The position numbers and the translations under genes are program-made. A DNA stretch of 64,000 nucleotides from a bacterium. GTDB lineage: Bacteria; Bacillota; Sulfobacillia; UBA995. The number at the start of each line of letters is the position of its first letter. Position 1 is the first letter of the stretch. Of this stretch, positions 1 to 64,000 are shown piece by piece. The stretch covers positions 1-64,000 of the forward strand of contig JAVHLP010000004.1 in NCBI GenBank assembly GCA_031082145.1, given 5' to 3'. The notes under the pieces were generated by a model that was given only the letters and a program-made list of their open reading frames with translations, was not told the DNA's origin and ran no database searches.

Positions 1-8
1 CAAGAACC

Positions 9-85
9 GGGCGCATAGCTCAGCTGGGAGAGCGTCCGCCTTACACGCGGAAGGTTCGCAGGTTCGAGCCCTGCTGCGCCCACCA
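9..85 (+). tRNA. tRNA-Val (anticodon TAC)
   Basis: Cloverleaf with acceptor stem GGGCGCA/TGCGCCC (9-15 and 75-81), discriminator A and encoded CCA (83-85). The anticodon loop CTTACAC at 40-46 places TAC at 42-44. It is the first of seven tRNA genes packed into about 630 bases, probably one transcript. Confidence 0.97.
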
Positions 86-93
86 GCGGGCAC

Positions 94-171
94 GGAGGCG
101 TGGTGTAGTCGGTTTAACATACTGCCCTGTCAAGGCAGAGACCGCGGGTTCGAGTCCCGTCGCCTCCGCCA
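94..171 (+). tRNA. tRNA-Asp (anticodon GTC)
   Basis: Acceptor stem GGAGGCG/CGCCTCC, discriminator G and encoded CCA ending at 171. The anticodon stem CTGCC/GGCAG encloses loop CTGTCAA with GTC in the anticodon positions. It lies 8 bases after tRNA-Val. Confidence 0.97.
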
Positions 172-183
172 GATGATGAGAGT

Positions 184-259
<76 letters not shown>

Positions 260-264
260 TAAGA

Positions 265-339
265 GCGGAAGTAGCTCAGTGGTAGAGCATCGCCTTGCCA
301 AGGCGAGGGTCGCGGGTTCAAATCCCGTCTTCCGCTCCA
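265..339 (+). tRNA. tRNA-Gly (anticodon GCC)
   Basis: Acceptor stem GCGGAAG paired with the TTCCGC strand before 336, discriminator T and encoded CCA (337-339). The anticodon stem TCGCC/GGCGA surrounds loop TTGCCAA with GCC. Confidence 0.96.
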
Positions 340-379
340 GCTAATCCGAGGGCCGGTGATGACCGGCTCCTGCGATAAC

Positions 380-453
380 GGCGACATAGCCAAGTGGTAA
401 GGCAGCGGTCTGCAAAACCGCTATCCCCGGTTCGAATCCGGGTGTCGCCTCCA
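380..453 (+). tRNA. tRNA-Cys (anticodon GCA)
   Basis: Acceptor stem GGCGACA/TGTCGCC, discriminator T and encoded CCA. The anticodon loop CTGCAAA gives GCA. A 40-base spacer separates it from tRNA-Gly, the longest gap in the cluster. Confidence 0.96.
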
Positions 454-460
454 GTTTGTG

Positions 461-546
461 GCCGGGATGGCGGAACTGGCAGACGCAGGGGACTTAAAAT
501 CCTCCGGGCCTGGCCCGTGCCGGTTCGAATCCGGCTCCCGGCACCA
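461..546 (+). tRNA. tRNA-Leu (anticodon TAA)
   Basis: A class II tRNA of 86 bases with a long variable arm. The acceptor stem is GCCGGGA/TCCCGGC, discriminator A, encoded CCA. The anticodon stem GGGGA/TCCTC surrounds loop CTTAAAA, giving TAA. Confidence 0.96.
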
Positions 547-558
547 AGACGAATGCGT

Positions 559-634
559 GGGCGGTTAGCTCAGCTGGGAGAGCACCAGCTCGACAAGCTG
601 GGGGTCACAGGTTCAAGCCCTGTACCGCCCACCA
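559..634 (+). tRNA. tRNA-Val (anticodon GAC)
   Basis: Acceptor stem GGGCGGT/ACCGCCC, discriminator A and encoded CCA (632-634). The anticodon loop TCGACAA gives GAC. This is the second valine isoacceptor in the array, complementing the TAC form at 9-85, and the last gene of the cluster. The 249 bases that follow, up to the ytxC start, hold no other gene that I can support. Confidence 0.96.
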
Positions 635-804
635 TCTTTTTCCGGAGCAGGGTAGCCCCCCCTGGTCTGCCTTGCCAGCCCGCCGGCGGTCCGACTCCTG
701 GCAGCCCTTGCCATGACCCCCTCCGAGCGGCGTCACTTCCTCAGCCTGGGACTTGCTGGCAACGCCTGTGCTGCCGTTATCTGGCAGCCCGCCAAGCCGC
801 GACC

Positions 805-832
805 GTATAAAAGTGCTTCCTCCACATATAAT
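805..832 (+). promoter_or_regulatory. candidate sporulation (sigma-E-like) promoter of ytxC
   Basis: GTATAAA at 805-811 and CATATAAT at 825-832 are separated by 13 bases. This resembles the mother-cell sigma-E pattern (a -35 box ending in ATA-like sequence, and a CATACAAT-like -10 box) with one mismatch in the -10. The TATAAT core alone could also serve sigma-A, but I see no TTGACA-like box at 16-18 bases. It lies 52 bases before the ytxC start. Confidence 0.35.
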
Positions 833-883
833 AGGTCGGCCGGTGAGGCGGGGGGCGGTCAACCACGAGTGGAGGTACGAGCG

Positions 884-1825
884 ATGGCGACTTGCATCAC
901 GGTAGGTTCAGCGCAGTACGCCGAAGATCTCCGCCACCGCCTCGGACTAGAACTGAGTTCTCTCCGGCGGGGAGGCTGCCCCGTCGCTCTCGAGGAGTCC
1001 CGCTGCGGCGACTACACCTTCTTCAGCCTCAGCACCGAGGAACAGGGCGCCGGCCAGGTGCGCCGGGGATTGGCCCGGATTCTCGCCGACCTGATCGCCC
1101 GCAACTGGCAGGTCTGCTTGCTGGAGCGGACCATCCGCCAGAACTATCGGTACCTGGATTCGGATGAGCGCAGCCTGATCCTGGGCCAAGCCCGGCGGGT
1201 CCTGGAGGGCTCCGGCGACGGCGGCGAGTTGCTGTCCGAGGCTCTGCGACGGGGCAGGATCCTGCAGGCCCTGCAGGACTACCTGGAGGGAAACGGTGAC
1301 CTCCTGGTGGAGGGCTTCGTGACCTTCCGTCTACGGGACTACCTGGAGGAACTGGAGGAAGTGGTCGACCAGGCCGTGGACGACTTCCTGATGGACCGCG
1401 AGCAGGCCGAGTTCATCCGGTTGCTCCGGCACTTCGTTGATGCCCAGGCGCCTCGGCTCGATCTGCTGCATGTTATCATCCGTCCTGAGGGCAGCTTCCA
1501 GCTGATGGATGCCTGCCAGAATGCCATCAGCGACGAATACCTGGAGGAGTTCGTGTCGGAGGTGGCCGCCAAGGACGTCAACGCCGAGGACTTGCTAATC
1601 AGCGCCCTGATCACCGTCGCTCCCCAGCGGTTGGTAGTTCACCAGCAACCCGGTTCCGGGGCCGGGGAAGGGGTGGATACGATCAGGCGGGTGTTCGCCG
1701 GCCGGGTGAGGATGTGCCGGGGATGCTCGATCTGTCGGTTGAGCGGCGAGACCGCACCGGCCGACGCCGAGGTCAAGGAGGTCAAGACGAAAAAGGCCGA
1801 CCCCACGGCCGGCCTTATTGACTAG
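884..1825 (+). CDS. ytxC: sporulation protein YtxC family
   Basis: Encodes about 313 residues of the YtxC family, a cytoplasmic protein of unknown biochemical role conserved in spore formers. The diagnostic region starts near residue 144 with FVTFRLRDYLEELEE, followed by FLMDREQAEFIRLLRHFVD and a stretch around HVIIRPEGSFQLMD. The ATG at 884 follows GGAGG by a good distance; the frame is open further upstream to 713, but that part has no ribosome site and no family similarity. In Bacillus, ytxC lies next to thrS; here thrS is 20 kb downstream. The C-terminus carries a CRGCSIC cysteine motif that I cannot assign. Family assignment is from recognised motifs. Confidence 0.85.
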   Translation: MATCITVGSAQYAEDLRHRLGLELSSLRRGGCPVALEESRCGDYTFFSLSTEEQGAGQVRRGLARILADLIARNWQVCLLERTIRQNYRYLDSDERSLILGQARRVLEGSGDGGELLSEALRRGRILQALQDYLEGNGDLLVEGFVTFRLRDYLEELEEVVDQAVDDFLMDREQAEFIRLLRHFVDAQAPRLDLLHVIIRPEGSFQLMDACQNAISDEYLEEFVSEVAAKDVNAEDLLISALITVAPQRLVVHQQPGSGAGEGVDTIRRVFAGRVRMCRGCSICRLSGETAPADAEVKEVKTKKADPTAGLID

Positions 1826-1847
1826 ATCCTCACCAGGGTGACCTGCC

Positions 1848-2138
1848 CTAGCGCCCCCGCTCCATGCGGCGGCCGCCACCCGTCCGCTCCCGAGGCTTGG
1901 CCTCGTTGACGGTAAGGGTGCGTCCTTCCCACTCGGAGCCATTCAGCTTGGCGATCACTTCCTCGGCCTTGTCGGCCGGGACCTCCACGAAGCCGAAACC
2001 GCGGGACCTTCCCGTGGCACGATCGGTGGGCACCCTGGCCGAGATGACCTCTACCTGGGTGTACTGGGCAACGGCAGCCTGAAGATCCGCCTCGGTGACG
2101 GCCCAGGGCAGGTTGCCCACGAACAGAGTGGTGATCAC
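1848..2138 (-). CDS. RRM-domain RNA-binding protein
   Basis: A 96-residue protein that is almost entirely one RNA recognition motif. The RNP2-like segment LFVGNLPW is at residues 5-12 and the RNP1-like segment GRSRGFGFVEV at about 43-53. A basic Arg/Gly-rich tail follows (RERTGGGRRMERGR). Such single-RRM proteins in bacteria bind RNA with low sequence specificity and are often cold- or stress-related, but their targets are usually unknown. The start is GTG with a strong GGGGG-type ribosome site. It is convergent with ytxC, with only 22 bases between the stop codons, and divergent from the antiporter gene. Confidence 0.9.
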   Translation of the reverse strand: MITTLFVGNLPWAVTEADLQAAVAQYTQVEVISARVPTDRATGRSRGFGFVEVPADKAEEVIAKLNGSEWEGRTLTVNEAKPRERTGGGRRMERGR

Positions 2139-2169
2139 GTTCTTGACCTTTCCCCCTTGTCTTTCCGGA

Positions 2170-2198
2170 TTGACTTGCCCTCGGCACTATACTATACC
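2170..2198 (+). promoter_or_regulatory. candidate sigma-A promoter for the antiporter gene
   Basis: TTGACT (2170-2175), a 17-base spacer and TATACC (2193-2198) read toward the NhaC-type gene, which would give a leader of about 155 bases. The same A/T-rich patch contains a repeated TATAGT on the minus strand and could also drive the RRM gene, so the direction is uncertain. Confidence 0.35.
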
Positions 2199-2358
2199 CT
2201 TTCCCGGTTTGTGGCAAGCCCGAACCCGCCGGGCTCCCGATCAGAGGCTACCGGACGGCCCCTGACCGGCCTCTCGCTGCCAGGAGAGGCCTGCTTGACG
2301 GTGGCTGGGGCAGGGTCTAGAATGGGATTGATGGAGAAGCTGGAAAGGGGGTCAGGTC

Positions 2359-3885
2359 TTGGAATCCGGTATTCTGTCCCTGCTTCCGCCGCTGATTGCC
2401 ATCACCCTGTGTATCGTCACCCGCCAAGTCATCCTCTCCTTGTTCCTGGGTGTGGCCAGCGGGCTCCTGATCTACACCGGTGGGTCCCCGATCGTGGCCT
2501 TCCGGGAGTTGACCGAAGTCCTCGTGGCGCAGACGGTCGACGACTGGAACGCAAGGGTCATCCTGTTCACCGTCTTGTTGGGCGGGATCACCGGCATCGT
2601 CCAGGTCTCGGGAGGTTTTCAGGCCTTCGGGGCTTGGGCCGGCCGGGTGGTCCGGTCCGCCCGGGGCGCCCGGCTGACGGCATGGTTTGCCGGACTGATA
2701 CTCTTCTTCGACGACTACTTCGACTGCCTCACCTCAGGTTCGGTCGTCCGGCCGATCACCGACGAGTTCCGGGTCTCCCGGGAGAAGTTGGCCTACCTGG
2801 TCGACGTCACCGCCGCTCCTATCTGCACGGTCATACCGCTGTCCACCTGGGCCGCCTACATGATGGGCCTGGTGGCCTCCGAGTTCAGCAAGGCCGGGGT
2901 CGACGCCAGCCCCTTCGCCACTTTCCTGGCCTCCATACCCTTCAACTTCTACGCCCTGGCCGCCGTCCTACTGGCCCTGTTCATCGCCGTGACGGGCCGT
3001 GACTTCGGACCCATGGCGCGGGCCGAACACCGCGCCCGCACCACCGGGGCGGTGTTGGGAGGCGATCCGGCCGAGGTCACCGGCCAGGACATCCTGATGC
3101 TGAAGCCTTCGGCGCAAGGCAAGGTCTCCGACCTGTTCGTACCCATCGTTACCCTTGTCGTGGCCATGCTGATCGGGCTGCTCTACACGGGCGGGCTCTT
3201 CGAAGGGGCCACCGTGATGGAGGCCATCGGCGACGCCGACGCGGCCACGGCCATGATCTGGGCCACCATCCTCGCCGCCATTGTCGCCTTCATCTGGTAC
3301 GTGCCGCGCCGGGTGGTGACCCTGGCCGACTTCATGCGAGGCTTCGTCCAGGGCTTCAAGGCCATGATCCCGGCCCTGGCCATCCTGGTGCTGGCCTGGT
3401 CCATCGGCGACGTGACGGACCGGCTGGGCCTGGGCGAGTACGTGGCCAACACCGTGGGTCAGGTCATCGTACCCTGGCTGGTGCCCATGCTGGTGTTCGT
3501 GGTGAGTTCCCTCATCGCGTTCTCCACCGGCACCTCCTGGGGGACCTTCGCCATCATGATGCCGGTGGCCATGCCCCTCGCCTTCGCAACCGGGGCGGCC
3601 GTCCCGGCCGCGGTGGGCGCCGTGTTCGCCGGCGGCGTCTTCGGCGACCACTGCTCACCCATATCCGACACCACCATCCTGTCCTCCACGGGGTCCTCCT
3701 GTAACCACATCGATCACGTCTACACCCAGCTGCCCTACGCCTTGCTGGCGGCCGGGATCGCCGCCGTCGGCTTCATCGTCGGTGGCCTCCTGAAGTCGCC
3801 GTGGCTGGCCCTGGTGCTCACCCTGGCTGCCCTGGCCCTGGTGACCACCTGGTTGAGCAAGGCGGCGGCGGCCAAGTCGGGATAG
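2359..3885 (+). CDS. NhaC-family Na+/H+ antiporter-like transporter
   Basis: A 508-residue integral membrane protein with about 11-13 hydrophobic segments, recognised as the NhaC family of sodium/proton antiporters. Useful landmarks are LFFDDYFDCLTSGSVVRPITD near residues 115-135, with intramembrane acidic residues, and the GTSWGTFAIMMPVAMPLA and FGDHCSPISDTTILSSTGS regions typical of the family. The TTG start follows AAAGGGGGT by a few bases. Substrate (Na+, or a small organic ion as in the malate/lactate branch) cannot be decided from sequence. The gene is monocistronic and ends at a strong hairpin. Confidence 0.85.
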   Translation: MESGILSLLPPLIAITLCIVTRQVILSLFLGVASGLLIYTGGSPIVAFRELTEVLVAQTVDDWNARVILFTVLLGGITGIVQVSGGFQAFGAWAGRVVRSARGARLTAWFAGLILFFDDYFDCLTSGSVVRPITDEFRVSREKLAYLVDVTAAPICTVIPLSTWAAYMMGLVASEFSKAGVDASPFATFLASIPFNFYALAAVLLALFIAVTGRDFGPMARAEHRARTTGAVLGGDPAEVTGQDILMLKPSAQGKVSDLFVPIVTLVVAMLIGLLYTGGLFEGATVMEAIGDADAATAMIWATILAAIVAFIWYVPRRVVTLADFMRGFVQGFKAMIPALAILVLAWSIGDVTDRLGLGEYVANTVGQVIVPWLVPMLVFVVSSLIAFSTGTSWGTFAIMMPVAMPLAFATGAAVPAAVGAVFAGGVFGDHCSPISDTTILSSTGSSCNHIDHVYTQLPYALLAAGIAAVGFIVGGLLKSPWLALVLTLAALALVTTWLSKAAAAKSG

Positions 3886-3907
3886 GAAGAAAGAGAGTCG
3901 GAAAGCC

Positions 3908-3942
3908 GGAGGGGGGATAGGGCTTCGGCCTATCCCCCCTCC
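3908..3942. terminator. bidirectional hairpin between convergent genes
   Basis: A 14-bp perfect stem, GGAGGGGGGATAGG against its complement at 3929-3942, with a 7-base loop containing TTCG. It lies 22 bases after the antiporter stop and overlaps the last codons of the convergent protease-like gene. There is no T-tract, so it may act in both directions as a GC-rich transcript end. Confidence 0.7.
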
Positions 3943-4694
3943 TCCGCTGCCGGAGGGGGCTTCCGGTGGAAGACCACGGTCTCCCTGGGTGGCGACCCGA
4001 GCAGCGATTCGCGGTACATGCGGGTGAACAGGACTGTCAGGACGCCGATGGGCAACACGATCCAGAAGAAGGCGAGGTTGCGGTCCAGCAAGCCTGCTCC
4101 GCCGAGCAAGGCTCCCAGGTTGAGGAGAGCGTGCAGGCCCACCGCCGCCAGGTAACCCCTCCCCGCCCGCCCCGCTGCCGCCGCCGTAACCAGGACGGCG
4201 GTCATCACGGCGTGGGCGTAGACCACGATGACCCGCTCGGTCAGGAACCCGGTGTAGGCCCAGAACGGGTACCCGGCCAGTTCCGGTGACCGGGCGACGC
4301 CGCGGGCGACGAACCAGATCTCGCCGATGCCGAAGCCCGCTCCCAGGGCTAGCCCGGCCCAGAAGGCGGTGCCACGCTCCCCGACGGCGGCGCGCACCCG
4401 CCCGGCGAGCAGCGGCAGCACCTTGATGGCCTCTTCGGTGACCGGGGAGAGAAACAGGACAAAGGCCAGGAACCAGAACGGAGCGCCGGGCAGCGGGCCG
4501 ACCCCAGCCGCCCGGGCGACCGCCAGCAGCAGGGGCTTCTTCACCCAGGCGTTGACGGCGAAGCTGAGCGGAAGAGTCAAGACCATTAGCCAGGCCAGGC
4601 GGCGATGGCGCTCGGCCATAACCCGAAAGGCAGCGTACCAGACGGCAACCGAGACGAAGGTGGTCACCACGGCCATCCCGTAGATGGGCGCCAT
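3930..4694 (-). CDS. PrsW/YhfC-like intramembrane protease family protein
   Basis: A 254-residue membrane protein with about seven hydrophobic segments. The motifs expected of the PrsW/YhfC group of putative intramembrane metalloproteases are present: PVTEEAIK (paired glutamates), GAGFGIGEIWF (third glutamate), HAVMTAVLV and GLHALLN (histidines). PrsW in Bacillus cleaves an anti-sigma factor; the target here is unknown. The ATG at 4694 is fixed by GGAGGTGAT ending six bases upstream; the longer reading frame upstream is not coding. It probably follows the PH-domain gene in one transcript, 34 bases downstream. Confidence 0.7.
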   Translation of the reverse strand: MAPIYGMAVVTTFVSVAVWYAAFRVMAERHRRLAWLMVLTLPLSFAVNAWVKKPLLLAVARAAGVGPLPGAPFWFLAFVLFLSPVTEEAIKVLPLLAGRVRAAVGERGTAFWAGLALGAGFGIGEIWFVARGVARSPELAGYPFWAYTGFLTERVIVVYAHAVMTAVLVTAAAAGRAGRGYLAAVGLHALLNLGALLGGAGLLDRNLAFFWIVLPIGVLTVLFTRMYRESLLGSPPRETVVFHRKPPPAAEEGG

Positions 4695-4728
4695 CACCCG
4701 ATCACCTCCGTGCCCATGGACCGCGTTC

Positions 4729-5241
4729 TCAGCCGGGGAGTGCCGCGTCCGCTTGCTCCAGCCGGCGGGTGAGTTCGAGCAGGAAGTCGTCCTCCTCAAG
4801 GGGGGTGATGCCGAACTTCCCTCTCCCGGTCGTGATCAGGATGATGTCCTTGAGGGAGCGGGTCGCGCACATGGTCACCGTCCCCACATCCGCGTATGGT
4901 ACCCGGAAGAGGGCGTAACCAGGCCCACGGACGCTGGAGATGGGATTCAGGGCAAGGTCGCGCTTGGCTACCTTCTGGATGTCCCCGAGGGGAATCACGT
5001 AGCGAATGGGACCGCAGCGCAGGATGAGCTCACGGTCACCCAATTCGTAGCGCATGGCGGGCAGCCACATGGCCAGCAGTGCCGAGAACAGTGCGAAGGG
5101 GGCGAAGATGGCCGCTGTCAGCAGGCCGACCCACGGAACTCCGGGGATCACCAGGCCCAGGCAGGCAAAGGCGACCATCAACAGGGCCATGCCGGCTATC
5201 CAGAGGGAACCCCGGGAAGGTGCGGCTCGGTACGTCCTCAT
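4729..5241 (-). CDS. membrane-anchored bacterial PH-domain protein
   Basis: About 170 residues. Two hydrophobic helices near the N-terminus (SLWIAGMALLMVAFACLGLV and a second around WVGLLTAAIFAPFALFSALL) are followed by a soluble domain starting MRYELGDRELILRCGP. The alternating strands and the C-terminal segment GKFGITPLEEDDFLLEL match bacterial PH domains (bPH_5 type). Function is not known for most of the family. The ATG at 5241 follows GAGGAGG by ten bases; the frame is open further upstream but without a better site. Confidence 0.7.
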   Translation of the reverse strand: MRTYRAAPSRGSLWIAGMALLMVAFACLGLVIPGVPWVGLLTAAIFAPFALFSALLAMWLPAMRYELGDRELILRCGPIRYVIPLGDIQKVAKRDLALNPISSVRGPGYALFRVPYADVGTVTMCATRSLKDIILITTGRGKFGITPLEEDDFLLELTRRLEQADAALPG

Positions 5242-5363
5242 GGGGCGAAGGCCTCCTCGGCGATAGCTCCTCGCCGGGGACTGACCGCCCCCTGTCACAG
5301 GGGCGCCAAGCGAGGAGTTCCCCGCCATGCTGTGGCAATACACCAGTACAGTGCCTCATCACG

Positions 5364-5392
5364 ATTGTACCCCTTCCCCGCCGGGAGCACAA
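5364..5392 (-). promoter_or_regulatory. sigma-A-like promoter for the PH-domain/protease pair
   Basis: Read on the minus strand: TTGTGC (5392-5387), a 17-base spacer and TACAAT (5369-5364). It lies about 120 bases upstream of the PH-domain start and points toward it. Confidence 0.5.
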
Positions 5393-5468
5393 GGACCGTG
5401 CCCGACCGCGTTCCCGGATTATCCCGTGGCTGGGTTGGAGATCCTAGTCGGGGAGGGAGGCAACCACC

Positions 5469-6347
5469 CTGAAGATCCGGCGAAGTGCTCTTCTTCTGGC
5501 TTTGGCGGCCGGTTCCCTGACCCTGTCCTGGCTCGGGTGGCGGCGGCTCATGCGGCGCTTCCGTCCCGTCAACCCCGAACTGGCTCTCTTCGAAGGGCGA
5601 CACCTGGTGCGGGGAGCGCGTCGCGTACTGGCCGTGACCGCCCATCCCGACGATCTGGAAGCCGTGGCCGGCGGCACCCTGCGCCTGATGGCCCTGGCCG
5701 GCAGCACGATCGACGTGGCGATGCTGACGGGCGGTGAAGAGCAGTCCGGCCAGCGCAGTAACTTGGGCCAGATCCGCCGGCTGGAGGAGCGACACGCCGC
5801 CGGTATCCTCGGCTACGCCGAGGTTCACGCCCTCGGCTTCCGGGACCTGAGCCTCTCCCGAGCCTCCGAACTCGAGTCCCGGCTGGGCGAGCTCTGGGAG
5901 CGGGTCCAGCCGGAAGTCGTGTTCTCGTTCGACCCCAGCTTCCCCGACCCGCTCCTGGCCCACCCCGATCACCTGACGGCGGGGAGGGTCACCCTCAACC
6001 TGGCCCGCCGGGATCCACGTGGTGCCCCCCGGGTGTACTTCTACGGCACTCGGGACACCAACGTCATGGTGGATATCGGCCCGGTCATCAACGACAAGAT
6101 CCGGGCCGTGCTCGCCCACCGCAGCCAGCTCAAGCTGCCCCCGGCCGTCTATGGCCTGCTTCTCCGGGCATACGCCCGCCTCTACGGGAGTCCCATCCAA
6201 GCCCTGTACGGCGAAGGTTTCCGGGCACTGTCCCTGCCTCGCCCGGGGGTGCGGGCGGGGGCAAGCCGGTGGACCCCGCGCCGCCGGTTCCGTCCCGTAC
6301 CCCAGCGGCCTCGCCCGGTGGGGCCGGGCATAGCTCCCGGGCCCTGA
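5469..6347 (+). CDS. PIG-L family deacetylase, N-terminally anchored
   Basis: A LmbE/PIG-L family zinc-dependent N-acetyl-sugar deacetylase. AHPDD (about residue 60) and HPDH (about residue 165) are the metal-binding motifs, with an intervening GGEEQSGQRSNLGQIRRLEE segment. Family members deacetylate GlcNAc-type lipids, mycothiol or bacillithiol precursors, or antibiotic intermediates; the substrate here is unknown. The start is unusual. The first conventional start (TTG 5502) has no ribosome site, whereas CTG 5469 follows GGGAGGGAGG by about nine bases. It would add KIRRSALLLALAAGS, making a short charged plus hydrophobic signal anchor. Confidence 0.8.
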   Translation: MKIRRSALLLALAAGSLTLSWLGWRRLMRRFRPVNPELALFEGRHLVRGARRVLAVTAHPDDLEAVAGGTLRLMALAGSTIDVAMLTGGEEQSGQRSNLGQIRRLEERHAAGILGYAEVHALGFRDLSLSRASELESRLGELWERVQPEVVFSFDPSFPDPLLAHPDHLTAGRVTLNLARRDPRGAPRVYFYGTRDTNVMVDIGPVINDKIRAVLAHRSQLKLPPAVYGLLLRAYARLYGSPIQALYGEGFRALSLPRPGVRAGASRWTPRRRFRPVPQRPRPVGPGIAPGP

Positions 6348-6533
6348 CTGGACTGTGATTCTGTCCTCCCTGAGACGCACGTCATGGTGGAGTAGAGGCT
6401 AGAAGGATCGTCCCCGTCGTCTATCAGCTGTTCGGTGTCCGAGAAGGCCACCCCCCTCGCCGAGCCGGGTGCCGAGAGAAGGAGCCCGTTCATGAGTGCC
6501 GAACCGACGGTTGTATTGACGAAAGGGGAATCC

Positions 6534-6950
6534 ATGAGGAAACGCGTTCTATTCCTGTGCACCGGTAACTCGGCCCGCTCGGTGATGGCTGAAGCTATTG
6601 TGAATTCCCGCTGGAGTGATGCCTGGGAAGCCTGCTCAGCGGGCACCAGGCCGGCCGGCCAGGTTCACCCACTGGCCGTTCGCGCCCTAGAGGAGATCGG
6701 CGTGTCACCCGAAGGCCTGCGGCCCAAGCATATCGACAGCTACCACGGCCGCCGTTTCGACTTGGTGATCACCGTTTGCGATGACGCTGCCGGTCAGTGT
6801 CCGGTATTCCCGGGAGACGGGGTACGCGTTCACGTTGGCTTGCCCGACCCGGCTGAGGCCGGCACCCTGGACGTGTTCCGTCGGGTTCGGGACCAGATCA
6901 TCCATGAACTTGGGGAGTTGCTCAAGAGCCATGGCGGCCCAGCCGGTTGA
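6534..6950 (+). CDS. arsC: ArsC-type arsenate reductase / low-molecular-weight phosphatase
   Basis: A 138-residue protein of the LMW protein tyrosine phosphatase fold. The P-loop CTGNSARS at residues 9-16 carries the nucleophilic cysteine. Two further cysteines in CDDAAGQCPVFPG (about 83-95) are spaced as in the thioredoxin-coupled arsenate reductases, which use a three-cysteine relay. No ars operon partners (arsR, arsB) are adjacent, so either arsenate reduction or a phosphatase role is possible. The ATG at 6534 follows AAAGGGG; an earlier in-frame ATG lacks a good ribosome site. Confidence 0.75.
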   Translation: MRKRVLFLCTGNSARSVMAEAIVNSRWSDAWEACSAGTRPAGQVHPLAVRALEEIGVSPEGLRPKHIDSYHGRRFDLVITVCDDAAGQCPVFPGDGVRVHVGLPDPAEAGTLDVFRRVRDQIIHELGELLKSHGGPAG

Positions 6951-7031
6951 GAGCGGACTGGATCCATCCGCCACTCGTCACCTCGATAGTGCCAGTCCCC
7001 AGTTGAGTGTCACAGGTTGAGTGGCACAGGC

Positions 7032-7061
7032 TTGACAGCATCCGGTCCAGGAAGGTAGTAT
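7032..7061 (+). promoter_or_regulatory. sigma-A-like promoter upstream of rsgA
   Basis: TTGACA (7032-7037), an 18-base spacer and TAGTAT (7056-7061). It is correctly oriented for rsgA and leaves a leader of about 150 bases. Confidence 0.55.
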
Positions 7062-7219
7062 CCTGGTTGGATTACCGAGGAGGGGATGCGCTATGGTCCA
7101 CGTCTCCTGCGTCCCGCATTCTCCGCCACCGCGGCCGGGTTAACGCCGGAGCCAGCTACGGACTCCTCCGGCCACGGGGGCTTCCCGTGGTCTTTCCTTT
7201 TGGGGAGGAGGAGTCGAGC

Positions 7220-8110
7220 TTGCCGAGGGGCATGGTTACGAGGACCGAGGGCCTGACCGTCTGGGTGGATTGCGGCGGCGGTGAGATCCCCTGTGTGCTG
7301 CGCGGCCGCCTGAAGAAGAGGCAGCTTCACGCCACCAGCCTGGTGGTGGTGGGCGACCTGGTCGAGGTTGAGGCCGGGCCCGGTCAGACCGGGGTGGTGG
7401 CGGCCATCGCTCCCCGGCGGAGCGAGCTGAGCCGCCCCGGGTTCAGGGGACTCCCCCACGTCATCGCGGCCAACCTTGACCAGGTCGTGGTGGTGCAGTC
7501 CGCTCGCCAGCCGGCCTACCGGGGTCGCCTGGTGGACCGGTTCCTGGTCACGGCCGCCAGGGGGAAGATGGGCGCTCTGGTCGTCGTGAACAAGTGTGAC
7601 CTTGAGGCGGAAGCGGTTATCCGTTCCTGGGTCAGGCCGCTGGAGGACAACCGGGTGCGGGTCATCCTCACGAGCGCACTTGATGGCCGCGGCCTTGACG
7701 AGTTGCGGCAGGCCATCGCGGGCCGGGTTTCCGTCCTCGCCGGCCAGTCCGGCGTGGGTAAGAGCAGCCTGCTGAACGCGATGTACCCCGGCTCGGCGGC
7801 GGCCACCGGCGGGGTGTCGGCGGCGAGCGGGAAGGGTCGTCACACGACCAGTTCCAGTCGCCTGCACGCCCTGCCGGATGGGGGCTACCTGGTGGACACA
7901 CCAGGGATCCGGACCCTCGCGCTGGAGGACGAAGACGATGGCCTGATCGCCGGGGTGTTCCCGGAGATCCAGGAGCTGGCCGCGGACTGCAAGTTCCGCG
8001 ACTGCACGCACTCCCACGAGCCGCGGTGCGCGGTCAAGCAGGCGGTGGAGAGAGGCGACATCGACCCCAGCCGGTACGAGAGCTATCTCCGGATGCTCAA
8101 GAACCGCTGA
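7220..8110 (+). CDS. rsgA: ribosome small-subunit GTPase RsgA
   Basis: A circularly permuted GTPase that checks 30S subunit maturation. An OB-like N-terminal domain is followed by the permuted G motifs in the order NKCD (G4), GQSGVGKSS (G1) and DTPG (G3). The C-terminal zinc knuckle shows C, C, H and C in CKFRDCTHSHEPRC. Length (296 residues) is normal for the family. I place the start at TTG 7220, six bases after GGGGAGGAGGAG; ATG 7232 is the alternative. The reading frame upstream to 7007 shows no RsgA similarity. Confidence 0.92.
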   Translation: MPRGMVTRTEGLTVWVDCGGGEIPCVLRGRLKKRQLHATSLVVVGDLVEVEAGPGQTGVVAAIAPRRSELSRPGFRGLPHVIAANLDQVVVVQSARQPAYRGRLVDRFLVTAARGKMGALVVVNKCDLEAEAVIRSWVRPLEDNRVRVILTSALDGRGLDELRQAIAGRVSVLAGQSGVGKSSLLNAMYPGSAAATGGVSAASGKGRHTTSSSRLHALPDGGYLVDTPGIRTLALEDEDDGLIAGVFPEIQELAADCKFRDCTHSHEPRCAVKQAVERGDIDPSRYESYLRMLKNR

Positions 8111-8234
8111 GAAGGGACTCCGCCGGCCGGCGGGGAATGGGAGGCCTGGGGCGAGCGCGAGGAGGGGATACCCTGGGGGGGCTAACTCAGGAACGCCGGC
8201 CGACCGGCGGCGGGGCCCGGCCAGCAGTCCCGCG

Positions 8235-8858
8235 ATGACCGGGCCAACTCTTTACCTGGTGCGCCACGGGCTGACGGAATGGAACCGCCAAGGCCGGTAC
8301 CAGGGGCACAAGGACATACCCCTGGATGCTGTGGGACGGCAACAGGCCCGATCGGTTGCCCGTGCATTGGCCGGGGTCCAGTTGGAAGCCATCTACGCCA
8401 GCGACCTCCTCCGGGCCCGGCAGACGGCGGAGCCTCTGGCCCTCGAGCATGGGCTGAAGGTCGCCTGCCTACCCGGGCTCCGCGAGATGCACTTCGGTGA
8501 CTGGGAGGGCCTGACCCGGGACGAGGTGCACGAACTCTACCCCGAGGTCGTCCGGACCTGGTACAGCGACCGCGCCCGGGCGGGCGTGCCGGGTGGCGAG
8601 ACGGTGGCCGTCTTCGCCGAACGAGTGCTGGCCGCCTTCGAGGTCGTAGTCGGCCGCCACCCCCGGGGGTCGGTGGCGGTGATCTCGCACGGTGGCTCAC
8701 TGCGGGTCTACCTGTGTTCCGTCTTGGGGATGGATCTCTCCCGCCTGTGGACTGTCCAACAGGACTCGGCCTGTATCAGCGTTGTCGACTACGAGCCCGC
8801 CGGCCCCCGGCTCCTCCGGCTGAACTGCACCGAGCACCTGCGCGAGGCAGGGGCGTGA
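8235..8858 (+). CDS. histidine phosphatase family protein
   Basis: A 207-residue cytoplasmic phosphatase of the phosphoglycerate-mutase superfamily. The RHG motif (LVRHGLTEWN, residues 8-17) carries the phospho-accepting histidine, and the second catalytic histidine is in ISHGGSLR. A central REMHFGDWEG supplies the acidic residue. This arrangement is shared by CobC-type alpha-ribazole phosphatases and broad-specificity PhoE enzymes; no cobalamin genes are nearby, so the substrate is open. Its TGA stop overlaps the GTG start of the next gene. Confidence 0.88.
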   Translation: MTGPTLYLVRHGLTEWNRQGRYQGHKDIPLDAVGRQQARSVARALAGVQLEAIYASDLLRARQTAEPLALEHGLKVACLPGLREMHFGDWEGLTRDEVHELYPEVVRTWYSDRARAGVPGGETVAVFAERVLAAFEVVVGRHPRGSVAVISHGGSLRVYLCSVLGMDLSRLWTVQQDSACISVVDYEPAGPRLLRLNCTEHLREAGA

Positions 8859-9964
8859 GCGGCGAGACGCTGAGCGCTGTCGAAGGCGCCCGGCTGGCCC
8901 TGGCCGCCCAGCACCTGCTCGAGCCCGCACCTCCCGGCCCGGTGGCCGGCCTGGCGGGGCACCTGGCCGGGATCCAGGCCCAGCTGATGACCTCGCCGGG
9001 CCTGGCCGCCTTTCACCGCTTGCGGGGCTATGTCCCGGGGAGCCTGGAGCGGGAACTTGAACCGGGGGGTTCCCTGGCCCGGGTGTGGTGCATGCGGGGG
9101 ACCCTGCACGTGGTCCCCTCCTTCGAGGCGGGCCTCTTTCTCTGTGCCACCGCTCCGGCCTGGTTCGAGCGCTGGGGCCGCCACATGGAGCGGTTGCAGG
9201 ACACCTTCCAGGACCGGGAGCCACTGCGGCGGGTGGTCTTGGCGGCCCTGGAGGAGGGGCCCCGCGACCGTGTGCAACTGGCGACGGCCCTCGAAGCGCT
9301 CGGACGCCGAGTCCCGCTTTACGCCATTCTCAAGGAGCTGAACTACCTGGGACTGGTGGTCCCGGTGGGGGCCGGCCTCCGCCCCCGCTACGACCTGGCC
9401 ACCCGGGTCCTGCCGCATGCCGGGCCGGTGGCCCGGAAACCCGGGGACCCCGGCGCCCGGGCCGCCCGGGACGAACTCCTGCGGCGTTACTTCCGAGCCT
9501 ACGGACCGGCGACACTGGCCGACTTCGCCTGGTGGTCCGGCCTGACCGTGGCCGAGGCCCGGGATAGCCTGGACCGGGCCGGCGAGGGGCTGCAGGCGGT
9601 GAGGCTCGCCGGACAGCGGGCCCCCGCTTACCTGTACCCCCGGACCGCCCCGGCCGGGGAGCTGCCGACGGCCCTGCTGGGGCCCTTCGAACCGCTGATC
9701 CTCGGCTACCGCGACCGCTCGCGCTTTCTCGATCCGGCCAACCGCAAGCTGGTGGTGGGGCCTACCGGCATGGTGGCGGCGGTGGTATTGCACCGGGGGA
9801 GGATTGTGGCCACCTGGAAGACCTGCCGCCGTTCGGACGGCCTGGAGGTTACGGTGACGCCATTCGCCCATCCGGACGGCGGAGCCCGAGCCACTACCGC
9901 CAGCGCCGCCCGGCGACTGCAGGATTACTACGGGATCCCCTTGCGGGAGGTCAGGTGGGTTTGA
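8855..9964 (+). CDS. winged-helix DNA-binding family protein (HTH_42/YcaQ-like)
   Basis: A 369-residue protein recognised as the winged-helix HTH_42 family, which includes the DNA glycosylase-like YcaQ/AlkX proteins. Supporting segments are the N-terminal AGHLAGIQAQLMTSP, the ARVWCMRGTLHVV block near residues 67-80, and the C-terminal LLGPFEPLILGYRDRSRFL. It may remove damaged bases or cross-links, but the family is diverse. GTG at 8855 overlaps the previous stop (GTGA), implying translational coupling with the phosphatase gene. Its 3' end overlaps the convergent ybaK-like gene by 14 bases. Confidence 0.75.
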   Translation: MSGETLSAVEGARLALAAQHLLEPAPPGPVAGLAGHLAGIQAQLMTSPGLAAFHRLRGYVPGSLERELEPGGSLARVWCMRGTLHVVPSFEAGLFLCATAPAWFERWGRHMERLQDTFQDREPLRRVVLAALEEGPRDRVQLATALEALGRRVPLYAILKELNYLGLVVPVGAGLRPRYDLATRVLPHAGPVARKPGDPGARAARDELLRRYFRAYGPATLADFAWWSGLTVAEARDSLDRAGEGLQAVRLAGQRAPAYLYPRTAPAGELPTALLGPFEPLILGYRDRSRFLDPANRKLVVGPTGMVAAVVLHRGRIVATWKTCRRSDGLEVTVTPFAHPDGGARATTASAARRLQDYYGIPLREVRWV

Positions 9965-10442
9965 GGTCGCAGACGGAACAGGGGCGGCCGCCGGTGACCC
10001 GGGCCAACTCCTCCGGAGTCAGCGAGACGGCCGAGCGCGCCGAACCGGCCGCCGGGTAGACCACGGGGTAGCGGGTCAAGCTCTGGTCCAGCAAGACCGG
10101 CACCGTCACCCCGAACGGGCACACGCCGCCGGGGGAGAATCCGGTCTGCCGGAGCGTCTCCTCCGGGCCGGCCAGACGCACCTTGCCGGTCCACCCCAGT
10201 TCCGCCTTGAGCTTGCTCTGGTTGACGCGGGCGTCACCCGCCGCCACCACCAGGGCCGCCCCCTGGTTGCCCAAAAAACAGAGAGTCTTGGCGATCTGGC
10301 CCGCCTCCACCCCCAGGGCGGCGGCGGCTTCGGGGACGGTGGCGGTGTCCACCGGCAGTTCTCGCACCCGGCAGGCCAGGCCGTGCGGGGCCAGTTGCTC
10401 GCGGACCCGCTCGACCACCGGGTCTACCCGCGGCCGGTCCAT
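9951..10442 (-). CDS. ybaK: YbaK/EbsC family aminoacyl-tRNA deacylase
   Basis: A 163-residue single-domain protein of the YbaK/ProX editing family, which hydrolyses mischarged tRNA (for example Cys-tRNAPro or Ala-tRNAPro). Family landmarks are AKTLCFLGNQGAALVVAAGD, with the conserved lysine, and the GFSPGGVCPFG segment near residue 105. It starts at ATG 10442, and the upstream small membrane-protein gene overlaps it by 19 bases, so the two are probably co-transcribed. The exact tRNA specificity cannot be read from the sequence. Confidence 0.88.
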   Translation of the reverse strand: MDRPRVDPVVERVREQLAPHGLACRVRELPVDTATVPEAAAALGVEAGQIAKTLCFLGNQGAALVVAAGDARVNQSKLKAELGWTGKVRLAGPEETLRQTGFSPGGVCPFGVTVPVLLDQSLTRYPVVYPAAGSARSAVSLTPEELARVTGGRPCSVCDLKPT

Positions 10443-10660
10443 GCCTCATGCTCCGCCCAGGCGAGGTAGGCGACCCCCGCTGCCAGCGCCAGCAGGCTCA
10501 GGGTGACCAAGGGGGCGCCGACATACTGGAGCAGGGACTCGAACAGCTCCCTGCTCCAACTGCTGACCCCTGATCCCCAGATGGCTGCGGCGAGGTAGCG
10601 GGCAGCGTACAGCAGGGCGGCAATGGCACAGAAAGCGACTCCGGTTGCTCTCCTGGACAA
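10424..10660 (-). CDS. small two-helix membrane protein, unknown
   Basis: A 78-residue hypothetical protein. TTG 10660 follows GAGGAGGAG by four bases and gives MSRRATGVAFCAIAALLYA. Two transmembrane helices are visible: residues about 6-28 and about 48-68 (PLVTLSLLALAAGVAYLAW). The end overlaps ybaK. The frame extends further upstream without stops, but that part is compositionally unlike a protein and contains the promoter of the divergent ABC operon. I do not recognise a family. Confidence 0.55.
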   Translation of the reverse strand: MSRRATGVAFCAIAALLYAARYLAAAIWGSGVSSWSRELFESLLQYVGAPLVTLSLLALAAGVAYLAWAEHEAWTGRG

Positions 10661-10766
10661 TGGTCTCCTCCTCACCGGTGCTCCCACCAGCCTTCTGGCC
10701 GGGAACGCGCCAATCCTGCCGCCAGGGCGCGGCGAGAGTGATCGAGGCTCGGAAATGCCGGTTGCG

Positions 10767-10787
10767 GCAGCCGCTTCAGGCGGCTGC
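10767..10787. repeat. 8-bp inverted repeat upstream of ABC operon
   Basis: GCAGCCGC and GCGGCTGC around a TTCAG loop, ending nine bases before the -35 box of the ABC-transporter promoter. It could be an operator for a dimeric regulator or a GC-rich transcript end. No T-tract follows. Confidence 0.45.
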
Positions 10788-10795
10788 GGGAGGCG

Positions 10796-10824
10796 TTGGA
10801 TCGAGCTGGGTGCTGTGGTAGAAT
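10796..10824 (+). promoter_or_regulatory. sigma-A promoter of the NatAB-like operon
   Basis: TTGGAT (10796-10801), an exact 17-base spacer and TAGAAT (10819-10824). It lies 26 bases before the probable start codon of the ATPase gene and just after an inverted repeat. Confidence 0.65.
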
Positions 10825-10850
10825 AGAGCCGGTACAGAGGGGTGGAGCGC

Positions 10851-11768
10851 GTGGACGAGATTCTGGCCGTCTCTGGACTGGTCAAGTCCTATGGCGGCAA
10901 GAGGGCGGTCGACGACCTCTCGTTTGTGGTCCGGAGAGGCGAGGTCATGGGCTTGCTGGGCCCAAACGGGGCCGGCAAGACCACGGCCATACGTATCATC
11001 ATGGGGATTCTGGCCGCCGACAAGGGACGGGTGACCTTCTGCTTCAGCGGCAACACCACGGCCATGGACAAGAGCAGGATAGGCTACCTCCCCGAAGAGC
11101 GGGGACTCTACGACGACGCCAGGGTTCTGGACACGCTGATGTACCTCGGGTCACTGAAGGGCATGCCACGGGCCGTTGCCCGGCGGGCGGCCATGGAGTG
11201 GCTGGAACGGCTGGAACTGGTGGACTATGCCGGGCAGAAGATGGAGAAGCTATCCAAGGGCATGCAGCAGAAGGTTCAGTTCGTCGCCGCCATCCTCCAC
11301 CGGCCCGAGTTGATCATGCTGGATGAGCCGTTCTCGGGACTGGACCCCATAAACCAGGATCTCTTCAAGGGCATAGTACGTGAGCTTCAGGACGAGGGAC
11401 TATCCGTCCTGCTGTCGGCTCACCAGATGAACATGGTGGAGGAGCTCTGCGATTCGATCTTCCTCATTGGCCGGGGCAGGCAAGTCCTGTACGGGAGCCT
11501 GCAGAGCATCAAGGATGGATACCGGGAGCATCTGGTAGATCTCCGTTACCCCCGGGGCGAAGACCCTTCCTTCCTTCGGCTGGTAAGAGGAGCAAGGGTG
11601 ATCGGGGAAGAGCCCGGGCATATCACGCTCGGCTACTCGGGCGGCTCGATAAACGGCCTTCTCGGGGACATCTCCGGTGGCCTGACCATCCTCGAGGTGA
11701 CGGTGAGGAAACCGCCGCTCCACGACATCTTCGTTGATGCCGTACAGGAACGAGGTGAAGAGGCTTGA
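10851..11768 (+). CDS. ABC exporter ATP-binding protein (NatA-like)
   Basis: About 305 residues. Walker A is GPNGAGKTT near residue 39; the signature is LSKGMQQK (a common NatA-type variant of LSGGQ); Walker B is LIMLDEPFSGLDP; the switch histidine is in LSAHQMN. The C-terminal extension of about 90 residues is typical of exporters of the NatA/YhaQ group. It pairs with the following permease, and the stop/start overlap (TTGA) points to a two-gene operon. GTG 10851 has better spacing to AGAGGGG than GTG 10842. The exported substrate is unknown (Na+ or a toxic peptide are options for the family). Confidence 0.9.
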   Translation: MDEILAVSGLVKSYGGKRAVDDLSFVVRRGEVMGLLGPNGAGKTTAIRIIMGILAADKGRVTFCFSGNTTAMDKSRIGYLPEERGLYDDARVLDTLMYLGSLKGMPRAVARRAAMEWLERLELVDYAGQKMEKLSKGMQQKVQFVAAILHRPELIMLDEPFSGLDPINQDLFKGIVRELQDEGLSVLLSAHQMNMVEELCDSIFLIGRGRQVLYGSLQSIKDGYREHLVDLRYPRGEDPSFLRLVRGARVIGEEPGHITLGYSGGSINGLLGDISGGLTILEVTVRKPPLHDIFVDAVQERGEEA

Positions 11769-12979
11769 AGAACGGGAACCCCGCCAGTGTGCTCAAGGTC
11801 GCCCGATGGGAGTTCCTGAAGGGCGTCCGCAGCCCCCTCTTCCTGGTGATGACGGTGTTTATTCCCCTGATCATGGGGGCCCTGGTCGGCGGCATGGGGG
11901 TCATCGAACGGATGAGCCGGGAGGAGCGACTGCACATCGCCATCACCGACGAGACGGGGGCCCTGCACTCGTACCTGGTAGCCCAGTTGGCGGGATCGCC
12001 GGTGACGGTTACCCGCTTCAAAGGCCCGGCTGCCGAACTGGAGCAGGCCTTGGCGCGGGGGGAGTTCGACGGTCATCTCCACTATGACCGCCGGCAACTC
12101 GAGGCGGGGATCATATCCCTGCTCACCCGCGATCCCCGGAGCGTTAGCCTGGGGCAGTTGGAACGGTATCTCCTCCGGTCCCTCACCCTGTTCCGCCTCC
12201 ATGAACTGGGTCTGGACGGTGAGCAAGTCGTGGCTGCCACCACCCCGGTCCGGATTGAGGTCCGTTCCCTGTCGGGAGAACAGCCCCCCCCGGCCGCTCT
12301 GGTGGCACCCATGATCGTCGTGATGGTGCTGGTTCTGGCCGTCGTCATGTCTGGGCAGGTCCTCATGTACGGGGTGATCAAGGAGAAGCGTAACCGCATC
12401 GTCGAGATCCTACTGTCGTCTATCTCTTCGCTGGAGTTACTGGTAGGTAAGATTATCGGTTTCGGCCTGTTGAGCCTGGTGCAGATCGCCGTCTGGACTG
12501 CGGCCGGGCTGGCCGTGGCCAGCCGGTTCGTCGATCTCGGCCAACTGGGCTTAACCGCCCGCGAAGTAGTCCCCTCCCTGGTCTTCTTCGTCTTCGGATA
12601 CCTCCTGTTCGCCTCGCTGTTCGCCGCGGTGGGGGCGACCATGAAGGAGGCCGAAGGCGGCAGCCAGGCCCAGGGCATGGTGATCATGGTGCCCATGATC
12701 CCCTTGTTCGCCGCCGGGGCTATAACCATGTCCCCCAATGCTTTGTGGGTTCGGGTGATGAGCCACATTCCGCCGTTCATCCCGGTCACCGTCCTGATCC
12801 GGTTGGCCAGTACCCAAGTCCCTCCCGCCGAACTGGTCAGCGCCCTCGCCGTGCTCGTCCTGTCGGTGGGGGGCTTCATCTACCTGGGAGCCCGGGTCTT
12901 CGAGGGCGGCATCCTCCGCTATGACCGGGCCCTCAACCTCAGGGATCTCGGGGCCATCCTCGGGCGTAGGAACCAGTAG
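11765..12979 (+). CDS. ABC exporter permease (NatB/YhaP-like)
   Basis: A 404-residue membrane subunit. One N-terminal helix (PLFLVMTVFIPLIMGALVGG) is followed by an extracytoplasmic domain of about 150 residues, then five or six helices. The motif IKEKRNRIVEILLSS near residue 210 is characteristic of NatB/ABC-2 type permeases. The TTG start overlaps the stop of the ATPase gene. Together they form a two-component exporter with no accessory genes. Confidence 0.88.
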   Translation: MKNGNPASVLKVARWEFLKGVRSPLFLVMTVFIPLIMGALVGGMGVIERMSREERLHIAITDETGALHSYLVAQLAGSPVTVTRFKGPAAELEQALARGEFDGHLHYDRRQLEAGIISLLTRDPRSVSLGQLERYLLRSLTLFRLHELGLDGEQVVAATTPVRIEVRSLSGEQPPPAALVAPMIVVMVLVLAVVMSGQVLMYGVIKEKRNRIVEILLSSISSLELLVGKIIGFGLLSLVQIAVWTAAGLAVASRFVDLGQLGLTAREVVPSLVFFVFGYLLFASLFAAVGATMKEAEGGSQAQGMVIMVPMIPLFAAGAITMSPNALWVRVMSHIPPFIPVTVLIRLASTQVPPAELVSALAVLVLSVGGFIYLGARVFEGGILRYDRALNLRDLGAILGRRNQ

Positions 12980-13188
12980 GGCGGGCAGGCTGCCGGCGGT
13001 GTTGCCGACGGCGGCCGGTCAGCCCAGTTTCCTCCTGTTCTCGCTCGCCGGTCATCCTCCCGCCAGGCCCGGTGCGATCCGGCTGCGAATGGCCTGCCGC
13101 TCGGAGGAGTGCCCCGGCCGCGTGGAGAAGCGTTCCCGGGCCACACACGGGATCGGAATGGGGGTGGTGGACCGTCGAGACTTCTGAG

Positions 13189-14247
13189 TTGCGCGTCGTG
13201 GGGCTGGAAGGCACGGCCCGGGAGCGGGGCCGGTGTCATGGTGAGACCCTGAGGGGGCCCATCGCCGAGCTGGTGACGGAACTGGGAGAGTTCGTGGGCC
13301 CGCTGGTGGGGACGGACATTCATACCCTCAGCCGCCGCGTACTGGCCGAGACCGGTTTCGCCGCCGCCGCCCAGCGCTGGACGCCGGAACTGCTGGAGGA
13401 GATCGGTGGGATCGCGGAGGGCTCCGGGATCCCCCGGGATACCATTCTGGCCCTGCAGTTCCTCGAGGAGATGAGCTGGTTCATCCAGCGCCTGTTCGGG
13501 GCTCACCCGGACGGGCAGTGCACCGTTCTGGGTGCGTTCGACCAGGGGGATTATCCGGCCATCCTGGCCCAGAATGCGGACAACCCTGACTTCTTCAGCG
13601 GCCGCCAGACGCTGCTGCACGTCAAGCATTCCGGTTCACCTCGGGAAGCCTTCGTGCTGACCATCCCCGGGTTGATAGGGGCGTACGGTCTCAACAGCCG
13701 AGGTGTCGGGGTGGGCGTGAACGAGATGGTGCATTGTATGAACAAGTCCACCGAAGGGCTGGGAACCCAGTTCGTCGCCCGCGGCATCCTGGCGCGGTCC
13801 ACCGTGGAGGAAGCAATAGAATTTGTGCGGGCGGTGAAGCACGCAAGCGGCAACACCTTCACCATCGGCGGCCCCGGGCGGGTGACGGCCTACGAGTGCG
13901 GGCCGGGCAAGGTTGTCCCCTTCATCCCCGGCGAGGCCGCAACCGTCACCTATCACACCAACCACCCGCTGGCCAATGACGACCGTGCTCCCGGGGAACC
14001 GCCACCGGACCCCGGCTCCCACGCCAGGTTGGAGGCGCTGGAGCGAAGGCTAGGGCGGGCCCAGTGGCCGCTCACCGTGGAGGCGGCGAAGGACATTCTC
14101 AGCGGGCACGACTCCGAGGAGTACCCGGTGTGCCGCCATGATGTGACCCGCTTCTCCCTTGTCATGGAACTCTCGGCTCGGCCCGTGCTGCACGTGGCCA
14201 CCGGTCCCCCCTGCCGGAGTGAGTTCTGGACGTTCACTTTCCCTTGA
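13189..14247 (+). CDS. C45-type autoproteolytic acyltransferase/hydrolase
   Basis: About 352 residues similar to the acyl-CoA:6-aminopenicillanate acyltransferase-like (C45, Ntn-hydrolase) family. GTARERGRCHGE is typical of the N-terminal segment. The likely maturation site is GQC-TVLGAF, where the cysteine becomes the N-terminal nucleophile after self-cleavage, followed by AQNADNPDF. Bacterial members act on amides or peptides with unknown substrates. The start is uncertain: TTG 13189 is the first in-frame start next to conserved sequence but has a poor ribosome site; the frame is open back to 13072. Confidence 0.75.
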   Translation: MRVVGLEGTARERGRCHGETLRGPIAELVTELGEFVGPLVGTDIHTLSRRVLAETGFAAAAQRWTPELLEEIGGIAEGSGIPRDTILALQFLEEMSWFIQRLFGAHPDGQCTVLGAFDQGDYPAILAQNADNPDFFSGRQTLLHVKHSGSPREAFVLTIPGLIGAYGLNSRGVGVGVNEMVHCMNKSTEGLGTQFVARGILARSTVEEAIEFVRAVKHASGNTFTIGGPGRVTAYECGPGKVVPFIPGEAATVTYHTNHPLANDDRAPGEPPPDPGSHARLEALERRLGRAQWPLTVEAAKDILSGHDSEEYPVCRHDVTRFSLVMELSARPVLHVATGPPCRSEFWTFTFP

Positions 14248-14311
14248 GCCCAGGGGTCCTGTTAGCCGGTGGAGACTCTGCGGCAGCAAAGACCCGGGCA
14301 GGAGGAAGGCC

Positions 14312-16453
14312 GTGACCCCGCGACCCCTCATCCTGGACTGGTTCCCCGTCACCGAGCTGGGCATCGAGTGCCACCGGGAGAACAGCACCGGCCGCCACCC
14401 GCCCTTGAACCGGATGCACGTGTGGTGGGCCCGCCGCCCCCTGGTACTCAGCGCGGCGGCTGTGCTGGCCAGTCTCCTGCCGGCCGACGGGGGAGGGGAG
14501 TTCGAGTCCGCTGCGGCCTACCATGCCTGGTTTCTCCGCCTGTTGGGGATCACCGGCGATCCGGTGGCCGGCCAGGCCAGGTTGCGGGTGGCCGGGGTGC
14601 GGCGCCTCTCCGGCAATCCCTACGGGTACCCAAGGGCCTTCAGCAGGCGTCCCCAGGCGGCGGATTTGGAGTTGCTGGATCGCCTGCTCTCAGGGGCCTG
14701 GGGGCCGGACGGGGTGCTGGTGGCCGATCCCATGGCGGGCGGGGGGTCGATCCCCTTCGCCGCGCTCCGTTACGGCCTGGGCGCGCTGGCCAACGAACTC
14801 AACCCCGTGGCCGCCGTCATCCTCCGGGTTACCCTGGAGTACCCCGCGCGGTTCGGCCCGGGCCTGGCTGAGGACATCAATCACTGGGGCGGCGTGTGGG
14901 CGGAGAGGGTCCGGGAAAACCTGGAGAAGTTCTACCCCTCACCAGACGTTCACGGTTACCTGTGGGCGCGGACGGTGATCTGCCCATCGACCGGCCGGCA
15001 AGTGCCCTTGGCCCCCTCCTGGTGGCTCCGGCGCGGCGAGTACGCGGCCCGGCTCGAGGCGGGCGGCGGGTTCCGGGTGGTCAGGGGTGAGCCGGGGCCG
15101 CCGACGGTCCGGCGGGGCATTGGCCGTTCCCCCTGGACCGGCGAACCCATCGGGGGAGACCACATCAAGGCCGAGGCGGCCGCCGGCCGCATGGGGCAGC
15201 AGCTTTACGCCCTGGCTCTCAAGCGGGCGGGGCGGCTGTCCTTCCGGCCGCCCGCAGCGGCCGACCTGGCGGCGGTGGCCCGGGCCGAGGAAGAACTGGC
15301 CCGATGGCTCCCCACGGCCGAACGGGACGGCCTGGTGCCGGTAGAGGTCATCCCGCCGGGGCAGAAGACGGGGGAGCCCCTCCGTTATGGCATGACGGCC
15401 TGGAAGGACCTCTTCGCTCCCCGCCAACTGCTGGCCGCCACGCGGTCCCTGGCAATCCTGCGCGAGATGGCGGAAGAACTGGACGGAGAGCGCGGCCGGG
15501 CGGTGGTCACCTGCCTGGCGCTTGCCCTGGACAAGGCCGTCAGCTACAACTCCCGGCTGGCCCGCTGGCACAGCGGCCGGGGCGTGGTGGCGGGGGCCTT
15601 CGACCGGCATGACTTTAGCCTGAAGTGGAGCCACGCCGAGGTGGATGCGGCCCGGAAGCTCCTGCCCTGGGCGGTGGGCCAGGTGGCCGGGGCCTACCGG
15701 GAGCTCTCTTCGCTGCTGCCCGGGGAGCGGCGGCCCCTGATCAGCTGCGGGGACGCCGCTTCCCTGGCCGTCAAGGATGGCTCGGCTCACCTGGTCTGCG
15801 TGGACCCGCCCTACTACGACAACGTCATGTACTCCGAGCTCTCGGACTTCTTCTACGTCTGGCTCAAGCGCAGCCTGGGAGGAATCTGCCCCGACCTGTT
15901 CGGCGGGGAGTTGACCCCCAAGGGAGCCGAGGCGGTCGCCAACCCCGCCCGCTCAGGCTCCCGGCGGGTAGCGGGAGACGACTACCGCCAGAAGATGACC
16001 GCTTGTTTCCGGGAGATGCGGCGGCTGCTCCGACCGGACGGGCTGCTGACGGTCATGTTCACCCACAAGCGGGTTGAGGCCTGGGACACGTTGGCGGCGG
16101 CCCTCCTGGAGGCGGGCCTGGGGGTCCGGGCAGCCTGGCCGGTGCGCACCGAGAGCGCCCACAGCCTGCACCAGGCGGGCAAGCAGGCTGCCGGCTGCAC
16201 CGTCCTCTTGGTCTGCTCCCGGCGGGAGGGTGACGGCGGCGCCCGCTGGGAGGACATCCAGGAGGCGGTGCGGCGGGCCGCCCGGGAGGCGGCTGCCGGG
16301 GCATCCGGGCTGACCGGCGTGGACCGTGAGATCGCCACTTTCGGCCCCGCCCTGGCCGTCATCTCGGCCCACTGGCCGGTAACGGTGGCCGGGGGGCTGC
16401 TGTCCCCTGGCCAAGCCCTGGAGCTTGCCCGCGAGGCGGTGGGGGGATCTTAG
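14312..16453 (+). CDS. DUF1156-containing DNA methylase
   Basis: A 713-residue SAM-dependent DNA methyltransferase. The DUF1156 N-terminus is recognisable (PLNRMHVWWARRPL). A SAM-binding loop, DPMAGGGSIPFAALRYG, is near residue 138, and the catalytic DPPYYDNVMYSELSDFF is near residue 500. An alpha/beta C-terminal segment includes LLRPDGLLTVMFTHK. DUF1156 methylases often lie with DUF499 ATPases and DUF3780 in defence-like loci; none of those partners is adjacent. GTG 14312 follows AGGAGGAAGG closely, which fixes the start. It is probably an adenine-specific orphan methylase. Confidence 0.85.
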   Translation: MTPRPLILDWFPVTELGIECHRENSTGRHPPLNRMHVWWARRPLVLSAAAVLASLLPADGGGEFESAAAYHAWFLRLLGITGDPVAGQARLRVAGVRRLSGNPYGYPRAFSRRPQAADLELLDRLLSGAWGPDGVLVADPMAGGGSIPFAALRYGLGALANELNPVAAVILRVTLEYPARFGPGLAEDINHWGGVWAERVRENLEKFYPSPDVHGYLWARTVICPSTGRQVPLAPSWWLRRGEYAARLEAGGGFRVVRGEPGPPTVRRGIGRSPWTGEPIGGDHIKAEAAAGRMGQQLYALALKRAGRLSFRPPAAADLAAVARAEEELARWLPTAERDGLVPVEVIPPGQKTGEPLRYGMTAWKDLFAPRQLLAATRSLAILREMAEELDGERGRAVVTCLALALDKAVSYNSRLARWHSGRGVVAGAFDRHDFSLKWSHAEVDAARKLLPWAVGQVAGAYRELSSLLPGERRPLISCGDAASLAVKDGSAHLVCVDPPYYDNVMYSELSDFFYVWLKRSLGGICPDLFGGELTPKGAEAVANPARSGSRRVAGDDYRQKMTACFREMRRLLRPDGLLTVMFTHKRVEAWDTLAAALLEAGLGVRAAWPVRTESAHSLHQAGKQAAGCTVLLVCSRREGDGGARWEDIQEAVRRAAREAAAGASGLTGVDREIATFGPALAVISAHWPVTVAGGLLSPGQALELAREAVGGS

Positions 16454-16476
16454 CCTGCGGTCTTCGCCGGGCTGAG

Positions 16477-17361
16477 CTAAAGGCTCTTTGTTGCCCGGCG
16501 CACCAGGTAGCGGGCCAGGTGGTCGGCCACGTCCACCCCCGCCACCTTGTCGAACCTCTCGTAGTCAGGCCAGGCATTGAGCTCGAGCACGGTCAGACCG
16601 TCGGGCCCCTCCATCAGGTCGACCCCGGCGATGTCCAGCCCCAGGGCCCAGGTGGCCTCAACCGCCAGATCCCGCATGGGGTAGGTCGGTTCGCACCTCA
16701 CGGGCGTGGCCCCGGCAGCGACATTGGTCCGCCAACTCTGCCCGGTAGCAACCCGGTAGGTGGCACCCACCACCTCTCCGCCGATCACCAGGACCCGGAT
16801 GTCGCGGCCCGGGTTGGGAACATATCCCTGGACCAGGGCCGGTCGGCCTCGCTGGGCTAGCCGCCGCAACCAGGCGAGCAGGACCGAGCGGTTCCGGAAG
16901 CGGCGGATACCATGGCCCAGGGCTCCATTCCACGGCTTGACCACCACCCAGCCGACCATCGCGGCCGCCTGTTCTCGCAGTACGGGGGGGACGCCGCGGG
17001 AGAACAGCGTGGTGGGGTGGGGCAACCCGGCGGCGGTCAGCCGGGCTGCCGTGAGCGGCTTGACCTTCGCGGCGTACCAGGCGTCGGCGCGGTTGATCAC
17101 CTGGTAGCCGGCCCCCTCCATTGCCCGCACCGCGTCGAGATCGCGCTGGGAGCGCAGGTACAGGGCGTTGAGCACCAGGTCCGGCCTGAGGGCCGGGCCT
17201 CTGGGTCCCAGCAGCACCACCCGGCCGGACTGGATGCTCACCAGGGCTTGTCGCGGCGCCAGGACCACCGGGTCGACATGGCGATCACGTAGTCGCCGGA
17301 CGAGCTCGCGAGTCCGGTACTGCCGGAGTCGCGGATCGTGAGTTATGAGCAGGATCTGCAT
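16477..17361 (-). CDS. RimK-like ATP-grasp ligase
   Basis: A 294-residue ATP-grasp enzyme of the RimK/glutamate-ligase type. The ATP-binding lysine region is WVVVKPWNGALGHGIR near residue 140, and the metal-binding end is VLELNAWPDYERF near residue 262. Such enzymes ligate an amino acid to a peptide or cofactor carboxylate. Its neighbourhood, with spore-coat type glycosyltransferases on the same strand and further ATP-grasp genes at 46-48 kb, suggests a coat or small-molecule modification role. This is inference from context only. Confidence 0.8.
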   Translation of the reverse strand: MQILLITHDPRLRQYRTRELVRRLRDRHVDPVVLAPRQALVSIQSGRVVLLGPRGPALRPDLVLNALYLRSQRDLDAVRAMEGAGYQVINRADAWYAAKVKPLTAARLTAAGLPHPTTLFSRGVPPVLREQAAAMVGWVVVKPWNGALGHGIRRFRNRSVLLAWLRRLAQRGRPALVQGYVPNPGRDIRVLVIGGEVVGATYRVATGQSWRTNVAAGATPVRCEPTYPMRDLAVEATWALGLDIAGVDLMEGPDGLTVLELNAWPDYERFDKVAGVDVADHLARYLVRRATKSL

Positions 17362-17570
17362 GCGGCGCTCCCCAAGTCGAGGTAGACTTCTTGTTCACAG
17401 GCTATGCGGTGGTGGACGGCAAGAACTGGTACTGCTGTCATGGGAAGGAGAAAGGCCAGGTCTGGGAGGGAGTGCCCGGGCGGAGGGACTCCGGTCGTTG
17501 ACCCCCGTGCTCTCAGAGCGGTGCTGGACCAACAGCCCGGGCATCCTGATCGCGAGGGGAGGTTGGGCCG

Positions 17571-18161
17571 TTGTCCCGCCCCCGGGTCCCGCCCGGCCAG
17601 CGCGTCACCCCGGGTTTCCCTATCCTACATCACGGTGGAATCCCGGCCATCAGCCGCCGGGACTGGCGCCTGAGGGTCCACGGCGAGGTGGCGGAGCCGG
17701 TCGAACTGGACTGGGCCGGACTCACTGCCCTACCCGCCACCAGGGTGGAGGCTGACCTCCACTGTGTCACGGGATGGTCCAAGCTGGGTACTGCCTGGGA
17801 GGGGCTTGCCGCCACGGAGCTGGTGCGCCTGGCCCGGCCCCGGTCCGATCATCTGCTGGTGCATGCCCCCGGTGGCTGGTCCACTAACCTGACCCTGGCC
17901 GACTTCACGGCCCCCGGTGTCCTACTGGCCTACCGTCACGAGGGCAAGCTGCTGACACGGGAACACGGCGGGCCGGTCCGCCTGGTCGTACCCCAGCTGT
18001 ACTTCTGGAAGAGCGCCAAGTGGGTCATCGCCGTCGAGTTCACCGCCACCGAGCACCCCGGCTTCTGGGAGAAGGCCGGCTACCACCTGCGGGGCGATCC
18101 CTGGCGGGAACAACGCTACCGCAATGATCCGGCCTGGACGACCGCCCGCCGGCGCCGGTGA
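17571..18161 (+). CDS. sulfite oxidase-like molybdopterin oxidoreductase
   Basis: A 196-residue protein of the YuiH-like branch of the sulfite oxidase family, cytoplasmic because no Tat or Sec signal is visible. The Mo-binding cysteine is in ADLHCVTGWSK near residue 65. HEGKLLTREHGGPVRLVVPQLYFWKSAKWV is the family's C-terminal core (cited in pieces: HEGKLLTREHGGP, LYFWKSAKW). The TTG start at 17571 follows GGGGAGG by about nine bases. Its last 122 bases overlap the convergent glycosyltransferase gene, an unusually long antisense overlap. Confidence 0.85.
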   Translation: MSRPRVPPGQRVTPGFPILHHGGIPAISRRDWRLRVHGEVAEPVELDWAGLTALPATRVEADLHCVTGWSKLGTAWEGLAATELVRLARPRSDHLLVHAPGGWSTNLTLADFTAPGVLLAYRHEGKLLTREHGGPVRLVVPQLYFWKSAKWVIAVEFTATEHPGFWEKAGYHLRGDPWREQRYRNDPAWTTARRRR

Positions 18162-19242
18162 GGACTTGCTCCCACCGCTCGGCCGCGTCCTCCCAGCGGT
18201 AGCGCTCGAGGACCAGTTTCCGGCCGGCCGCACCCATCGCTGCCGCCCGAGCAGGGTGACGGGACAGTAAGGCCAGGGCCTGGGCCAGACCGGCGGTGCC
18301 CCGGACCAGCAGCCCCGTCTCGCCGTGGGTGATCACCTCGCCGGCAGCTCCCCGGGCGAACGCAACCACCGGCAGCGCCGAAGCCATCCCCTCGTAGACG
18401 ACCCGGGCCAGGGCGTCGGTGGGCCGCGAGGGGCAGGCCAGGACGTCGGCTGCCCGGAAGAAGGGGGGCATTTCTTCCGGGGGGATGAAGCCGGTCAGGA
18501 CCGCCCGCCTTCCCAGGCGGGCAGCCATGCGCCGCACCCTCCGGGTGAAGCGAACCGACCGCCGGCGGGGGAGCCAGGCACCCCCACAGAGCAGTAACTG
18601 CACCCCGGGCACCTGCCGCACTGCCCGGAGCAGGCGATCGGGTCCCTTGGCGGGAGAGAAACGGCCTGCGTAGAGGATGACCGGGCGCTCGTCCAGCCCG
18701 TGCCGGCGCCTGAACAGATGCCGGTGGGCCATCTCTGCCTCGCTGACGGGAGGATGGAAGCGGTGGGGGTCAACCCCACTGTGCACGGTGAACGTTTTGC
18801 CGGCGGTCTCCGGGTGCCGGCGCAGGAGCCGGCCCCGCAAGTGCTGGCTGACGGTGACGATGGCCCGGGCCGCCTCTAGGCACCGCCTGGCCTGGCCCCA
18901 TGGCAGCCACTCGTGACGCCGGGTGTGCAGGCTCAGCGCCGCGGGAAGGCCGGCCAGGCCGGGAAGCATTTCCGGCCGGTTGAAGATGACCACCGCGTCC
19001 CAGCCCCCCGATGCCAGGGCGGCCCGGCAGCTCTCGGCGTAGCCGATCCCATCGAGCCGGATGTGGATCAGTCCCGGTCTCTCCTCGCGGGCCGGCAGAG
19101 CGGGGTCGGCGAGCGAGAACAGCGTGACCCGGTGGCGGCCGGCCCACTGCTCGGCCAGGGCGGCAACGGTTGTCTCCACCGCCCCGCCCCGGATGGGAGG
19201 CACCGGCAGGTCGTCCGGGGCCACCAGGCCCAGCCGCATCAC
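18040..19242 (-). CDS. GT4 glycosyltransferase, spore-coat CotSA-like
   Basis: A 400-residue GT-B fold glycosyltransferase family 4 protein. The opening LGLVAPDDLPVPPIRGGAVE resembles the CotSA/YtcC group implicated in Bacillus spore-coat polysaccharide. The donor-binding half contains LYAGRFSPAKGPDRLL near residue 190 and the EX7E-like VVYEGMASALPVVAFARGAAGE near 300. The final 40 residues are Arg/Pro/Gly-rich and run antisense through the convergent oxidoreductase gene, so they may be a late, non-conserved extension. The stop of the upstream GT gene overlaps its ATG by four bases, so the pair is one operon. Confidence 0.85.
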   Translation of the reverse strand: MMRLGLVAPDDLPVPPIRGGAVETTVAALAEQWAGRHRVTLFSLADPALPAREERPGLIHIRLDGIGYAESCRAALASGGWDAVVIFNRPEMLPGLAGLPAALSLHTRRHEWLPWGQARRCLEAARAIVTVSQHLRGRLLRRHPETAGKTFTVHSGVDPHRFHPPVSEAEMAHRHLFRRRHGLDERPVILYAGRFSPAKGPDRLLRAVRQVPGVQLLLCGGAWLPRRRSVRFTRRVRRMAARLGRRAVLTGFIPPEEMPPFFRAADVLACPSRPTDALARVVYEGMASALPVVAFARGAAGEVITHGETGLLVRGTAGLAQALALLSRHPARAAAMGAAGRKLVLERYRWEDAAERWEQVLTGAGGRSSRPDHCGSVVPARDRPAGGSRPSPRSRGARWR

Positions 19243-20396
19243 CGGCGCCGCCGGCGGCCCGACCGCCGGTGCGATCGGGGGAGACGCCGGCGGGAACGGC
19301 GCAACGACCGGGGAACACGCCCGGCGGGGGAAGGGGGCACCGCAGGCAGGTCGGACAAGGCCTCCAGGAAAGCCTCGGCGTGTCGAACGGGGGTGTGATG
19401 CTCGCTCACCCGGGCTAGCCCGTTGTCAATCAGCTGGCGTCGCAGTCCGGCGTCCCGGAGCAGCCGGATGATCTGGCCGGCCGCCTGCAGTGGCCGTCCC
19501 ACCGGGTAGAGCAGGCCGGTGGACCCGTCAACCAGCTCGCGGTTGCCGCCCACCGCCGAACTGACTACCGGGCACCCGCAGGCCATCCCTTCCAGCAGGC
19601 TATTCTGGTAACCCTCGGAGCGGGATGTTGACAGCACACAGCCTCCGGACCGGGCGGTTTCCTGGTACAGGGCAGGCATCGAGTGATGAGGCACGCAGGG
19701 GAGGAGCTTGACCCGGTCGCCGAGGTCACGCCGGGCTACCCTCTCCCGAAACTCCCCCACCTGGCCCGCCACGTTGGTGTCGCCCGCCACCCAGGCTTCG
19801 ACGTCCTCCCCCCGGTCCAGCAGCAGGCGGAGAATCGTCAACAGTTCGGGCCAGTTCTTATTGGCGTCCAGCCGTCCTACCCAGAGCAGGACGGGTCGGG
19901 CCGGCGCCGTGGCCGGGCCGGGGCGGAACAGGGAGACGTCCACGGCGTTGGGCACGACCCGGACGGGGAAGGGCTTGCCCTTCAGGGCGGCCGTAACGAG
20001 GCCTTGGACGTACCGAGAAGGCACGATTATCCCGGCTACCGTCCCCGGAGACAGCCGTGCGCAGGCTCGCAGAGCGATGCGAGCCATTCCCCGGACTTCC
20101 AGGAGAACGGCGCCCGGGTAGCCCATGCGGACCAGGTCGCTCAGGAAGCGATCGCTATTGATCAGGGAGACGACATCGTAACCGCCAGACGTCACAAGAT
20201 GCTGGAACTCCCCGGGGTCCGCGGTGATGTGCAGCGGGAAGCCGTTGTGAGTGTCCATGCCCGCGCCGGCCTGCCGGAACAGTATCTCGCAGTGGACTCC
20301 CAGAGCTCGAAGACCGAGCATCCGGGACCGGGTTGAACTCGAGACCCCACCCAGGTTGGCCCCCCAGGCCACGAAGAGCATCCTGCGCGTTTCCAC
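19239..20396 (-). CDS. GT4 glycosyltransferase with Arg-rich tail
   Basis: A 385-residue GT4 enzyme. The glycine-rich N-terminus (MLFVAWGANLGGVSSSTRSR) and the donor-binding block SEGYQNSLLEGMACGCPVVS are clear. The sequence closely parallels the second half of the GT4-GT4-LamG protein at 43-46 kb. The last 25 residues are strongly basic (runs such as RRSRRRLPRSHRRSGRRRRR), a feature seen in some coat proteins that bind anionic polymers. The start may be GTG 20396 or ATG 20381; neither has a strong ribosome site. First gene of a two-gene operon. Confidence 0.8.
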   Translation of the reverse strand: METRRMLFVAWGANLGGVSSSTRSRMLGLRALGVHCEILFRQAGAGMDTHNGFPLHITADPGEFQHLVTSGGYDVVSLINSDRFLSDLVRMGYPGAVLLEVRGMARIALRACARLSPGTVAGIIVPSRYVQGLVTAALKGKPFPVRVVPNAVDVSLFRPGPATAPARPVLLWVGRLDANKNWPELLTILRLLLDRGEDVEAWVAGDTNVAGQVGEFRERVARRDLGDRVKLLPCVPHHSMPALYQETARSGGCVLSTSRSEGYQNSLLEGMACGCPVVSSAVGGNRELVDGSTGLLYPVGRPLQAAGQIIRLLRDAGLRRQLIDNGLARVSEHHTPVRHAEAFLEALSDLPAVPPSPAGRVPRSLRRSRRRLPRSHRRSGRRRRR

Positions 20397-20577
20397 ACTT
20401 GCCAGGCTATGCGGGGCCGTCCCGCCGTTCCACCGCCGCTGGCGCCGACTGGACCCCTGTCCCGTGCCGGCATGCGACCGATGACCGCCTCCAGTCGGTC
20501 TCCCCGCACCCCAGCGATGCCCTGCGAGGACTCATAGCATGGATTGGACTCAGGGGAGCGAGGGAGGCAGGTCAACG

Positions 20578-21510
20578 ATGCGAGTTGTGGTCACCGGGGG
20601 GTCCGGCTTCATCGGCAGTCACCTGGTAGAGACCCTGGTGAAGCGAGGCAACCAGGTCCGCGTGTTCGACAGGTGGTTATCGCCAGAAATCCGTGACCTT
20701 GCGGCCAGGGGGACGGTCGGCTTCTGCCAGGGAGATGTTCGCGATCCGGGGCAGGTTCGGGCCGCCCTACATGGAGCCGGGCTTGTGTATCACCTGGGTT
20801 CGGTCCTGGGCACCGCCGAGACCATAGAGCGCTACGACCCCTTGTAGGTGGCCGAGACCAACGTGGTGGGCACCTGCCGGGTGCTGGCGACGGCCCGCGA
20901 GTTGGGGGTCTGGCGGGTGGTCTACCCCAGCACCCCTGACGTGCCGTGGCTCAACCCCTACAAGATCACCAAGCAGGCCGCCGAGAGGTTCTGCCAGCTC
21001 TACCACCGGGTTCGGGCTGGAGACGGTTGTGCTGCGCCTGACCAACGTGTACGGGCCCCGTGAGCGGTGGCTACAGGATCCCGCCGGCGCGCCGTTCAAC
21101 TATCAGAAGGTGGTTCCCACCTTCATAGTGCAGGCCCTCGGCGGCAAGCCGCTTCCCGTGTTTGGGGACGGTGAGCAGTCCTCGGAGTACGTGTACGTGG
21201 GTGACGTGGTCCGGGCGATGCTACTGGCGGGTACCCGGCCGGTGGCGGGGGAGATCATCCCTATCGGCACCGGCCGCCCGGTGCGGGTCAGCGAACTGGC
21301 CGACGGATTCTGGCCCTGACCGGCAGCAGGTCACCGCTGGAACTCCTCCCCATGCGGCGGGGTGAGGTCCCAGTGCACATTACGGTGGACCCCCGCCTGG
21401 CCGAGCAGAAGATGGGCTTCGTGGCCTCCGTCGGGCTGGACGAGGGACTCAGACGGACGATCCCCTACTACCGGGAAGCGCTGGGGCGGCCGGGCGCCGC
21501 TCCCGCCTGA
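20578..21510 (+). pseudogene. decayed NAD-dependent epimerase/dehydratase
   Basis: Short-chain dehydrogenase-type sugar epimerase with at least three lesions. The first part (MRVVVTGGSGFIGSHLVETL) has the Rossmann TGGSGFIGSH motif and a good ribosome site. A TAG interrupts at 20845-20847. Reading continues in the same frame (VAETNVVGTCRVLATARELG) until a frameshift near 21,010, after which FGLETVVLRLTNVYGPRE resumes in another frame. A second shift near 21,305 moves the C-terminal part (ILALTGSRSPLELLPMRRGE) into a third frame, ending at 21,510. The active-site region is also shortened: about a dozen residues seem to be missing between YPSTPDV and NPYKITK, leaving the YxxxK motif. An intact paralogue is at 47,982-48,872. 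Assembly error is less likely with so many lesions, but possible. Confidence 0.85.
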
Positions 21511-21571
21511 AGGCAGGATCGCGCGGGCCGGCCGGCGAAAGGCCGTCTCAAACCGGGAGAGGGCTGCGGAT

Positions 21572-22039
21572 ATGGTGCTGGTTGCGCACGCCGCGGTGGG
21601 GGGAGCCCTGGGGGCTTCGGCCGGGCGACGTTCTCCGGCCTGGTCCCCGCTATGGGTGGCAGGCTGGGCCTTGCTCAGCCACGTGATCCTGGACGCGATC
21701 CCCCACTGGGACAACCTCTTCGCGCTGGGTTGGCTCATCGCCGACCTTGCAGCCGCCCTCGCCGTCGCCGCTATCATCGCCCGCCTGGCCCGGACCCCCG
21801 GCAGGGTGTTCTGGGGAGCCTTCCTGGCTTGCCTGCCCGACCTGGAACACCTCCTGGTCGGCTGGCTGTTGCCGCAGCGGATCTTCCTCAGCCACCTGCC
21901 CTGGTTCCCTCACGGCCAGGCGGCCCTGGTGCCCGGGGTGCTCACCCAGCTCCTGGTGGTGATCATGGCCATTGCCTTCGTGGCCCGACAGCGGGCGGCT
22001 GGAGCTCCGGTTGACAGGCCCCCACGGCAGGGCCTATAA
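21572..22039 (+). CDS. membrane protein, YdjM-like metal-dependent hydrolase fold
   Basis: A 155-residue hydrophobic protein with about four transmembrane segments. Conserved-looking polar residues sit within or near the helices: HAAVGGALG, HVILDAIPHWDN and CLPDLEHLLVGW. This pattern of histidines and aspartates resembles the YdjM/LexA-regulated membrane-bound hydrolase family. The function is unknown. ATG 21572 follows GGGAGAGGG. The thrS promoter lies inside its last codons. Confidence 0.55.
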   Translation: MVLVAHAAVGGALGASAGRRSPAWSPLWVAGWALLSHVILDAIPHWDNLFALGWLIADLAAALAVAAIIARLARTPGRVFWGAFLACLPDLEHLLVGWLLPQRIFLSHLPWFPHGQAALVPGVLTQLLVVIMAIAFVARQRAAGAPVDRPPRQGL

Positions 22040-22040
22040 T
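22011..22040 (+). promoter_or_regulatory. sigma-A promoter of the thrS leader
   Basis: TTGACA (22011-22016), an 18-base spacer and TATAAT (22035-22040): consensus hexamers. It overlaps the stop region of the preceding membrane-protein gene and would start transcription near 22,047, just ahead of the T-box stem I. Confidence 0.85.
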
Positions 22041-22059
22041 CAGGTCCAAGCTACTGACT

Positions 22060-22310
22060 CCGGCGATGACGAGGACGAGTAGGGCCGGTGGGCCGGCAGA
22101 GAAGGGGAGCCGTGGCTGGGAGCTCCCCGCGGCGACGACGGCCTGAAAACCCCCTCCGAGCCGCGCGGCGGAAAGGACTTGGGTCCGAGTATGCCGTGCC
22201 GGCCGGTCGCGGCCGTTAACCAAAAACGAGAGGGTCGGGTCCTGTCCCGGCCAAGCAGGGTGGAACCGCGGGAGAAGCGCCCCCCGTCCCTGGGACGAGG
22301 GGCGCTTGAG
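22060..22310 (+). promoter_or_regulatory. T-box riboswitch of thrS
   Basis: A tRNA-sensing leader. Stem I begins with the typical GATGACGAGGACGAGTAG segment (from about 22,065). The T-box sequence AGGGTGGAACCGCG (22,257-22,270) pairs with the uncharged tRNA acceptor end. A GC-rich terminator follows (AGCGCCCC with GGGGCGCT, about 22,276-22,306). The likely specifier is ACC at 22,149-22,151 after GAAA, a threonine codon, consistent with the downstream thrS. After the terminator stem the T-run is very poor. Confidence 0.9.
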
Positions 22311-22346
22311 ATCCCGGCCCGGCGCGGCCGGATGGGGGGGCAAGAC

Positions 22347-24272
22347 ATGAGACTGAAGCTGAGCGGCGGTCCGGCGAGGGAGTTCCGCCAGGGGATCCGG
22401 GTGCGGGAAGTCCTGGAGGCATTGGGGGTCGGCATTGGTCCCCAGGGGGCGGTGGCGGCAAGCCTGAACGGGCGACCGATCGGCCTTGACGGCGTGGTTA
22501 CCGAGAGCGGGGAGATCAGGCCGCTGAGTTTCGCCGACGAAGCGGGGCGGGACGTCTACCGCCACAGCGCCTCTCATGTTCTGGCGCAGGCCGTGACCAG
22601 GCTCTTCCCCGGGGCCAAGCTTGGGATCGGCCCCGCCATCACCGATGGCTTCTACTACGACTTCTACCGGGACGAACCGTTCACTCCCGACGACCTGGCC
22701 CGCATCGAGCAGGAGATGGCCGCCATTGTGGCCGCCGACTACCCCCTGGAGCGGGAGGCGGTGGACCGCGAGGAGGCGTCGCGCTTCTTCACCGAACGGG
22801 GTGAGCAGCTCAAGCTGGAGCTGATCGCTGAACTGGATCCGGCCCAGCCCATCTCGCTGTACCGGCAGGGGGACTTCACCGACCTCTGCGCCGGGCCCCA
22901 CCTACCCTCCACCGGCTGGCTCGGAGCGTTCAAGCTCCTCTCCACGGCGGCGGCCTACTGGCGGGGAGACGAACGGCGGGAGCGGATGCACCGCATCTAC
23001 GGCACCGCTTTCCCCGACCTGGCGTCCCTGGAGCGTCACCTGGAATGGCTGGAGGAGGCCAGGAAGAGGGATCACCGGGCTATCGGCCGCGACCTGGAGC
23101 TGTTCAGCTTCCACGAGGAGGCCGGTGCCGGCCTGGCCTTCTGGCACCCCCGGGGAGGTCGGGTCCGCCAGCTGATCGAGGACTTCTGGCGGGCCGAGCA
23201 CCGCCGGCGGGGCTATGAGATCCTGTTCACTCCCCATATCGCCAAGGCCGACCTGTGGGCGGCGTCCGGGCACCTGGGGTGGTACCAGGAGAACATGTAC
23301 TCCGCCATGGACATCGACGGGGTGGACTACCTCATCAAGCCCATGAACTGCCCTTTCCACTTGCTCATCTACAAGTCGCGCACCCGGAGCTACCGGGAAC
23401 TCCCCCTGCGCTGGGGGGAGCTCGGCACCGTCTACCGCTACGAGCGCTCCGGCGTCCTGCACGGGCTCTTGCGGGTACGCGGTTTCACCCAGGACGACGC
23501 CCACATCTTCTGCCGCCCCGATCAGCTGGAGGACGAGATATTCGGGGTCGTGGACCTGGCCCGCTTCATGCTTGAGTCCTTTGGCTTCAAGGAATTCGAG
23601 GTGGCCCTCTCGGTGCGGGATCCCCACAACAAGGAGAAGTACCTGGGGACGGACGAGGGATGGGCCCAGGCGGAAGCCGCCCTGGAAGCTGCCTTGCGAC
23701 GTCACCGGCTGCCCTACCAGCGGGAAGAGGGAGAAGCCGTCTTCTACGCCCCCAAGATCGACATCAAGCTGATCGACGCTCTGGGCCGGGGCTGGCAGGG
23801 ACCCACCATCCAGGTTGACTTCAACCTGCCCGAGCGTTTTGACCTCAGTTACACGGGAGAGGATGGGCGGCCGCACCGGCCCTTCATGATCCACCGCACG
23901 GTGCTGGGGGCCATGGAGCGTTTCCTGGGCAATCTCATCGAGCACTACGCGGGGGCCTTCCCCTTCTGGCTGGCCCCCGTTCAGGTGAAGGTGTTGCCGA
24001 TAACCGACCGCCAGGTGGGCTATGCCCGGCAGGTGGCCGCCCGGCTGGCCGCCGGAGGAGTCAGGGTGGAGGTCGACGAGCGGACAGACAAGATCGGCTA
24101 CAAGATCCGGGCCGCCCAGATGGAGAAAGTGCCCTACATGCTGGTGGTGGGAGAGCGGGAGGCGGCCGCCGGCACCGTGGCGGTGCGCCACCGCACCCAG
24201 GGCGACCTGGGTCCGAGACCACTGGAGGCCTTCCTGGCCGGGCTGGAGGAGGAGGCCGGTCCCGTTAGCTGA
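22347..24272 (+). CDS. thrS: threonyl-tRNA synthetase
   Basis: 641 residues, cytoplasmic class II synthetase that charges tRNA-Thr. Domain order: TGS (about 1-65); the editing/SAD domain with HSASHVLAQAV near residue 73 and the later CAGPHLPSTG; the catalytic core from about 240, with YLIKPMNCPFH, motif 2 around RYERSGVLHGLLRVRGFTQDDAH and motif 3 near HRTVLGAMERFLG; the anticodon-binding domain from about 540 (LPITDRQVGYARQVAARL). ATG 22347 directly follows a G-rich ribosome site and matches the family start. Expression is controlled by the T-box upstream. Confidence 0.97.
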   Translation: MRLKLSGGPAREFRQGIRVREVLEALGVGIGPQGAVAASLNGRPIGLDGVVTESGEIRPLSFADEAGRDVYRHSASHVLAQAVTRLFPGAKLGIGPAITDGFYYDFYRDEPFTPDDLARIEQEMAAIVAADYPLEREAVDREEASRFFTERGEQLKLELIAELDPAQPISLYRQGDFTDLCAGPHLPSTGWLGAFKLLSTAAAYWRGDERRERMHRIYGTAFPDLASLERHLEWLEEARKRDHRAIGRDLELFSFHEEAGAGLAFWHPRGGRVRQLIEDFWRAEHRRRGYEILFTPHIAKADLWAASGHLGWYQENMYSAMDIDGVDYLIKPMNCPFHLLIYKSRTRSYRELPLRWGELGTVYRYERSGVLHGLLRVRGFTQDDAHIFCRPDQLEDEIFGVVDLARFMLESFGFKEFEVALSVRDPHNKEKYLGTDEGWAQAEAALEAALRRHRLPYQREEGEAVFYAPKIDIKLIDALGRGWQGPTIQVDFNLPERFDLSYTGEDGRPHRPFMIHRTVLGAMERFLGNLIEHYAGAFPFWLAPVQVKVLPITDRQVGYARQVAARLAAGGVRVEVDERTDKIGYKIRAAQMEKVPYMLVVGEREAAAGTVAVRHRTQGDLGPRPLEAFLAGLEEEAGPVS

Positions 24273-24314
24273 AGCTGCTCTGGGCAGGTGACTGTTTGGG
24301 TCCCTGCCCTTGCG

Positions 24315-24331
24315 CTTGACGCCGCGTCAAG
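24315..24331. repeat. perfect 7-bp inverted repeat after thrS
   Basis: CTTGACG and CGTCAAG around CCG, 43 bases downstream of the thrS stop. It could be a weak terminator stem (no T-tract) or an operator for the following gene. The rest of the 220-base gap to the DUF362 gene shows nothing else that I can support. Confidence 0.4.
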
Positions 24332-24494
24332 TTGAATGCTCAACCCGAGGAAGGTGCTAGCCACCGTTCTTGAGTGGACGGCCGGGGCCATGAGGACGGG
24401 AGTACGGGTCGGCCGGCGGCCGTCTTCCTTTGAGCTTGGGCTTGGAGGATCTCCCGGCTCCGGGCAGAACATGCTGGCCGGGGAGGTGGGGGAG

Positions 24495-25454
24495 ATGAGA
24501 CCGGAGGGACCCGGCGGGACGTGTTGGGGGTTCACCCCCGGCCCCGCCGATCTCTGGTCCCTGCTGGCCGCAGCCGGGCCCGCCTTGGCGGGCCGGCGGG
24601 AATTCATCGTCAAGGTCAACTGGTTCACCCCCGACCCGGGCAACTTCACCGGGCCGGTGGCCCTGGACAGGCTGTTGGCGGCTCTGCCCGGACCGGCGAT
24701 GGTCGTGGAGGGGCACTCCTGCGGGCGGACCGACGGTTCCCGCTGGGTGGGGCCGGGTCAGGCCACCGGTGAGGCCCGCGAATGGCTGCGGGAACAGGAG
24801 AGGGAGTTCCTGCGAGGGTCCGGGGTGCGCGCCGTGCTGGACCGGTACGCCGCAACCTACCTGAACGTGACCGAGGAGGTCTGGGCCGGGCGCACGGTGG
24901 AGGAGCCGGTGGTAGCCAGGGCGGTGGGCGACCTCTTGACTTACCCAGAACTGCTGGGTTGCGTTCCCCGGTCTCTCTACGCCCGGCGCGGGCAGGCCCT
25001 GTTCATCAACTTCGCCCGCCTGAAACTCCCTCGTCCCCAGGCCGGCGCCTCCTTCAGCCTGGGGCTCAAGAACCTGTTCGGCCTGATCCCGGAGCCGGCC
25101 CGGACCACCTATCACGCCGACCTGCCGGGTAGCGTCCTGGCCATCAACCGGATCTACCACGCCCTCTTCGACATCGTCACCGTCTGCGAGGGCCTGGAGA
25201 ACGTCGTCGTCTCCCGCCCCGGCGGGACCCACAGGACCGCCTGGGGCGATTACGACCTTCTCGCGACCCCTCCGCTGGCCGTGGCGGGGACTAACCCGCT
25301 GGAGGTGGACGCCATCGCCGCCGGGATCTTCGGCGTCGACATCAGGCAGCGGGCGCTGTTCGGTGAGGCGGCCCGGGTTTTCCCTTCCTGTTCAGAGCGA
25401 ATCCTGGATCAAGCCCGCTCCTTTGGCCGCGAGAACGGGCTGCTGATGGGGTGA
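24495..25454 (+). CDS. DUF362 domain protein
   Basis: About 319 residues similar to DUF362 proteins, a family related to iron-sulfur and cofactor-linked proteins of unknown reaction. Landmarks are FIVKVNWFTPDPGNFT, the LKNLFGLIPEPARTTYH core near residue 190 and INRIYHALFDIVTVCEGLEN. No ferredoxin cysteine clusters are visible, so this is the short form without an Fe-S domain. ATG 24495 lies directly after GGGGAGGTGGGGGAG; ATG 24471 is possible. It opens the accessory interval between thrS and infC. Confidence 0.7.
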   Translation: MRPEGPGGTCWGFTPGPADLWSLLAAAGPALAGRREFIVKVNWFTPDPGNFTGPVALDRLLAALPGPAMVVEGHSCGRTDGSRWVGPGQATGEAREWLREQEREFLRGSGVRAVLDRYAATYLNVTEEVWAGRTVEEPVVARAVGDLLTYPELLGCVPRSLYARRGQALFINFARLKLPRPQAGASFSLGLKNLFGLIPEPARTTYHADLPGSVLAINRIYHALFDIVTVCEGLENVVVSRPGGTHRTAWGDYDLLATPPLAVAGTNPLEVDAIAAGIFGVDIRQRALFGEAARVFPSCSERILDQARSFGRENGLLMG

Positions 25455-25557
25455 GCGATCCCACGGCCCTCAGCGGCGACAAGTAATGGACTGCCTCAGC
25501 GGATTGCCCAGTTAGCTGGATTGCCGCCGTTCGTGGGCCTCCGCTGCCTTGTCCCGC

Positions 25558-25584
25558 ACACCTGGCGCCTCTCAGCATAAGCTG
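25558..25584 (+). promoter_or_regulatory. candidate sigma-K-like promoter of GT cluster
   Basis: AC (25558-25559), a 16-base spacer and CATAAGCTG (25576-25584), close to the late mother-cell pattern AC-N16-CATAnnnTA with the last base different. It lies 39 bases before the start of a predicted coat glycosyltransferase. The motif is short and could occur by chance. Confidence 0.3.
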
Positions 25585-25622
25585 GAAGCCGCATACCGGC
25601 GCGGAAGTGAGAGGACGGCAGC

Positions 25623-26744
25623 GTGGCCAAAGGCCGGGTAGGCGTGCTTACCACCTATCACGTGCACGAAGACGGCAAGCGGGTCATCTACGGCGGCGCC
25701 GAGCGCTATGGTATCGAGTTCACCCGCATGCTGGTAGAGATGGAGTACGACGTCACCTGGTGGCAGATCGGGTCCGGCTGGACCCAGGAGGTGATCCCCG
25801 GCGTACCACTGCACAGCGTCCCCTTGCGGGAAGCAGCCTACCAGACCTGTCCGTCTCTCAACCGGGCTTTTTTCGAGCAGGCGGATCGGATCGACCACGC
25901 TGTGTATTTCAGCACCCTGCTGGCGTACCCCCAGGCTTTTGAGAGGAGCATCGCGATATCGCACGGCGTCTACTGGGACTACCCCACCTGGGAGACCATA
26001 GTGCCCACCGAGCGGCACCGGGCGGAGTGGCGTGCTCGCTGGTACGCGGCCCTGAACAAGCCCCAGAAGGTAGTGTCCTGCGACACCGCCACCATTCGGT
26101 TCATCACTGCAACTTGGCCCGGGTTGGCCGAGAAGCTGGAGTACGTCCCCAATTTCGTTAACCTTGAGGAGTTCCACCCTCCGGACGCGGACGCCGGACG
26201 GGCCTCGGTGCGGGTGCTCCTTCCCCGGCGGCTCACCGCCGTGAGGGGGATCAACGAAACGCTGACCGCGATGGAGCGGCTGCTGGCGGCATACCCCCAG
26301 TTAGAGTTCCATCTCGTTGGGCGCGGCCATAGCGACCACCAGGAACGCGACATGCTGCGGTGGGCCCACGAGCACCCCCGGGCGTACTACTACTGGAGAC
26401 CTCCTCACCTCATGCCGCACGTGTACCGCAACATGGACATCGTCCTCATACCGAGTAAGGCTGCCGAAGGGACGTCGCTCTCCTGCCTGGAGGCCATGGC
26501 GGTGGGGCGGGCGGTGGTGGCCGGATGTACCGGAGGGCTGACCGACCTCATCCTCGACGGGTACAACGGGTTGCTACTGCGGCCGGTTACAGTTCGCACG
26601 CTGGTCGAAGCCATCGAGGCTCTGGTTACCGGACCCGATCTTCGGCGCGAACTCGGCGAGCGCGCGGAGGCCACCGCCCGGGCATTCGGCCTGGATCAGT
26701 GGAAGGAGCGGTGGCGGCGAGTGATCGAACGGGTGTTCCGTTGA
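25623..26744 (+). CDS. GT4 glycosyltransferase
   Basis: A 373-residue family-4 glycosyltransferase. The N-terminal half opens VGVLTTYHVHEDGKRVIYGGAERY; the donor-binding half has LLPRRLTAVRGINETL near residue 200, and the conserved acidic pair region EGTSLSCLEAMAVGRAVVAG near 280-300. The next gene is a shorter, related GT, so the two look like a tandem duplication. GTG 25623 follows GAGGACGG. Membership in a coat-glycosylation island is inferred from its neighbours. Confidence 0.83.
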   Translation: MAKGRVGVLTTYHVHEDGKRVIYGGAERYGIEFTRMLVEMEYDVTWWQIGSGWTQEVIPGVPLHSVPLREAAYQTCPSLNRAFFEQADRIDHAVYFSTLLAYPQAFERSIAISHGVYWDYPTWETIVPTERHRAEWRARWYAALNKPQKVVSCDTATIRFITATWPGLAEKLEYVPNFVNLEEFHPPDADAGRASVRVLLPRRLTAVRGINETLTAMERLLAAYPQLEFHLVGRGHSDHQERDMLRWAHEHPRAYYYWRPPHLMPHVYRNMDIVLIPSKAAEGTSLSCLEAMAVGRAVVAGCTGGLTDLILDGYNGLLLRPVTVRTLVEAIEALVTGPDLRRELGERAEATARAFGLDQWKERWRRVIERVFR

Positions 26745-26755
26745 GGAGGAAGCAG

Positions 26756-27859
26756 GTGGCCCCGAGGACGGTAGGCGTGGCGGCAGAGAAGCTGGTCGAT
26801 CCAGGCACCAGGCAGATCTTGGACGCTGATCGGTGGGACTACGCCGTCGCGCTCAGCCGCCTCCTTCAGGAACTGGGCCACCAGGTGATCTGGTGGCAAC
26901 TGGGGGATGGGTGGCGGGGGGAGATATTGCCGGAGGTGCCCCTGCTCGGAGCGTTGCCGGCGTCCTGTCAGTTCCTCACCTGGCCCACCGCTTGCGAGAG
27001 CTTTCTTGAGCGGGCCAACGGGGTGGACCTCGCCATCTACTTTGATCTGGCCCTGGCTTATCCCCAGGTTCACGAGGTGTCTGTTGCCGTGGCCCACGGT
27101 GTCACCTGGGATGGGCCGCTGTTCGCCTCCCGCCTGCCGACCGCCGAGGAGCGGGAGGAGTGGAAACGGCGCCTTGGAATCGCCTTGCGTAACCCGCTGA
27201 AGGTGGTGACAGCCGACGCTGGGCTGATCCATTGGGCCCAGGCCACCTGGCCCGGGCTTCAGTATGCCTTTGAGTACATCCCCGGCTTCTCGCTCCCCCC
27301 ACCGGCCCTGGCCGCCCGTTCCGACGGACCGGTCACCGTCCTGTTCCCAGGGCCTTTCACTCCCGAGCGGGGAATCGGTGAGACTATCCGGGCCATGGAG
27401 GCACTCATGGTCCGTCATGGCGATCTTCGGTTCCGGCTATCAGGGCGCGGCGAACCCGCTGTTGAGGAATACCTGGCGGAATGGGTGGAACGTCACCAGG
27501 GAGCGACCCTGGACCGGCTTCCCCTGACATACGATCTGCTGGGGGAAGTTGACATCGCCCTCTTCCCGGTCAAGAGCGGACCGGGCCCGATCCTGGCTTG
27601 CCTGAGGGCGATGGCGGCCGGCAAAGCCGTGATCGTGGGCTGGGCCGGCGGTCTGAGCGGTCTGGTGCTGCAAGAACACACCGGCAAGATCGTCTCTCCC
27701 GGCGCGGAGAGCCTGGCCGAGGCCATCGAGGAACTGGCCCTGCACCCAGCCAAGCGGCGGCTCCTCGCCGACAATGCCCGAGAAGCGGTGGCCCACGCGT
27801 TCAGCCTCGAGCGTTGGCGGCGGCGCTGGACGCGACTGGCTGAGAAGTTACTGGACTGA
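26756..27859 (+). CDS. GT4-like glycosyltransferase, tandem paralogue
   Basis: A 367-residue protein parallel to the preceding GT (compare WWQLGDGWRGEILPEVPL with WWQIGSGWTQEVIPGVPL, and ISHGVYWDYPTW with VAHGVTWDGPLF). The donor-site glutamate region is weaker: SGPGPILACLRAMAAGKAVIV replaces the EGTSLSCLEAM of its neighbour, so the first conserved acidic residue seems lost. It may have altered donor use or be inactive. GTG 26756 lies five bases after GGAGGA; an overlapping longer frame upstream is not supported. Confidence 0.75.
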   Translation: MAPRTVGVAAEKLVDPGTRQILDADRWDYAVALSRLLQELGHQVIWWQLGDGWRGEILPEVPLLGALPASCQFLTWPTACESFLERANGVDLAIYFDLALAYPQVHEVSVAVAHGVTWDGPLFASRLPTAEEREEWKRRLGIALRNPLKVVTADAGLIHWAQATWPGLQYAFEYIPGFSLPPPALAARSDGPVTVLFPGPFTPERGIGETIRAMEALMVRHGDLRFRLSGRGEPAVEEYLAEWVERHQGATLDRLPLTYDLLGEVDIALFPVKSGPGPILACLRAMAAGKAVIVGWAGGLSGLVLQEHTGKIVSPGAESLAEAIEELALHPAKRRLLADNAREAVAHAFSLERWRRRWTRLAEKLLD

Positions 27860-27861
27860 GG

Positions 27862-28572
27862 ATGATCGAGATGCCCCGGCTGACGGCGATGATGCCGGTC
27901 CGGAACGAGGCTGGCCGCTACCTGGAAGAGGTCCTGGAGAATCTCCTGGGTTACGTGGACGACATTGTAATCCTGGACGATGCCTCCACCGATGCCACTC
28001 CCGACATCTGCCGGTCATTCCCCCGGGTCATCCTCCATCGAAACCCGGAGCCGCTCTTCTCCTTGGATGAAAGCGTGCTGCGCGAGACCTTGTGGCGGCT
28101 TACCGTAGCCACGGAACCTTCGTGGATCCTCTCCGTCGATGCCGACGAGATGCTAGAGGAACGGATGCGCCAGGAGGCGCCTGCCCTGATAGGTCAGGAT
28201 GAGTACGATTGCGTGGAGTTCCGGCTGTTTGACTTCTGGGGTGGCCGGACTCACTACAGGGTCGACGGAGGCTGGAATCCCTGGGCCAGACGAGTGCGGA
28301 TGCTCTTCCGGTACCGGCCCGGGCAGGTCTACACCTGGCCCCGGCAGCGCCTGCATTGCGGGCGGATCCCACTGGAAGCCAGAGAGCCCCTGCCGGTCTA
28401 CCAGTCGGACCTGAGGGTCATGCATCTGGGTTGGGTTCGACCGGAGGACGCCAGGCGGAAGTACGAGCAGTACCGGGAGCGGTGGTCTGGCCCCCACCTG
28501 GAGAGCGTCCTCGATCCTCCCGAGAAGATCCGGTTGGAGCCCTGGATCCCGGGGAAGCTTCTCCCGTACTGA
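27862..28572 (+). CDS. GT2 family glycosyltransferase
   Basis: A 236-residue GT-A fold enzyme. LTAMMPVRNEAGRYLEEVLE is the typical N-terminal nucleotide-binding segment; VILDDASTDAT and the DxD-like VDADEM (residues about 91-96) fit metal-nucleotide sugar binding. It starts two bases after the previous stop, so it is co-transcribed. It has no membrane segment. The acceptor is unknown. Confidence 0.85.
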   Translation: MIEMPRLTAMMPVRNEAGRYLEEVLENLLGYVDDIVILDDASTDATPDICRSFPRVILHRNPEPLFSLDESVLRETLWRLTVATEPSWILSVDADEMLEERMRQEAPALIGQDEYDCVEFRLFDFWGGRTHYRVDGGWNPWARRVRMLFRYRPGQVYTWPRQRLHCGRIPLEAREPLPVYQSDLRVMHLGWVRPEDARRKYEQYRERWSGPHLESVLDPPEKIRLEPWIPGKLLPY

Positions 28573-28582
28573 GACGGGGGTG

Positions 28583-28831
28583 ATGGCCTTGATCCTGCGC
28601 TGTCCGGGGTGCGGGGCCCGGGAACCGGTGTCCGGCCTGAGGGGCGACTGGTGGGCGACCTGCGGCACCTGCGGCCAGGTACTCCGGATCCTCGGGCCAC
28701 CCGGTGAGGCGGCTTCAGACCCGCTCAAGTGTCCCCGGTGTGGTTACCGGGAGGAGAAGGTGAGCGTACCTCTGGCCGGCATATCGGTGAACTGCCCTAG
28801 CTGCCGGCACCGCTGGCGGGCGTCAACATGA
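28583..28831 (+). CDS. small double zinc-ribbon protein
   Basis: 82 residues with four CxxC pairs (CPGC, CGTC, CPRC, CPSC), arranged as two consecutive zinc ribbons separated by about 25 residues. There is little else in the protein. Such proteins can bind nucleic acid or act as structural subunits; I do not recognise a specific family. It follows the GT2 gene by ten bases (GTG 28580 or ATG 28583), and its last bases overlap the convergent gene by nine. Confidence 0.65.
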   Translation: MALILRCPGCGAREPVSGLRGDWWATCGTCGQVLRILGPPGEAASDPLKCPRCGYREEKVSVPLAGISVNCPSCRHRWRAST

Positions 28832-29419
28832 CCCACCGGGGAAGCAGGTTGGGAGCGCTCCAACCAGGATCACGTCATCAATGACGGCGAAGTTGCGTCT
28901 GCGATAGCCCCCGGACTTGACGAAGCGGAGTTGGGCCCAGCATGCTCTGGCCGGTGCCTCGGTCGTGATGAGGGAATAGGTGTTCCACGACCCCTGGGAG
29001 CCGTTTCCTACTGCCCGCCGTGGGATGTAAAGCCACGCCCCGGTGCCGAGCGGCTGCCTCTGGGAGTCCAGCCACGTCAGCGAGACCTGCAGGGAGGCGG
29101 GGAACTTCCAGCGTCCGGCCAACTGGAAGGTCAGCGCGAAGAACCGGCCGCACTCCCCTTCCGGGATCCGGATGTCCTGCTCCAGGGTTGACACCTGCCG
29201 GTTCCGGCCGCAGGTGCCCAATCCGGCCGCCCAGCTTCCCTCATGGGGCTCGATCCCGCCGACCAGCCCGCCGTTGGTGATCGCCCAGGACGCCAACCCG
29301 TCCTCGAAACCCGGGTTCTCGACCAGGTTGCCAACGCAGGCGCCAGGAGGCGACTCAAAGGCCAGCACGTTTCCACTGTTCACGGCCACGGCGGTGAACA
29401 CGGAGAGCCCGTCCCCCAT
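28823..29419 (-). CDS. carbohydrate-binding-module-like protein
   Basis: 198 residues. The segment NLVENPGFEDGLASWAITNG (residues 31-50) and the later FFALTFQLAGRWKF and NTYSLITTEAPARA pattern match the jelly-roll CBM4_9-like domains found on extracellular and coat proteins. There is no signal peptide. The N-terminus (FTAVAVNSGNVLAFES) looks like the end of another domain, so the gene may be truncated at its 5' side; the reading frame starts 11 bases after a strong hairpin. It lies in a glycosyltransferase island, so a spore-surface role is plausible but inferred. Confidence 0.5.
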   Translation of the reverse strand: MGDGLSVFTAVAVNSGNVLAFESPPGACVGNLVENPGFEDGLASWAITNGGLVGGIEPHEGSWAAGLGTCGRNRQVSTLEQDIRIPEGECGRFFALTFQLAGRWKFPASLQVSLTWLDSQRQPLGTGAWLYIPRRAVGNGSQGSWNTYSLITTEAPARACWAQLRFVKSGGYRRRNFAVIDDVILVGALPTCFPGGSC

Positions 29420-29429
29420 GCTCCCAGAG

Positions 29430-29458
29430 GGGAGCCGGCCAGGAACAGGCCGGCTCCC
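29430..29458. terminator. 11-bp perfect hairpin
   Basis: GGGAGCCGGCC (29430-29440) and GGCCGGCTCCC (29448-29458) around a seven-base loop. On the minus strand it lies nine bases after the stop codon of the truncated gene at 29,467-29,621, so it is the natural terminator of that gene. It now sits directly in front of the CBM-like gene. Confidence 0.7.
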
Positions 29459-29466
29459 GGGGCGCC

Positions 29467-29621
29467 CTAGGCAGTTGTGGATATGGCCACGAACACGAAG
29501 TCAGCCAGAATAGCCTTGTCCAGCAAGGTCGGCCCAGTCTTGCCGGCCGCGCCGAACACCGAGATCTTCACCTCGCTCACGCTGTCCGCGTCGAAGTTGT
29601 GGATCGACACGTCGACTGTGG
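29467..29621 (-). pseudogene. 3' fragment of an unknown gene, 5' end lost
   Basis: On the minus strand, a clean coding stretch of about 50 codons ends at TAG 29,467-29,469, just before a terminator hairpin. It reads TVDVSIHNFDADSVSEVKIS, then VFGAAGKTGPTLLDKAILAD and FVFVAISTTA, with normal codon use. Going upstream, the coding signal stops at about 29,621, where the + strand methyltransferase fragment starts. No start codon or ribosome site exists for it. The family is not recognised; beta-strand-rich extracellular or coat protein is a guess. Confidence 0.6.
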
Positions 29622-30179
29622 TTGGCTCAAGCGGGCGCCCAGGTCGTCCTGGTGGACTTCGCCTCCGCGCCGCTTGCCTTGAGCCGCCAGGCTTTCTTGG
29701 AGCGAGGCGTAGCTGGGGAGTTCGTCCAGGCGGACGTAAGAGCCATGCCCTTACCGGCCGGCCGATTCGACCTGACGTGGAACGCCGGGGTCTTGGAGCA
29801 CGCTGACCCGGACGCTCAGGCTGCCATGCTGCGGGAGATGGCCCGCGTCACCCGCCCCGGCGGGCAAGTGGTGACAGTAAACCCTCACGCCCGTTGTGTT
29901 CCCTATCAACTGGGCAAGCACTGGGCCTTGCGGACCGGGCGCTGGCCCTACGGTGACGAGAGGCCGTTGTTCTCGCACCGGCAGCTGTTCGCGGCAGCCG
30001 ACCTGGCTCTTGAAGATGAGTTCTCGATTGGGGCCGACGTCGGTTTCGATTTTCTCCGTTTCATCCCAGCCTTGGGCCCGCCCCTGCGGGAGATTGCCCG
30101 GGCTTGGTGGTCCGAACTGAGCTGCGCAGACCGCCGCCAGATGCCGGGCTACCTGCTGGTGGGCATCGCCAGGACATGA
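29622..30179 (+). pseudogene. class I methyltransferase lacking its N-terminus
   Basis: A SAM-dependent methyltransferase remnant of 185 codons. It begins inside the Rossmann fold: AQAGAQVVLVDFASAPL is the strand-2 acidic region, and the preceding glycine-rich motif I (GxGxG) and about 50 residues are missing. The rest is well preserved (LPAGRFDLTWNAGVLEHADP, MARVTRPGGQVVTVNPH). The TTG at 29622 has no ribosome site. Without motif I it cannot bind SAM normally. Its stop overlaps the start of the next glycosyltransferase (ATGA). It meets a truncated minus-strand gene at 29,621. Confidence 0.7.
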
Positions 30180-31117
30180 GGCTCATCTATCCCCCCGGTA
30201 TGGAATGGGACATCATGGTTCAGCGCCCGCACCATCTGCTCCGGCTGGCTGCCGCGGCCGGCTGGAAGGTAACCTGGTGGGAGACGGGACCATATCGACC
30301 GCCCCGGGAAGCGGCGCCCGGCCTGCGGGTAGTCCGCAGCTGGCCCGACGCGGCAGCCGCAGGGCCCTTCGACGTTCTCTACCTCACCGACCCCACCCAG
30401 CTTATCCACCTCCGCCCGCCGGCGCCCCCGCTATTGGTGTACGATCGGTGCGACCTCCGAGGCGCGCACGAGATCCCGCTGTTGGTCCGGGCCGACCTGG
30501 TGCTGGCCACCACTCCCGGCCTGGCGGCCCAGGCGTCGAGGTACTCGCGCCGGGTTGTTCTCCTGCCCAACGCCGCCGACCCCGACCACTTCAAGCCGTC
30601 CCACCGGGCTCACAGAGGCGATCCTCCCTGCATTGGTTATGTTGGCATACTGGCCCCTCACGTCGACTACTCGTTGCTGTGCGATCTGATCGGGGCTCGC
30701 CCCACCTGGCGCTGGCTGTTCGCCGGCCAGGAGAAAGGAGGGGTCTCTCTGCCGGCAACGGCTGAGGTCACCCGCTTGGGCCACGTTGACTACGCGAACC
30801 TTCCGGGGGTCCTGGCAGAGATCGACGTGGGTGTGGTTCCTTTCAAGGATTCTCCCCTCACGCGGGCCGTCGACCCGATCAAGGTATATGAATACTTGGC
30901 CGCCGGCAAGCAGGTAGTGGCCACCCGGCTGCCCCACTTGGCCGGTCAGGACTGGCCGATCAGGCTGGCGCGGACCACCGACGAATGGCTCGTCGAACTC
31001 GACGCTGCTGCTGCCGAGGCTTCGGACTTCGCAGCCGGTAGGGAGTGGGCGGAAAGGAACACCTGGCAGCGACGCGCACGTGAGTTTCAGAAGGGCATTG
31101 AGTGCTTGTCGGCCTGA
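30176..31117 (+). CDS. glycosyltransferase (GT4/GT1-like)
   Basis: A 313-residue GT-B fold protein. MRLIYPPGMEWDIMVQRPHH is typical of glycosyltransferases annotated beside teichuronic or spore polysaccharide genes. The C-terminal half carries IGYVGILAPHVDYSLLCDL, AGQEKGGVSL and the DPIKVYEYLAAGKQVVATRLP motif with the conserved glutamate. The start overlaps the upstream stop by four bases. It is the last gene before the cassette array; 168 bases with nothing recognisable separate them. Confidence 0.82.
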   Translation: MRLIYPPGMEWDIMVQRPHHLLRLAAAAGWKVTWWETGPYRPPREAAPGLRVVRSWPDAAAAGPFDVLYLTDPTQLIHLRPPAPPLLVYDRCDLRGAHEIPLLVRADLVLATTPGLAAQASRYSRRVVLLPNAADPDHFKPSHRAHRGDPPCIGYVGILAPHVDYSLLCDLIGARPTWRWLFAGQEKGGVSLPATAEVTRLGHVDYANLPGVLAEIDVGVVPFKDSPLTRAVDPIKVYEYLAAGKQVVATRLPHLAGQDWPIRLARTTDEWLVELDAAAAEASDFAAGREWAERNTWQRRAREFQKGIECLSA

Positions 31118-31285
31118 CCGCGACCGTGGCCGATCAGGTACGCCAACTTGCGAAGGCCTGCGGAGACGCTCCTGAAGGGCTGCCGGGTCGTGCTCCGCAT
31201 ACGGCCAACAGATTTCCCCGAACCGCCTAAGTACGTTTGGGTCCATGTGACCCCCACGTGGGAAGGGTTCCCTCACATCGGTTCA

Positions 31286-31361
31286 AACCACCGGTTGGCG
31301 GCTGAGCGGCGGTGTGGCATGGAACGGTCCGGGTCATCGCTCCCTGAGCCGCTAGTTAGGG
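31286..31361 (-). repeat. attC-like site 1 (degenerate)
   Basis: Right outer box GTTAGGG (31355-31361). The inner boxes GGTTGGCGGCTGAGCGG and GAGCCGC are present, but the left outer box is eroded (AACCACC instead of GCCTAAC) and the inner arm has a short insertion. It lies 11 bases after the stop of the MazG-like gene. Confidence 0.55.
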
Positions 31362-31372
31362 GACCCCATCAG

Positions 31373-31687
31373 TCAACCAGGCAGTAGACTTTGGGGCTTG
31401 AGGCCATCATACGACCGGCTGATGGACTCCTCAAGCTCTGGCCTGATCTCATAGTACTGCGCAACCTGCAAGGCGCACCTGATGACATCCTGCACTTCCT
31501 TGGCAAGGTGAGCCCGGTCAGGCTGCCCCAACTTCTGTCTCTTGATCCCGGTGGTCTCGAAATGGTTGACCTGTTCGGCCAGCTCCCCACACTCCTCAAG
31601 CAGTCGGGTCATGATCTGGAAGGGGTGATTGCCGCCGGGGTACCGCCGGGTGATGCCCTCACTGACTGTCCACAGGCGGTCGAGCAT
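31373..31687 (-). CDS. MazG-like nucleotide pyrophosphohydrolase (cassette gene)
   Basis: A 104-residue all-alpha protein. RLLEECGELAEQ (residues 28-39) and HLAKEVQDVIRCALQVAQYY (about 60-79) form the EExxE and ExxD metal-binding motifs of the MazG/MazG-like NTP pyrophosphohydrolases. These hydrolyse non-canonical or excess NTPs, and in phage or mobile contexts can lower ppGpp or sanitise nucleotide pools. ATG 31687 follows GGAGA. It ends 11 bases before attC site 1, the usual cassette layout. Confidence 0.8.
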   Translation of the reverse strand: MLDRLWTVSEGITRRYPGGNHPFQIMTRLLEECGELAEQVNHFETTGIKRQKLGQPDRAHLAKEVQDVIRCALQVAQYYEIRPELEESISRSYDGLKPQSLLPG

Positions 31688-31722
31688 GTCTCGGCTCTCC
31701 TTCCACGACGCCAGATCGTCAC

Positions 31723-31808
31723 GCCTGACGGTTGGCTAAGCTACGGCGGTGGTGTGTTGCACGGAACCGCCTGAGCCCACATCCGTCCGCTTGAGCCGGT
31801 GATCAGGC
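31723..31808 (-). repeat. attC-like site 2
   Basis: Outer boxes GCCTGAC (31723-31729) and ATCAGGC (31802-31808). Inner boxes GGCTAAGC and GCTTGAGCC are complementary except for one extra G in the right arm, matching the extrahelical base of real attC sites. Length 86 bases. Confidence 0.75.
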
Positions 31809-31899
31809 GCTATGAGCTCGCCTCTGTTGACGGGTTCATCCTGAATGCTGCAGCCGATTCGCCCAAGCGTGGACCGACCGCACATAGCCTTCGGGAATG

Positions 31900-32048
31900 T
31901 TAAGCGCCATCAACCCGGATCGCGGAATCCAGGCAAGCTGCTGGTGCTAATGGCTTATGGCTACGTCGCGCCTGATCATTCCGAAGAAGGACTACTTGGT
32001 CCTCAGTATGATGACACCCTTCACCGAGACCGGGAAGCGGTGGGTCAT
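31900..32048 (-). pseudogene. NUDIX hydrolase remnant (cassette gene)
   Basis: On the minus strand, ATG 32048 follows TGGAGGGC and reads MTHRFPVSVKGVIILRTK, the typical first strand of a NUDIX hydrolase, then hits TAG. In the neighbouring frame the sequence continues as VVLLRNDQARRSHK, the expected next strand. The NUDIX box itself (GX5EX7REUXEEXGU) is absent, so the gene is frameshifted and 3'-truncated inside its cassette. The cassette lies between attC sites 2 and 3. The full region 31,809-32,173 holds no other supported gene. Confidence 0.6.
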
Positions 32049-32173
32049 GATGTCTGCCCTCCATAGGATGCAGGTTCGGTTCCGGCCGGTACGAGCACTG
32101 CCGCCGCACCTGGCTGAATCGGAATTCGGCACGGGCACGGCAGCCCCTGCCAGTAGCACCTCAAGAGGGAATC

Positions 32174-32259
32174 TGCCAACGATCTGCCGCTAACCGGTAC
32201 CGGCCGAACAGCAACCGGAGCGAGCCCCCGCGGCCGATGTCGGGGGCTGCTGGTTAGGC
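32174..32259 (-). repeat. attC-like site 3
   Basis: Right outer box GTTAGGC (32253-32259) preceded by GCTG, and left box TGCCAAC (32174-32180) followed by CCGCTAACCGG. The right inner arm has diverged and contains its own small hairpin (GCCCCCG/CGGGGGC). It lies 11 bases after the stop of the 340-residue cassette gene. Confidence 0.65.
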
Positions 32260-32269
32260 CTAGTAGCCT

Positions 32270-33292
32270 TCAGGCTTCGGCGCGGCCGACAGCGTCACAC
32301 GCGTCCAGGCATCGCTCAAGCCACTCCACTGTGAGGGGCTGCACGGAGGCGCCCCCGGCGATGGCCTCGACGATTGGGCGAGCATAGATGAACCCGCCGC
32401 CAACTATCTGACCCACCTGCTCCTCTAGCTGGGGCGGCGAATGCCCTGCCAAGACCCATGCGGCTAGCGAGCGTGTCAGGGTCTCGCAGAATACGTTGAC
32501 CCAGGAAGTATCCGTCCGGTCCCAGGCGTAGCTCAGTTGGTTCATTGACTCGTACACGGCGTCGAGGAGGCGCCTGCGCCGTGCGATGGCCGGTCGCCAT
32601 TCCGGCAGCACGGCCTCGAGGTGTAGCTCGATGAGCTCATGCAGGTAGGATTCCGGGCGCAGATGGCTGGTTACGATGCAGGCACTTCTGTCTGTGTGAA
32701 TAACGTCAGTAAGCTCGTCAGCCTGCAGAGGATTGAGCACGGTGAGGACGGACTGCGGCGGGCCAGGGAACAGACGCGCGAGCTTGGCCACCGCATGACG
32801 TACCTTCCGGGAGTAGTCCAGCCCGTTGCTGGATATCTCCTGCTCGACGGACAAGGCGTAGGCGGACAGGGCGTTGCCGTACTCGCTGCAACTCTCAAGG
32901 GAGAGGATATGGTCAGGCAAAGCCAGGGCCCACTTGGCGACATCGCAGCCCCTCTCCGCGGGCGAGACGTTTCTCAGAGTGGCAAGGTAGGCACAGATAG
33001 AAGGTAGATCGGGGTCGAGGTCACCGCATTCGGTCAGCCAGGCCACTGCCGCCAGGATGGACCCTCGCGGCCAGTAGGGATTCACGCGGCCGTCATCAAT
33101 CCGTGCTTCCCTGAAGTAGTCAAGCGCTGTCTTAGGCCAGTTCCCAGTGAGAACGGCCTGGATAAGCAGGCCTGCCCGAATCGGGTTGGCCAGGTGGTAG
33201 CCGGACGCCGTCAGTCCGAGGTAGACGTCGAAGACTCTCCTCGAGTACACGACGGTATCGGCCCTGCAGGCATGCTCTCTCTTCGCCGACAT
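32270..33292 (-). CDS. orphan cassette protein, unknown
   Basis: 340 residues, no recognised domain, no signal peptide and no convincing transmembrane segments. It is mainly alpha-helical by composition, with Leu/Ala-rich segments (PIRAGLLIQAVLTGNWPKTA; KWALALPDHILSLESCSEYG; RRRLLDAVYESMNQLSYAWD). A helical-repeat-like solenoid is possible. ATG 33292 follows GTGGGGG. Bounded by attC sites 3 and 4, so it is the gene of one complete cassette. Cassette arrays commonly carry such orphans. Confidence 0.7.
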   Translation of the reverse strand: MSAKREHACRADTVVYSRRVFDVYLGLTASGYHLANPIRAGLLIQAVLTGNWPKTALDYFREARIDDGRVNPYWPRGSILAAVAWLTECGDLDPDLPSICAYLATLRNVSPAERGCDVAKWALALPDHILSLESCSEYGNALSAYALSVEQEISSNGLDYSRKVRHAVAKLARLFPGPPQSVLTVLNPLQADELTDVIHTDRSACIVTSHLRPESYLHELIELHLEAVLPEWRPAIARRRRLLDAVYESMNQLSYAWDRTDTSWVNVFCETLTRSLAAWVLAGHSPPQLEEQVGQIVGGGFIYARPIVEAIAGGASVQPLTVEWLERCLDACDAVGRAEA

Positions 33293-33329
33293 GCATCCCC
33301 CACATCCAAGACCAGGTTTCAGGCAATCG

Positions 33330-33416
33330 GGCTAACGGTTGGCAGCTAAGCGGCGCCTGTGTGAGGCCACCGCGAGAACAGCCGAGCCAGGCTGCGTCCG
33401 CTTGCGCTGGTTAGGC
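33330..33416 (-). repeat. attC-like site 4
   Basis: Outer boxes GGCTAAC (33330-33336) and GTTAGGC (33410-33416). Inner arms CAGCTAAGCGG and CCGCTTGCGCTG pair with one or two unpaired bases. Length 87 bases. It follows the YciI-like gene by 24 bases. Confidence 0.75.
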
Positions 33417-33440
33417 GCGCAACCTTCATGCCCTCTGGGC

Positions 33441-33737
33441 TTAGAGCTCCACACGGTCAAAACCCGGGGCCTTGCCCCAGAGGAGTAACCGGTAACCTCT
33501 CCTCAGGCCGTGCACGACGAAAGGGTCACGCTCAATGAGTTCCACGGCCTGGGCTTTGGACTCAACCTCCAGCACCCAGAGGCCCCCACAAGGACGTTCG
33601 CCGGGCGCGGAGCGCAAGCCGCCAGCCAGCAGAATGGCGTCGCGGTTGCCGTCAAGGTAGGCGTAGTGATCGGCCGAGTGTCTGTCCCGAATCTCACCCG
33701 CGTCCTCGTTGTCGTCGAATATGGCGACCCATCTCAT
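33441..33737 (-). CDS. YciI-like (YCII domain) protein (cassette gene)
   Basis: A 98-residue alpha/beta-barrel-type small protein. The start MRWVAIFDDNEDAGEIRDRH, the HYAYLDGN segment and the later VESKAQAVELIERDPFV are typical of the YCII-related family, which are small cytosolic proteins of mostly unknown role, sometimes with a His-Asp pair (here RHSADH). ATG 33737 follows AGGGGGG. It may share a cassette with the phosphotransferase gene 162 bases upstream, unless the weak site at 33,828-33,905 is a true attC. Confidence 0.8.
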   Translation of the reverse strand: MRWVAIFDDNEDAGEIRDRHSADHYAYLDGNRDAILLAGGLRSAPGERPCGGLWVLEVESKAQAVELIERDPFVVHGLRRGYRLLLWGKAPGFDRVEL

Positions 33738-33827
33738 GGATCTGCCCCCCTGGTGATGCGCGGCTGGGTCAGGTTCTTGCCTCCGGACAGCCGACCCTGC
33801 TTCCTACAGGTCCTGCGCCTTGCTGGC

Positions 33828-33905
33828 CTGTGACGGTGTGGGTGGTCAGGAGTTCATGGCACTCACGAATGATGGCCCCCTCCGAAGGGTAGCCCGGCGT
33901 TACCC
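33828..33905 (-). repeat. possible highly degenerate attC
   Basis: On the minus strand, GGGTAAC overlaps the TAA stop of the phosphotransferase gene and is followed by CGGGCTACC. At the other end, TGACCACCCACACC is followed by GTCACAG. This is only loosely like the other sites, but the position directly at a stop codon is where a site is expected. Confidence 0.25.
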
Positions 33906-34841
33906 AGTAGCCAATGGTCTGGCGGCCCCGAGTAAGGAGTGAGCGAGTTCAACTGCCTTCACAAGGTCCCTCTCCAGGTCACCGTTCACGACGCGGTCCC
34001 TGCTACTCTCAGCCCACTTGGGGAACTGAGTCATTAGAGAGGCTGTCTGGAGGGTGTACAGGGTTGCCAGAGGACGAACCAGCGTCTCCTCGCGTGAGTC
34101 TAGGGTACCGTAGGCTTCCCAGAAAGCAGGTATTGCGGCGCCTGAGAGGGAGGCGGTCACGTTACGGCAATCACTGTACCGCAACCCCACCCCGAGGAGG
34201 TGGTAATCGAAGACCAGAGCCTCCTGCGCGTGGTCCTCTCCCCCGGCTAGAGCCAGATTGGTCCAGTAGAAGTCATTATAGTTGAGGGTAGGTGTCAATG
34301 CCTTGACCGCAGCCTGGAGAAGCTCAATGTGTTCGGCAGCGAGGTCCCAGGGGCGGCTTTGAGCGATGCCGGCTGATCGACCCGTGGCAAGTATGGTGTC
34401 GGGACTAAGGTTGTCCTCCTCCCGGGCCAGGAAGCTCACACGCTGCCCCGTGGCAAGTAGCGCTTCGCCAGCATCGTGGAAGATCCGGTACCAGCGTGCG
34501 ACCGCTCGGGCGACGTCTGGTCTAGTCAGATCGTCCGGAGTAGCGAGCCTCCAGGTCCCACTGTTCGCGAGGTCCTCAAGTAATAACGCCTGTTCCGTGC
34601 TGCCGTGAATCGGTACCGTTGGCACCCCGAGTTCTCGAAGCAACAGGGAGCCGGCAACCTCCACCCGCGCCGCTTCCTCCGGCAGCCACTTGAGGACGTA
34701 GGACTTGTCGTCCGTGACGACCCGCCAGACATTGTGGCCGTGCCTTACGGAGAGGCTCTCTACCTGCCGGATCGTCGCTGCATCGACACCGAGCTGTCTG
34801 AGGAGATCATGCGGATCAGTACTCACGGAATCACTCTCCAT
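33900..34841 (-). CDS. aminoglycoside phosphotransferase-like kinase (cassette gene)
   Basis: A 313-residue protein of the APH/choline kinase fold. YVLKWLPEEAARVEVAGSLL carries the ATP-binding lysine region. The catalytic loop normally reads HGDxxxxN; here it is NYNDFYWTNLAL (near residue 190), keeping the aspartate and asparagine with His-Gly replaced. VFDYHLLGVG is the DxD-like metal site in reduced form. A true resistance kinase is uncertain; many such cassette proteins have unknown substrates. ATG 34841 is the first start within conserved sequence, but it lacks a clear ribosome site and the frame is open upstream through an attC site. Confidence 0.7.
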   Translation of the reverse strand: MESDSVSTDPHDLLRQLGVDAATIRQVESLSVRHGHNVWRVVTDDKSYVLKWLPEEAARVEVAGSLLLRELGVPTVPIHGSTEQALLLEDLANSGTWRLATPDDLTRPDVARAVARWYRIFHDAGEALLATGQRVSFLAREEDNLSPDTILATGRSAGIAQSRPWDLAAEHIELLQAAVKALTPTLNYNDFYWTNLALAGGEDHAQEALVFDYHLLGVGLRYSDCRNVTASLSGAAIPAFWEAYGTLDSREETLVRPLATLYTLQTASLMTQFPKWAESSRDRVVNGDLERDLVKAVELAHSLLGAARPLATG

Positions 34842-34867
34842 CTGGGCGGCTTCTATCAGCGTCTCCC

Positions 34868-34947
34868 GTGTAACGGTGGCGGCTGAGCAGCGGCGGTGCC
34901 GGATTGCGTTGGAAGGGCCACCCGTCCGCTCGAGCCACTGGTCGACA
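34868..34947 (-). repeat. attC-like site 5
   Basis: Left box GTGTAAC (34868-34874), right box GTCGACA (34941-34947). Inner arms GGCTGAGC and GCTCGAGCC pair with one extra G, the expected extrahelical base. Outer boxes are eroded. Length 80 bases. Confidence 0.6.
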
Positions 34948-35066
34948 ATCCGCCCTGATATGGGGCTTCTCACATTCACATCAATGCCCGGGTTGGGAGG
35001 CGCAATGTCTACGCCCTCGCAAAACGCCTTCTTGCCGTTGCGGACTCGCCATCCGAAACGGGTCAC
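34941..35066 (-). CDS. mini-ORF resembling an M23 peptidase segment (cassette gene)
   Basis: GTG 35066 follows GGTGGGGAG and reads 42 codons up to the attC boundary: MTRFGWRVRNGKKAFCEGVD, then IAPPNPGIDVNVRSPISGRI. This resembles the first part of an M23/lysostaphin-type domain (usual pattern FGWR...FHxGxDIxAPxGTPVxA), but the first zinc histidine is a cysteine and the rest of the domain is missing. There is no stop before attC site 5; the frame runs on through the site into the phosphotransferase frame. It may be a real micro-gene or a relic. Confidence 0.4.
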
Positions 35067-35134
35067 CTCCCCACCTTCAACAAACCAGGGTCGGATCAAA
35101 CATGTTCTCGCACCCCCACGCTACCCAGGAGTCA

Positions 35135-35227
35135 GCCCAACGGTTTGGCGCTAACCTGCACCGGCCGTGCCGCAGCCTGAGCCGGCCCCCAAAGCCGGTG
35201 TCCGGGTTGAGCGGCTGGATAGTCGGC
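35135..35227 (-). repeat. attC-like site 6
   Basis: Left outer box GCCCAAC (35135-35141) followed by GGTTTGGCGCTAACCTGC. Right inner arm GGGTTGAGCG, with CGCTAACC/GGTTAGCG pairing plus one extra G. The right outer box is degenerate (AGTCGGC near 35,227). It lies 10 bases after the vapC stop. Length about 93 bases. Confidence 0.7.
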
Positions 35228-35237
35228 CCACGTGGAT

Positions 35238-35666
35238 TCAGCCTGTCGGCTTCACGGCCAGTACAGCGGAGAGGAGTTCCTCAGGCGAAAGGATTGGCAG
35301 TGAGGCTCTCTCAAAGTCCCTCGCGTTCCGCGTCACAATCCCGGCCACTCCGGCCGCACGGGCCGCTTCATGAAGGACAGCGTCTTCACAGTCTGAGAAA
35401 CGGGTGCCGATAGCGTCGACAAGGACACTGTGAGTCACTGGGGCCACTTCGAAGATCCTGAGGATCTCTCCGACGTGTTTCTGGGCTTCCCGGTGGCCCA
35501 CCGCCTTACTGGCGAGGTAGTGGATTGTTGTCACGGTAGTCGCGCAAAGAACGCCGTGCAGGCGTCCCTGATCTGCGAGGCTAAGGAGTTGGGCTGCAAC
35601 TGGGGCATAGGGGTGCCTTGCTAGGAGCACATCCAGAACTACGTTCGTGTCAAATAGGATCTTCAT
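35238..35666 (-). CDS. PIN-domain toxin, VapC-like (cassette gene)
   Basis: A 142-residue PIN ribonuclease. The acidic residues expected for the metal site are in ILFDTNVVLD (residues 3-12), DCEDAVLHEAAR near 96-107 and VTRNARDF near 115-122. VapC toxins cleave specific tRNAs or rRNA and are neutralised by the cognate antitoxin. The start ATG overlaps the antitoxin stop by four bases, a typical two-gene operon. Toxin-antitoxin cassettes are thought to stabilise large integron arrays. Confidence 0.88.
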   Translation of the reverse strand: MKILFDTNVVLDVLLARHPYAPVAAQLLSLADQGRLHGVLCATTVTTIHYLASKAVGHREAQKHVGEILRIFEVAPVTHSVLVDAIGTRFSDCEDAVLHEAARAAGVAGIVTRNARDFERASLPILSPEELLSAVLAVKPTG

Positions 35667-35902
35667 CGGTGCTTTGCCTCAAGGTGCCGCCGGTAGTCGT
35701 CCTCTGACATCTCTGCTCCGGCAAGAGCTCCATATAGAGAACGCACTCTCGGTGTGATCTCCCTCTGGTCAGGGTCGACTTCATCGATGAGTACGAAGTA
35801 GTCGGCAACCATCTGGGAAACCGACTTCCCTGATTTCTCGGAGATTCGCTTTATTTTCTGGATCAACCCCTCATCCAGACGGAGCGTCAGCTTCCTGTGC
35901 AC
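35663..35902 (-). CDS. ribbon-helix-helix antitoxin, VapB-like (cassette gene)
   Basis: 79 residues. The N-terminus KLTLRLDEGLIQKIKRISEK is a ribbon-helix-helix DNA-binding motif (strand plus two helices), followed by KSGKSVSQMVADYF. The C-terminal part (EMSEDDYRRHLEAKHR) is acidic/basic and likely wraps the PIN toxin. It is the first gene of the vapBC-like operon and probably represses it. ATG 35902 follows CCTGTGCACAG-rich sequence with no strong ribosome site visible. Confidence 0.8.
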   Translation of the reverse strand: MHRKLTLRLDEGLIQKIKRISEKSGKSVSQMVADYFVLIDEVDPDQREITPRVRSLYGALAGAEMSEDDYRRHLEAKHR

Positions 35903-35984
35903 AGTTGGTCCCCCTGACGTATCACTGACGGCCTAAGCATACGTCACACGGTTCGGAAAGTCAAACTGCCTGGTCCCGGTGTCC

Positions 35985-36072
35985 GGATAACAGATGGCGG
36001 TTAACCTGCACCGGCCGCTGCCACGGGATCGGGCGCTCGCAGGCCGGCGTCAGGTTGAACCGGTAGTTAGGC
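35985..36072 (-). repeat. attC-like site 7
   Basis: Right outer box GTTAGGC (36066-36072), left box GGATAAC (35985-35991). Inner arms GGTTAACCTG and CAGGTTGAACC pair completely with one extra G. The core sequence CCTGCACCGGCC is shared with site 6. Length 88 bases. Confidence 0.8.
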
Positions 36073-36093
36073 CGAACCAGCGCCCCGAGCGCC

Positions 36094-36122
36094 TTGACGT
36101 CTAGACGCTATGATGTTACAGT
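36094..36122 (+). promoter_or_regulatory. promoter of the + strand toxin-antitoxin cassette
   Basis: TTGACG (36094-36099), a 17-base spacer and TACAGT (36117-36122). The antitoxin ATG is at 36129, six bases after the -10 box, so the transcript would be leaderless or nearly so. No Shine-Dalgarno sequence is visible in front of that ATG, which fits. Confidence 0.5.
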
Positions 36123-36128
36123 AGTGAC

Positions 36129-36362
36129 ATGAGCCGAGTGAACAAGCGAGCCACGGTCTATTTCGATCCTGACCTCCACAGAGCTCTTAGGATCAAGGCG
36201 GCCGAGACCGACCAGAGCGTCTCTGCTCTGGTCAACGCGGCCGTCCGCAAGGCTTTGGCCGAAGACGCTATTGACCTAGCAGCCTTTGAGGACCGCGTCA
36301 ACGAATCAACCGTGCCGTACGAGGCGGTACTGCGTAATCTGAGAGGCCGTGGCAAGCTATAG
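36129..36362 (+). CDS. ribbon-helix-helix antitoxin (cassette gene)
   Basis: 77 residues. RATVYFDPDLHRALRIKAAE (residues 7-26) is a ribbon-helix-helix DNA-binding domain, followed by the second helix (SVSALVNAAVRKALAED). The C-terminal segment probably binds the toxin. It overlaps the toxin gene by 14 bases. The operon runs opposite to the other cassette genes but carries its own promoter, as often seen for toxin-antitoxin cassettes. A leaderless start is suggested by the promoter position. Confidence 0.85.
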   Translation: MSRVNKRATVYFDPDLHRALRIKAAETDQSVSALVNAAVRKALAEDAIDLAAFEDRVNESTVPYEAVLRNLRGRGKL

Positions 36363-36606
36363 GCTTGAATTCACGCTATCAGCTGTCAAGGAACTTGAGG
36401 ACCTTCCCCGCAAGGACCTAGCCCGCGTCATGGGCCGCATCGAGGGACTATCCGCCAACCCTCGACCTCTTGGCTGCGAGAAGCTTTCTGACCAAGAGCG
36501 GTATCGGGTCCGCCAAGGCAACTACCGCATCCTGTATGGAGTTAACGACCCCCAGCAGCTAGTCACAATCGTCAAGATCGGACATCGCCGCGAAGTATAC
36601 CGCTAG
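36349..36606 (+). CDS. RelE/ParE-family toxin (cassette gene)
   Basis: An 85-residue toxin of the RelE/ParE superfamily. YRLEFTLSAVKELEDLPRKD at the N-terminus and the C-terminal YRVRQGNYRILYGVNDPQQL with KIGHRREVYR are the family core. RelE members cut ribosome-bound mRNA; ParE members poison gyrase. The basic and histidine residues in GHRREVYR favour a RelE-like RNase. GTG 36349 lies inside the antitoxin gene, giving translational coupling. The gene ends 14 bases before attC site 8. Confidence 0.88.
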   Translation: MASYRLEFTLSAVKELEDLPRKDLARVMGRIEGLSANPRPLGCEKLSDQERYRVRQGNYRILYGVNDPQQLVTIVKIGHRREVYR

Positions 36607-36620
36607 CCCCACGCCTTCCA

Positions 36621-36709
36621 GCCTAACGGTTGGCGGCTAACCGGCCGGTACGAGGCCCACTGTGAGTACCCCGAGCCACCGTGGCGTCCGGTTGAGCCGC
36701 TGGTTAGGC
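36621..36709 (-). repeat. attC-like site 8 (best preserved)
   Basis: Outer boxes GCCTAAC (36621-36627) and GTTAGGC (36703-36709) are perfect complements. Inner arms GCGGCTAACCGG and CCGGTTGAGCCGC pair over 12 bp with a single extra G. Length 89 bases. This is the reference site for the array. Confidence 0.9.
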
Positions 36710-36819
36710 CAGCACTGCTGGTAGTCGAGTGGACCTTGGCCGTTCTACCCACGAACCTCGTGTGCAGAGGCGCGGTTCATGCGGCTTGGAGCCAGTCGCT
36801 AGACGGTACAACCCAATGC

Positions 36820-37062
36820 TCACGGACTACCCCCCAGTATGCCTATGAGGCACATGCCGAGAATCAGGAGGCCAAGGCTGAGGAGGACGAGCACCGCAAA
36901 GCCAGGCACTCGCTGGAGTGTCTTGTGGTGTTCGTAATCCGACTGGAACACAGAACGCCGGTCGAACTCGGGAGGGACACGATGACGGGCGGAGGTCGCT
37001 ATGACGCGCAGCCCGAGGAGGACACCCAACCCACCCAGCATCCATCCGATGATTTCCCGCAT
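36820..37062 (-). CDS. small two-helix membrane protein (cassette gene)
   Basis: 80 residues. ATG 37062 follows GGAGGTGTAGC, an excellent ribosome site. Two transmembrane helices: residues about 4-22 (IIGWMLGGLGVLLGLRVI) and about 55-76 (GFAVLVLLSLGLLILGMCLI), joined by a soluble loop with many charged residues. No family is recognised. Small membrane proteins of unknown role are common cassette cargo. The 110 bases between its stop and attC site 8 look non-coding. Confidence 0.65.
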   Translation of the reverse strand: MREIIGWMLGGLGVLLGLRVIATSARHRVPPEFDRRSVFQSDYEHHKTLQRVPGFAVLVLLSLGLLILGMCLIGILGGSP

Positions 37063-37083
37063 GCTACACCTCCAAGATGGACG

Positions 37084-37171
37084 GCCTAACGGAATGCGGT
37101 TAACCTGCGCCGGCCCCAACGAGCCGGACGGGCCCCGAAGGGCCGGTGTCAGGTTGAACCGCTGGTTCGGC
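37084..37171 (-). repeat. attC-like site 9
   Basis: Left outer box GCCTAAC (37084-37090), right box GTTCGGC (37165-37171, one change). Inner arms GCGGTTAACCTG and CAGGTTGAACCGC pair perfectly with one extra G. Length 88 bases. It begins two bases after the GNAT stop codon, as expected for a cassette. Confidence 0.85.
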
Positions 37172-37173
37172 CG

Positions 37174-37710
37174 CTACAGAACTCTGGCGTAGACATGGCA
37201 GTCTCGTGGCTCCGAGGAGATGTTCGGGAAGACGTTCCATCGCCTCAGAATACCCTCACAGGTCATTCCGGCTTTCTCCATAACCCGAGCCGAAGCCGGG
37301 TTCTCAACGTTGCATACAGCCCAGACTCTGCTCAGTCCAGAGAAAGACAGCAAGGAGTCGACCACCTGTGAGAGCGCCTCCGTCATGTACCCCTTTCCCC
37401 AGTACGGCCGGGCCAGGACATAGCCCACCTCCGCTCTGTGGCCGCGGGGGCGAGCAGCTACCATGCCGATGGGCTCACTTAACCCAGACAATTGAATGAC
37501 CCACGTGAACTCCTCGGCTGAAGCCCAGGCGTCCAGGCACTTCTTGAGGAAGGCACGAGTCTCCGCGATGTCGGTATGTGGTCGCCATAGTAGGTATCGC
37601 GTTACCTCTGCATCCTGGGCATACCGCGAGAAGATCACGTGAGCATCTTCCATCGCGGGAGGCCGGAGGTTCAGTCGCTCGGTTTCGAAGATCTTGCAGA
37701 CGTCCCTCAT
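37174..37710 (-). CDS. RimJ/RimL-type GNAT acetyltransferase (cassette gene)
   Basis: 178 residues, GNAT fold. ETERLNLRPPAMEDAHVIFS is the usual opening of the RimJ/RimL branch; the acetyl-CoA pyrophosphate loop is LARPYWGKGYMTEAL near residue 100; VCNVENPASARVMEKAGM near 135-152 completes the family core. RimJ/L enzymes acetylate protein N-termini, and relatives act on small molecules or antibiotics. ATG 37710 follows GGAGGA. It is the first cassette at the right end of the array. Confidence 0.85.
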   Translation of the reverse strand: MRDVCKIFETERLNLRPPAMEDAHVIFSRYAQDAEVTRYLLWRPHTDIAETRAFLKKCLDAWASAEEFTWVIQLSGLSEPIGMVAARPRGHRAEVGYVLARPYWGKGYMTEALSQVVDSLLSFSGLSRVWAVCNVENPASARVMEKAGMTCEGILRRWNVFPNISSEPRDCHVYARVL

Positions 37711-38143
37711 CTCCAGTCCTCCAATTCCACGTGACAGTCCCCACATCGTCGGCCGAACTACGATTACCTTGATCCTCATAACACACCGAACCTTAATCCT
37801 TCTGTCCTGCATATCAAGTGGTGGCGCAACGGGCTATTGCTCTCTTAGCAGCGGTACTGTGCCCGTCTGAGGGAGCATCGGGAGTCTTATCAGGATCAGC
37901 ATAAGGATCTTCCCGCTTCATAAGTCATCCACGGGGCCAGGAACCCCGGCGGACCGACGCTTGACCATCGTCTCGATGGCTCGGATACCACCGCCGTGTC
38001 CATTTGCCCCCAACCCGGTCGAATCCTGCCAGTTCCGGGTCGCCGTCATCCGCGGCCCCGGGGGAACGGGCGACAACGTGAGCTGCGTGAATTGAAGACT
38101 CTCACGCGACTTCGGAAGAGTGGCACTTGAGCGCCCGCACGTC
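37711..38143. other. gene-free gap between cassette array and infC promoter
   Basis: No supported gene. A GCGCAAC box at 37,824-37,830 followed by GGG loosely resembles the left outer box of the array's sites and may mark the right border. The rest, including 37,831-38,143, shows no recombinase gene, no attI-like site that I can identify and no RNA gene. Confidence 0.5.
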
Positions 38144-38172
38144 TTGCCCGTACCAGATTTCCATGATATACT
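38144..38172 (+). promoter_or_regulatory. sigma-A-like promoter of infC-rpmI-rplT
   Basis: TTGCCC (38144-38149), a 17-base spacer and TATACT (38167-38172). It would start transcription near 38,179, just ahead of the structured leader. Confidence 0.65.
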
Positions 38173-38179
38173 GCTCGAT

Positions 38180-38345
38180 GTTAGAGGGCCGTGCGTTCAG
38201 GCGGCGCAAAGCGAATAGAAGCGAACGGTACAGAAGCAGAAGCTCCCGCTTCTCACCCCGGAGCGCCGGCAGGCAGCCACCGGGGTCAGGGCCGTACGAT
38301 GTTGATCAAAGAGCGGGTGCGGCGCACCCGCTTTCTCGCTGAGAA
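38180..38345 (+). promoter_or_regulatory. infC operon leader with attenuator (L20-leader-like)
   Basis: A 165-base leader that ends in a terminator-like hairpin: AGCGGGTGC and GCACCCGCT around GGC (38312-38332), followed by TTCTC. In Bacillus the same operon is controlled by ribosomal protein L20, which binds the leader and favours termination. The position and terminator fit that model; I cannot confirm the L20-binding fold by eye. Confidence 0.6.
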
Positions 38346-38362
38346 GGGAGGTGAACGGAGAA

Positions 38363-38938
38363 ATCACGAAGGATTTGCGGATCAACGAGCAGATCCGGGC
38401 CAGGGAAGTCAGGGTGGTGGATGAGGCCGGGGAACAACTGGGTATCTTCAGCACCCGCGACGCGATCAACCTGGCTTACGAGAGGAACCTGGATCTGGTC
38501 GAAGTGGCGCCCACGGCCCGTCCTGCGGTCTGCCGGATCATGGACTACGGCCGCTTCAAGTACGACCAGAGCAAGCGGGACAAGGAAGCTCGCAAGAAGC
38601 AGAGGCTGGTCGAGATCAAGGAAGTGAAGATGCGGCCGCGGATCGACGCCCACGACTTTGGGGTCAAGGCCCGGGCCGCGGATCGCTTCCTGCGGGAGGG
38701 CAACAAGGTCAAGGCCACCATCATGTTCCGGGGCCGAGAGGTGGTACACGCCGAACTCGGTCGCCTGGTGCTGGACCGGTTGACCGCCTACGTGCAGGAT
38801 GCCGGGCAGGTCGAACGCCCGCCCCGTCTGGAGGGGCGGAACATGGTGATGTTCTTCACGCCACGCCCCCAGGCCAGAACACAGATCGCAGCTGAGGAAG
38901 AAGGTGCAGTTCAACGTGCCCAAGATGAAAACGCATAG
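38363..38938 (+). CDS. infC: translation initiation factor IF-3
   Basis: About 191 residues with the two IF-3 domains and the basic linker between them ([20 protein letters not shown] in the middle, about residues 67-86). [20 protein letters not shown] opens the N-domain. The start is best read as ATC 38363, eight bases after GGGAGGTGA; the GTG at 38351 lies inside that ribosome site and is unlikely. Rare ATT/ATC starts are the classic IF-3 autoregulatory device, because IF-3 discriminates against non-AUG starts. The 3' end overlaps rpmI. Confidence 0.95.
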
Positions 38939-39113
38939 CGGGGCCAAGAAGCGTTTCAAGATCACCGGGCGGGGCAAGGTGATGCGGCGCAAGGGTTACA
39001 AGAGCCACCTCCTCACCAAGAAGTCGGCAGAGCGGAGACGCCGGTTGCGCCAGGAAACAGACGTCAGCCCCACCATGACCAAGAAGATCCGGCAGCTCTT
39101 GCCCTACGCTTGA
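38916..39113 (+). CDS. rpmI: 50S ribosomal protein L35
   Basis: 65 residues, highly basic, with the signature [20 protein letters not shown]. The start is probably GTG 38916, giving the usual [12 protein letters not shown] 38925 is the alternative. It overlaps the end of infC by 23 bases, so the two are translationally linked. The protein lies in the large ribosomal subunit. Confidence 0.95.
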
Positions 39114-39137
39114 GCCGGCCCGGGGAGGTATGCCGAT

Positions 39138-39491
39138 ATGCCACGGGTAAAGAAGGGAGTAACCAAGCGCCGGCGCCATAAGAAGATCCTCAAGATGGCC
39201 CGGGGCTTCCGGGGCACTCGTTCCAAGCTGTTCCGGCCGGCCAACGAGGCGATCCTGCACGCCCTGGCCTACTCCTACCGTCACCGGCGCACCAGGAAGC
39301 GGGAGTTCCGCCGCTTGTGGATCGCCCGCATCAACGCGGCGGCCCGCAAGGACGGGATCTCGTACAGCCGGCTGATCAGCGGCCTGCGCCGGGCCGGAGT
39401 CGCGGTGAACCGCAAGCTGCTGGCCGACCTGGCCATCAGCGATGAGGCGGCCTTCGGCCAGCTGGTGGCCAAGGCCAAGCAGAACCTCTGA
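39138..39491 (+). CDS. rplT: 50S ribosomal protein L20
   Basis: 117 residues starting [20 protein letters not shown], with the long basic N-terminal extension and globular C-terminus of L20 ([20 protein letters not shown]). L20 assembles early in the 50S subunit and, in Bacillota, represses its own operon through the leader upstream of infC. ATG 39138 follows GGGGAGGT. Confidence 0.97.
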
Positions 39492-39505
39492 GCGGAGGCG
39501 ATTGA

Positions 39506-40162
39506 ATGGCCACGGCCAGGCAGTTTGCCGTCATCGGGCTGGGCCGTTTCGGCCGGAGTGTGGCGCTTACCCTGGCCGACATGGGTCACGAGGTCCTGGG
39601 TCTGGACGCGCAGGAAGAAGCGGTCCATGAAGTGGGGGACCGCCTGACCCACGTTGCCCAGGGCGATGCTACCGACGAGGAAGTACTCAAGGCAATGGGG
39701 CTCAGGAACTTCGACGTGGTGGTCGTTGCCATCGGCCAGGACATTCAGGCCAGCATCCTGGTTACCCTGATGCTCAAGGAACTCGGGGTCAAGTACGTTG
39801 TGGCGAAGGCCCGGACCGAAGCCCACGGCAAGGTCCTGGCCCGGGTGGGCGCCGACCGGGTGGTATTCCCCGAGCGGGACATGGGGGCCCGGGTTGCCCA
39901 CAACCTGGTTTCCAGCAACGTGTTGGACCAGATCGAGCTGTCCCCCGACCACACTATCGTGGAGATCGTGGCCGGAGAGAAGTTCGCCGCCAAGACCTTG
40001 CGGCAACTGGATCTCCGGGCCCGGTACGGGGTCAATGTGATGGCCATTCGCAAGGGCGACGAGGTCATAGTTTCGCCCAAGGCCGACGAGAGCATAGCCG
40101 AAGGTGACGTGCTGGTGGTCATCGGACGCGACACCTCCATCCGGCGCCTGGAAGAGCAGTAG
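39506..40162 (+). CDS. TrkA/KtrA-type potassium channel regulatory subunit
   Basis: 218 residues: an N-terminal RCK/Rossmann domain (FAVIGLGRFGRSVALTLADM) that binds NAD(H), ATP or ADP, and a C-terminal TrkA-C domain (from about 135; KGDEVIVSPKADESIAEGD). It gates the membrane subunit encoded 42 bases downstream. A second, related RCK gene follows that subunit, so the system has two regulators. The N-terminal glycine motif GxGxxG is intact. Confidence 0.92.
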   Translation: MATARQFAVIGLGRFGRSVALTLADMGHEVLGLDAQEEAVHEVGDRLTHVAQGDATDEEVLKAMGLRNFDVVVVAIGQDIQASILVTLMLKELGVKYVVAKARTEAHGKVLARVGADRVVFPERDMGARVAHNLVSSNVLDQIELSPDHTIVEIVAGEKFAAKTLRQLDLRARYGVNVMAIRKGDEVIVSPKADESIAEGDVLVVIGRDTSIRRLEEQ

Positions 40163-40203
40163 ACTCCGTCTTCCGGCGGTAGTGGAGGAGACGAGGGGCG
40201 GAC

Positions 40204-41541
40204 ATGTTCTCCAATGAAGACCAGACCCGATCACGGTTGCTCAAGCCGGCTAGGAAGCTCGTCACCGGGTTCCTGGCCGCCATCGCCACCGGGACCTTCT
40301 TGCTGTGGCTCCCCTGGGCGACCGCCGACGGGTTTGGTCTTGCCCTGCCGGACGCCATCTTCACCGCCACCTCAGCCGTCTGCGTGACCGGGTTGGTGGT
40401 GGTGGAGACCGGAAGCACCCTGAGCGGCTTCGGCCAGGGCGTGGTGCTGGCGCTCATCCAGGCCGGTGGCCTGGGCATCATGACCGTATCCACCATGTTC
40501 GCGGTGGTGGTGGGCAAGCGGATAGGCCTGGGCGAGCGCCTGGCGATGCAGGAAGCCATCGGTGTCTTCAGCCCGGCGGGGATCGTGCGTCTGACCCGCA
40601 TGGTGGTCCTGGCCACGCTGGCCATCGAGGCGGTAGGGGCCGTCCTCTTGACGGGGCTCTTCGCCCGCGACTTCCCGCTGCCCCAAGCGGCCTGGTATGG
40701 GGTTTTTCATTCCGTGTCGGCCTTCTGCAACGCCGGCTTCTCGCCCCTGCCGTCCAGCCTGCAGCCGTACGCCGGCGACGTCCCGGTGAACCTTGTCTTC
40801 GTAACCTTGATCTTCCTGGGAGGCATCGGTTTCTACGTCCTGGCTGACATCTGGCGGAACGCCCGCCGGCTGTCGCTCCACTCGCGGATGGCCCTGTACG
40901 TCTCGGGCGCCCTGATCGCCCTGGGAGCGCTGGTAGTCCTGCTTCTCGAGGGGGGCAATGCCGATACCCTGGGCGCCCTGGCCCCCGCAGAGCGCGTCCT
41001 CGCTTCCATCTTCCAGGCAGTGACTCCCCGTACCGCCGGCTTCAACACGCTGCCCACGGGAGCCCTGCGGGACACCACCCTGCTCTTCCTGATCCTGCTC
41101 ATGTTGATCGGAGCATCGCCTGGATCCACCGGTGGCGGCATCAAGACCACCACTTTCTGGGTGCTGCTGGCAACGGCCCGGGCCATCCTGGATGGGCGCT
41201 CGGAGATAACGGTGTTCGAGCGTCGCCTCAGCCGGGTGGTCACCGACAAGGCCCTGGTCATCCTGGTGCTGGCCCTCGGCGTCGTCTTCGCGACGGCCCT
41301 GGTCCTGACGGTCACCGAGCAGGCTCCTTTCCTGCAGGTTCTGTTCGAGGCCACCTCGGCCTTCGGTACGGTGGGGCTGTCGACCGGCATCACCCCCCAG
41401 TTGTCCTTGCTGGGGCGCCTGCTACTGCCCCTGACCATGTTCGTTGGCCGCCTGGGTCCGGTAACCGTGGCCATGGCGATCGCCCACCGGCAGAAGGCGG
41501 CTACCGTGCGCTACCCCGAGGACCGGGTGATCGTGGGTTAG
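40204..41541 (+). CDS. TrkH/KtrB-type potassium uptake membrane subunit
   Basis: 445 residues with about eight transmembrane helices arranged as M1-P-M2 repeats. The filter-like loops include TSAVCVTGLVVVETGSTLSG (near residue 57), HSVSAFCNAGFSPLPSS, FQAVTPRTAGFNTLPTG and FEATSAFGTVGLSTGITPQ. The LIGASPGSTGGGIKTTTFWV gating loop is complete. It takes up K+ (Na+ or proton motive dependent in relatives). Flanked by two RCK genes in one operon, with infC-rpmI-rplT just upstream. Confidence 0.93.
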   Translation: MFSNEDQTRSRLLKPARKLVTGFLAAIATGTFLLWLPWATADGFGLALPDAIFTATSAVCVTGLVVVETGSTLSGFGQGVVLALIQAGGLGIMTVSTMFAVVVGKRIGLGERLAMQEAIGVFSPAGIVRLTRMVVLATLAIEAVGAVLLTGLFARDFPLPQAAWYGVFHSVSAFCNAGFSPLPSSLQPYAGDVPVNLVFVTLIFLGGIGFYVLADIWRNARRLSLHSRMALYVSGALIALGALVVLLLEGGNADTLGALAPAERVLASIFQAVTPRTAGFNTLPTGALRDTTLLFLILLMLIGASPGSTGGGIKTTTFWVLLATARAILDGRSEITVFERRLSRVVTDKALVILVLALGVVFATALVLTVTEQAPFLQVLFEATSAFGTVGLSTGITPQLSLLGRLLLPLTMFVGRLGPVTVAMAIAHRQKAATVRYPEDRVIVG

Positions 41542-41554
41542 GGAGGAGAGCCAT

Positions 41555-42205
41555 GTGAAGTCCCGTTTCGCCGTGATCGGGTTGGGCCGCTTCGGGGGGA
41601 GCGTGGCCACCAACCTGGCCCGCTGGAACTACGAGGTCTTGGGCGTGGATCGGGATGAGAGCCGGGTCAAGCTGATGTCCACCCACCTGGCCCGGGCGGT
41701 TCAGGCCGACGCCGCCAACCCGAGGGTCTTTCGATCCCTGAAGCTGTCCGGCTTCGACACCGCCGTGGTGGCCATGGGATCCAGCCTGGAACCCAGCATT
41801 CTGGTCACCACCATGCTGAAGCAGGGCCAATGCCCTCGCGTGGTCGCCAAGGCGGCCAGCGATCTCCATGCCAGCGTACTGAAGCTGGTGGGGGCGGACC
41901 AGGTGGTGCTGCCGGAGAGGGAGATGGGCAGCCGGGTGGCGCGCAACCTGGCCTTGCCCAACATCCTGGACTACCTGGCCCTGGCCCCTGGCTACCGGGT
42001 GGTGGAAGCCCGCGCCCCGGTGGCCTTCCACGGGCGCAGCCTGGGCGACCTGGACCTGGGGGCCGGGCACGGTCTGAACGTGGTGGCTGTCCTGGGCGCC
42101 GGCGGGGTCGAGGTGGCCCCGCCGGCGAGCCACGTTGTCCGGCCCGGCGACGTGCTGGTGGTGGTCGGCCGGGAGGAGCACCTGAAGCTCCTCAACCAGG
42201 TGTGA
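41555..42205 (+). CDS. second TrkA/KtrA-type regulatory subunit
   Basis: 216 residues with the same architecture as the first RCK gene: FAVIGLGRFGGSVATNLARW at the N-terminus and a TrkA-C domain at about 135-216. Divergence is considerable, so the pair may form a hetero-octamer or act with different ligands. GTG 41555 lies 14 bases after the trkH stop. Its TGA overlaps the GTG start of the TrmH gene. Confidence 0.9.
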   Translation: MKSRFAVIGLGRFGGSVATNLARWNYEVLGVDRDESRVKLMSTHLARAVQADAANPRVFRSLKLSGFDTAVVAMGSSLEPSILVTTMLKQGQCPRVVAKAASDLHASVLKLVGADQVVLPEREMGSRVARNLALPNILDYLALAPGYRVVEARAPVAFHGRSLGDLDLGAGHGLNVVAVLGAGGVEVAPPASHVVRPGDVLVVVGREEHLKLLNQV

Positions 42206-43026
42206 GAACGGTCGCCGGCCGCCACAACCGGCACCTTGCCTACCTGCGGCGGCTGGGCCGCCGGCGGGTGCGCCAGGCCGAAGGCGTTGTCCTGGTGGAG
42301 GGGCCGCGCCTCGCCGGCGAGGTGGCCCGGGCGGGCCTGGTCCCCCGCCTGGCCGTGGTCTGCCCTGACCTCTTGCCTCCCGGCGGCTTGCCGCCGGCCC
42401 TGGAGACCTGGCTGGAAGAGGCCGGCGTCACCCTGGAAGTCCCGCCCGGCCTGTTCGGCGAGTTGGCCCACACCGAGTCGCCCCAGGGTCTGCTGGCGGT
42501 GGTCGACGAGCCCTCCCGCGACCCTTCGTCCGCCCTGGAAACGCCCCGCGCACCGGTCCTGGTTCTCGACCGGGTGCGCGACCCGGGAAACGTCGGCGCC
42601 CTCGTCCGTAGCGCTCACGCTCTAGGGGCGGCGGCCGTGCTCACCGTCCCCGCTACCGGTGACCCGCTAGGTCCCAAGGCCCTCCGGGCCGCCGCCGGGG
42701 CCACCTTCCGGATCCCCGTGGCCAGGCCGCTGCCCGCGCCGGACCTGGCCGGGCTCCTGGTCGGTGGGGGCTTCCGCCTGGTGGGGGCGGATCCTCGCGG
42801 TGCCCTGTTGCCATGGGAGGCGGACCTGGCTGGAAAGGTCGCCCTGGTGATCGGCAACGAGACGGCGGGACTGGATCCCGCCTTCGGTGGGGCGGCTCTC
42901 ATCGGCATTCCCATGCCCGGCGGGGCCGAGTCGTTGAACGCCGCCGCCGCCGGCGCCGTTCTCCTGTACGAGGCCCTCCGGCAGCGGGCGGGGTCGGGTC
43001 TTGCGCCCACGCCCGAACGGGCATAG
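42202..43026 (+). CDS. TrmH/SpoU-family RNA 2'-O-methyltransferase
   Basis: 274 residues. An N-terminal substrate-binding domain (about 1-100; HTESPQGLLAVVDEP) precedes the SPOUT knot with motif 1 (LVLDRVRDPGNVGALVRSAHA near residue 115), motif 2 (LVIGNETAGLDPAF) and motif 3 (IPMPGGAESLNAAAAGAVLL). It methylates a ribose in rRNA or tRNA; in Bacillus the gene at this place (ysgA) lies just before pheS. GTG 42202 overlaps the upstream stop. Confidence 0.92.
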   Translation: MRTVAGRHNRHLAYLRRLGRRRVRQAEGVVLVEGPRLAGEVARAGLVPRLAVVCPDLLPPGGLPPALETWLEEAGVTLEVPPGLFGELAHTESPQGLLAVVDEPSRDPSSALETPRAPVLVLDRVRDPGNVGALVRSAHALGAAAVLTVPATGDPLGPKALRAAAGATFRIPVARPLPAPDLAGLLVGGGFRLVGADPRGALLPWEADLAGKVALVIGNETAGLDPAFGGAALIGIPMPGGAESLNAAAAGAVLLYEALRQRAGSGLAPTPERA

Positions 43027-43057
43027 CAGCGGTTGGTGAGCCCATCCAGGCCGCGGA

Positions 43058-45922
43058 TCAGGCCCTCGCAATGCCGTACTTGTCACCGAGGTACCGCTCT
43101 ACCGCTACCCGCTCTGCCTCCTGGAGGTGACGATCGTAGACGATCACCTCGGCCAGGTCACCGGTGAACTTGCGGGCGCCGGTCCAGCCGGCCCCGATCG
43201 TCAGGCCGTCTAACCCCGGTGTGTGGACAGCGGCCACCACCCGGGACCGGCCGTTCTCGTACAGCCGGGTCTCGGGACCGATGACACAGGTGTTGACGAC
43301 GAGCTCGGTCACCGGCGGGCGGTTATAGGCGGCTCCCCGGGGACCGGTCAGTCGCACACCCGCGGGAGGGGTGGATTTCCACTCCAGGCCGCAGTCCACC
43401 CTGAGCCCATCGAAGATCTTGCCGTACCGGTGCTCGGATCCTTCGGCGAGCCGCCATACGGCGAAAACCATCCACATCCTTCTGCCGGGGACAAGCTGCC
43501 CTCTCAGGTAGTCCGACCGGAAGCGGAGAACCGGGCGCCCGTTTGGGCCGCTCCGAGACAGCACGGGTTGCAGGCGGGGATCCGGCTGCTCGGCGTGGTG
43601 GCCGTTGCCGCTCAGGTCAGGCCACACGGGAACTCGCTCGCCGTCCTGCCAGGCCATCGCGTAACCGGCGTCGTACCATGCTGTTGACGGAGGAAGCCCG
43701 TCTCCGTCGGGGTGCACTCCGTTGGCGGCGGCGAGGAAGCTCTTGGCGTGCTGGCGGGGTGTGTACCGGCGGCGCACGAGCTCGAGCCCGGCACTGGCCA
43801 GCGCTTGGCGCCGGCCGTGATCGGCCAGCAACGCCATGACGGCGTCAGCCGCTAGCCGAGGCTGGCCCGGCGGGTAAAGGCGCCCGTTGTGCCCGTCCCC
43901 GATCAACTCCACGTTGCCGCCAACGGCCGAGCTGACCACGGCGCACCCGCAGGCCATCCCCTCCAGCAGGCTTCGCTGCAGGCCCTCGTTCGTGGACGTG
44001 GATAGGACCAGGCCTCCCGACCTGCGTGCGGTGTCGTACACGGCCGGCATCCGGGCATTGGGAACATAGGGGATGAGGTGCAGGTGTTGCTCCAGCCCCA
44101 TCTGCCGGACGGCCGTCTCGAATGCTTGCCCTGTCCCTTCCGGTGAGGCGTCAAGGTTCACCAGCACCCAGAAGGTTACCCGGATGCCGCCGAGAACGAG
44201 GATCCGGGCTACCTCCAGCAGTTCAAGCCAGTTCTTGGCCGTACCCAGGCGGCCAACCCACAGCACCACGGGCGTGTCCGGTCTGACCGGTGGCAGCCCC
44301 TTGACCGGGGACTGAGCGTGGCGGACGGGGGTGAAGAGGCGAGTGTCCACCGCGTGAGGGACGACCCTGACCGGGCAGAACCCCTGGCCCTTGCTCATAG
44401 CCTTCTTGACGAGTCCGGCCACGTAGGCTGAGGGGACGATCACAGCCTGGAGCTGGGAGAGGGGCAACTCGGAGCAGGCTCGAAGGGCTGGTCCAGACCG
44501 CCCCCGGACTTCATACAGGAGGTTTCCCCGGTACCCCGATGACAGCAGGTCGCCGAGGGTCTTGGGGCTGTTGATCACCGAGACGACCGCGTACGGCCTC
44601 GATTGCACCAGGGAGACGACGTCCTCGGCCTTCCTGGCCACCCAGGTTGTGAAACCGCTGAAGGTGTGCTGGCCGGCCGGAGGGGGATTCAGCAGGAGTT
44701 TCTCGCATTCCACTCCCAGCTCGCGGAAAGCCTGCATGCGGGTCAAGGTCGAGATGGCCACTCCGCCCCGTATGGAATCGCTGATAAACAGCATGCGCCG
44801 CCTTGGGGTCAGTCCCAGGACTTCAAGATACCGCCTGGCCGCGTAGGGGATGGTGAACTGGCGTAGCCAGCTTGCCTGGACCTCCCTCCCGTTTCCGTCT
44901 AGGACGTCGATGATGGCATCGGCCAGCGCCAGACGATCGCCCACGGGAACCAGGTGGCCGTACTTGCCGTGGCCCAGTATCTCGGCCGAGCCACCGGGGC
45001 AAGCGGTGGCCACCACCGGGGTGCCGCAAGCCATGGCCTCGACGAGGACGTTGGGACATCCTTCCCATAGCGACGGTAGAACCAGAACCTCGGCCCGGGC
45101 CATGTAGGCATACGGATTGTCAACAAAGCCCCGCAGGGAGACTTCGCCGCCCAGGCCGAGTTCGAGTGCCAGTAAAGCCAGCTTGGCCCGCTCCTTCCCT
45201 TCGCCCAGGATGACCAGCCGGGCCCGGCGTTCTCGCCTGACCCGAACCATGGCGTGGATCAAGTCGGCGAAGTTCTTCGGCGCTCGGAGTGAGCCCACAC
45301 CGAGCACCACGGGCGGTTTACCGACACCGAACCAGGGGTGGGCGGGGGGATCCTCGAGCCGGCAGGCGAGGTCGGGGGGAATGGTCGGGTTGTAGATGAC
45401 CTCTATCCTCTCCCGGGGGAGAGAGGCGGTCTCCACCAGAAGATCGGCTACCGCATGGGACGTCGCCACAACAGCATCGGCCTCCCCGTACTGCCGGCGG
45501 ATCTTCTCCAACCGTCGCGTCTGTGCCACCGTGGCCTCGCGCACGACCAGCCGGGTGTCCGCCCCGGCCAGGCGCCGGGCCGCTATCGCGCTCGAGCTGG
45601 TGGCAACCAGACCGGAGAGCAGCGCGACCGGCTGCTCCTGCCTGATGTACTCCGCCAGCGCCGTCACGGCTGTCGCGTGGCCGTCGGCCCGCAAGTCTAT
45701 CAGCCTAACGTCCGGCGCAACGTGCTTGAGGTATGGACCCTCGGCGCGGTGCAGCACCAGGTCGGTGCGAAAGCCATTCTCGGCGAAGCCGCGGGCCAGA
45801 TGCACCATCATCCGTTCGGCCCCACCTCCCTTGAGGGCGGGGGCCAGCAGGGCCACCGGCCGCGCGGGGCGCCCGCCCTTCCTTCCGCCGCGGGGCAAAC
45901 GAGTTGCTGAGGAGGGCCTCAA
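43058..45922 (-). CDS. GT4-GT4-LamG tri-domain fusion protein
   Basis: 954 residues. First GT4 domain about 20-375 (LLAPALKGGGAERMMVHLAR; donor block LWEGCPNVLVEAMACGTPVV). Second GT4 domain about 378-745 (MLFISDSIRGGVAISTLTRM; NEGLQRSLLEGMACGCAVVS), closely like the GT at 19.2-20.4 kb. The last 200 residues form a LamG/concanavalin-like jelly roll, with PDLSGNGHHAEQPDPR and the family ending DLAEVIVYDRHLQEAERVAV. LamG modules are normally extracellular; here no signal peptide exists, so the protein is probably cytosolic or at the spore surface. TTG 45922 overlaps the upstream stop. Role in coat or exosporium glycan assembly is inferred. Confidence 0.85.
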   Translation of the reverse strand: MRPSSATRLPRGGRKGGRPARPVALLAPALKGGGAERMMVHLARGFAENGFRTDLVLHRAEGPYLKHVAPDVRLIDLRADGHATAVTALAEYIRQEQPVALLSGLVATSSSAIAARRLAGADTRLVVREATVAQTRRLEKIRRQYGEADAVVATSHAVADLLVETASLPRERIEVIYNPTIPPDLACRLEDPPAHPWFGVGKPPVVLGVGSLRAPKNFADLIHAMVRVRRERRARLVILGEGKERAKLALLALELGLGGEVSLRGFVDNPYAYMARAEVLVLPSLWEGCPNVLVEAMACGTPVVATACPGGSAEILGHGKYGHLVPVGDRLALADAIIDVLDGNGREVQASWLRQFTIPYAARRYLEVLGLTPRRRMLFISDSIRGGVAISTLTRMQAFRELGVECEKLLLNPPPAGQHTFSGFTTWVARKAEDVVSLVQSRPYAVVSVINSPKTLGDLLSSGYRGNLLYEVRGRSGPALRACSELPLSQLQAVIVPSAYVAGLVKKAMSKGQGFCPVRVVPHAVDTRLFTPVRHAQSPVKGLPPVRPDTPVVLWVGRLGTAKNWLELLEVARILVLGGIRVTFWVLVNLDASPEGTGQAFETAVRQMGLEQHLHLIPYVPNARMPAVYDTARRSGGLVLSTSTNEGLQRSLLEGMACGCAVVSSAVGGNVELIGDGHNGRLYPPGQPRLAADAVMALLADHGRRQALASAGLELVRRRYTPRQHAKSFLAAANGVHPDGDGLPPSTAWYDAGYAMAWQDGERVPVWPDLSGNGHHAEQPDPRLQPVLSRSGPNGRPVLRFRSDYLRGQLVPGRRMWMVFAVWRLAEGSEHRYGKIFDGLRVDCGLEWKSTPPAGVRLTGPRGAAYNRPPVTELVVNTCVIGPETRLYENGRSRVVAAVHTPGLDGLTIGAGWTGARKFTGDLAEVIVYDRHLQEAERVAVERYLGDKYGIARA

Positions 45923-46833
45923 GCAGACTCACCGCGCCGGACGGCGTCGACGATGAGATCAAAAAGGTCGGTGACCAGGTATCGGGTGGGTTGCCAGGCT
46001 CCTTGCCCGTGGGTGAAGAAGCGAGCCCCTCGGACCCGGTGATAGGGCCAACCGACCGAGGTCTCCAGTAGCTTTATCTCCTCCCCGTCGAGAACGAAAT
46101 CCATGGCACACAGCGAAAAGGCGTGGGCCTCGACGATCTCAAGCGCCCTATCCAGCAACCGCTCGGTCAGGCCGCCGGGTATGGGGTAAGCCGGCTCGTC
46201 TCTGCCACTTCCCGACGCGAACGGAACCTCTTCCCGATTGAACCGCTTCAGTATGCAGGCATATCTCCTGGCTATGATGATGACGCGCCAGTCGTGGGCG
46301 TTGCCGGGGCAGAAACGCTGCCAGAAGAGATAGCCGCGCTGCCGCTGATCCCAGTGCAGGGGGATGCCCGGGCCAAAAGCCAGGGAGATCTCGCATTCCG
46401 CTTCGGCCGGTGTCCGCACCAGGCGGACGTTCCTCGAAGACGCTCCGGTGGCGGCCTTGGACACGAACGGGTACTGCATGGCCGTGACGGCGGTCTTCGA
46501 CTGCCGTCTGGTAACCAGGTGCAGGCTGGGAGGCATGTACCGGTGAAGCAGTGCGTACTGTCGCACCTTGTCGTCGTACAGTTCCCCTTCCAGGCCGGTG
46601 GGGATCAGGAGCACCTGCTTCCTGGCTAGCCGGCGCATCAGCCGCTTGTCTCGCTCCCGCAAGCCTGGGCGGTGGTTCATGTGCACGAAGACCGGGACTG
46701 GTCTGTCGGGTACGGCATCGGCGTCGTCGAATAGGTGGACCGGCAGACCCGCCCGCTCACCCGCTTGGGCCACTTTCGTTCCCCAACCCGAGGCGTCCCG
46801 GTAGGCGTAAAGCAACGACCGGTCTACCTGCAA
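45919..46833 (-). CDS. ATP-grasp protein (tandem paralogue 1)
   Basis: 304 residues. Landmarks are VPVFVHMNHRPGLRERDKRL, the ATP-binding lysine in PFVSKAATGASSRNVRLVRT and the metal-binding DFVLDGEEIKLLETSVGWP. It resembles ATP-grasp ligases of the YheC/YheD or RimK type; YheCD are spore-coat associated. TTG 46833 follows GGGAGG by about eight bases and aligns with the start of the paralogue; the longer open frame upstream is not coding. It is followed by the GT fusion gene through a stop/start overlap. Confidence 0.75.
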   Translation of the reverse strand: MQVDRSLLYAYRDASGWGTKVAQAGERAGLPVHLFDDADAVPDRPVPVFVHMNHRPGLRERDKRLMRRLARKQVLLIPTGLEGELYDDKVRQYALLHRYMPPSLHLVTRRQSKTAVTAMQYPFVSKAATGASSRNVRLVRTPAEAECEISLAFGPGIPLHWDQRQRGYLFWQRFCPGNAHDWRVIIIARRYACILKRFNREEVPFASGSGRDEPAYPIPGGLTERLLDRALEIVEAHAFSLCAMDFVLDGEEIKLLETSVGWPYHRVRGARFFTHGQGAWQPTRYLVTDLFDLIVDAVRRGESA

Positions 46834-46869
46834 CGGCCCCGACCTCCCGGCCCAGGGCGCCCGGCGGAG

Positions 46870-46885
46870 CTTGAGAGCTCTCAAG
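46870..46885. repeat. 16-bp perfect palindrome between ATP-grasp genes
   Basis: CTTGAGAG and CTCTCAAG without a loop, seven bases downstream of the stop codon of the upstream ATP-grasp gene and about 37 bases before the start of the next. It could be an operator for a dimeric regulator or part of a GC-poor transcript end. Confidence 0.5.
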
Positions 46886-46892
46886 AGAGCCC

Positions 46893-47798
46893 TCAAGTGA
46901 ACTCGCCGGCCCCGATGGCATGCACCAGTAGCTCGAACAGGTGGGCTTCCCGGTAAGGGGTGGGGCGCCAGGCGCCTCCTTGCCAAACGAAGAAACGAGC
47001 GCTGGCGAACTTCTGGAAGGGCCAGCCAACGGATGTCTCCAGCAGCCTCAGGGCGCCCCGGTCAAGCACGAAATCCATGGCGCACAGCAGGAACCCGTAG
47101 GCCAAGACGACCTGTAAGGCTTGGTTGAGCAAGTTCACCACAAATGGGCTGTCGATCGCCTCGACCGGTTCGAACCGGGTGCCCCCGGATGCAAAAGGAA
47201 CTGCTTCCCGGTTCAATCGCCTGACTACAAAAGCGTATCTCCCGGCGATGATCGTTACTCTCCAGTCGTGCGCGTTGTCCGGGCAGAAGCGCTGCCAGAA
47301 GAGGTAGCCGCGCTGGCGCTGAGCCCAGTGCAGGGGGATACCCGGCCCGAAGGCCAGGGCGATCTCACGTTCCGCTTCGGCCGGTGTCCTCACCAGGCGG
47401 ACGTTGCTGGAAGCGGCACCTGTGGCCGCCTTGGAGACGAAAGGGTACGGCATGGTCGGCAGGACGGCTCGCGCTTGCTCCCGGGTTACAAGGTGCCAGC
47501 TAGGGGGCATATACCGGTGGAGCAAGCGGTACTGCCGCACCTTGTCGTCGTAGAGCTCCGCCTCCAGGGCGGTTGGGATGAGGAGCACTCTTCTCTCGGC
47601 CAACCGTGCCATCAGTTGCTTGTCGCCTGCTCGCAAGTCTGGGTGATGGTTCATATGCACGAAGACGGGCACCGGGCGGTCGGGCACGGCGTCTGCCTGG
47701 CTGAACAGGTGAACGGCCAGACCCCGCTGCCTGCCCGCTCTGGCCAGCCTCACGCCCCACCCGCGACTGTCCCGGTACGCGTAGACCACCTGCACCAT
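46893..47798 (-). CDS. ATP-grasp protein (tandem paralogue 2)
   Basis: 301 residues, about 60 percent alike by eye to its neighbour over long stretches (VPDRPVPVFVHMNHHPDLR; YPFVSKAATGAASSNVRLVR; FLLCAMDFVLDRGALRLLET). The pair arose by tandem duplication. ATG 47798 is preferred; a GTG lies one codon earlier. The ribosome site is weak. It opens the minus-strand operon of the third glycosylation island, convergent with nothing and divergent from the epimerase gene. Confidence 0.75.
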   Translation of the reverse strand: MVQVVYAYRDSRGWGVRLARAGRQRGLAVHLFSQADAVPDRPVPVFVHMNHHPDLRAGDKQLMARLAERRVLLIPTALEAELYDDKVRQYRLLHRYMPPSWHLVTREQARAVLPTMPYPFVSKAATGAASSNVRLVRTPAEAEREIALAFGPGIPLHWAQRQRGYLFWQRFCPDNAHDWRVTIIAGRYAFVVRRLNREAVPFASGGTRFEPVEAIDSPFVVNLLNQALQVVLAYGFLLCAMDFVLDRGALRLLETSVGWPFQKFASARFFVWQGGAWRPTPYREAHLFELLVHAIGAGEFT

Positions 47799-47981
47799 CA
47801 CCTTGAAGGTTCAGTTCGCCCGCAGCGCTAGCATCTTACGACTCCCTCTCCTGCCCGGTGCCGGTACGCCCCGCGGGGGGCGATGGTCCCGCCGACATCG
47901 ACGCTTCGCCCCGGGTCCAGCCCGGCAGCCGGTTCATACCGTGTTCCGCAAACCAACCGGCCGACCTGAAGAGGTGACCTC

Positions 47982-48872
47982 ATGAAGCTACTGGTTACGG
48001 GAGGCTCGGGATTCATCGGCTCCCACGTCGCACAGACCCTGCGTTCCCGAGGGCACGAAGTCCTCACTTTCGACTTCCGTCCACCCGCCCCGGGCCTTGG
48101 CATCCAGGGCGTTGAGGGCGACGTCTGTGACCTGGCGACGCTGACCCCGGCCATGCCGGGAGTGGACGTGGTCTGTCACCTGGCGGGGGTCGCCGACGTA
48201 TATGTGGCCCTCGATGACCCGCAACTGGCGGCAAAGGTGAACGTTCTCGGTACGGCCAACGTCATGCAAGCCGCCAGGGAAGCAGGCATAAGCAGGGTTG
48301 TGTATGCGTCCACCTGGGAGGTCTACGGCGCTCCCCGCTATCAGCCTGTTGACGAAGGCCACCCGTGCGTGCCTGACCACCCCTACAGCATTACCAAGTA
48401 CGCCGGGGAGCGGATGGCCCTCTGTTGTGGCGCCCTGGACGGCATCTCCACCATCGCCCTGCGGTTGGGAACCGCTTACGGCTCCCGCCTCAGGGCAAGC
48501 TCCGTGTTCTCCGTGTTCATCCAGAGAGCCCTGCATGGGCAATCCATACCGGTTCATGGCGATGGGAAACAGGCACGCCAGTTCACGCACGCCTACGACC
48601 TAGCCCGGGCGTTCGTTGCCGCCGCCGAGTCCGACGTGCAGACGGCGACCTTCAACGTGGGCGCCCCGGAGATGGTGAGCGTGATTGAGATCGCTCAGAT
48701 GATCACCAAGCACTTGCCGGCTGAAATCGAGTTTATCCCCTCGCGGAAGGCGGACGTGGTGCCCCTGCGCTTCTCATCCGACTTGGCCCGTAAAGTGCTT
48801 GGCTGGACGGCGACGATCCCGTTCGAGGAGGGTCTCCGGCAGATGCTGGCCGACATCGTAGCCCGCTCCTAG
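47982..48872 (+). CDS. NAD-dependent sugar epimerase/dehydratase
   Basis: 296 residues, extended short-chain dehydrogenase. TGGSGFIGSHVAQTL carries the Rossmann glycine motif; the catalytic YxxxK is YSITKYAGER near residue 137; STWEVYG supplies the Ser/Thr of the triad. Close to GalE/WbpP-like UDP-sugar epimerases, substrate unknown. It is the intact counterpart of the pseudogene at 20.6-21.5 kb. ATG 47982 follows GAAGAGGTGA. It probably supplies the sugar nucleotide for the adjacent glycosyltransferase island. Confidence 0.88.
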   Translation: MKLLVTGGSGFIGSHVAQTLRSRGHEVLTFDFRPPAPGLGIQGVEGDVCDLATLTPAMPGVDVVCHLAGVADVYVALDDPQLAAKVNVLGTANVMQAAREAGISRVVYASTWEVYGAPRYQPVDEGHPCVPDHPYSITKYAGERMALCCGALDGISTIALRLGTAYGSRLRASSVFSVFIQRALHGQSIPVHGDGKQARQFTHAYDLARAFVAAAESDVQTATFNVGAPEMVSVIEIAQMITKHLPAEIEFIPSRKADVVPLRFSSDLARKVLGWTATIPFEEGLRQMLADIVARS

Positions 48873-48900
48873 ACGCCGGCTCACCGGCTCAGCCGTCAGC

Positions 48901-48929
48901 TTGTTCGTGGCCCGGCGGTATGCTATAAT
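48901..48929 (+). promoter_or_regulatory. sigma-A promoter of the yqzL/pheST region
   Basis: TTGTTC (48901-48906), a 17-base spacer and TATAAT (48924-48929), with a TG one base ahead of the -10 (extended -10). It reads into the micro-gene and the pheS T-box. Confidence 0.7.
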
Positions 48930-48974
48930 CGGAAGCGCGGGCCCTGCCAGCAAGGCCGGAAGGAGCGTGTCCGG

Positions 48975-49064
48975 GTGCTCACTGCCGAGCTTTTCTGGAG
49001 GATCTTCGAAGTTACCGGTTCCATCAGCGCCTACTTGCTCTACAAGCGGTTTTCCCAGCACTAG
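48975..49064 (+). CDS. YqzL-like micro-protein
   Basis: 29 residues reading MLTAELFWRIFEVTGSISAY then LLYKRFSQH. This matches the pattern of the YqzL family of Bacillota (short, FxxTGxIxxYLLxK-type), whose role is unknown. GTG 48975 follows AAGGAG by nine bases, and a consensus promoter lies 45 bases upstream. Too short for gene finders, but the motif and ribosome site argue that it is real. In Bacillus yqzL lies near recO, not pheS. Confidence 0.55.
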   Translation: MLTAELFWRIFEVTGSISAYLLYKRFSQH

Positions 49065-49084
49065 GGAGACAGACGATCCCCGGC

Positions 49085-49362
49085 AAAGGTGATGAGGGGG
49101 AAGAGTAGCCCCGTAGCCCGTCCGCCAGGGAGGAGGCGTCCCGACTGCGAGCGCCTCCGGCCGGGCGGGGCTCGGTTCACCCCCGAACCGGCGGCTGAAC
49201 GTGAACGCGGTAGGCCGTTCCGGCGACTCCCACCGTTAGCGGGAGAGGGTATCAAGGGCCTCCGGCCCGGCGTACCCGTGGAGGGGGCGGGCCCACGGCC
49301 CGTCAAGTAGGGTGGTACCGCGGAGGTGACCTCCGTCCCTGAAGGGGCGGGGGTTCTTTGTT
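49085..49362 (+). promoter_or_regulatory. T-box riboswitch of pheST
   Basis: Stem I starts with GATGAGGGGGAAGAGTAG near 49,090. The T-box AGGGTGGTACCGCGG is at 49,309-49,323. The likely specifier is TTC at 49,176-49,178, a phenylalanine codon. A terminator follows: ACCTCCGTCCC and GGGGCGGGGGT around TGAA, then TTCTTTG. Uncharged tRNA-Phe would stabilise the antiterminator and allow pheST expression. Here the T-tract is much better than in the thrS leader. Confidence 0.92.
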
Positions 49363-49387
49363 TCAGGGCAGGCGAGGGGGTGCCCGG

Positions 49388-50419
49388 TTGAGTCGAGTGA
49401 AAAGCGTTAGGGAAGAAGCCCTGGCCGCGATCGCGGTGGCGCCGGGACAGGACGAGCTGGAACAGCTCAGAGTGCGCTACCTCGGACGAAAAGGGACGCT
49501 CACCCAGATCCTGAGGGGTTTGGGCGAGGTTCCGGCTGCCGAGCGCCCCGCCCTGGGGGCCCTGGCCAACCGGGCGCGGGAGGATGTCGAGCGGGCCATC
49601 GCCGCCCGGCGGCAGGACCTGGCCGATCTCGCGGAGGAAGGGCGGTTGGCCGCCGAGGCGGTGGACATCAGCCTGCCCGGGGCGCCCTGGCCGGTTGGCC
49701 AGCGCCACATAGTGAACCAGGTCCGCCTGGAGATCGAGGAGTTCTTCCTGCACCTTGGCTTCAGTATCGCCGAGGGGCCGGAGGTGGAACTGGACTACTT
49801 CAACTTCGAGGCCCTGAACATCCCCCGCGGCCACCCGGCCCGGGAGGCGCAGGACACCCTGTTCGTGACCGGCGATCTCGTCCTGCGCACCCATACCTCG
49901 CCGGTGCAGATCCGGGCCATGCGGGCGCGGGCTCCCGAGTTGCCGCTGCGGGTGATCTGCCCCGGTCGGGTGTACCGGCGGGACACCCCCGACGCCTCCC
50001 ACCTGCCCGCTTTCCATCAGGTGGAGGTCTTGGCGGTAGACCGCGGCATAACCTTCGGCGACCTCCGGGGGACGCTGGAGTTATTCGCCCGCCATCTGTT
50101 CGGAGCGGAGGCCAGGGTCCGGTTTCGTCCCAGTTACTTCCCGTTCACCGAGCCCAGCACGGAGGTGGACGTGACCTGCGTCTGCGGCGGCGGGGGCTGC
50201 CCGACCTGCGGCGGCTCCGGCTGGTTGGAGATCCTGGGCGCGGGCATGGTGCATCCCCGGGTCCTCGAACACGGGGGATACGACCCCGGGGAGGCCTCCG
50301 GCTATGCCCTGGGCGTGGGCATTGAGCGCACCGCCATGCTCCGGCACGGGATCGACGACATCCGCCTGTTCCTGCAAAACGACGTCCGGTTCCTCAGGCA
50401 GTTCGGCGGGGAGGCGTAG
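49388..50419 (+). CDS. pheS: phenylalanyl-tRNA synthetase alpha subunit
   Basis: 343 residues, class II catalytic subunit. The N-terminal coiled-coil (about 1-90) precedes the core: GFSIAEGPEVELDYFNFEAL, motif 2 (VICPGRVYRRDTPDASHLPA) and motif 3 (YALGVGIERTAMLRHGIDDI). A CVCGGGGCPTCGGSGWLE loop with four cysteines near residue 265, as in some bacterial PheS, may bind zinc. TTG 49388 follows GAGGGGG. It forms the (alpha-beta)2 enzyme with PheT, whose gene starts five bases downstream. Confidence 0.96.
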   Translation: MSRVKSVREEALAAIAVAPGQDELEQLRVRYLGRKGTLTQILRGLGEVPAAERPALGALANRAREDVERAIAARRQDLADLAEEGRLAAEAVDISLPGAPWPVGQRHIVNQVRLEIEEFFLHLGFSIAEGPEVELDYFNFEALNIPRGHPAREAQDTLFVTGDLVLRTHTSPVQIRAMRARAPELPLRVICPGRVYRRDTPDASHLPAFHQVEVLAVDRGITFGDLRGTLELFARHLFGAEARVRFRPSYFPFTEPSTEVDVTCVCGGGGCPTCGGSGWLEILGAGMVHPRVLEHGGYDPGEASGYALGVGIERTAMLRHGIDDIRLFLQNDVRFLRQFGGEA

Positions 50420-50423
50420 GCCG

Positions 50424-52994
50424 ATGCGGGTTCCCTACAGCTGGCTCAAGGAGTACGTGGAGGTTCCCTGGAGTCCCTCCGAACTGGCCGAGCGGCTTAG
50501 CCTGGCCGGCGTGAAGGTAGAAGCCGTTCACCGCCTGGATTTCGGCCTGGAGGGCGTCGTGGCGGCCCGCATCCTGAGCGTCGCCGACCACCCCGACGCG
50601 CACGGCTTGCGGGTGCTGGTCCTGGACGCGGGCGGTGGCCGCCGCCACCAGGTGGTGACGGGAGCGCCGGGGCTGTCTACGGGCGACCTGGTTCCCCTCG
50701 CCCGGCCCGGCGCCCGCCTGCCGGGCGGTGGGGAAGTGGGGGAGGCCGCCTTCCAGGTGGCTGGGCACCCGGGCCGGCGACCTCATAGCCGGCTCCCGGG
50801 CGGCCGGGGGGTGGAAGAAGCCGTCTTCCGGGGGGTCGCCTCCGAGGGCATGGTCTGCTCGCTCACCGAACTGGCCACCGGGCATCCCCCGGCCGCGGGC
50901 GAGGGAGTGCTCCGCCTGCCGCCGGAGACCACCCCCGGCGAGCCGGCAGGCTCCTGGCTGGATGCCGGTGAGGAGGAGTGGGTGCTTGAACTCGAGCTGA
51001 CGGTCAACTACGCCATGTTCTGCCAGTCCCTGGCCGGGGTGGCCCGGGAGATCGCCGCCATGCAGGGGACGCGCTGGCAGGCCCCCGAGCCCGGGGTCGC
51101 GGAGGAGGGAACGCCGGTCGAGGCCTGGACCCGGGTGGACTTAACCGCCCCCGACCTCTGCCCCCGCTACGTGGCAAGGGTCTTCCACGACCTGATTCCC
51201 GGTCCGTCACCTGCCTGGATGCAGCGCCGGTTGGTCGCCGCAGGTTACCGGCCCATCTCCAGCGTGGTGGATATCACCAACTACGTGCTGGTGGAACTGG
51301 GCCAGCCCATGCACGCCTTCGACCGGGACCGCCTGGCCGAGGGCCGGATAGTGGTCCGCCGGGCCCGGGCCGGCGAGGAACTGGTGACCCTGGACGGGGT
51401 CACCCGGCGGTTGGACGAGGAAATGCTGGTTATCGCCGACGCCCGGGCGGCGGTGGGCCTGGCGGGGATCATGGGTGGCGAGGCCAGCGAGGTCGGCCCA
51501 TCAACCCGGGTGGTGGTCCTGGAGTCGGCTCACTTCAACCCCCTGGCCGTGCGCCGGGCGTCCTTGCGGTTGGGGCTGCGGACGGAGGCCTCGGGACGCT
51601 TTGAGAAGTGGGTGGATCCGGGCGGAGCGGCCCGCGCCGCCGACCGGGCGGCCGAACTGCTGGTGGACCTGGGAGCGGGTAAGGTGGCCCCGGGTCGGCT
51701 GGACCTCTGCCCCCGGCCAGTGCTGGCGCGGACCGTGCGCATGAGCGTCTCCGGGGTGAACGCCCTGTTGGGACTGGACCTCCCTGCGGACCGGGCAACC
51801 GGTTATCTCACCAACCTCGGCTTCGCCGTCTCTCCCGCCCACCAGGTTCTGCGGGAGGAGTGCCCGCCGGCGGGAGACGCCTACGTGGTGACGGTGCCTT
51901 CCTGGCGGGGGGACGTGGCCATCGAGGCCGACCTGGCGGAGGAAGTGGCCAGGAGCCATGGCTACAACGCCGTCCCCGCCACCCTGCCGCGGGGCGCCCT
52001 CACTCATGGCCGGCGGCCGCGGCTGCGGGCAGCAGTCGAGGGCGTCGCCGGCATCCTGGTAGCCTGTGGCCTGGACGAGATCATGACCACGCCTTTCGTG
52101 TCGCCGGGAGCCTTCGACCGGCTGCGGCTGGCGGTGGGCGATCCCCGGCGCAATGGCCTGGCGCTGGCCAATCCCCTCTCCGAGGACCAGGCCCTGCTCC
52201 GGACAACCCTGCTCGCTGGCCTGCTGGAGGCCATGGCTCATAATGCCGGTCACCGCCAGCTCGACCTGGGGCTGTTCGAACTGGCGGCTGTTTTCCGTCC
52301 CCGGTGCGATCTGGCCGGGATGGACGCGGGTGAACTGCTGGCCGCCGGCGGCGACCTCTCGCCCTGGGTGGGCGAGGAGATCAACTTGAGCTTGGGCCTG
52401 ATGGGGCGGCGCCTGCCGGTCCACTGGCGGGACGGGGGCCGCGGGGCGGATTTCTTCGAGCTCAAGGGGTTGGTGGAGGTCCTGGCCGAGAGGCTGGGGT
52501 GGGAAGAAGTGGAGTGGGAACCGTCCGACCACCCCACCCTGCACCCCGCCCGCCAGGCCCGGCTGCTGGTGGCGGGAGCGGTGACCGGGGTGCTGGGGGA
52601 ACTGCACCCCGCCGTGCGGGAAGCACATGGGTTGGAGCAGGCTGCGGTCGGGGAACTGGAACTCGGTTCCCTGCTGGCCCGCGAGAACGGGGCCGGTTAC
52701 CGGCCGCCACCGCGGTATCCGGCGATCCTGCGAGACATCTCCTTGCTGGTGGAGGCCACCACCGGGGCGGGTGCAGTGAAGGATGTAATCCGCCGGGCGG
52801 CAGGCCCCTTGCTGGAGAAGCTCACCTTGTTTGACGTGTACCGGGGGGAGAAGATCCCACCGGGGACCCGGAGCCTGGCTTACTCGCTGGTCTACCGCGC
52901 CCCGGACCGGACCCTGACCGACGAGGAAGTGTCGGCGATCCACCAACGGGTGCGGGAGGCCCTGGTGCGCGAGTTGGGAGCCGGGTTGCGCTAG
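50424..52994 (+). CDS. pheT: phenylalanyl-tRNA synthetase beta subunit
   Basis: 856 residues, longer than usual (about 800). The tRNA-binding OB domain (about 40-150), the B3/B4 editing region, B5 and the C-terminal FDX anticodon-binding domain (from about 765) are in order. Two oddities. A segment of about 25 residues near residues 92-138 appears twice (RLPGGGEVGEAAFQVAG, then RLPGGRGVEEAVFRGVA). The usual TPNR(S/P)DCL motif after the OB domain reads LTVNYAMFCQSLAGVAREIA. Both could be tolerated; the B5 and FDX parts look normal. Confidence 0.94.
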   Translation: MRVPYSWLKEYVEVPWSPSELAERLSLAGVKVEAVHRLDFGLEGVVAARILSVADHPDAHGLRVLVLDAGGGRRHQVVTGAPGLSTGDLVPLARPGARLPGGGEVGEAAFQVAGHPGRRPHSRLPGGRGVEEAVFRGVASEGMVCSLTELATGHPPAAGEGVLRLPPETTPGEPAGSWLDAGEEEWVLELELTVNYAMFCQSLAGVAREIAAMQGTRWQAPEPGVAEEGTPVEAWTRVDLTAPDLCPRYVARVFHDLIPGPSPAWMQRRLVAAGYRPISSVVDITNYVLVELGQPMHAFDRDRLAEGRIVVRRARAGEELVTLDGVTRRLDEEMLVIADARAAVGLAGIMGGEASEVGPSTRVVVLESAHFNPLAVRRASLRLGLRTEASGRFEKWVDPGGAARAADRAAELLVDLGAGKVAPGRLDLCPRPVLARTVRMSVSGVNALLGLDLPADRATGYLTNLGFAVSPAHQVLREECPPAGDAYVVTVPSWRGDVAIEADLAEEVARSHGYNAVPATLPRGALTHGRRPRLRAAVEGVAGILVACGLDEIMTTPFVSPGAFDRLRLAVGDPRRNGLALANPLSEDQALLRTTLLAGLLEAMAHNAGHRQLDLGLFELAAVFRPRCDLAGMDAGELLAAGGDLSPWVGEEINLSLGLMGRRLPVHWRDGGRGADFFELKGLVEVLAERLGWEEVEWEPSDHPTLHPARQARLLVAGAVTGVLGELHPAVREAHGLEQAAVGELELGSLLARENGAGYRPPPRYPAILRDISLLVEATTGAGAVKDVIRRAAGPLLEKLTLFDVYRGEKIPPGTRSLAYSLVYRAPDRTLTDEEVSAIHQRVREALVRELGAGLR

Positions 52995-52995
52995 G

Positions 52996-53034
52996 CGGGC
53001 CGGGGGCGCCGTCGTGATGGCGCTCCCCGGCCCG
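52996..53034. terminator. GC-rich hairpin after pheT
   Basis: Left arm 52,996-53,010 (CGGGCCGGGGGCGCC) pairs with 53,019-53,034 (GGCGCTCCCCGGCCCG) with one bulge and an eight-base loop. It begins two bases after the pheT stop. No T-tract. The remaining bases to 53,141 contain no gene. Confidence 0.5.
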
Positions 53035-53141
53035 GGTGCCTGCCCTCGGGGGGGGAGGAGGGCGGCACGGCTGGAGGGGACTGCTCCATACTACGGCTCC
53101 GACCGGCAAACTCAACGGGGCGGGTGTCCAGAGCGGCCGGG

Positions 53142-54056
53142 TTATGCGCCCCGGGGCCTCCCGTCCCGACCGGCAAACCCGGAGCGACGCCGCCGGAGCG
53201 CCGGGGCCGCCAGCCACAGGGCAAGGCCGGCGCCGGCCTGGGCCAGGGCCGCCAGGCGCGCAGTACCGGCCAGCCGGCCCAGGGCGGCCGCGGCGAGGAC
53301 GGTGAGATCGAACGGGAGGAGGGCGGGGGTCTCCAGGGTCGTGCCCAACAGGGCGAGGCCCGGCCGGGTGGCGAGGGTGACGGCGGCGAGCATGGTGAGG
53401 CCGGAGAGCAGCAGGGCACCGCCCCCCCAGCGCGACCCGCCGTACAGGCCACCCAGGAGCAGGCAGAGGATCAGCAGGGTGGCTGCCCCCAGCCAGACGC
53501 CCAGGCCGGCCAGGCGGGCTAGCCGCAATCCCCGGATCGCGTCCTCGCGCTGGGGGAAGGTCGCCCAGGCCTCCGCCACCGACCACTCGTCCGGCACCTC
53601 TTCGTCCAGGCCGGCCAGGAGTTCTTCCGGCGCCGGGAGCCCCGCCTCCGCGAACCGGGCGGGCGGCTGGGCCAGGATGGCCCGGGCGATGACATCCTTG
53701 ACCTCGGCCAGCGAGATAGTGAACACCGGGTCCGGGTAGCGGCCGGCGACGAACCCCAGGACCCGATCCAGGGCAGCGCCGGATAGTTCTCGCAGCCTCG
53801 CCGGGCTCACCAGGGCCGCCACTTCCTCCCACAACTGGTGCTCCTCGGGGGAGGCATCGACCGGCAGTTGCTCCGTCAGGTACTCCCGGACGCGGGCGGC
53901 GGTTGCCTCGAAGACTCCCTCCTGCTCCAGGAGGTCGAGGTAGAATCCGGGCCGGAGCAGGCTGGAGTGGACGGTGAACAGGAAGGGCAGGGCACAGGAG
54001 AACAAGAATAGCAGGAGGGCCACCCATACCAGGAGAACCCTCCGCAGGGTCTTCAT
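53142..54056 (-). CDS. membrane protein of unknown function
   Basis: 304 residues. An N-terminal signal anchor (LLVWVALLLFLFSCALPFLF, residues 8-27) is followed by an extracytoplasmic, mostly helical domain of about 150 residues and four C-terminal transmembrane helices (LGVWLGAATLLILCLLLGGL and following). No family is recognised. The ATG at 54056 is set by AGGAGG nine bases upstream; the longer frame overlaps the divergent ABC-F gene and is not coding. It ends with an Arg-rich cytosolic tail. Confidence 0.7.
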   Translation of the reverse strand: MKTLRRVLLVWVALLLFLFSCALPFLFTVHSSLLRPGFYLDLLEQEGVFEATAARVREYLTEQLPVDASPEEHQLWEEVAALVSPARLRELSGAALDRVLGFVAGRYPDPVFTISLAEVKDVIARAILAQPPARFAEAGLPAPEELLAGLDEEVPDEWSVAEAWATFPQREDAIRGLRLARLAGLGVWLGAATLLILCLLLGGLYGGSRWGGGALLLSGLTMLAAVTLATRPGLALLGTTLETPALLPFDLTVLAAAALGRLAGTARLAALAQAGAGLALWLAAPALRRRRSGFAGRDGRPRGA

Positions 54057-54134
54057 CTCCGCGCGCCTCCTCTTGGTGGTGCGGTATTCCAGGCCCGGCA
54101 GCGCGGTTCCTGCCGGGCTGCGGGGGACTTGCCG

Positions 54135-56006
54135 ATGAGTATCCTGACGGCAGAAGGACTCACCCGGCGCCACGGCGACCTCACCGTCTTCGAGGGCGTT
54201 GACCTCAGCCTGGCCCGGGGCGACCGGATGGCCGTGGTGGGTCCCAACGGCAGCGGCAAGACCACCCTCCTGCGGGTCCTGGCCGGCCTGGATGAGCCCG
54301 ATGAGGGCCGGCTCCACCTGGCCGGAGGGATCCGGGTGGGGTACCTGCCGCAGGAGATCGGCCAGGGTGGGGGAATCGACCCCGGCCGGACCGTACTTCA
54401 GGTGGCAGGCGAGCCGCTGGCGTATCTCGACGCCTGGGAGAACCAACTGCGGCGGCTGGAAGGGGAGATGAGCCGGGCCGGTCCCGCCATCGAAGAGTGC
54501 CTGCGGGAGTACGGGCGGCTGTCCGATCGGTTCGAGGCCGCCGCCGGCTATGAGCGGCACGCCCGCGTGGAGGCGGTTCTGCGGGGGCTGGGTTTTGGCG
54601 ACCAGGAGTGGGGGCTACCGGCGGGGAACCTGAGTGGCGGCCAGCGGACCCGGCTGGGCCTGGCCCGGCTGCTCCTGGAAGGGCCCGATCTCCTGCTCCT
54701 GGACGAGCCCACCAACCACCTCGATCTGGAGGCCAACGAGTGGCTGGAGGAACACCTGGCGGCGGCCCGGTCCACTTTCGTGGTGGTTGCTCACGACCGT
54801 CGGTTTCTGGACCGCTTGACAAACTCGGTGCTTGAACTGGAAGCGGGCCGGGGGCGGCTGTACCGGGGGAACTACAGCGCCTTCGCCCGGCAGGCGGCCG
54901 AGCGCCGGTCCAGGCAAGAGCTTGATGCGAGAACCCGGGAGCGGGAGCGGGAGCGGTTGGAGGCCTACGTGCGACGGTACCGGGCCGGTAACCGCGCCGT
55001 GCAGGCCCGGAGCCGGCAGAAGGCGCTGGATCGGATGGAGCCCGCGCCGCCGCCCCCACCGACCGCTCGCTCGCCGCTTCTGCGCATCACCGCCGGCCGC
55101 TCGTCGGGGCGGGAAGTGCTGAAGGTCACCGACTTGGCCGCCGGCTACGGTGGCGCCCTGCTGTTCTCGGGAGTGAACTTGGAGCTCCGGCGAGGGGATC
55201 GCCTGGGCGTGGCGGGACCCAATGGCAGCGGCAAATCCACTCTGGTTCGGGTGATCCTGGGCTTGCAGCCGGCGGCCGCCGGGACCGTAGAGTGGGGGCA
55301 CGAGGTCGATGCCGGCTACTTCGCCCAGGTCGACGACAGCGGGGATGGGGAGCCCGCCGGGTCGGCCTTGGAACGCTTCTGCGACCGGACCGGCATGCTG
55401 CCCGGGCCTGCTCGTCTCTTCCTGGCCCGGTTCGGCCTGGTCGGAGAGACGCCGCTCGGTGACGTGGCCTCGCTCAGCGGGGGTGAGCGAACCCGGCTGC
55501 GGCTGGCCGAACTCGTGGCCGGGCGGCCCAACCTGCTGGTTCTCGACGAGCCAACCCACCACCTGGACCTCCCGGCCCGGGAAGCCCTGGCCGAGGCACT
55601 GGCGGTTTACCCCGGCACCCTGATCCTGGTCACCCATGATCGCTATCTCCTGGAACGCATGGCGGGCCGCCTGCTGTACTTGCGGCAGGGCGAAGTCAGG
55701 CTCTTTGACGGCGGTCTCCAGGCTTTCCGGGTCCACCGGGAGGAGAAGGCCGTTGCCCCGCGGCCGTCGCCGACCCGCCAGATCCCCGCCGCCCGCCGGA
55801 CTGGCGGCGGCCAACTCGATGCCCTGGAGCAGGCCATCGGACGCCTGGAAGAGCAGCGGGCCCGGCTGGAGGATCTTCTCGCCAGCCCCCACACGTACCA
55901 GGAGGGGGATCCCGCCGCCGTGAGCCGGGAGTATCGCGAGGTCACCCGCCAGCTGGAAGAGCTGTACCGGTCGTGGGAGGCCGCGGCCGGTGAGGGTGAA
56001 GCCTAG
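54135..56006 (+). CDS. ABC-F family ATPase (Uup/YfmR-like)
   Basis: 623 residues, two ABC domains without membrane segments. Walker A GPNGSGKTT near residue 36 and again near 358; signatures LSGGQRTR and LSGGERTR; Walker B LLLLDEPTNHLDLEAN and LLVLDEPTHHLDLPAR. Between them is the charged linker (about 240-325, rich in Arg/Glu). ABC-F proteins act on the ribosomal E site (rescue, assembly, antibiotic protection). A C-terminal coiled coil (about 555-615) is present. ATG 54135 is preferred over TTG 54129. Confidence 0.93.
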   Translation: MSILTAEGLTRRHGDLTVFEGVDLSLARGDRMAVVGPNGSGKTTLLRVLAGLDEPDEGRLHLAGGIRVGYLPQEIGQGGGIDPGRTVLQVAGEPLAYLDAWENQLRRLEGEMSRAGPAIEECLREYGRLSDRFEAAAGYERHARVEAVLRGLGFGDQEWGLPAGNLSGGQRTRLGLARLLLEGPDLLLLDEPTNHLDLEANEWLEEHLAAARSTFVVVAHDRRFLDRLTNSVLELEAGRGRLYRGNYSAFARQAAERRSRQELDARTRERERERLEAYVRRYRAGNRAVQARSRQKALDRMEPAPPPPPTARSPLLRITAGRSSGREVLKVTDLAAGYGGALLFSGVNLELRRGDRLGVAGPNGSGKSTLVRVILGLQPAAAGTVEWGHEVDAGYFAQVDDSGDGEPAGSALERFCDRTGMLPGPARLFLARFGLVGETPLGDVASLSGGERTRLRLAELVAGRPNLLVLDEPTHHLDLPAREALAEALAVYPGTLILVTHDRYLLERMAGRLLYLRQGEVRLFDGGLQAFRVHREEKAVAPRPSPTRQIPAARRTGGGQLDALEQAIGRLEEQRARLEDLLASPHTYQEGDPAAVSREYREVTRQLEELYRSWEAAAGEGEA

Positions 56007-56335
56007 AGGGGATGCGAGGCAGCAGAGGCAGGATCAGGCGGTTTTTTCTCGCACCACAGGGCTGCGCCATGCAGGACATTCCCCGTGCGCGTCGAATGCC
56101 AAGGGTTTAAGACCTGAGCCAGGCCCGTTTCGGCTGCAGGATCGCCCACTCGGCGAGCGGGGGCTTCTCGCAGGATATTCCACTTCTTCCGAAGAATGCA
56201 CCCTCTTAGCCCTGCGAAGGTCTTTCCACATTTGGACGGGAGGGAGAGTGGTCAAGGCGCAGACGGGACGACAGGGCGGCATGGGTTTCCGCCGCGGGAG
56301 ACGATCGGTAAGACATGCGGGAGGAGGTCTTTGAG
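56007..56335. other. gene-free leader region before the LIV-type operon
   Basis: No supported gene in about 330 bases. GCAGGAT occurs twice (56,136-56,142 and 56,170-56,176). A T6 run after GGCGG at about 56,040 may mark the end of the ABC-F transcript, though no strong stem precedes it. No convincing sigma-A promoter is visible. Confidence 0.4.
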
Positions 56336-57595
56336 TTGCGTAGGCTTGCACTGCCCGTTCTGGTGGTCTTCCTGGTGGGGCTGTGTCTCAGCGGCGCTCT
56401 CGGGTGCGTCAAGAAGGCGGCGGCGCCCGGAGACATAACGACCCACACCATAGTTGCGTTGCTGCCACTGACCGGCGTTCTCAGCACTTTTGGCGAGAAC
56501 AGCAAGGAGACGGCGCTCCTGGCGGCTCAGGATGTCAACGTCTGGCTGGCCAGAGAAGGGAAGGCGTGGCGGTTGGACCTCAAGGTCGAGGACGACGCGA
56601 CCGACGGCCCCACCGCGCTCCGGAAGATGCAGACCTGGTTCGGCAATGGCGTCAAGTTCTTCACCGGTCCGCAGTCCAGTGGCGCGGCCAGGGAGTGCCT
56701 CGCCTTCGCCAATGCCAACAAGATCTTGTTCATCTCCCAGTCTTCCACTTCGCCTGCCCTGGCCATAGCCGACGACTGGCTGTTCCGTTTCTGCACCGAC
56801 GACTTCATCCAGGGTCCCGGCATCGCGAGGGCCGCCTACGAGGCCGGAGCGCGGCACCTCATATTCGGCTGGCGGGGCGACACCTGGGGTGATGGCCTGT
56901 ATGCGGCCGGCGAGAGCGCGGCCAAGAAGCTCGGCATCCAGGTCTACGACAAGGTGCTGCGCTACGACCCCGGGCTGGAGGACTTCCCGAAGGAAGCAGC
57001 GCTCTTGAACGACTACGTGCAGGACCTGATCAACAAGGGTGTGCCCAAGTCCCAGATCGGGTTCGTTATCGTGGCCTTCGAGGAGATCGCTCCCTTCATG
57101 GCCGCCGCCGACCGGTACCCGTTGCTCAAGCAGATCGTCTGGATCGGCAGCGACGGCACCGCGATGTCCGAGGCCCTGATGAAGCACCCGGTGGCCTCCA
57201 AGTTCGCGGTGGACACGAAGTTCATCAACACCCTGAACGCCCCCGGGTTGTCCACCTACGCCCGCTTCGGCTACGTTCGGGGCCATGTCTTCACGGTGCT
57301 CGGCCGGGAGACTGACGCTTACTCCTACAACACTTACGACATGGTCTGGAGCCTGGCCCGCGCCATAGACGAGGTGGGCTACGACTCGGAGAAGGTGAAG
57401 GCGATCCTGCCGCGCGTGGCCGATGAGTGGACCAAGCTGCACGGCGCCAGTGGCCACGTGGTCCTGAACGCGGCCGGCGACCGGGCCTTTGCCGACTACG
57501 ACCTCTGGCTCCTCAACGAGCAGGTCGCGTGGGAGAAGGCCGGTACCTACCGCGGCGGTACCGACAGCATCGACTGGTATCGCCCCGTGTACTGA
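56336..57595 (+). CDS. branched-chain amino acid type ABC substrate-binding protein
   Basis: About 420 residues. The signal region LRRLALPVLVVFLVGLCLSG is followed by ALGC, so it is probably a lipoprotein anchored outside the membrane. The mature part follows the periplasmic-binding-protein type 1 fold (IVALLPLTGVLSTFGENSKE; WIGSDGTAMSEALMKHPVAS). TTG 56336 follows GGAGGAGG by seven bases and is preferred over ATG 56315. Operon order is binding protein, two ATPases and two permeases. Ligand unknown: branched-chain amino acids, urea and amides are all used by relatives. Confidence 0.9.
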   Translation: MRRLALPVLVVFLVGLCLSGALGCVKKAAAPGDITTHTIVALLPLTGVLSTFGENSKETALLAAQDVNVWLAREGKAWRLDLKVEDDATDGPTALRKMQTWFGNGVKFFTGPQSSGAARECLAFANANKILFISQSSTSPALAIADDWLFRFCTDDFIQGPGIARAAYEAGARHLIFGWRGDTWGDGLYAAGESAAKKLGIQVYDKVLRYDPGLEDFPKEAALLNDYVQDLINKGVPKSQIGFVIVAFEEIAPFMAAADRYPLLKQIVWIGSDGTAMSEALMKHPVASKFAVDTKFINTLNAPGLSTYARFGYVRGHVFTVLGRETDAYSYNTYDMVWSLARAIDEVGYDSEKVKAILPRVADEWTKLHGASGHVVLNAAGDRAFADYDLWLLNEQVAWEKAGTYRGGTDSIDWYRPVY

Positions 57596-57615
57596 GACCC
57601 GACGGAGTATCGAGG

Positions 57616-57647
57616 AGGGGGGGTCGGGGGTCTCCCGGCCCCCCTTT
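57616..57647 (+). terminator. intra-operon hairpin after the binding-protein gene
   Basis: GGGGGG and CCCCCC arms with further CGGG/CCCG pairing and a short TTT run, in the 69-base gap between binding protein and first ATPase genes. It probably lets excess binding-protein mRNA accumulate relative to the rest of the operon, as is common in ABC importers. Confidence 0.55.
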
Positions 57648-57664
57648 CCAGGGGTGGTGAACCG

Positions 57665-58429
57665 GTGGGTACCGTATTCGTGACCGAGAACGTTACCAGA
57701 TCCTTCGGCGGGTTGGTGGCCGTCAACAACATGAGCATCGCCGTTGAGGAGAACAGCTTCACGATGCTGATCGGCCCCAACGGTTGCGGCAAGACCACCT
57801 TCCTTAACGTCTGCACGGGACTCCTCAAGCCGGACAGCGGAAAGGTCTGGCTCAGGGGTACCGACATCACCGGCTGGGAGTCGGATCGCGTCTACGAGCA
57901 GGGTTTCGTGAGGAGCTTTCAGATACCCCTGCCCTTCCTGGGGCTTACGGTTCTGGACAACGTCCTGGGGGCCATGCGCAATCCGGGTGAATCCCCCTTC
58001 CGGGCGCCCTTCCCCCGCGCCTGGATCCGCGAGGAGGAGGAGAACGCCGCCAAGGCGTTCGCCGTCCTGCGGCGGGTGGGCCTGGACAAGCACTGGGACC
58101 AGCCGAGCTTCGCGCTTGGCGCCGCCCAGCTGAAGATGCTCGAAGTCGCCCGGGGCCTGTCGGCGGGAGCCACCCTGATCGCCCTGGACGAACCCATCGG
58201 GGGTGTGGACCCGGCGTCGGCGGAGGAGATCCTCTCCTACGTGGCCGGTTTGAAGAAGGAGGGGCTGACCTTCCTGGTGGTGGAACACCGGATCGATATC
58301 GCCGCTCCCTTTGCCGACTACGTTTACGCCATGAACCTTGGCTCGCTCATATCCGAAGGGCTTCCTGACCAGGTGCTCGGCGATCCGAAGGTCATCGAGG
58401 TCTACATCGGGCGGGATGAAGCATGCTGA
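57665..58429 (+). CDS. LivG-type ABC ATP-binding protein
   Basis: 254 residues. Walker A is GPNGCGKTT (about residues 39-47) and Walker B is LIALDEPIGGVDP; the switch histidine is in VVEHRIDIA. The usual signature LSGGQ is replaced by FALGAAQLKMLEVAR, so the transmission loop is unusual. It pairs with LivF-type protein, whose start overlaps its end by seven bases. GTG 57665 follows GGGGTGGTG. Confidence 0.88.
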   Translation: MGTVFVTENVTRSFGGLVAVNNMSIAVEENSFTMLIGPNGCGKTTFLNVCTGLLKPDSGKVWLRGTDITGWESDRVYEQGFVRSFQIPLPFLGLTVLDNVLGAMRNPGESPFRAPFPRAWIREEEENAAKAFAVLRRVGLDKHWDQPSFALGAAQLKMLEVARGLSAGATLIALDEPIGGVDPASAEEILSYVAGLKKEGLTFLVVEHRIDIAAPFADYVYAMNLGSLISEGLPDQVLGDPKVIEVYIGRDEAC

Positions 58430-59136
58430 AAGTGACGGGCCTACACGCGGGCTACGGTAAGCTCCGGGTTCTGTCCGGCGTGGACCTGGAGGTCCCCACC
58501 GGGGGGTTGACGGTGGTGGTCGGTCCCAACGGCGCCGGGAAGACCACACTCCTCTGCAGCATCATGGGGATCGCTAGTGTCTTCGCGGGGGACGTGATCT
58601 TCGAGGGCAACAAGGTCACCGGGGCCTCTCCCTACGAGGTGGCCCGCAGGGGCATATCCTACGTCCCCCAGATGAAGAACGTCTTCGCCGACCTCAGCGT
58701 CCTCGACAACCTCCAGATCGCCGGCTACATGCTGCCCCGGGACGAGGTCAAGGCCAAGGCGGCCCAGATGACCGAGATCTTCCCCGTCCTCAAGCAGTTC
58801 ATCCACCGCAAGGCGGGAACCCTGAGCGGCGGCGAGCGCCGGATGCTGGCCATCGCCATGGGCCTCATGAAGAAGCCCAAGCTGATGCTCCTCGACGAAC
58901 TGAGCACCGACCTGGCCCCCATTGTGGCCAGGCGGGTGATGGCCGAGATAGCCAGGCTCCGGGATGAGATGGGAATCACCATCCTTCTGGTGGAGCAGAT
59001 GGCCAAGCGGGCCCTGGAGATTGGTGACACGGCCTACCTCCTGGTGAGCGGCGAGGTCAGGTTCGAAGGGGACGCGCGCGCGTTGCTCCGGGATCCGGAA
59101 CTCGCACGGCTGTACCTGGGGATCAAAGAAGCGTGA
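58423..59136 (+). CDS. LivF-type ABC ATP-binding protein
   Basis: 237 residues with standard motifs: GPNGAGKTT (about 37-45), LSGGERRMLAIAMGLM and LMLLDELSTDLAP, then LLVEQMAKRA (switch histidine replaced by Gln, as usual in LivF). ELSTDLAP is a variant of the common EPSLGLAP. The start overlaps the LivG-type gene by seven bases. It forms a heterodimer with LivG. Confidence 0.93.
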   Translation: MLKVTGLHAGYGKLRVLSGVDLEVPTGGLTVVVGPNGAGKTTLLCSIMGIASVFAGDVIFEGNKVTGASPYEVARRGISYVPQMKNVFADLSVLDNLQIAGYMLPRDEVKAKAAQMTEIFPVLKQFIHRKAGTLSGGERRMLAIAMGLMKKPKLMLLDELSTDLAPIVARRVMAEIARLRDEMGITILLVEQMAKRALEIGDTAYLLVSGEVRFEGDARALLRDPELARLYLGIKEA

Positions 59137-59185
59137 GCACCCGGCAGGTCGTCACGCACTGTCGTCTGGAGTGGGGGTAAGCTCG

Positions 59186-60124
59186 ATGCCGGCATGGATG
59201 GGAAGCGGCCTCATTTACGCCAGCGCGCTGGCTCTGACCGCCGGGGGCATAACGCTGCTCTATATCACCACCCGGACCTTCAACTTCGCCCACGCCAGCA
59301 TGGCCACCTGGGGGTTCTACGTGGCCTACACTGGCGTGGTGATGTACGGCGGAAGCCCCTACCGTTACTTCCCGGTGGTCTTCCTGTTCGGCGCCTTGCT
59401 GGGCGCGATCTGCTACATCGGCCTGAACCGGCCTCTCCTGCGCCGCCAGGCCGCTGAGATAACCCTGATGATGTCGACCCTGGGCTACGACCTGATACTG
59501 CTGTCCGGTATCCAGATGTACTGCGACTACCTGACTTACGGCATGAAGCTGTTCCCGCGCCGGGTAACCATGGGTATCTACGATTTCCAGCTCCTCGGCA
59601 CCAGCGGGGCCTCCATCGTCCTGCCCCTGCTGGCCGTAGCCTTCCTGACCGGCCTTCACCTGTTTCTGGTGAAGACCAAGTTCGGCGTCGCCATGCGGGC
59701 GACCATAGAGAACCCGCTGCTGGCCAGTGCCTCCGGCATCAACTCGGATCGGGTGTACCTGGCGGCCTGGATCATCGGTGGCGGTATGGCGACCCTCGGC
59801 GGGGCTTGCATGGCCATGGCGATGACGGGGACCCCGGTCATGGGGATGACCTCCATCCCCTTCATGTTCGCCGGGGCCATCCTGGGCGGGTTGCACAGCC
59901 TGTACGGCGGCATCCTGGGCGGCTTTGTGGTCGGCATGACCGAGTACGCCGGGGTGTACTACCTTGCCCAGCGGATCGGGCCGTGGGTGCTCGGCTACCG
60001 CATGGCCATACCCCTCCTGCTCATGGCCATCACCCTGCTCGTATTCCCGCGGGGCCTGGCCGGCATCCCCTGGAGTTCCCTGGGCGGAAGGGTAGTCGCG
60101 AAGATTAGAGGTGTCAGGGCATGA
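59186..60124 (+). CDS. LivH-type permease
   Basis: 312 residues, about eight to nine transmembrane helices. The family marker is the segment around RATIENPLLASASGINSDRV near residue 170 (the EAA-like loop contacting the ATPase). ATG 59186 follows GTGGGGGTAAG; GTG 59171 is possible. It overlaps the next gene by four bases. Inner-membrane half of the importer channel. Confidence 0.9.
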   Translation: MPAWMGSGLIYASALALTAGGITLLYITTRTFNFAHASMATWGFYVAYTGVVMYGGSPYRYFPVVFLFGALLGAICYIGLNRPLLRRQAAEITLMMSTLGYDLILLSGIQMYCDYLTYGMKLFPRRVTMGIYDFQLLGTSGASIVLPLLAVAFLTGLHLFLVKTKFGVAMRATIENPLLASASGINSDRVYLAAWIIGGGMATLGGACMAMAMTGTPVMGMTSIPFMFAGAILGGLHSLYGGILGGFVVGMTEYAGVYYLAQRIGPWVLGYRMAIPLLLMAITLLVFPRGLAGIPWSSLGGRVVAKIRGVRA

Positions 60125-61278
60125 CCACCAGAGAAGGCCGGTTCCCCGAGGCAGCCCGGTTCCTGCTCCGCCGGGAAGTGCTGATGACCATCGTGATGCT
60201 GGGTTTCCTGACCTACCTGATGCTGAGCCGCGGCGTATCCCTCCTCCTCACCATCTTCATCGACTTCGCGATCTTCGCCATCGTAACCCTGAGCCTGAAC
60301 CTGGAGGTAGGCTTCTCCGGCGTCTCCCAGTTCGGGCGGGTGATAGCCGTCATCGGCGGCGGTTTCGCCGTGGGCGCCATACCCGGCCGGCTCCTGGCCC
60401 TGTCCATGGGGCTCCCCGCCGGGGCCAGCTACGGGGCGGACGCCGTCAACTACAAGGTCGTCCCCCAGCTCAACGAACTCCTGGCCGGCAGCGTGCCGCT
60501 GTCCATCGCCTTCTTCATCTTCTCGCTGCTGTTGGCGGCCGTGGCCGGCGCCGCCGTCGGCTGGCTCACCTCTCGCCCGGCCATCAGGCTGCGCGAGGCT
60601 TACCTGGGAATATCCCTGCTCGCGTTCGGCGACTTCTTCATGTGGGTGGGGCATAACTGGCAACCCCTGGTCGGCGGGACCACCGCCGTGTACGTGCCCG
60701 ACCCCTTCCGGGTCGTCTACGCCTACCGGTTCCAGGCCGTGGTCGTCACCGTGCTGATCATCGCCCTGCTGCTTTACTACCTGGTGGAGCGGGTGACCCG
60801 GTCGCCTTTCGGCCGGACGCTCAAGATGCTGAGGGACAGCGACGTCGCCGCCGGCGTCTGCGGCAAGAACATCGTGCGGGTCAGGACCCAGGCCCTGATG
60901 CTCGGTTCGGCCCTGGCGGCCGTCGCCGGGGGCCTGTACGTGATCTACACCGGCACCTGCACGGCGATCGGCTTCTCGCGGCTCACCTGGACCTTCTGGC
61001 CATGGGCCTATATGATGCTAGGCGGCATCGGCAGCAGCGCCGGCGTGATGCTGGGAGTCATGCTGCTGACCATAATGCGGTCCATGATCACCCTCTACCG
61101 CTTCCAGTGGTTCGGGTTCCTCCTGGCCTACGGCATCGACCCTATCTGGCTCGAGTACACGCTCATGGGCCTGGTGATCGTAGTCGCCATCCTGTTCATG
61201 CCCCACGGCCTGGTCCCCGCCAAGGTGGAGCCGATCCTGCCGGCCAACCGGATGAAGCGGGTGCTGTCGGGCAGTTAG
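60121..61278 (+). CDS. LivM-type permease
   Basis: 385 residues, about nine to ten transmembrane helices. LNLEVGFSGVSQFGRVIAVI near residue 60 and FGRTLKMLRDSDVAAGVCGK near 230 are the LivM landmarks. It overlaps the LivH-type stop (ATGA). The importer is complete with this gene. A strong hairpin ends the operon 15 bases later. Confidence 0.92.
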   Translation: MTTREGRFPEAARFLLRREVLMTIVMLGFLTYLMLSRGVSLLLTIFIDFAIFAIVTLSLNLEVGFSGVSQFGRVIAVIGGGFAVGAIPGRLLALSMGLPAGASYGADAVNYKVVPQLNELLAGSVPLSIAFFIFSLLLAAVAGAAVGWLTSRPAIRLREAYLGISLLAFGDFFMWVGHNWQPLVGGTTAVYVPDPFRVVYAYRFQAVVVTVLIIALLLYYLVERVTRSPFGRTLKMLRDSDVAAGVCGKNIVRVRTQALMLGSALAAVAGGLYVIYTGTCTAIGFSRLTWTFWPWAYMMLGGIGSSAGVMLGVMLLTIMRSMITLYRFQWFGFLLAYGIDPIWLEYTLMGLVIVVAILFMPHGLVPAKVEPILPANRMKRVLSGS

Positions 61279-61538
61279 CGGTCTCGCGGAGAGGCGGGGG
61301 CCGTTTGGCCCCCGCCCGGGGAAGGTCGGGGCTGGTGCGCCCGCAGGTTGGCCAGCCGCGACGCTATCTGCCTCTTGAACTCCTCATCGCCCACTGACGG
61401 ATCCCGGGTGTCGGTCCAGATCGGGCAGGGCAGCCCCCCACAGTCCCTGCAGGTAACCAAGCCCTTCTCGCCGGCGCAGGCGTGGATGGGGCAGACGTCT
61501 CGCCCGTATGCCGGCGCCCAGAAGACCTTTCCTTTCAC
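61275..61538 (-). CDS. DUF3795-like protein, N-terminus shortened
   Basis: About 87 residues with the cysteine spacing of the C-terminal part of DUF3795: DVCPIHACAGEKGLVTCRDC followed by GGLPCPIW. Full-length relatives carry another cysteine motif (CGLxCxxC) at the N-terminus, which I cannot find; GTG 61538 has only a weak ribosome site. The C-terminal end runs through the terminator hairpin. It is convergent with the LIV operon and divergent from zapA. It may be a truncated gene. Confidence 0.45.
   Translation of the reverse strand: MKGKVFWAPAYGRDVCPIHACAGEKGLVTCRDCGGLPCPIWTDTRDPSVGDEEFKRQIASRLANLRAHQPRPSPGGGQTAPASPRDR
61293..61316. terminator. strong hairpin after livM-type gene
   Basis: GGCGGGGGCC (61293-61302) and GGCCCCCGCC (61307-61316) around GTTT. 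A 10-bp perfect stem 14 bases after the permease stop. It probably ends the importer transcript and also the convergent DUF3795-like transcript. Confidence 0.7.
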
Positions 61539-61624
61539 CCGCCGTGCCGCCTTGGTCGCCCCGCCAGGGCAGGACTTTTCCCCCGCTCCCAGAATGCTAC
61601 CGGGGACGGCGGAGGAGGTCGCAG

Positions 61625-61909
61625 GTGGAGGGCACCGAAAAGCAGAGGGTAGTCCTGAGTATCTTTGGCGAAGAATACCCGGTGCGAACCACGACATCGC
61701 CCGAGCACTTGCAGAAGCTGGCGAGGGTCGTGGACCGGGTGATGCGGGAGACGGCCAAGGCCCATCCCCGGCTGGGTACCAACCGGGTGGCGGTCCTGGC
61801 CGCCCTGAACATCGCCGACGAACTGGTCCGCCTGCAGGAGCAGTACGACCGGCTCACCGCCATGCTGGAGGATGAGTGGGGCCGGCGCCAGGCGGGCGCC
61901 AAGGACTGA
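61625..61909 (+). CDS. zapA: cell division protein ZapA
   Basis: 94 residues. RVVLSIFGEEYPVRTTTSPE at the N-terminus and the coiled-coil helix (about 45-90; VAVLAALNIADELVRLQEQYDRL cited in part: NIADELVRLQEQY) are the ZapA pattern. ZapA bundles FtsZ filaments at the division site. GTG 61625 follows GGAGGAGGT by five bases. In Bacillus zapA also precedes polX, as here; polX starts five bases after its stop. Confidence 0.9.
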   Translation: MEGTEKQRVVLSIFGEEYPVRTTTSPEHLQKLARVVDRVMRETAKAHPRLGTNRVAVLAALNIADELVRLQEQYDRLTAMLEDEWGRRQAGAKD

Positions 61910-61914
61910 CCCCC

Positions 61915-63570
61915 TTGAGCAACCTGGAGATAGCCCTGCTGCTGGACGAGATCGGCGATCTGGTGGAACTGGCGGGCGACGAGGGCTTCAAGACCCGGGC
62001 CTACCGTCGTGCCGCCCGTCTCATCCAGGGGCTGGATGAGCCGGTGGGCCGGTTGGTGGACGAGGGCCGGCTGCGGGCCTTGCCGGGGATCGGCCAGGCC
62101 CTGGAGGCCAAGATCACCGAGCTGGTCCGCACCGGTACTTGCCGGTACCTGGAGGACCTGCGGCAGCAGATCCCGCCCGGTCTGCGGCAGGTCATGGCCG
62201 TGTCCGGGGTCGGTCCCCGCACTGCCATCCTGCTCCACCGCGAACTGGGGGTGGCCGACCTGGAGGGACTGGAGGCGGCCGCCCGGGCCGGGCGGCTGCG
62301 GGAGCTGCCCCGGCTGGGTCCCCGGCGGGAGGAGGCCATTCTGGACGGAGTGGCCCGGGTCCGCGCCCGAGGTGGCCTTATCCCCCTGGCCGTGGCCCGC
62401 CCCTTGGCCCTAGGCGTGGCCCGGGTGCTCGGGGAAGATCCGGCGGTCGCCCGGGTGGAGGCGGTGGGCGGAGTCCGGCGCTGGTGCGAGGTTGTGGAAC
62501 GGGTGGTGCTGCTGGCTACCGGACCCGATCCCGGGCGAGTCGGTGAAGTTTTCAGGGCCCTTGGTGCCCCGCGGACGGTCGAACTCGAGGTCGTGGACGA
62601 GCGGGAGTTCCCCCTGGCCCTGGTCCGGTTGACGGGCAGTGACGGCCACTGGCGGCGTCTCCAGGAGCGGGCCCGGGGCCTGGGGCTCGACCTGGACGGC
62701 CGGGGTCTGTGCCGGGGCGGGCAACGGGTGGAGATCGCCGGCGAGGACGATCTCTACCGGCAGCTCGGCCTCCCCGCCGTCCCGCCCGAACTGCGCGAGG
62801 ATGACGGGGAAGTGGAGGCGGCCCTGGCCGGCACCCTGCCCCGCCTGGTGGAAGCAGGCGATATCCGGGGCGACCTGCATGCCCACACCGACTGGAGCGA
62901 TGGGCAGGCGTCGCTGGAGCGGATGGCGGCTGTCGCCCGGGACCGGGGCTACGGTTACCTGGCGGTGACCGATCACAGCCGGTCCCTGGCCATGGCCCGC
63001 GGCCTGGACGAGAACCGGCTGCGGCAGCAGGTCGAGGCCATCGCCGTCCTGAACCGCGAACTCGCTCCTTTCCGCCTGCTCACCGGGATCGAGGTCGACA
63101 TCCTGGCCGATGGGAGCCTGGACCTGCCCGATTCGGTGCTGGCCGAACTGGACGTGGTGGTAGCCAGCGTACACTCGCGGTTCCGGCTGGACCGGCAGGC
63201 CATGACGGCCCGTTTCCTGCGGGCCATGGAGAACCCGCGGGTAGACTGCATCGGCCACCTCACCGGTCGCCTGATCGGAGAGCGGGATCCTTACGAACTG
63301 GACCTGGACGCCGTGCTCGAGGCCTGCGCCCGAACCGGCACCTGGCTGGAGATCAACGCCTCGCCCCACCGCCTGGACGTGGGCGGGCAACTGGCCCGAG
63401 AAGCCCGGGAGCGGGGAGTCGGGCTGGCCCTGGGCACCGACGCCCACGCCCCGGTCTGCCTGGAGGACATGGCCTGGGGCGTGGCCACCGCCCGGCGGGC
63501 CTGGCTACGGCCGGAGGACATCGTCAACAGCCGTCCCTGGCAGGATCTTGTGGACCGGCGGGGGAGGTGA
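61915..63570 (+). CDS. polX: PolX-family protein with degenerate polymerase site, intact PHP domain
   Basis: 551 residues. Helix-hairpin-helix DNA-binding segments (LPGIGQALEAKITEL near 56; VSGVGPRTAILLHREL near 96) are intact. The polymerase palm is eroded: where PolX has GSxRRxKExxGDxD the sequence reads VGGVRRWCEVVERVVLLATG (about 181-200), and the third carboxylate position is TVELEVV instead of the usual xVDLxVV. The C-terminal PHP phosphoesterase is well preserved (HAHTDWSDGQ near 322, VTDHS, GIEVDIL, GTDAHAP). It is therefore probably a 3'-5' exonuclease or AP-site enzyme without polymerase activity. TTG 61915 is chosen; it lies five bases after zapA. Confidence 0.9.
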   Translation: MSNLEIALLLDEIGDLVELAGDEGFKTRAYRRAARLIQGLDEPVGRLVDEGRLRALPGIGQALEAKITELVRTGTCRYLEDLRQQIPPGLRQVMAVSGVGPRTAILLHRELGVADLEGLEAAARAGRLRELPRLGPRREEAILDGVARVRARGGLIPLAVARPLALGVARVLGEDPAVARVEAVGGVRRWCEVVERVVLLATGPDPGRVGEVFRALGAPRTVELEVVDEREFPLALVRLTGSDGHWRRLQERARGLGLDLDGRGLCRGGQRVEIAGEDDLYRQLGLPAVPPELREDDGEVEAALAGTLPRLVEAGDIRGDLHAHTDWSDGQASLERMAAVARDRGYGYLAVTDHSRSLAMARGLDENRLRQQVEAIAVLNRELAPFRLLTGIEVDILADGSLDLPDSVLAELDVVVASVHSRFRLDRQAMTARFLRAMENPRVDCIGHLTGRLIGERDPYELDLDAVLEACARTGTWLEINASPHRLDVGGQLAREARERGVGLALGTDAHAPVCLEDMAWGVATARRAWLRPEDIVNSRPWQDLVDRRGR

Positions 63571-64000
63571 GCCCGCTGCCTGCCGTCTTCTTCCTGTTCG
63601 TTGACGGGCTGGGCCTGGGCCGGCCCGACCCGGCCGTCAACCCCCTGGTGGGTGGCGGCCTGCCGTGGCTGACCGCCATCGCCGGCCGGTCGCTGGCGGC
63701 GGGTCCCTGGATGCCGGGGATCTCCTACCGGGCCGAGTTGCCCGGGGGACTCCGGCCGGCCGCGCTGGTGGCCTGCGACGCCGGGCTGGGGGTGGAGGGC
63801 CTGCCCCAGAGCGCCACCGGGCAGGCCGCCCTCTTCACCGGGGTCAACGCCGCAGCCCTGGTGGGCCGGCATGTCAACGCCTATCCCACCGGCCGCCTGA
63901 AGGATCTCATCGACTCCCGGAGCTTGTTCCGGCGGGCCGCCGAGGCCGGCCGGCGGGTGACGTTCGCCAACGCCTTCAGCCCGGAGTACTTTGAACTGGT
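63567..64000 (+). CDS. phosphopentomutase/alkaline phosphatase-superfamily protein (partial)
   Basis: GTG 63567 overlaps the polX stop (GTGA). The visible 144 residues include VFFLFVDGLGLGRPDPAVNP, with the metal-binding aspartate, and GLPQSATGQAALFTGVNA, the phospho-accepting Ser/Thr region of the metalloenzyme superfamily (phosphopentomutase, cofactor-independent phosphoglycerate mutase). The gene runs out of the window. The exact substrate cannot be told from the N-terminal part. Confidence 0.75.
   Translation, partial: MSPLPAVFFLFVDGLGLGRPDPAVNPLVGGGLPWLTAIAGRSLAAGPWMPGISYRAELPGGLRPAALVACDAGLGVEGLPQSATGQAALFTGVNAAALVGRHVNAYPTGRLKDLIDSRSLFRRAAEAGRRVTFANAFSPEYFEL

Follow-up and report, generated by a model that had tools for sequence, protein, structure and literature searches.

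A reading frame joining two different GT4 glycosyltransferase domains to a LamG-like jelly roll in a bacterium of the Sulfobacillia

In a window of 64,000 nucleotides (the whole stretch of DNA analyzed here; positions 1 to 64,000 of contig JAVHLP010000004.1 from a bacterium of the Sulfobacillia), two different glycosyltransferase domains of family GT4 and a C-terminal LamG-like jelly roll are encoded in one continuous reading frame. We consider the product to be a cytoplasmic, probably bifunctional surface-glycan glycosyltransferase, the jelly roll of which would bind the acceptor or the nascent glycan, and assign a probability of about 0.5 to this reading. The two GT4 domains adjoin each other with almost no linker, and ~15 linker residues separate the second one from the jelly roll. 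The gene and its domains are located as follows:

43058..45922, minus strand: GT4-GT4-LamG fusion protein, 954 aa (ORF, Pfam, GC3)
44807..45862, minus strand: GT4 domain 1, residues ~21-372 (K216, E287-x7-E295)
43697..44800, minus strand: GT4 domain 2, residues ~375-742 (K563, E646-x7-E654)
43061..43678, minus strand: ConA-like/LamG jelly roll, residues ~749-954 (profiles, AlphaFold fold match)

Two different GT4 domains

Pfam detected Glycos_transf_1 with an E-value of 1e-56 for the whole protein, in two stretches. Domain 1 matches PF13439 and PF00534; domain 2 corresponds to the second Glycos_transf_1 stretch, with a poor Pfam match in its N-terminal half. BshA and MshA are among the PDB relatives of the GT4 domains. 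K216 and E287/E295 of domain 1 were seen in the alignment to BshA (2jjm), while K563 and E646/E654 of domain 2 were seen in comparison with PDB GT4 chains and are kept in a paralogue encoded in the window. With an E-x7-E motif and a phosphate-binding lysine in each, both domains belong to the GT4 transferases.

A related genome (G035) encodes a complete stand-alone GT4 of 374 aa that shares 52% identity with domain 1, and the family of domain 1 is widespread, occurring in cyanobacteria, proteobacteria, haloarchaea, and Bacillota. For domain 2, 47-49% identity was found to a stand-alone GT4 located at 19239-20396 of the same window, and 153 other genomes of the class contained no close relative of it. 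In a phylogenetic tree, the two domains are placed in separate clades. Since they thus have separate positions and separate stand-alone relatives, two different transferases have been joined. Tandem duplication of one GT4 was ruled out by these separate clades and by an identity of ~31% over 248 aligned columns.

The C-terminal jelly roll

The C-terminal domain contains the LamG motifs WPDLSGNGHHAEQ, GDLAEVIVYDR, and YLGDKYG. Its match to Laminin_G_3 (PF13385) in Pfam is below threshold (E 1.6e-3; 19.1-22 bits vs a gathering cut-off of 27.6) and covers residues 884-937 only (54 residues), which reflects a limit of the Pfam model and not of the domain. The sequence-only reading had named this domain LamG, and although Pfam stays below its cut-off, a suitable profile is strongly positive: a profile of 16 relatives from which the query was left out found the fusion ORF at an E-value of 1.9e-31, and the inclusion threshold was passed neither by any of the 599 other ORFs of the window nor by any of 200 shuffled versions of the domain. 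The query-family profile also recovers Laminin_G_3 (PF13385) modules in GH43 and GH2 enzymes.

Several phage proteins are related to the domain. When isolated as a stretch of 215 residues, it matched PHROG 10356, a virion structural protein, over residues 5-213 (E 3.8e-16), and tblastn gave a full-length match to a virion protein of Rhodococcus phage REQ2 (E 1e-6). Further relatives are a separate ORF of 259 aa (G095) and the N-terminus of a long ORF that is probably tail-fibre-like (G475). Judged from such comparisons, phage virion proteins are the closest detected relatives; this link describes the relatives detected and is not proof of origin.

An AlphaFold model of the domain (pTM 0.76) is poor at domain residues 93-142, a stretch that could be the place of a binding loop. 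Comparison of the model with the PDB gave ConA-like jelly rolls with E-values just above 1e-3 and TM-scores of ~0.5, among them trypanosome sialidase lectin domains, domain 4 of AbnA, PilC, and others. With phage proteins, several of which are named ConA-like, E-values down to 6e-13 and TM-scores up to 0.76 were obtained. A search of PDB sequences with the first LamG alignment gave nothing significant. By profiles and fold model, the domain belongs to the ConA-like lectin/glucanase (LamG-like) superfamily.

The partner of such a domain is not necessarily a sugar, and a role as docking or oligomerisation module for a protein, e.g. another enzyme of the glycan pathway, is conceivable but rather unlikely. 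LamG and ConA-like jelly rolls are often protein binders or structural modules, the nearest LamG profile is that of a phage virion structural protein, and no ligand-binding or recognisable sugar-binding residues could be identified in the domain. On the other hand, the fusion partners of the domain handle sugars, and its fold neighbours include several carbohydrate-binding modules; the ConA-like module of Streptococcus sanguinis PilC, one of these neighbours in fold, binds glycans (PMC9934059).

Operon and insertion site

The fusion gene is apparently the third gene of an operon, after two genes for ATP-grasp ligases, and its TTG start codon overlaps the stop codon of the ATP-grasp ligase 1 gene. 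Together with a divergent gene, the operon forms a block with the following features:

45919..46986, minus strand: ATP-grasp ligase 1 (coordinates of the listed ORF; translation probably starts near 46830)
46893..47801, minus strand: ATP-grasp ligase 2, 302 aa (RimK-type by relatives)
47982..48872, plus strand: NDP-sugar epimerase/dehydratase, 296 aa, divergent (domain profile matches)
42994..48875, no strand assigned: whole block, ~5.9 kb (absent from the TrmH-pheS gap of the related genomes G001 and G002)

The two ligases are 67% identical to each other. Their direct NCBIfam RimK matches are weak (E 0.0025 and 0.011), and their relatives in other Bacillota exceed the Pfam RimK cut-off. These relatives are located next to a Wzx-type flippase and a GT4, or next to an O-antigen ligase. 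The AlphaFold model of the ATP-grasp ligase was unusable (pLDDT 43). Neither ligase matches Pfam ATPgrasp_YheCD, and membership in the YheC/D spore-coat ATP-grasp proteins was therefore rejected; searches for relatives of the ATP-grasp genes in phages and plasmids gave no match. At loci L160 (2148-3191) and L162 (360-1352), ATP-grasp relatives adjoin ORFs that look, by eye, like N5-(carboxyethyl)ornithine synthase or alanine dehydrogenase, which hints that the amino acid being ligated is an unusual one.

The block is located between TrmH and pheS, and the same site is empty in two related genera. In their genomes G001 and G002, both members of the family, TrmH runs directly into the pheS leader, and the positions corresponding to the block flanks 42993 and 48876 are three bases apart in G001 and ~95 in G002 according to DNA alignments. 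Since the flanks adjoin in both, the ~5.9-kb block was either gained in this lineage or lost from both others. A transposon-type insertion was considered and rejected, as flanking direct repeats were not found. Downstream of the block, a T-box leader of pheS was detected at 49083-49343 of the window on the plus strand (E 5e-14, under the Rfam gathering score).

Proposed function and site of action

As far as hydropathy can indicate, neither a signal peptide nor a membrane helix is evident in the fusion protein; the peak hydropathy over 19 residues is 1.67 and is located inside GT domain 2. Since the operon partners also look cytoplasmic, a cytoplasmic site of action is expected for the protein. 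The architecture of two GT4 domains and LamG without a signal peptide, proposed in the sequence-only reading, is hence borne out by Pfam, LamG profiles, fold prediction, and hydropathy.

As a surface-glycan transferase, the protein would use its two different GT4 modules to add two sugars in succession to one acceptor, probably lipid-linked or coat-protein-linked. By analogy to the GalNAc-transferases, the enzyme would be kept on its acceptor or nascent glycan through binding by the jelly roll; a precedent for a lectin domain that steers a transferase is GalNAc-T1 (PMC10901373). The two ligases, probably of RimK type, might attach an amino-acid-like group to the glycan or to a sugar precursor, and a sugar nucleotide may come from the divergent epimerase. 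We put forward with considerable reserve the more specific proposal of a two-step transferase which carries its own lectin from a phage virion gene and tethers itself to the spore or cell-surface glycan under construction.

The earlier reading also proposed, for a spore-former, that the enzyme is tethered on the forespore to the glycan it makes. The genome also contains an intact SpoIVA gene, which supports the spore-former and counts for a spore role, but for the tethering neither a ligand nor a sporulation promoter of the fusion operon was found, and no spore coat gene lies in or beside this operon. In Bacillus subtilis, the sps glycan enzymes provide a precedent, being active under sigma K in the mother cell, with the sugar then moved to the forespore (PMC7439481); since the mother cell is where glycans of the spore surface are produced, a spore role requires no signal peptide. 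Relatives of GT domain 2 adjoin spore coat genes on Priestia plasmids, but the identity to these proteins is ~25% only. The enzyme may thus have a role at the spore surface that is exerted from the mother cell. That it is a mother-cell enzyme adding sugars to the coat or crust of the forespore, and that LamG fastens it to the glycan of the spore, appears doubtful. The relatives of the ligases are found in ordinary surface-polysaccharide clusters, which makes a surface glycan of vegetative cells no less likely than a spore role.

Search for the same domain order

No other protein with the order GT-LamG was found in the screened sets when the search for this domain order proposed in the earlier reading was performed. 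A screen for the lectin-like domain in ~570 other genomes gave no second GT-LamG protein. With the LamG sequence as query, matches were obtained in 2 of 154 genomes of the class and 3 of 398 genomes of the phylum (own genome included in both), and with a more sensitive LamG profile in 20 of the 398 phylum genomes and in 4 of the 36 genomes hosting relatives of domain 1. Some weaker profile matches of the phylum came with no locus. At the 29 LamG loci of the phylum that were read, no frame had a BLAST match to either GT domain, with the frames being viewed around the LamG match, so that a distant GT could be missed. Nine LamG-matching frames from the phylum and domain-1-host sets were scanned with Pfam and contained no GT; they encode secreted glycoside hydrolases (GH43, GH2), proteins with fibronectin, Ig, or VWA domains, or LamG proteins in which no further domain was named, or remained unmatched. 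The full-length protein, scanned against 84,980 species genomes, yielded 74 loci, all of them GT relatives and none with LamG, whereby the use of exact 8-residue words could let distant fusions escape. In the literature, we found no paper describing a GT4-GT4-LamG architecture.

The fusion is thus known from one assembly, and because the searches returned this architecture a single time, conservation lends no support to its function. It is improbable, in our estimate, that the fusion is a recent event without special function, in which a domain, perhaps derived from a phage or prophage virion, joined a GT gene and was tolerated. Such an event would agree with the occurrence in one genome, with phage-type proteins as the closest relatives of LamG, and with the sole other class genome having a match, where the domain is a separate ORF of 259 aa on a small contig (L015). 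However, the frame is intact, GC3 is host-like, and the LamG motifs are kept, so that the module is not visibly decaying.

Integrity of the reading frame

The fusion ORF comprises 954 codons with a TTG start and zero internal stops, and the GC3 values of its three domains in order are 0.80, 0.83, and 0.80. A frameshift had been named as a possible cause of the fusion, and the frame has no internal break. That an indel from assembly or base calling has fused separate neighbouring genes is very improbable: the GT1-GT2 junction coincides almost exactly with the ends and starts of stand-alone relatives, an out-of-frame TGA is present there, and the epimerase at 20539-22039 of the window has a broken frame, but an indel error would need in-frame joining at both junctions, housekeeping neighbours such as thrS and pheT align to their relatives at nearly full length, and the even GC3 over all three domains counts against such an artefact.

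Comparison with known systems

In bacteria, surface glycans are normally built by separate transferases with a single function each, and the best-studied setting of lectin-guided transfer is found in animals. The animal polypeptide GalNAc-transferases (GT27 plus ricin-type lectin) likewise carry a C-terminal lectin domain, which positions them on the glycosylated substrate. They differ in consisting of one catalytic domain of GT-A type and a beta-trefoil and in acting in the secretory pathway, whereas the fusion protein combines two GT4 domains (GT-B) with a ConA-like jelly roll and is bacterial and apparently cytoplasmic. If the proposed function is true, the protein would be a bacterial counterpart of these lectin-guided enzymes, built from unrelated parts. 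As a natural fusion, it would then be a simple test system for the question whether a tethering lectin gives processive or site-selective glycan synthesis.

A GT4-GT4 tandem of 738 aa is also present in Deinococcus actinosclerus (AWT37695.1), encoded on a plasmid in an exopolysaccharide-type cluster. Its first domain is 48% identical to domain 1, but LamG is absent and its second GT4 is placed on a different branch from domain 2. This tandem therefore arose independently, and a shared origin of the entire GT4-GT4 pair was ruled out.

The phage virion proteins (PHROG 10356; Rhodococcus phage REQ2 gp13) share the jelly-roll family over the full length of the domain, but are parts of virions with no glycosyltransferase attached. 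The fusion shows a jelly roll of the type of phage and secreted enzymes attached to a cytoplasmic enzyme. The sps cluster of B. subtilis and the Priestia plasmid clusters likewise combine glycosyltransferases with sugar-nucleotide enzymes in spore-formers; they differ in that a LamG fusion was not seen there and in that coat genes are absent from the operon of the fusion.

Other observations in the window

Besides the fusion operon, the window contains an NDP-sugar epimerase gene (20539-22039, plus strand) which is broken by an in-frame stop codon and at least two frame changes and is divergent from a GT4 pair at 18040-20396. Together, they resemble another copy of the epimerase/GT arrangement, one that has decayed. 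Between thrS and infC, ~14 kb (24336-37812) are occupied by GT, methyltransferase, and toxin-antitoxin-like genes; in G001, the gap between thrS and infC is ~4.3 kb. A protein of 198 aa (28823-29419, minus strand) gave no match in Pfam or PHROG and has an N-terminal NLVENPGFEDGLASW motif that resembles carbohydrate-binding modules.
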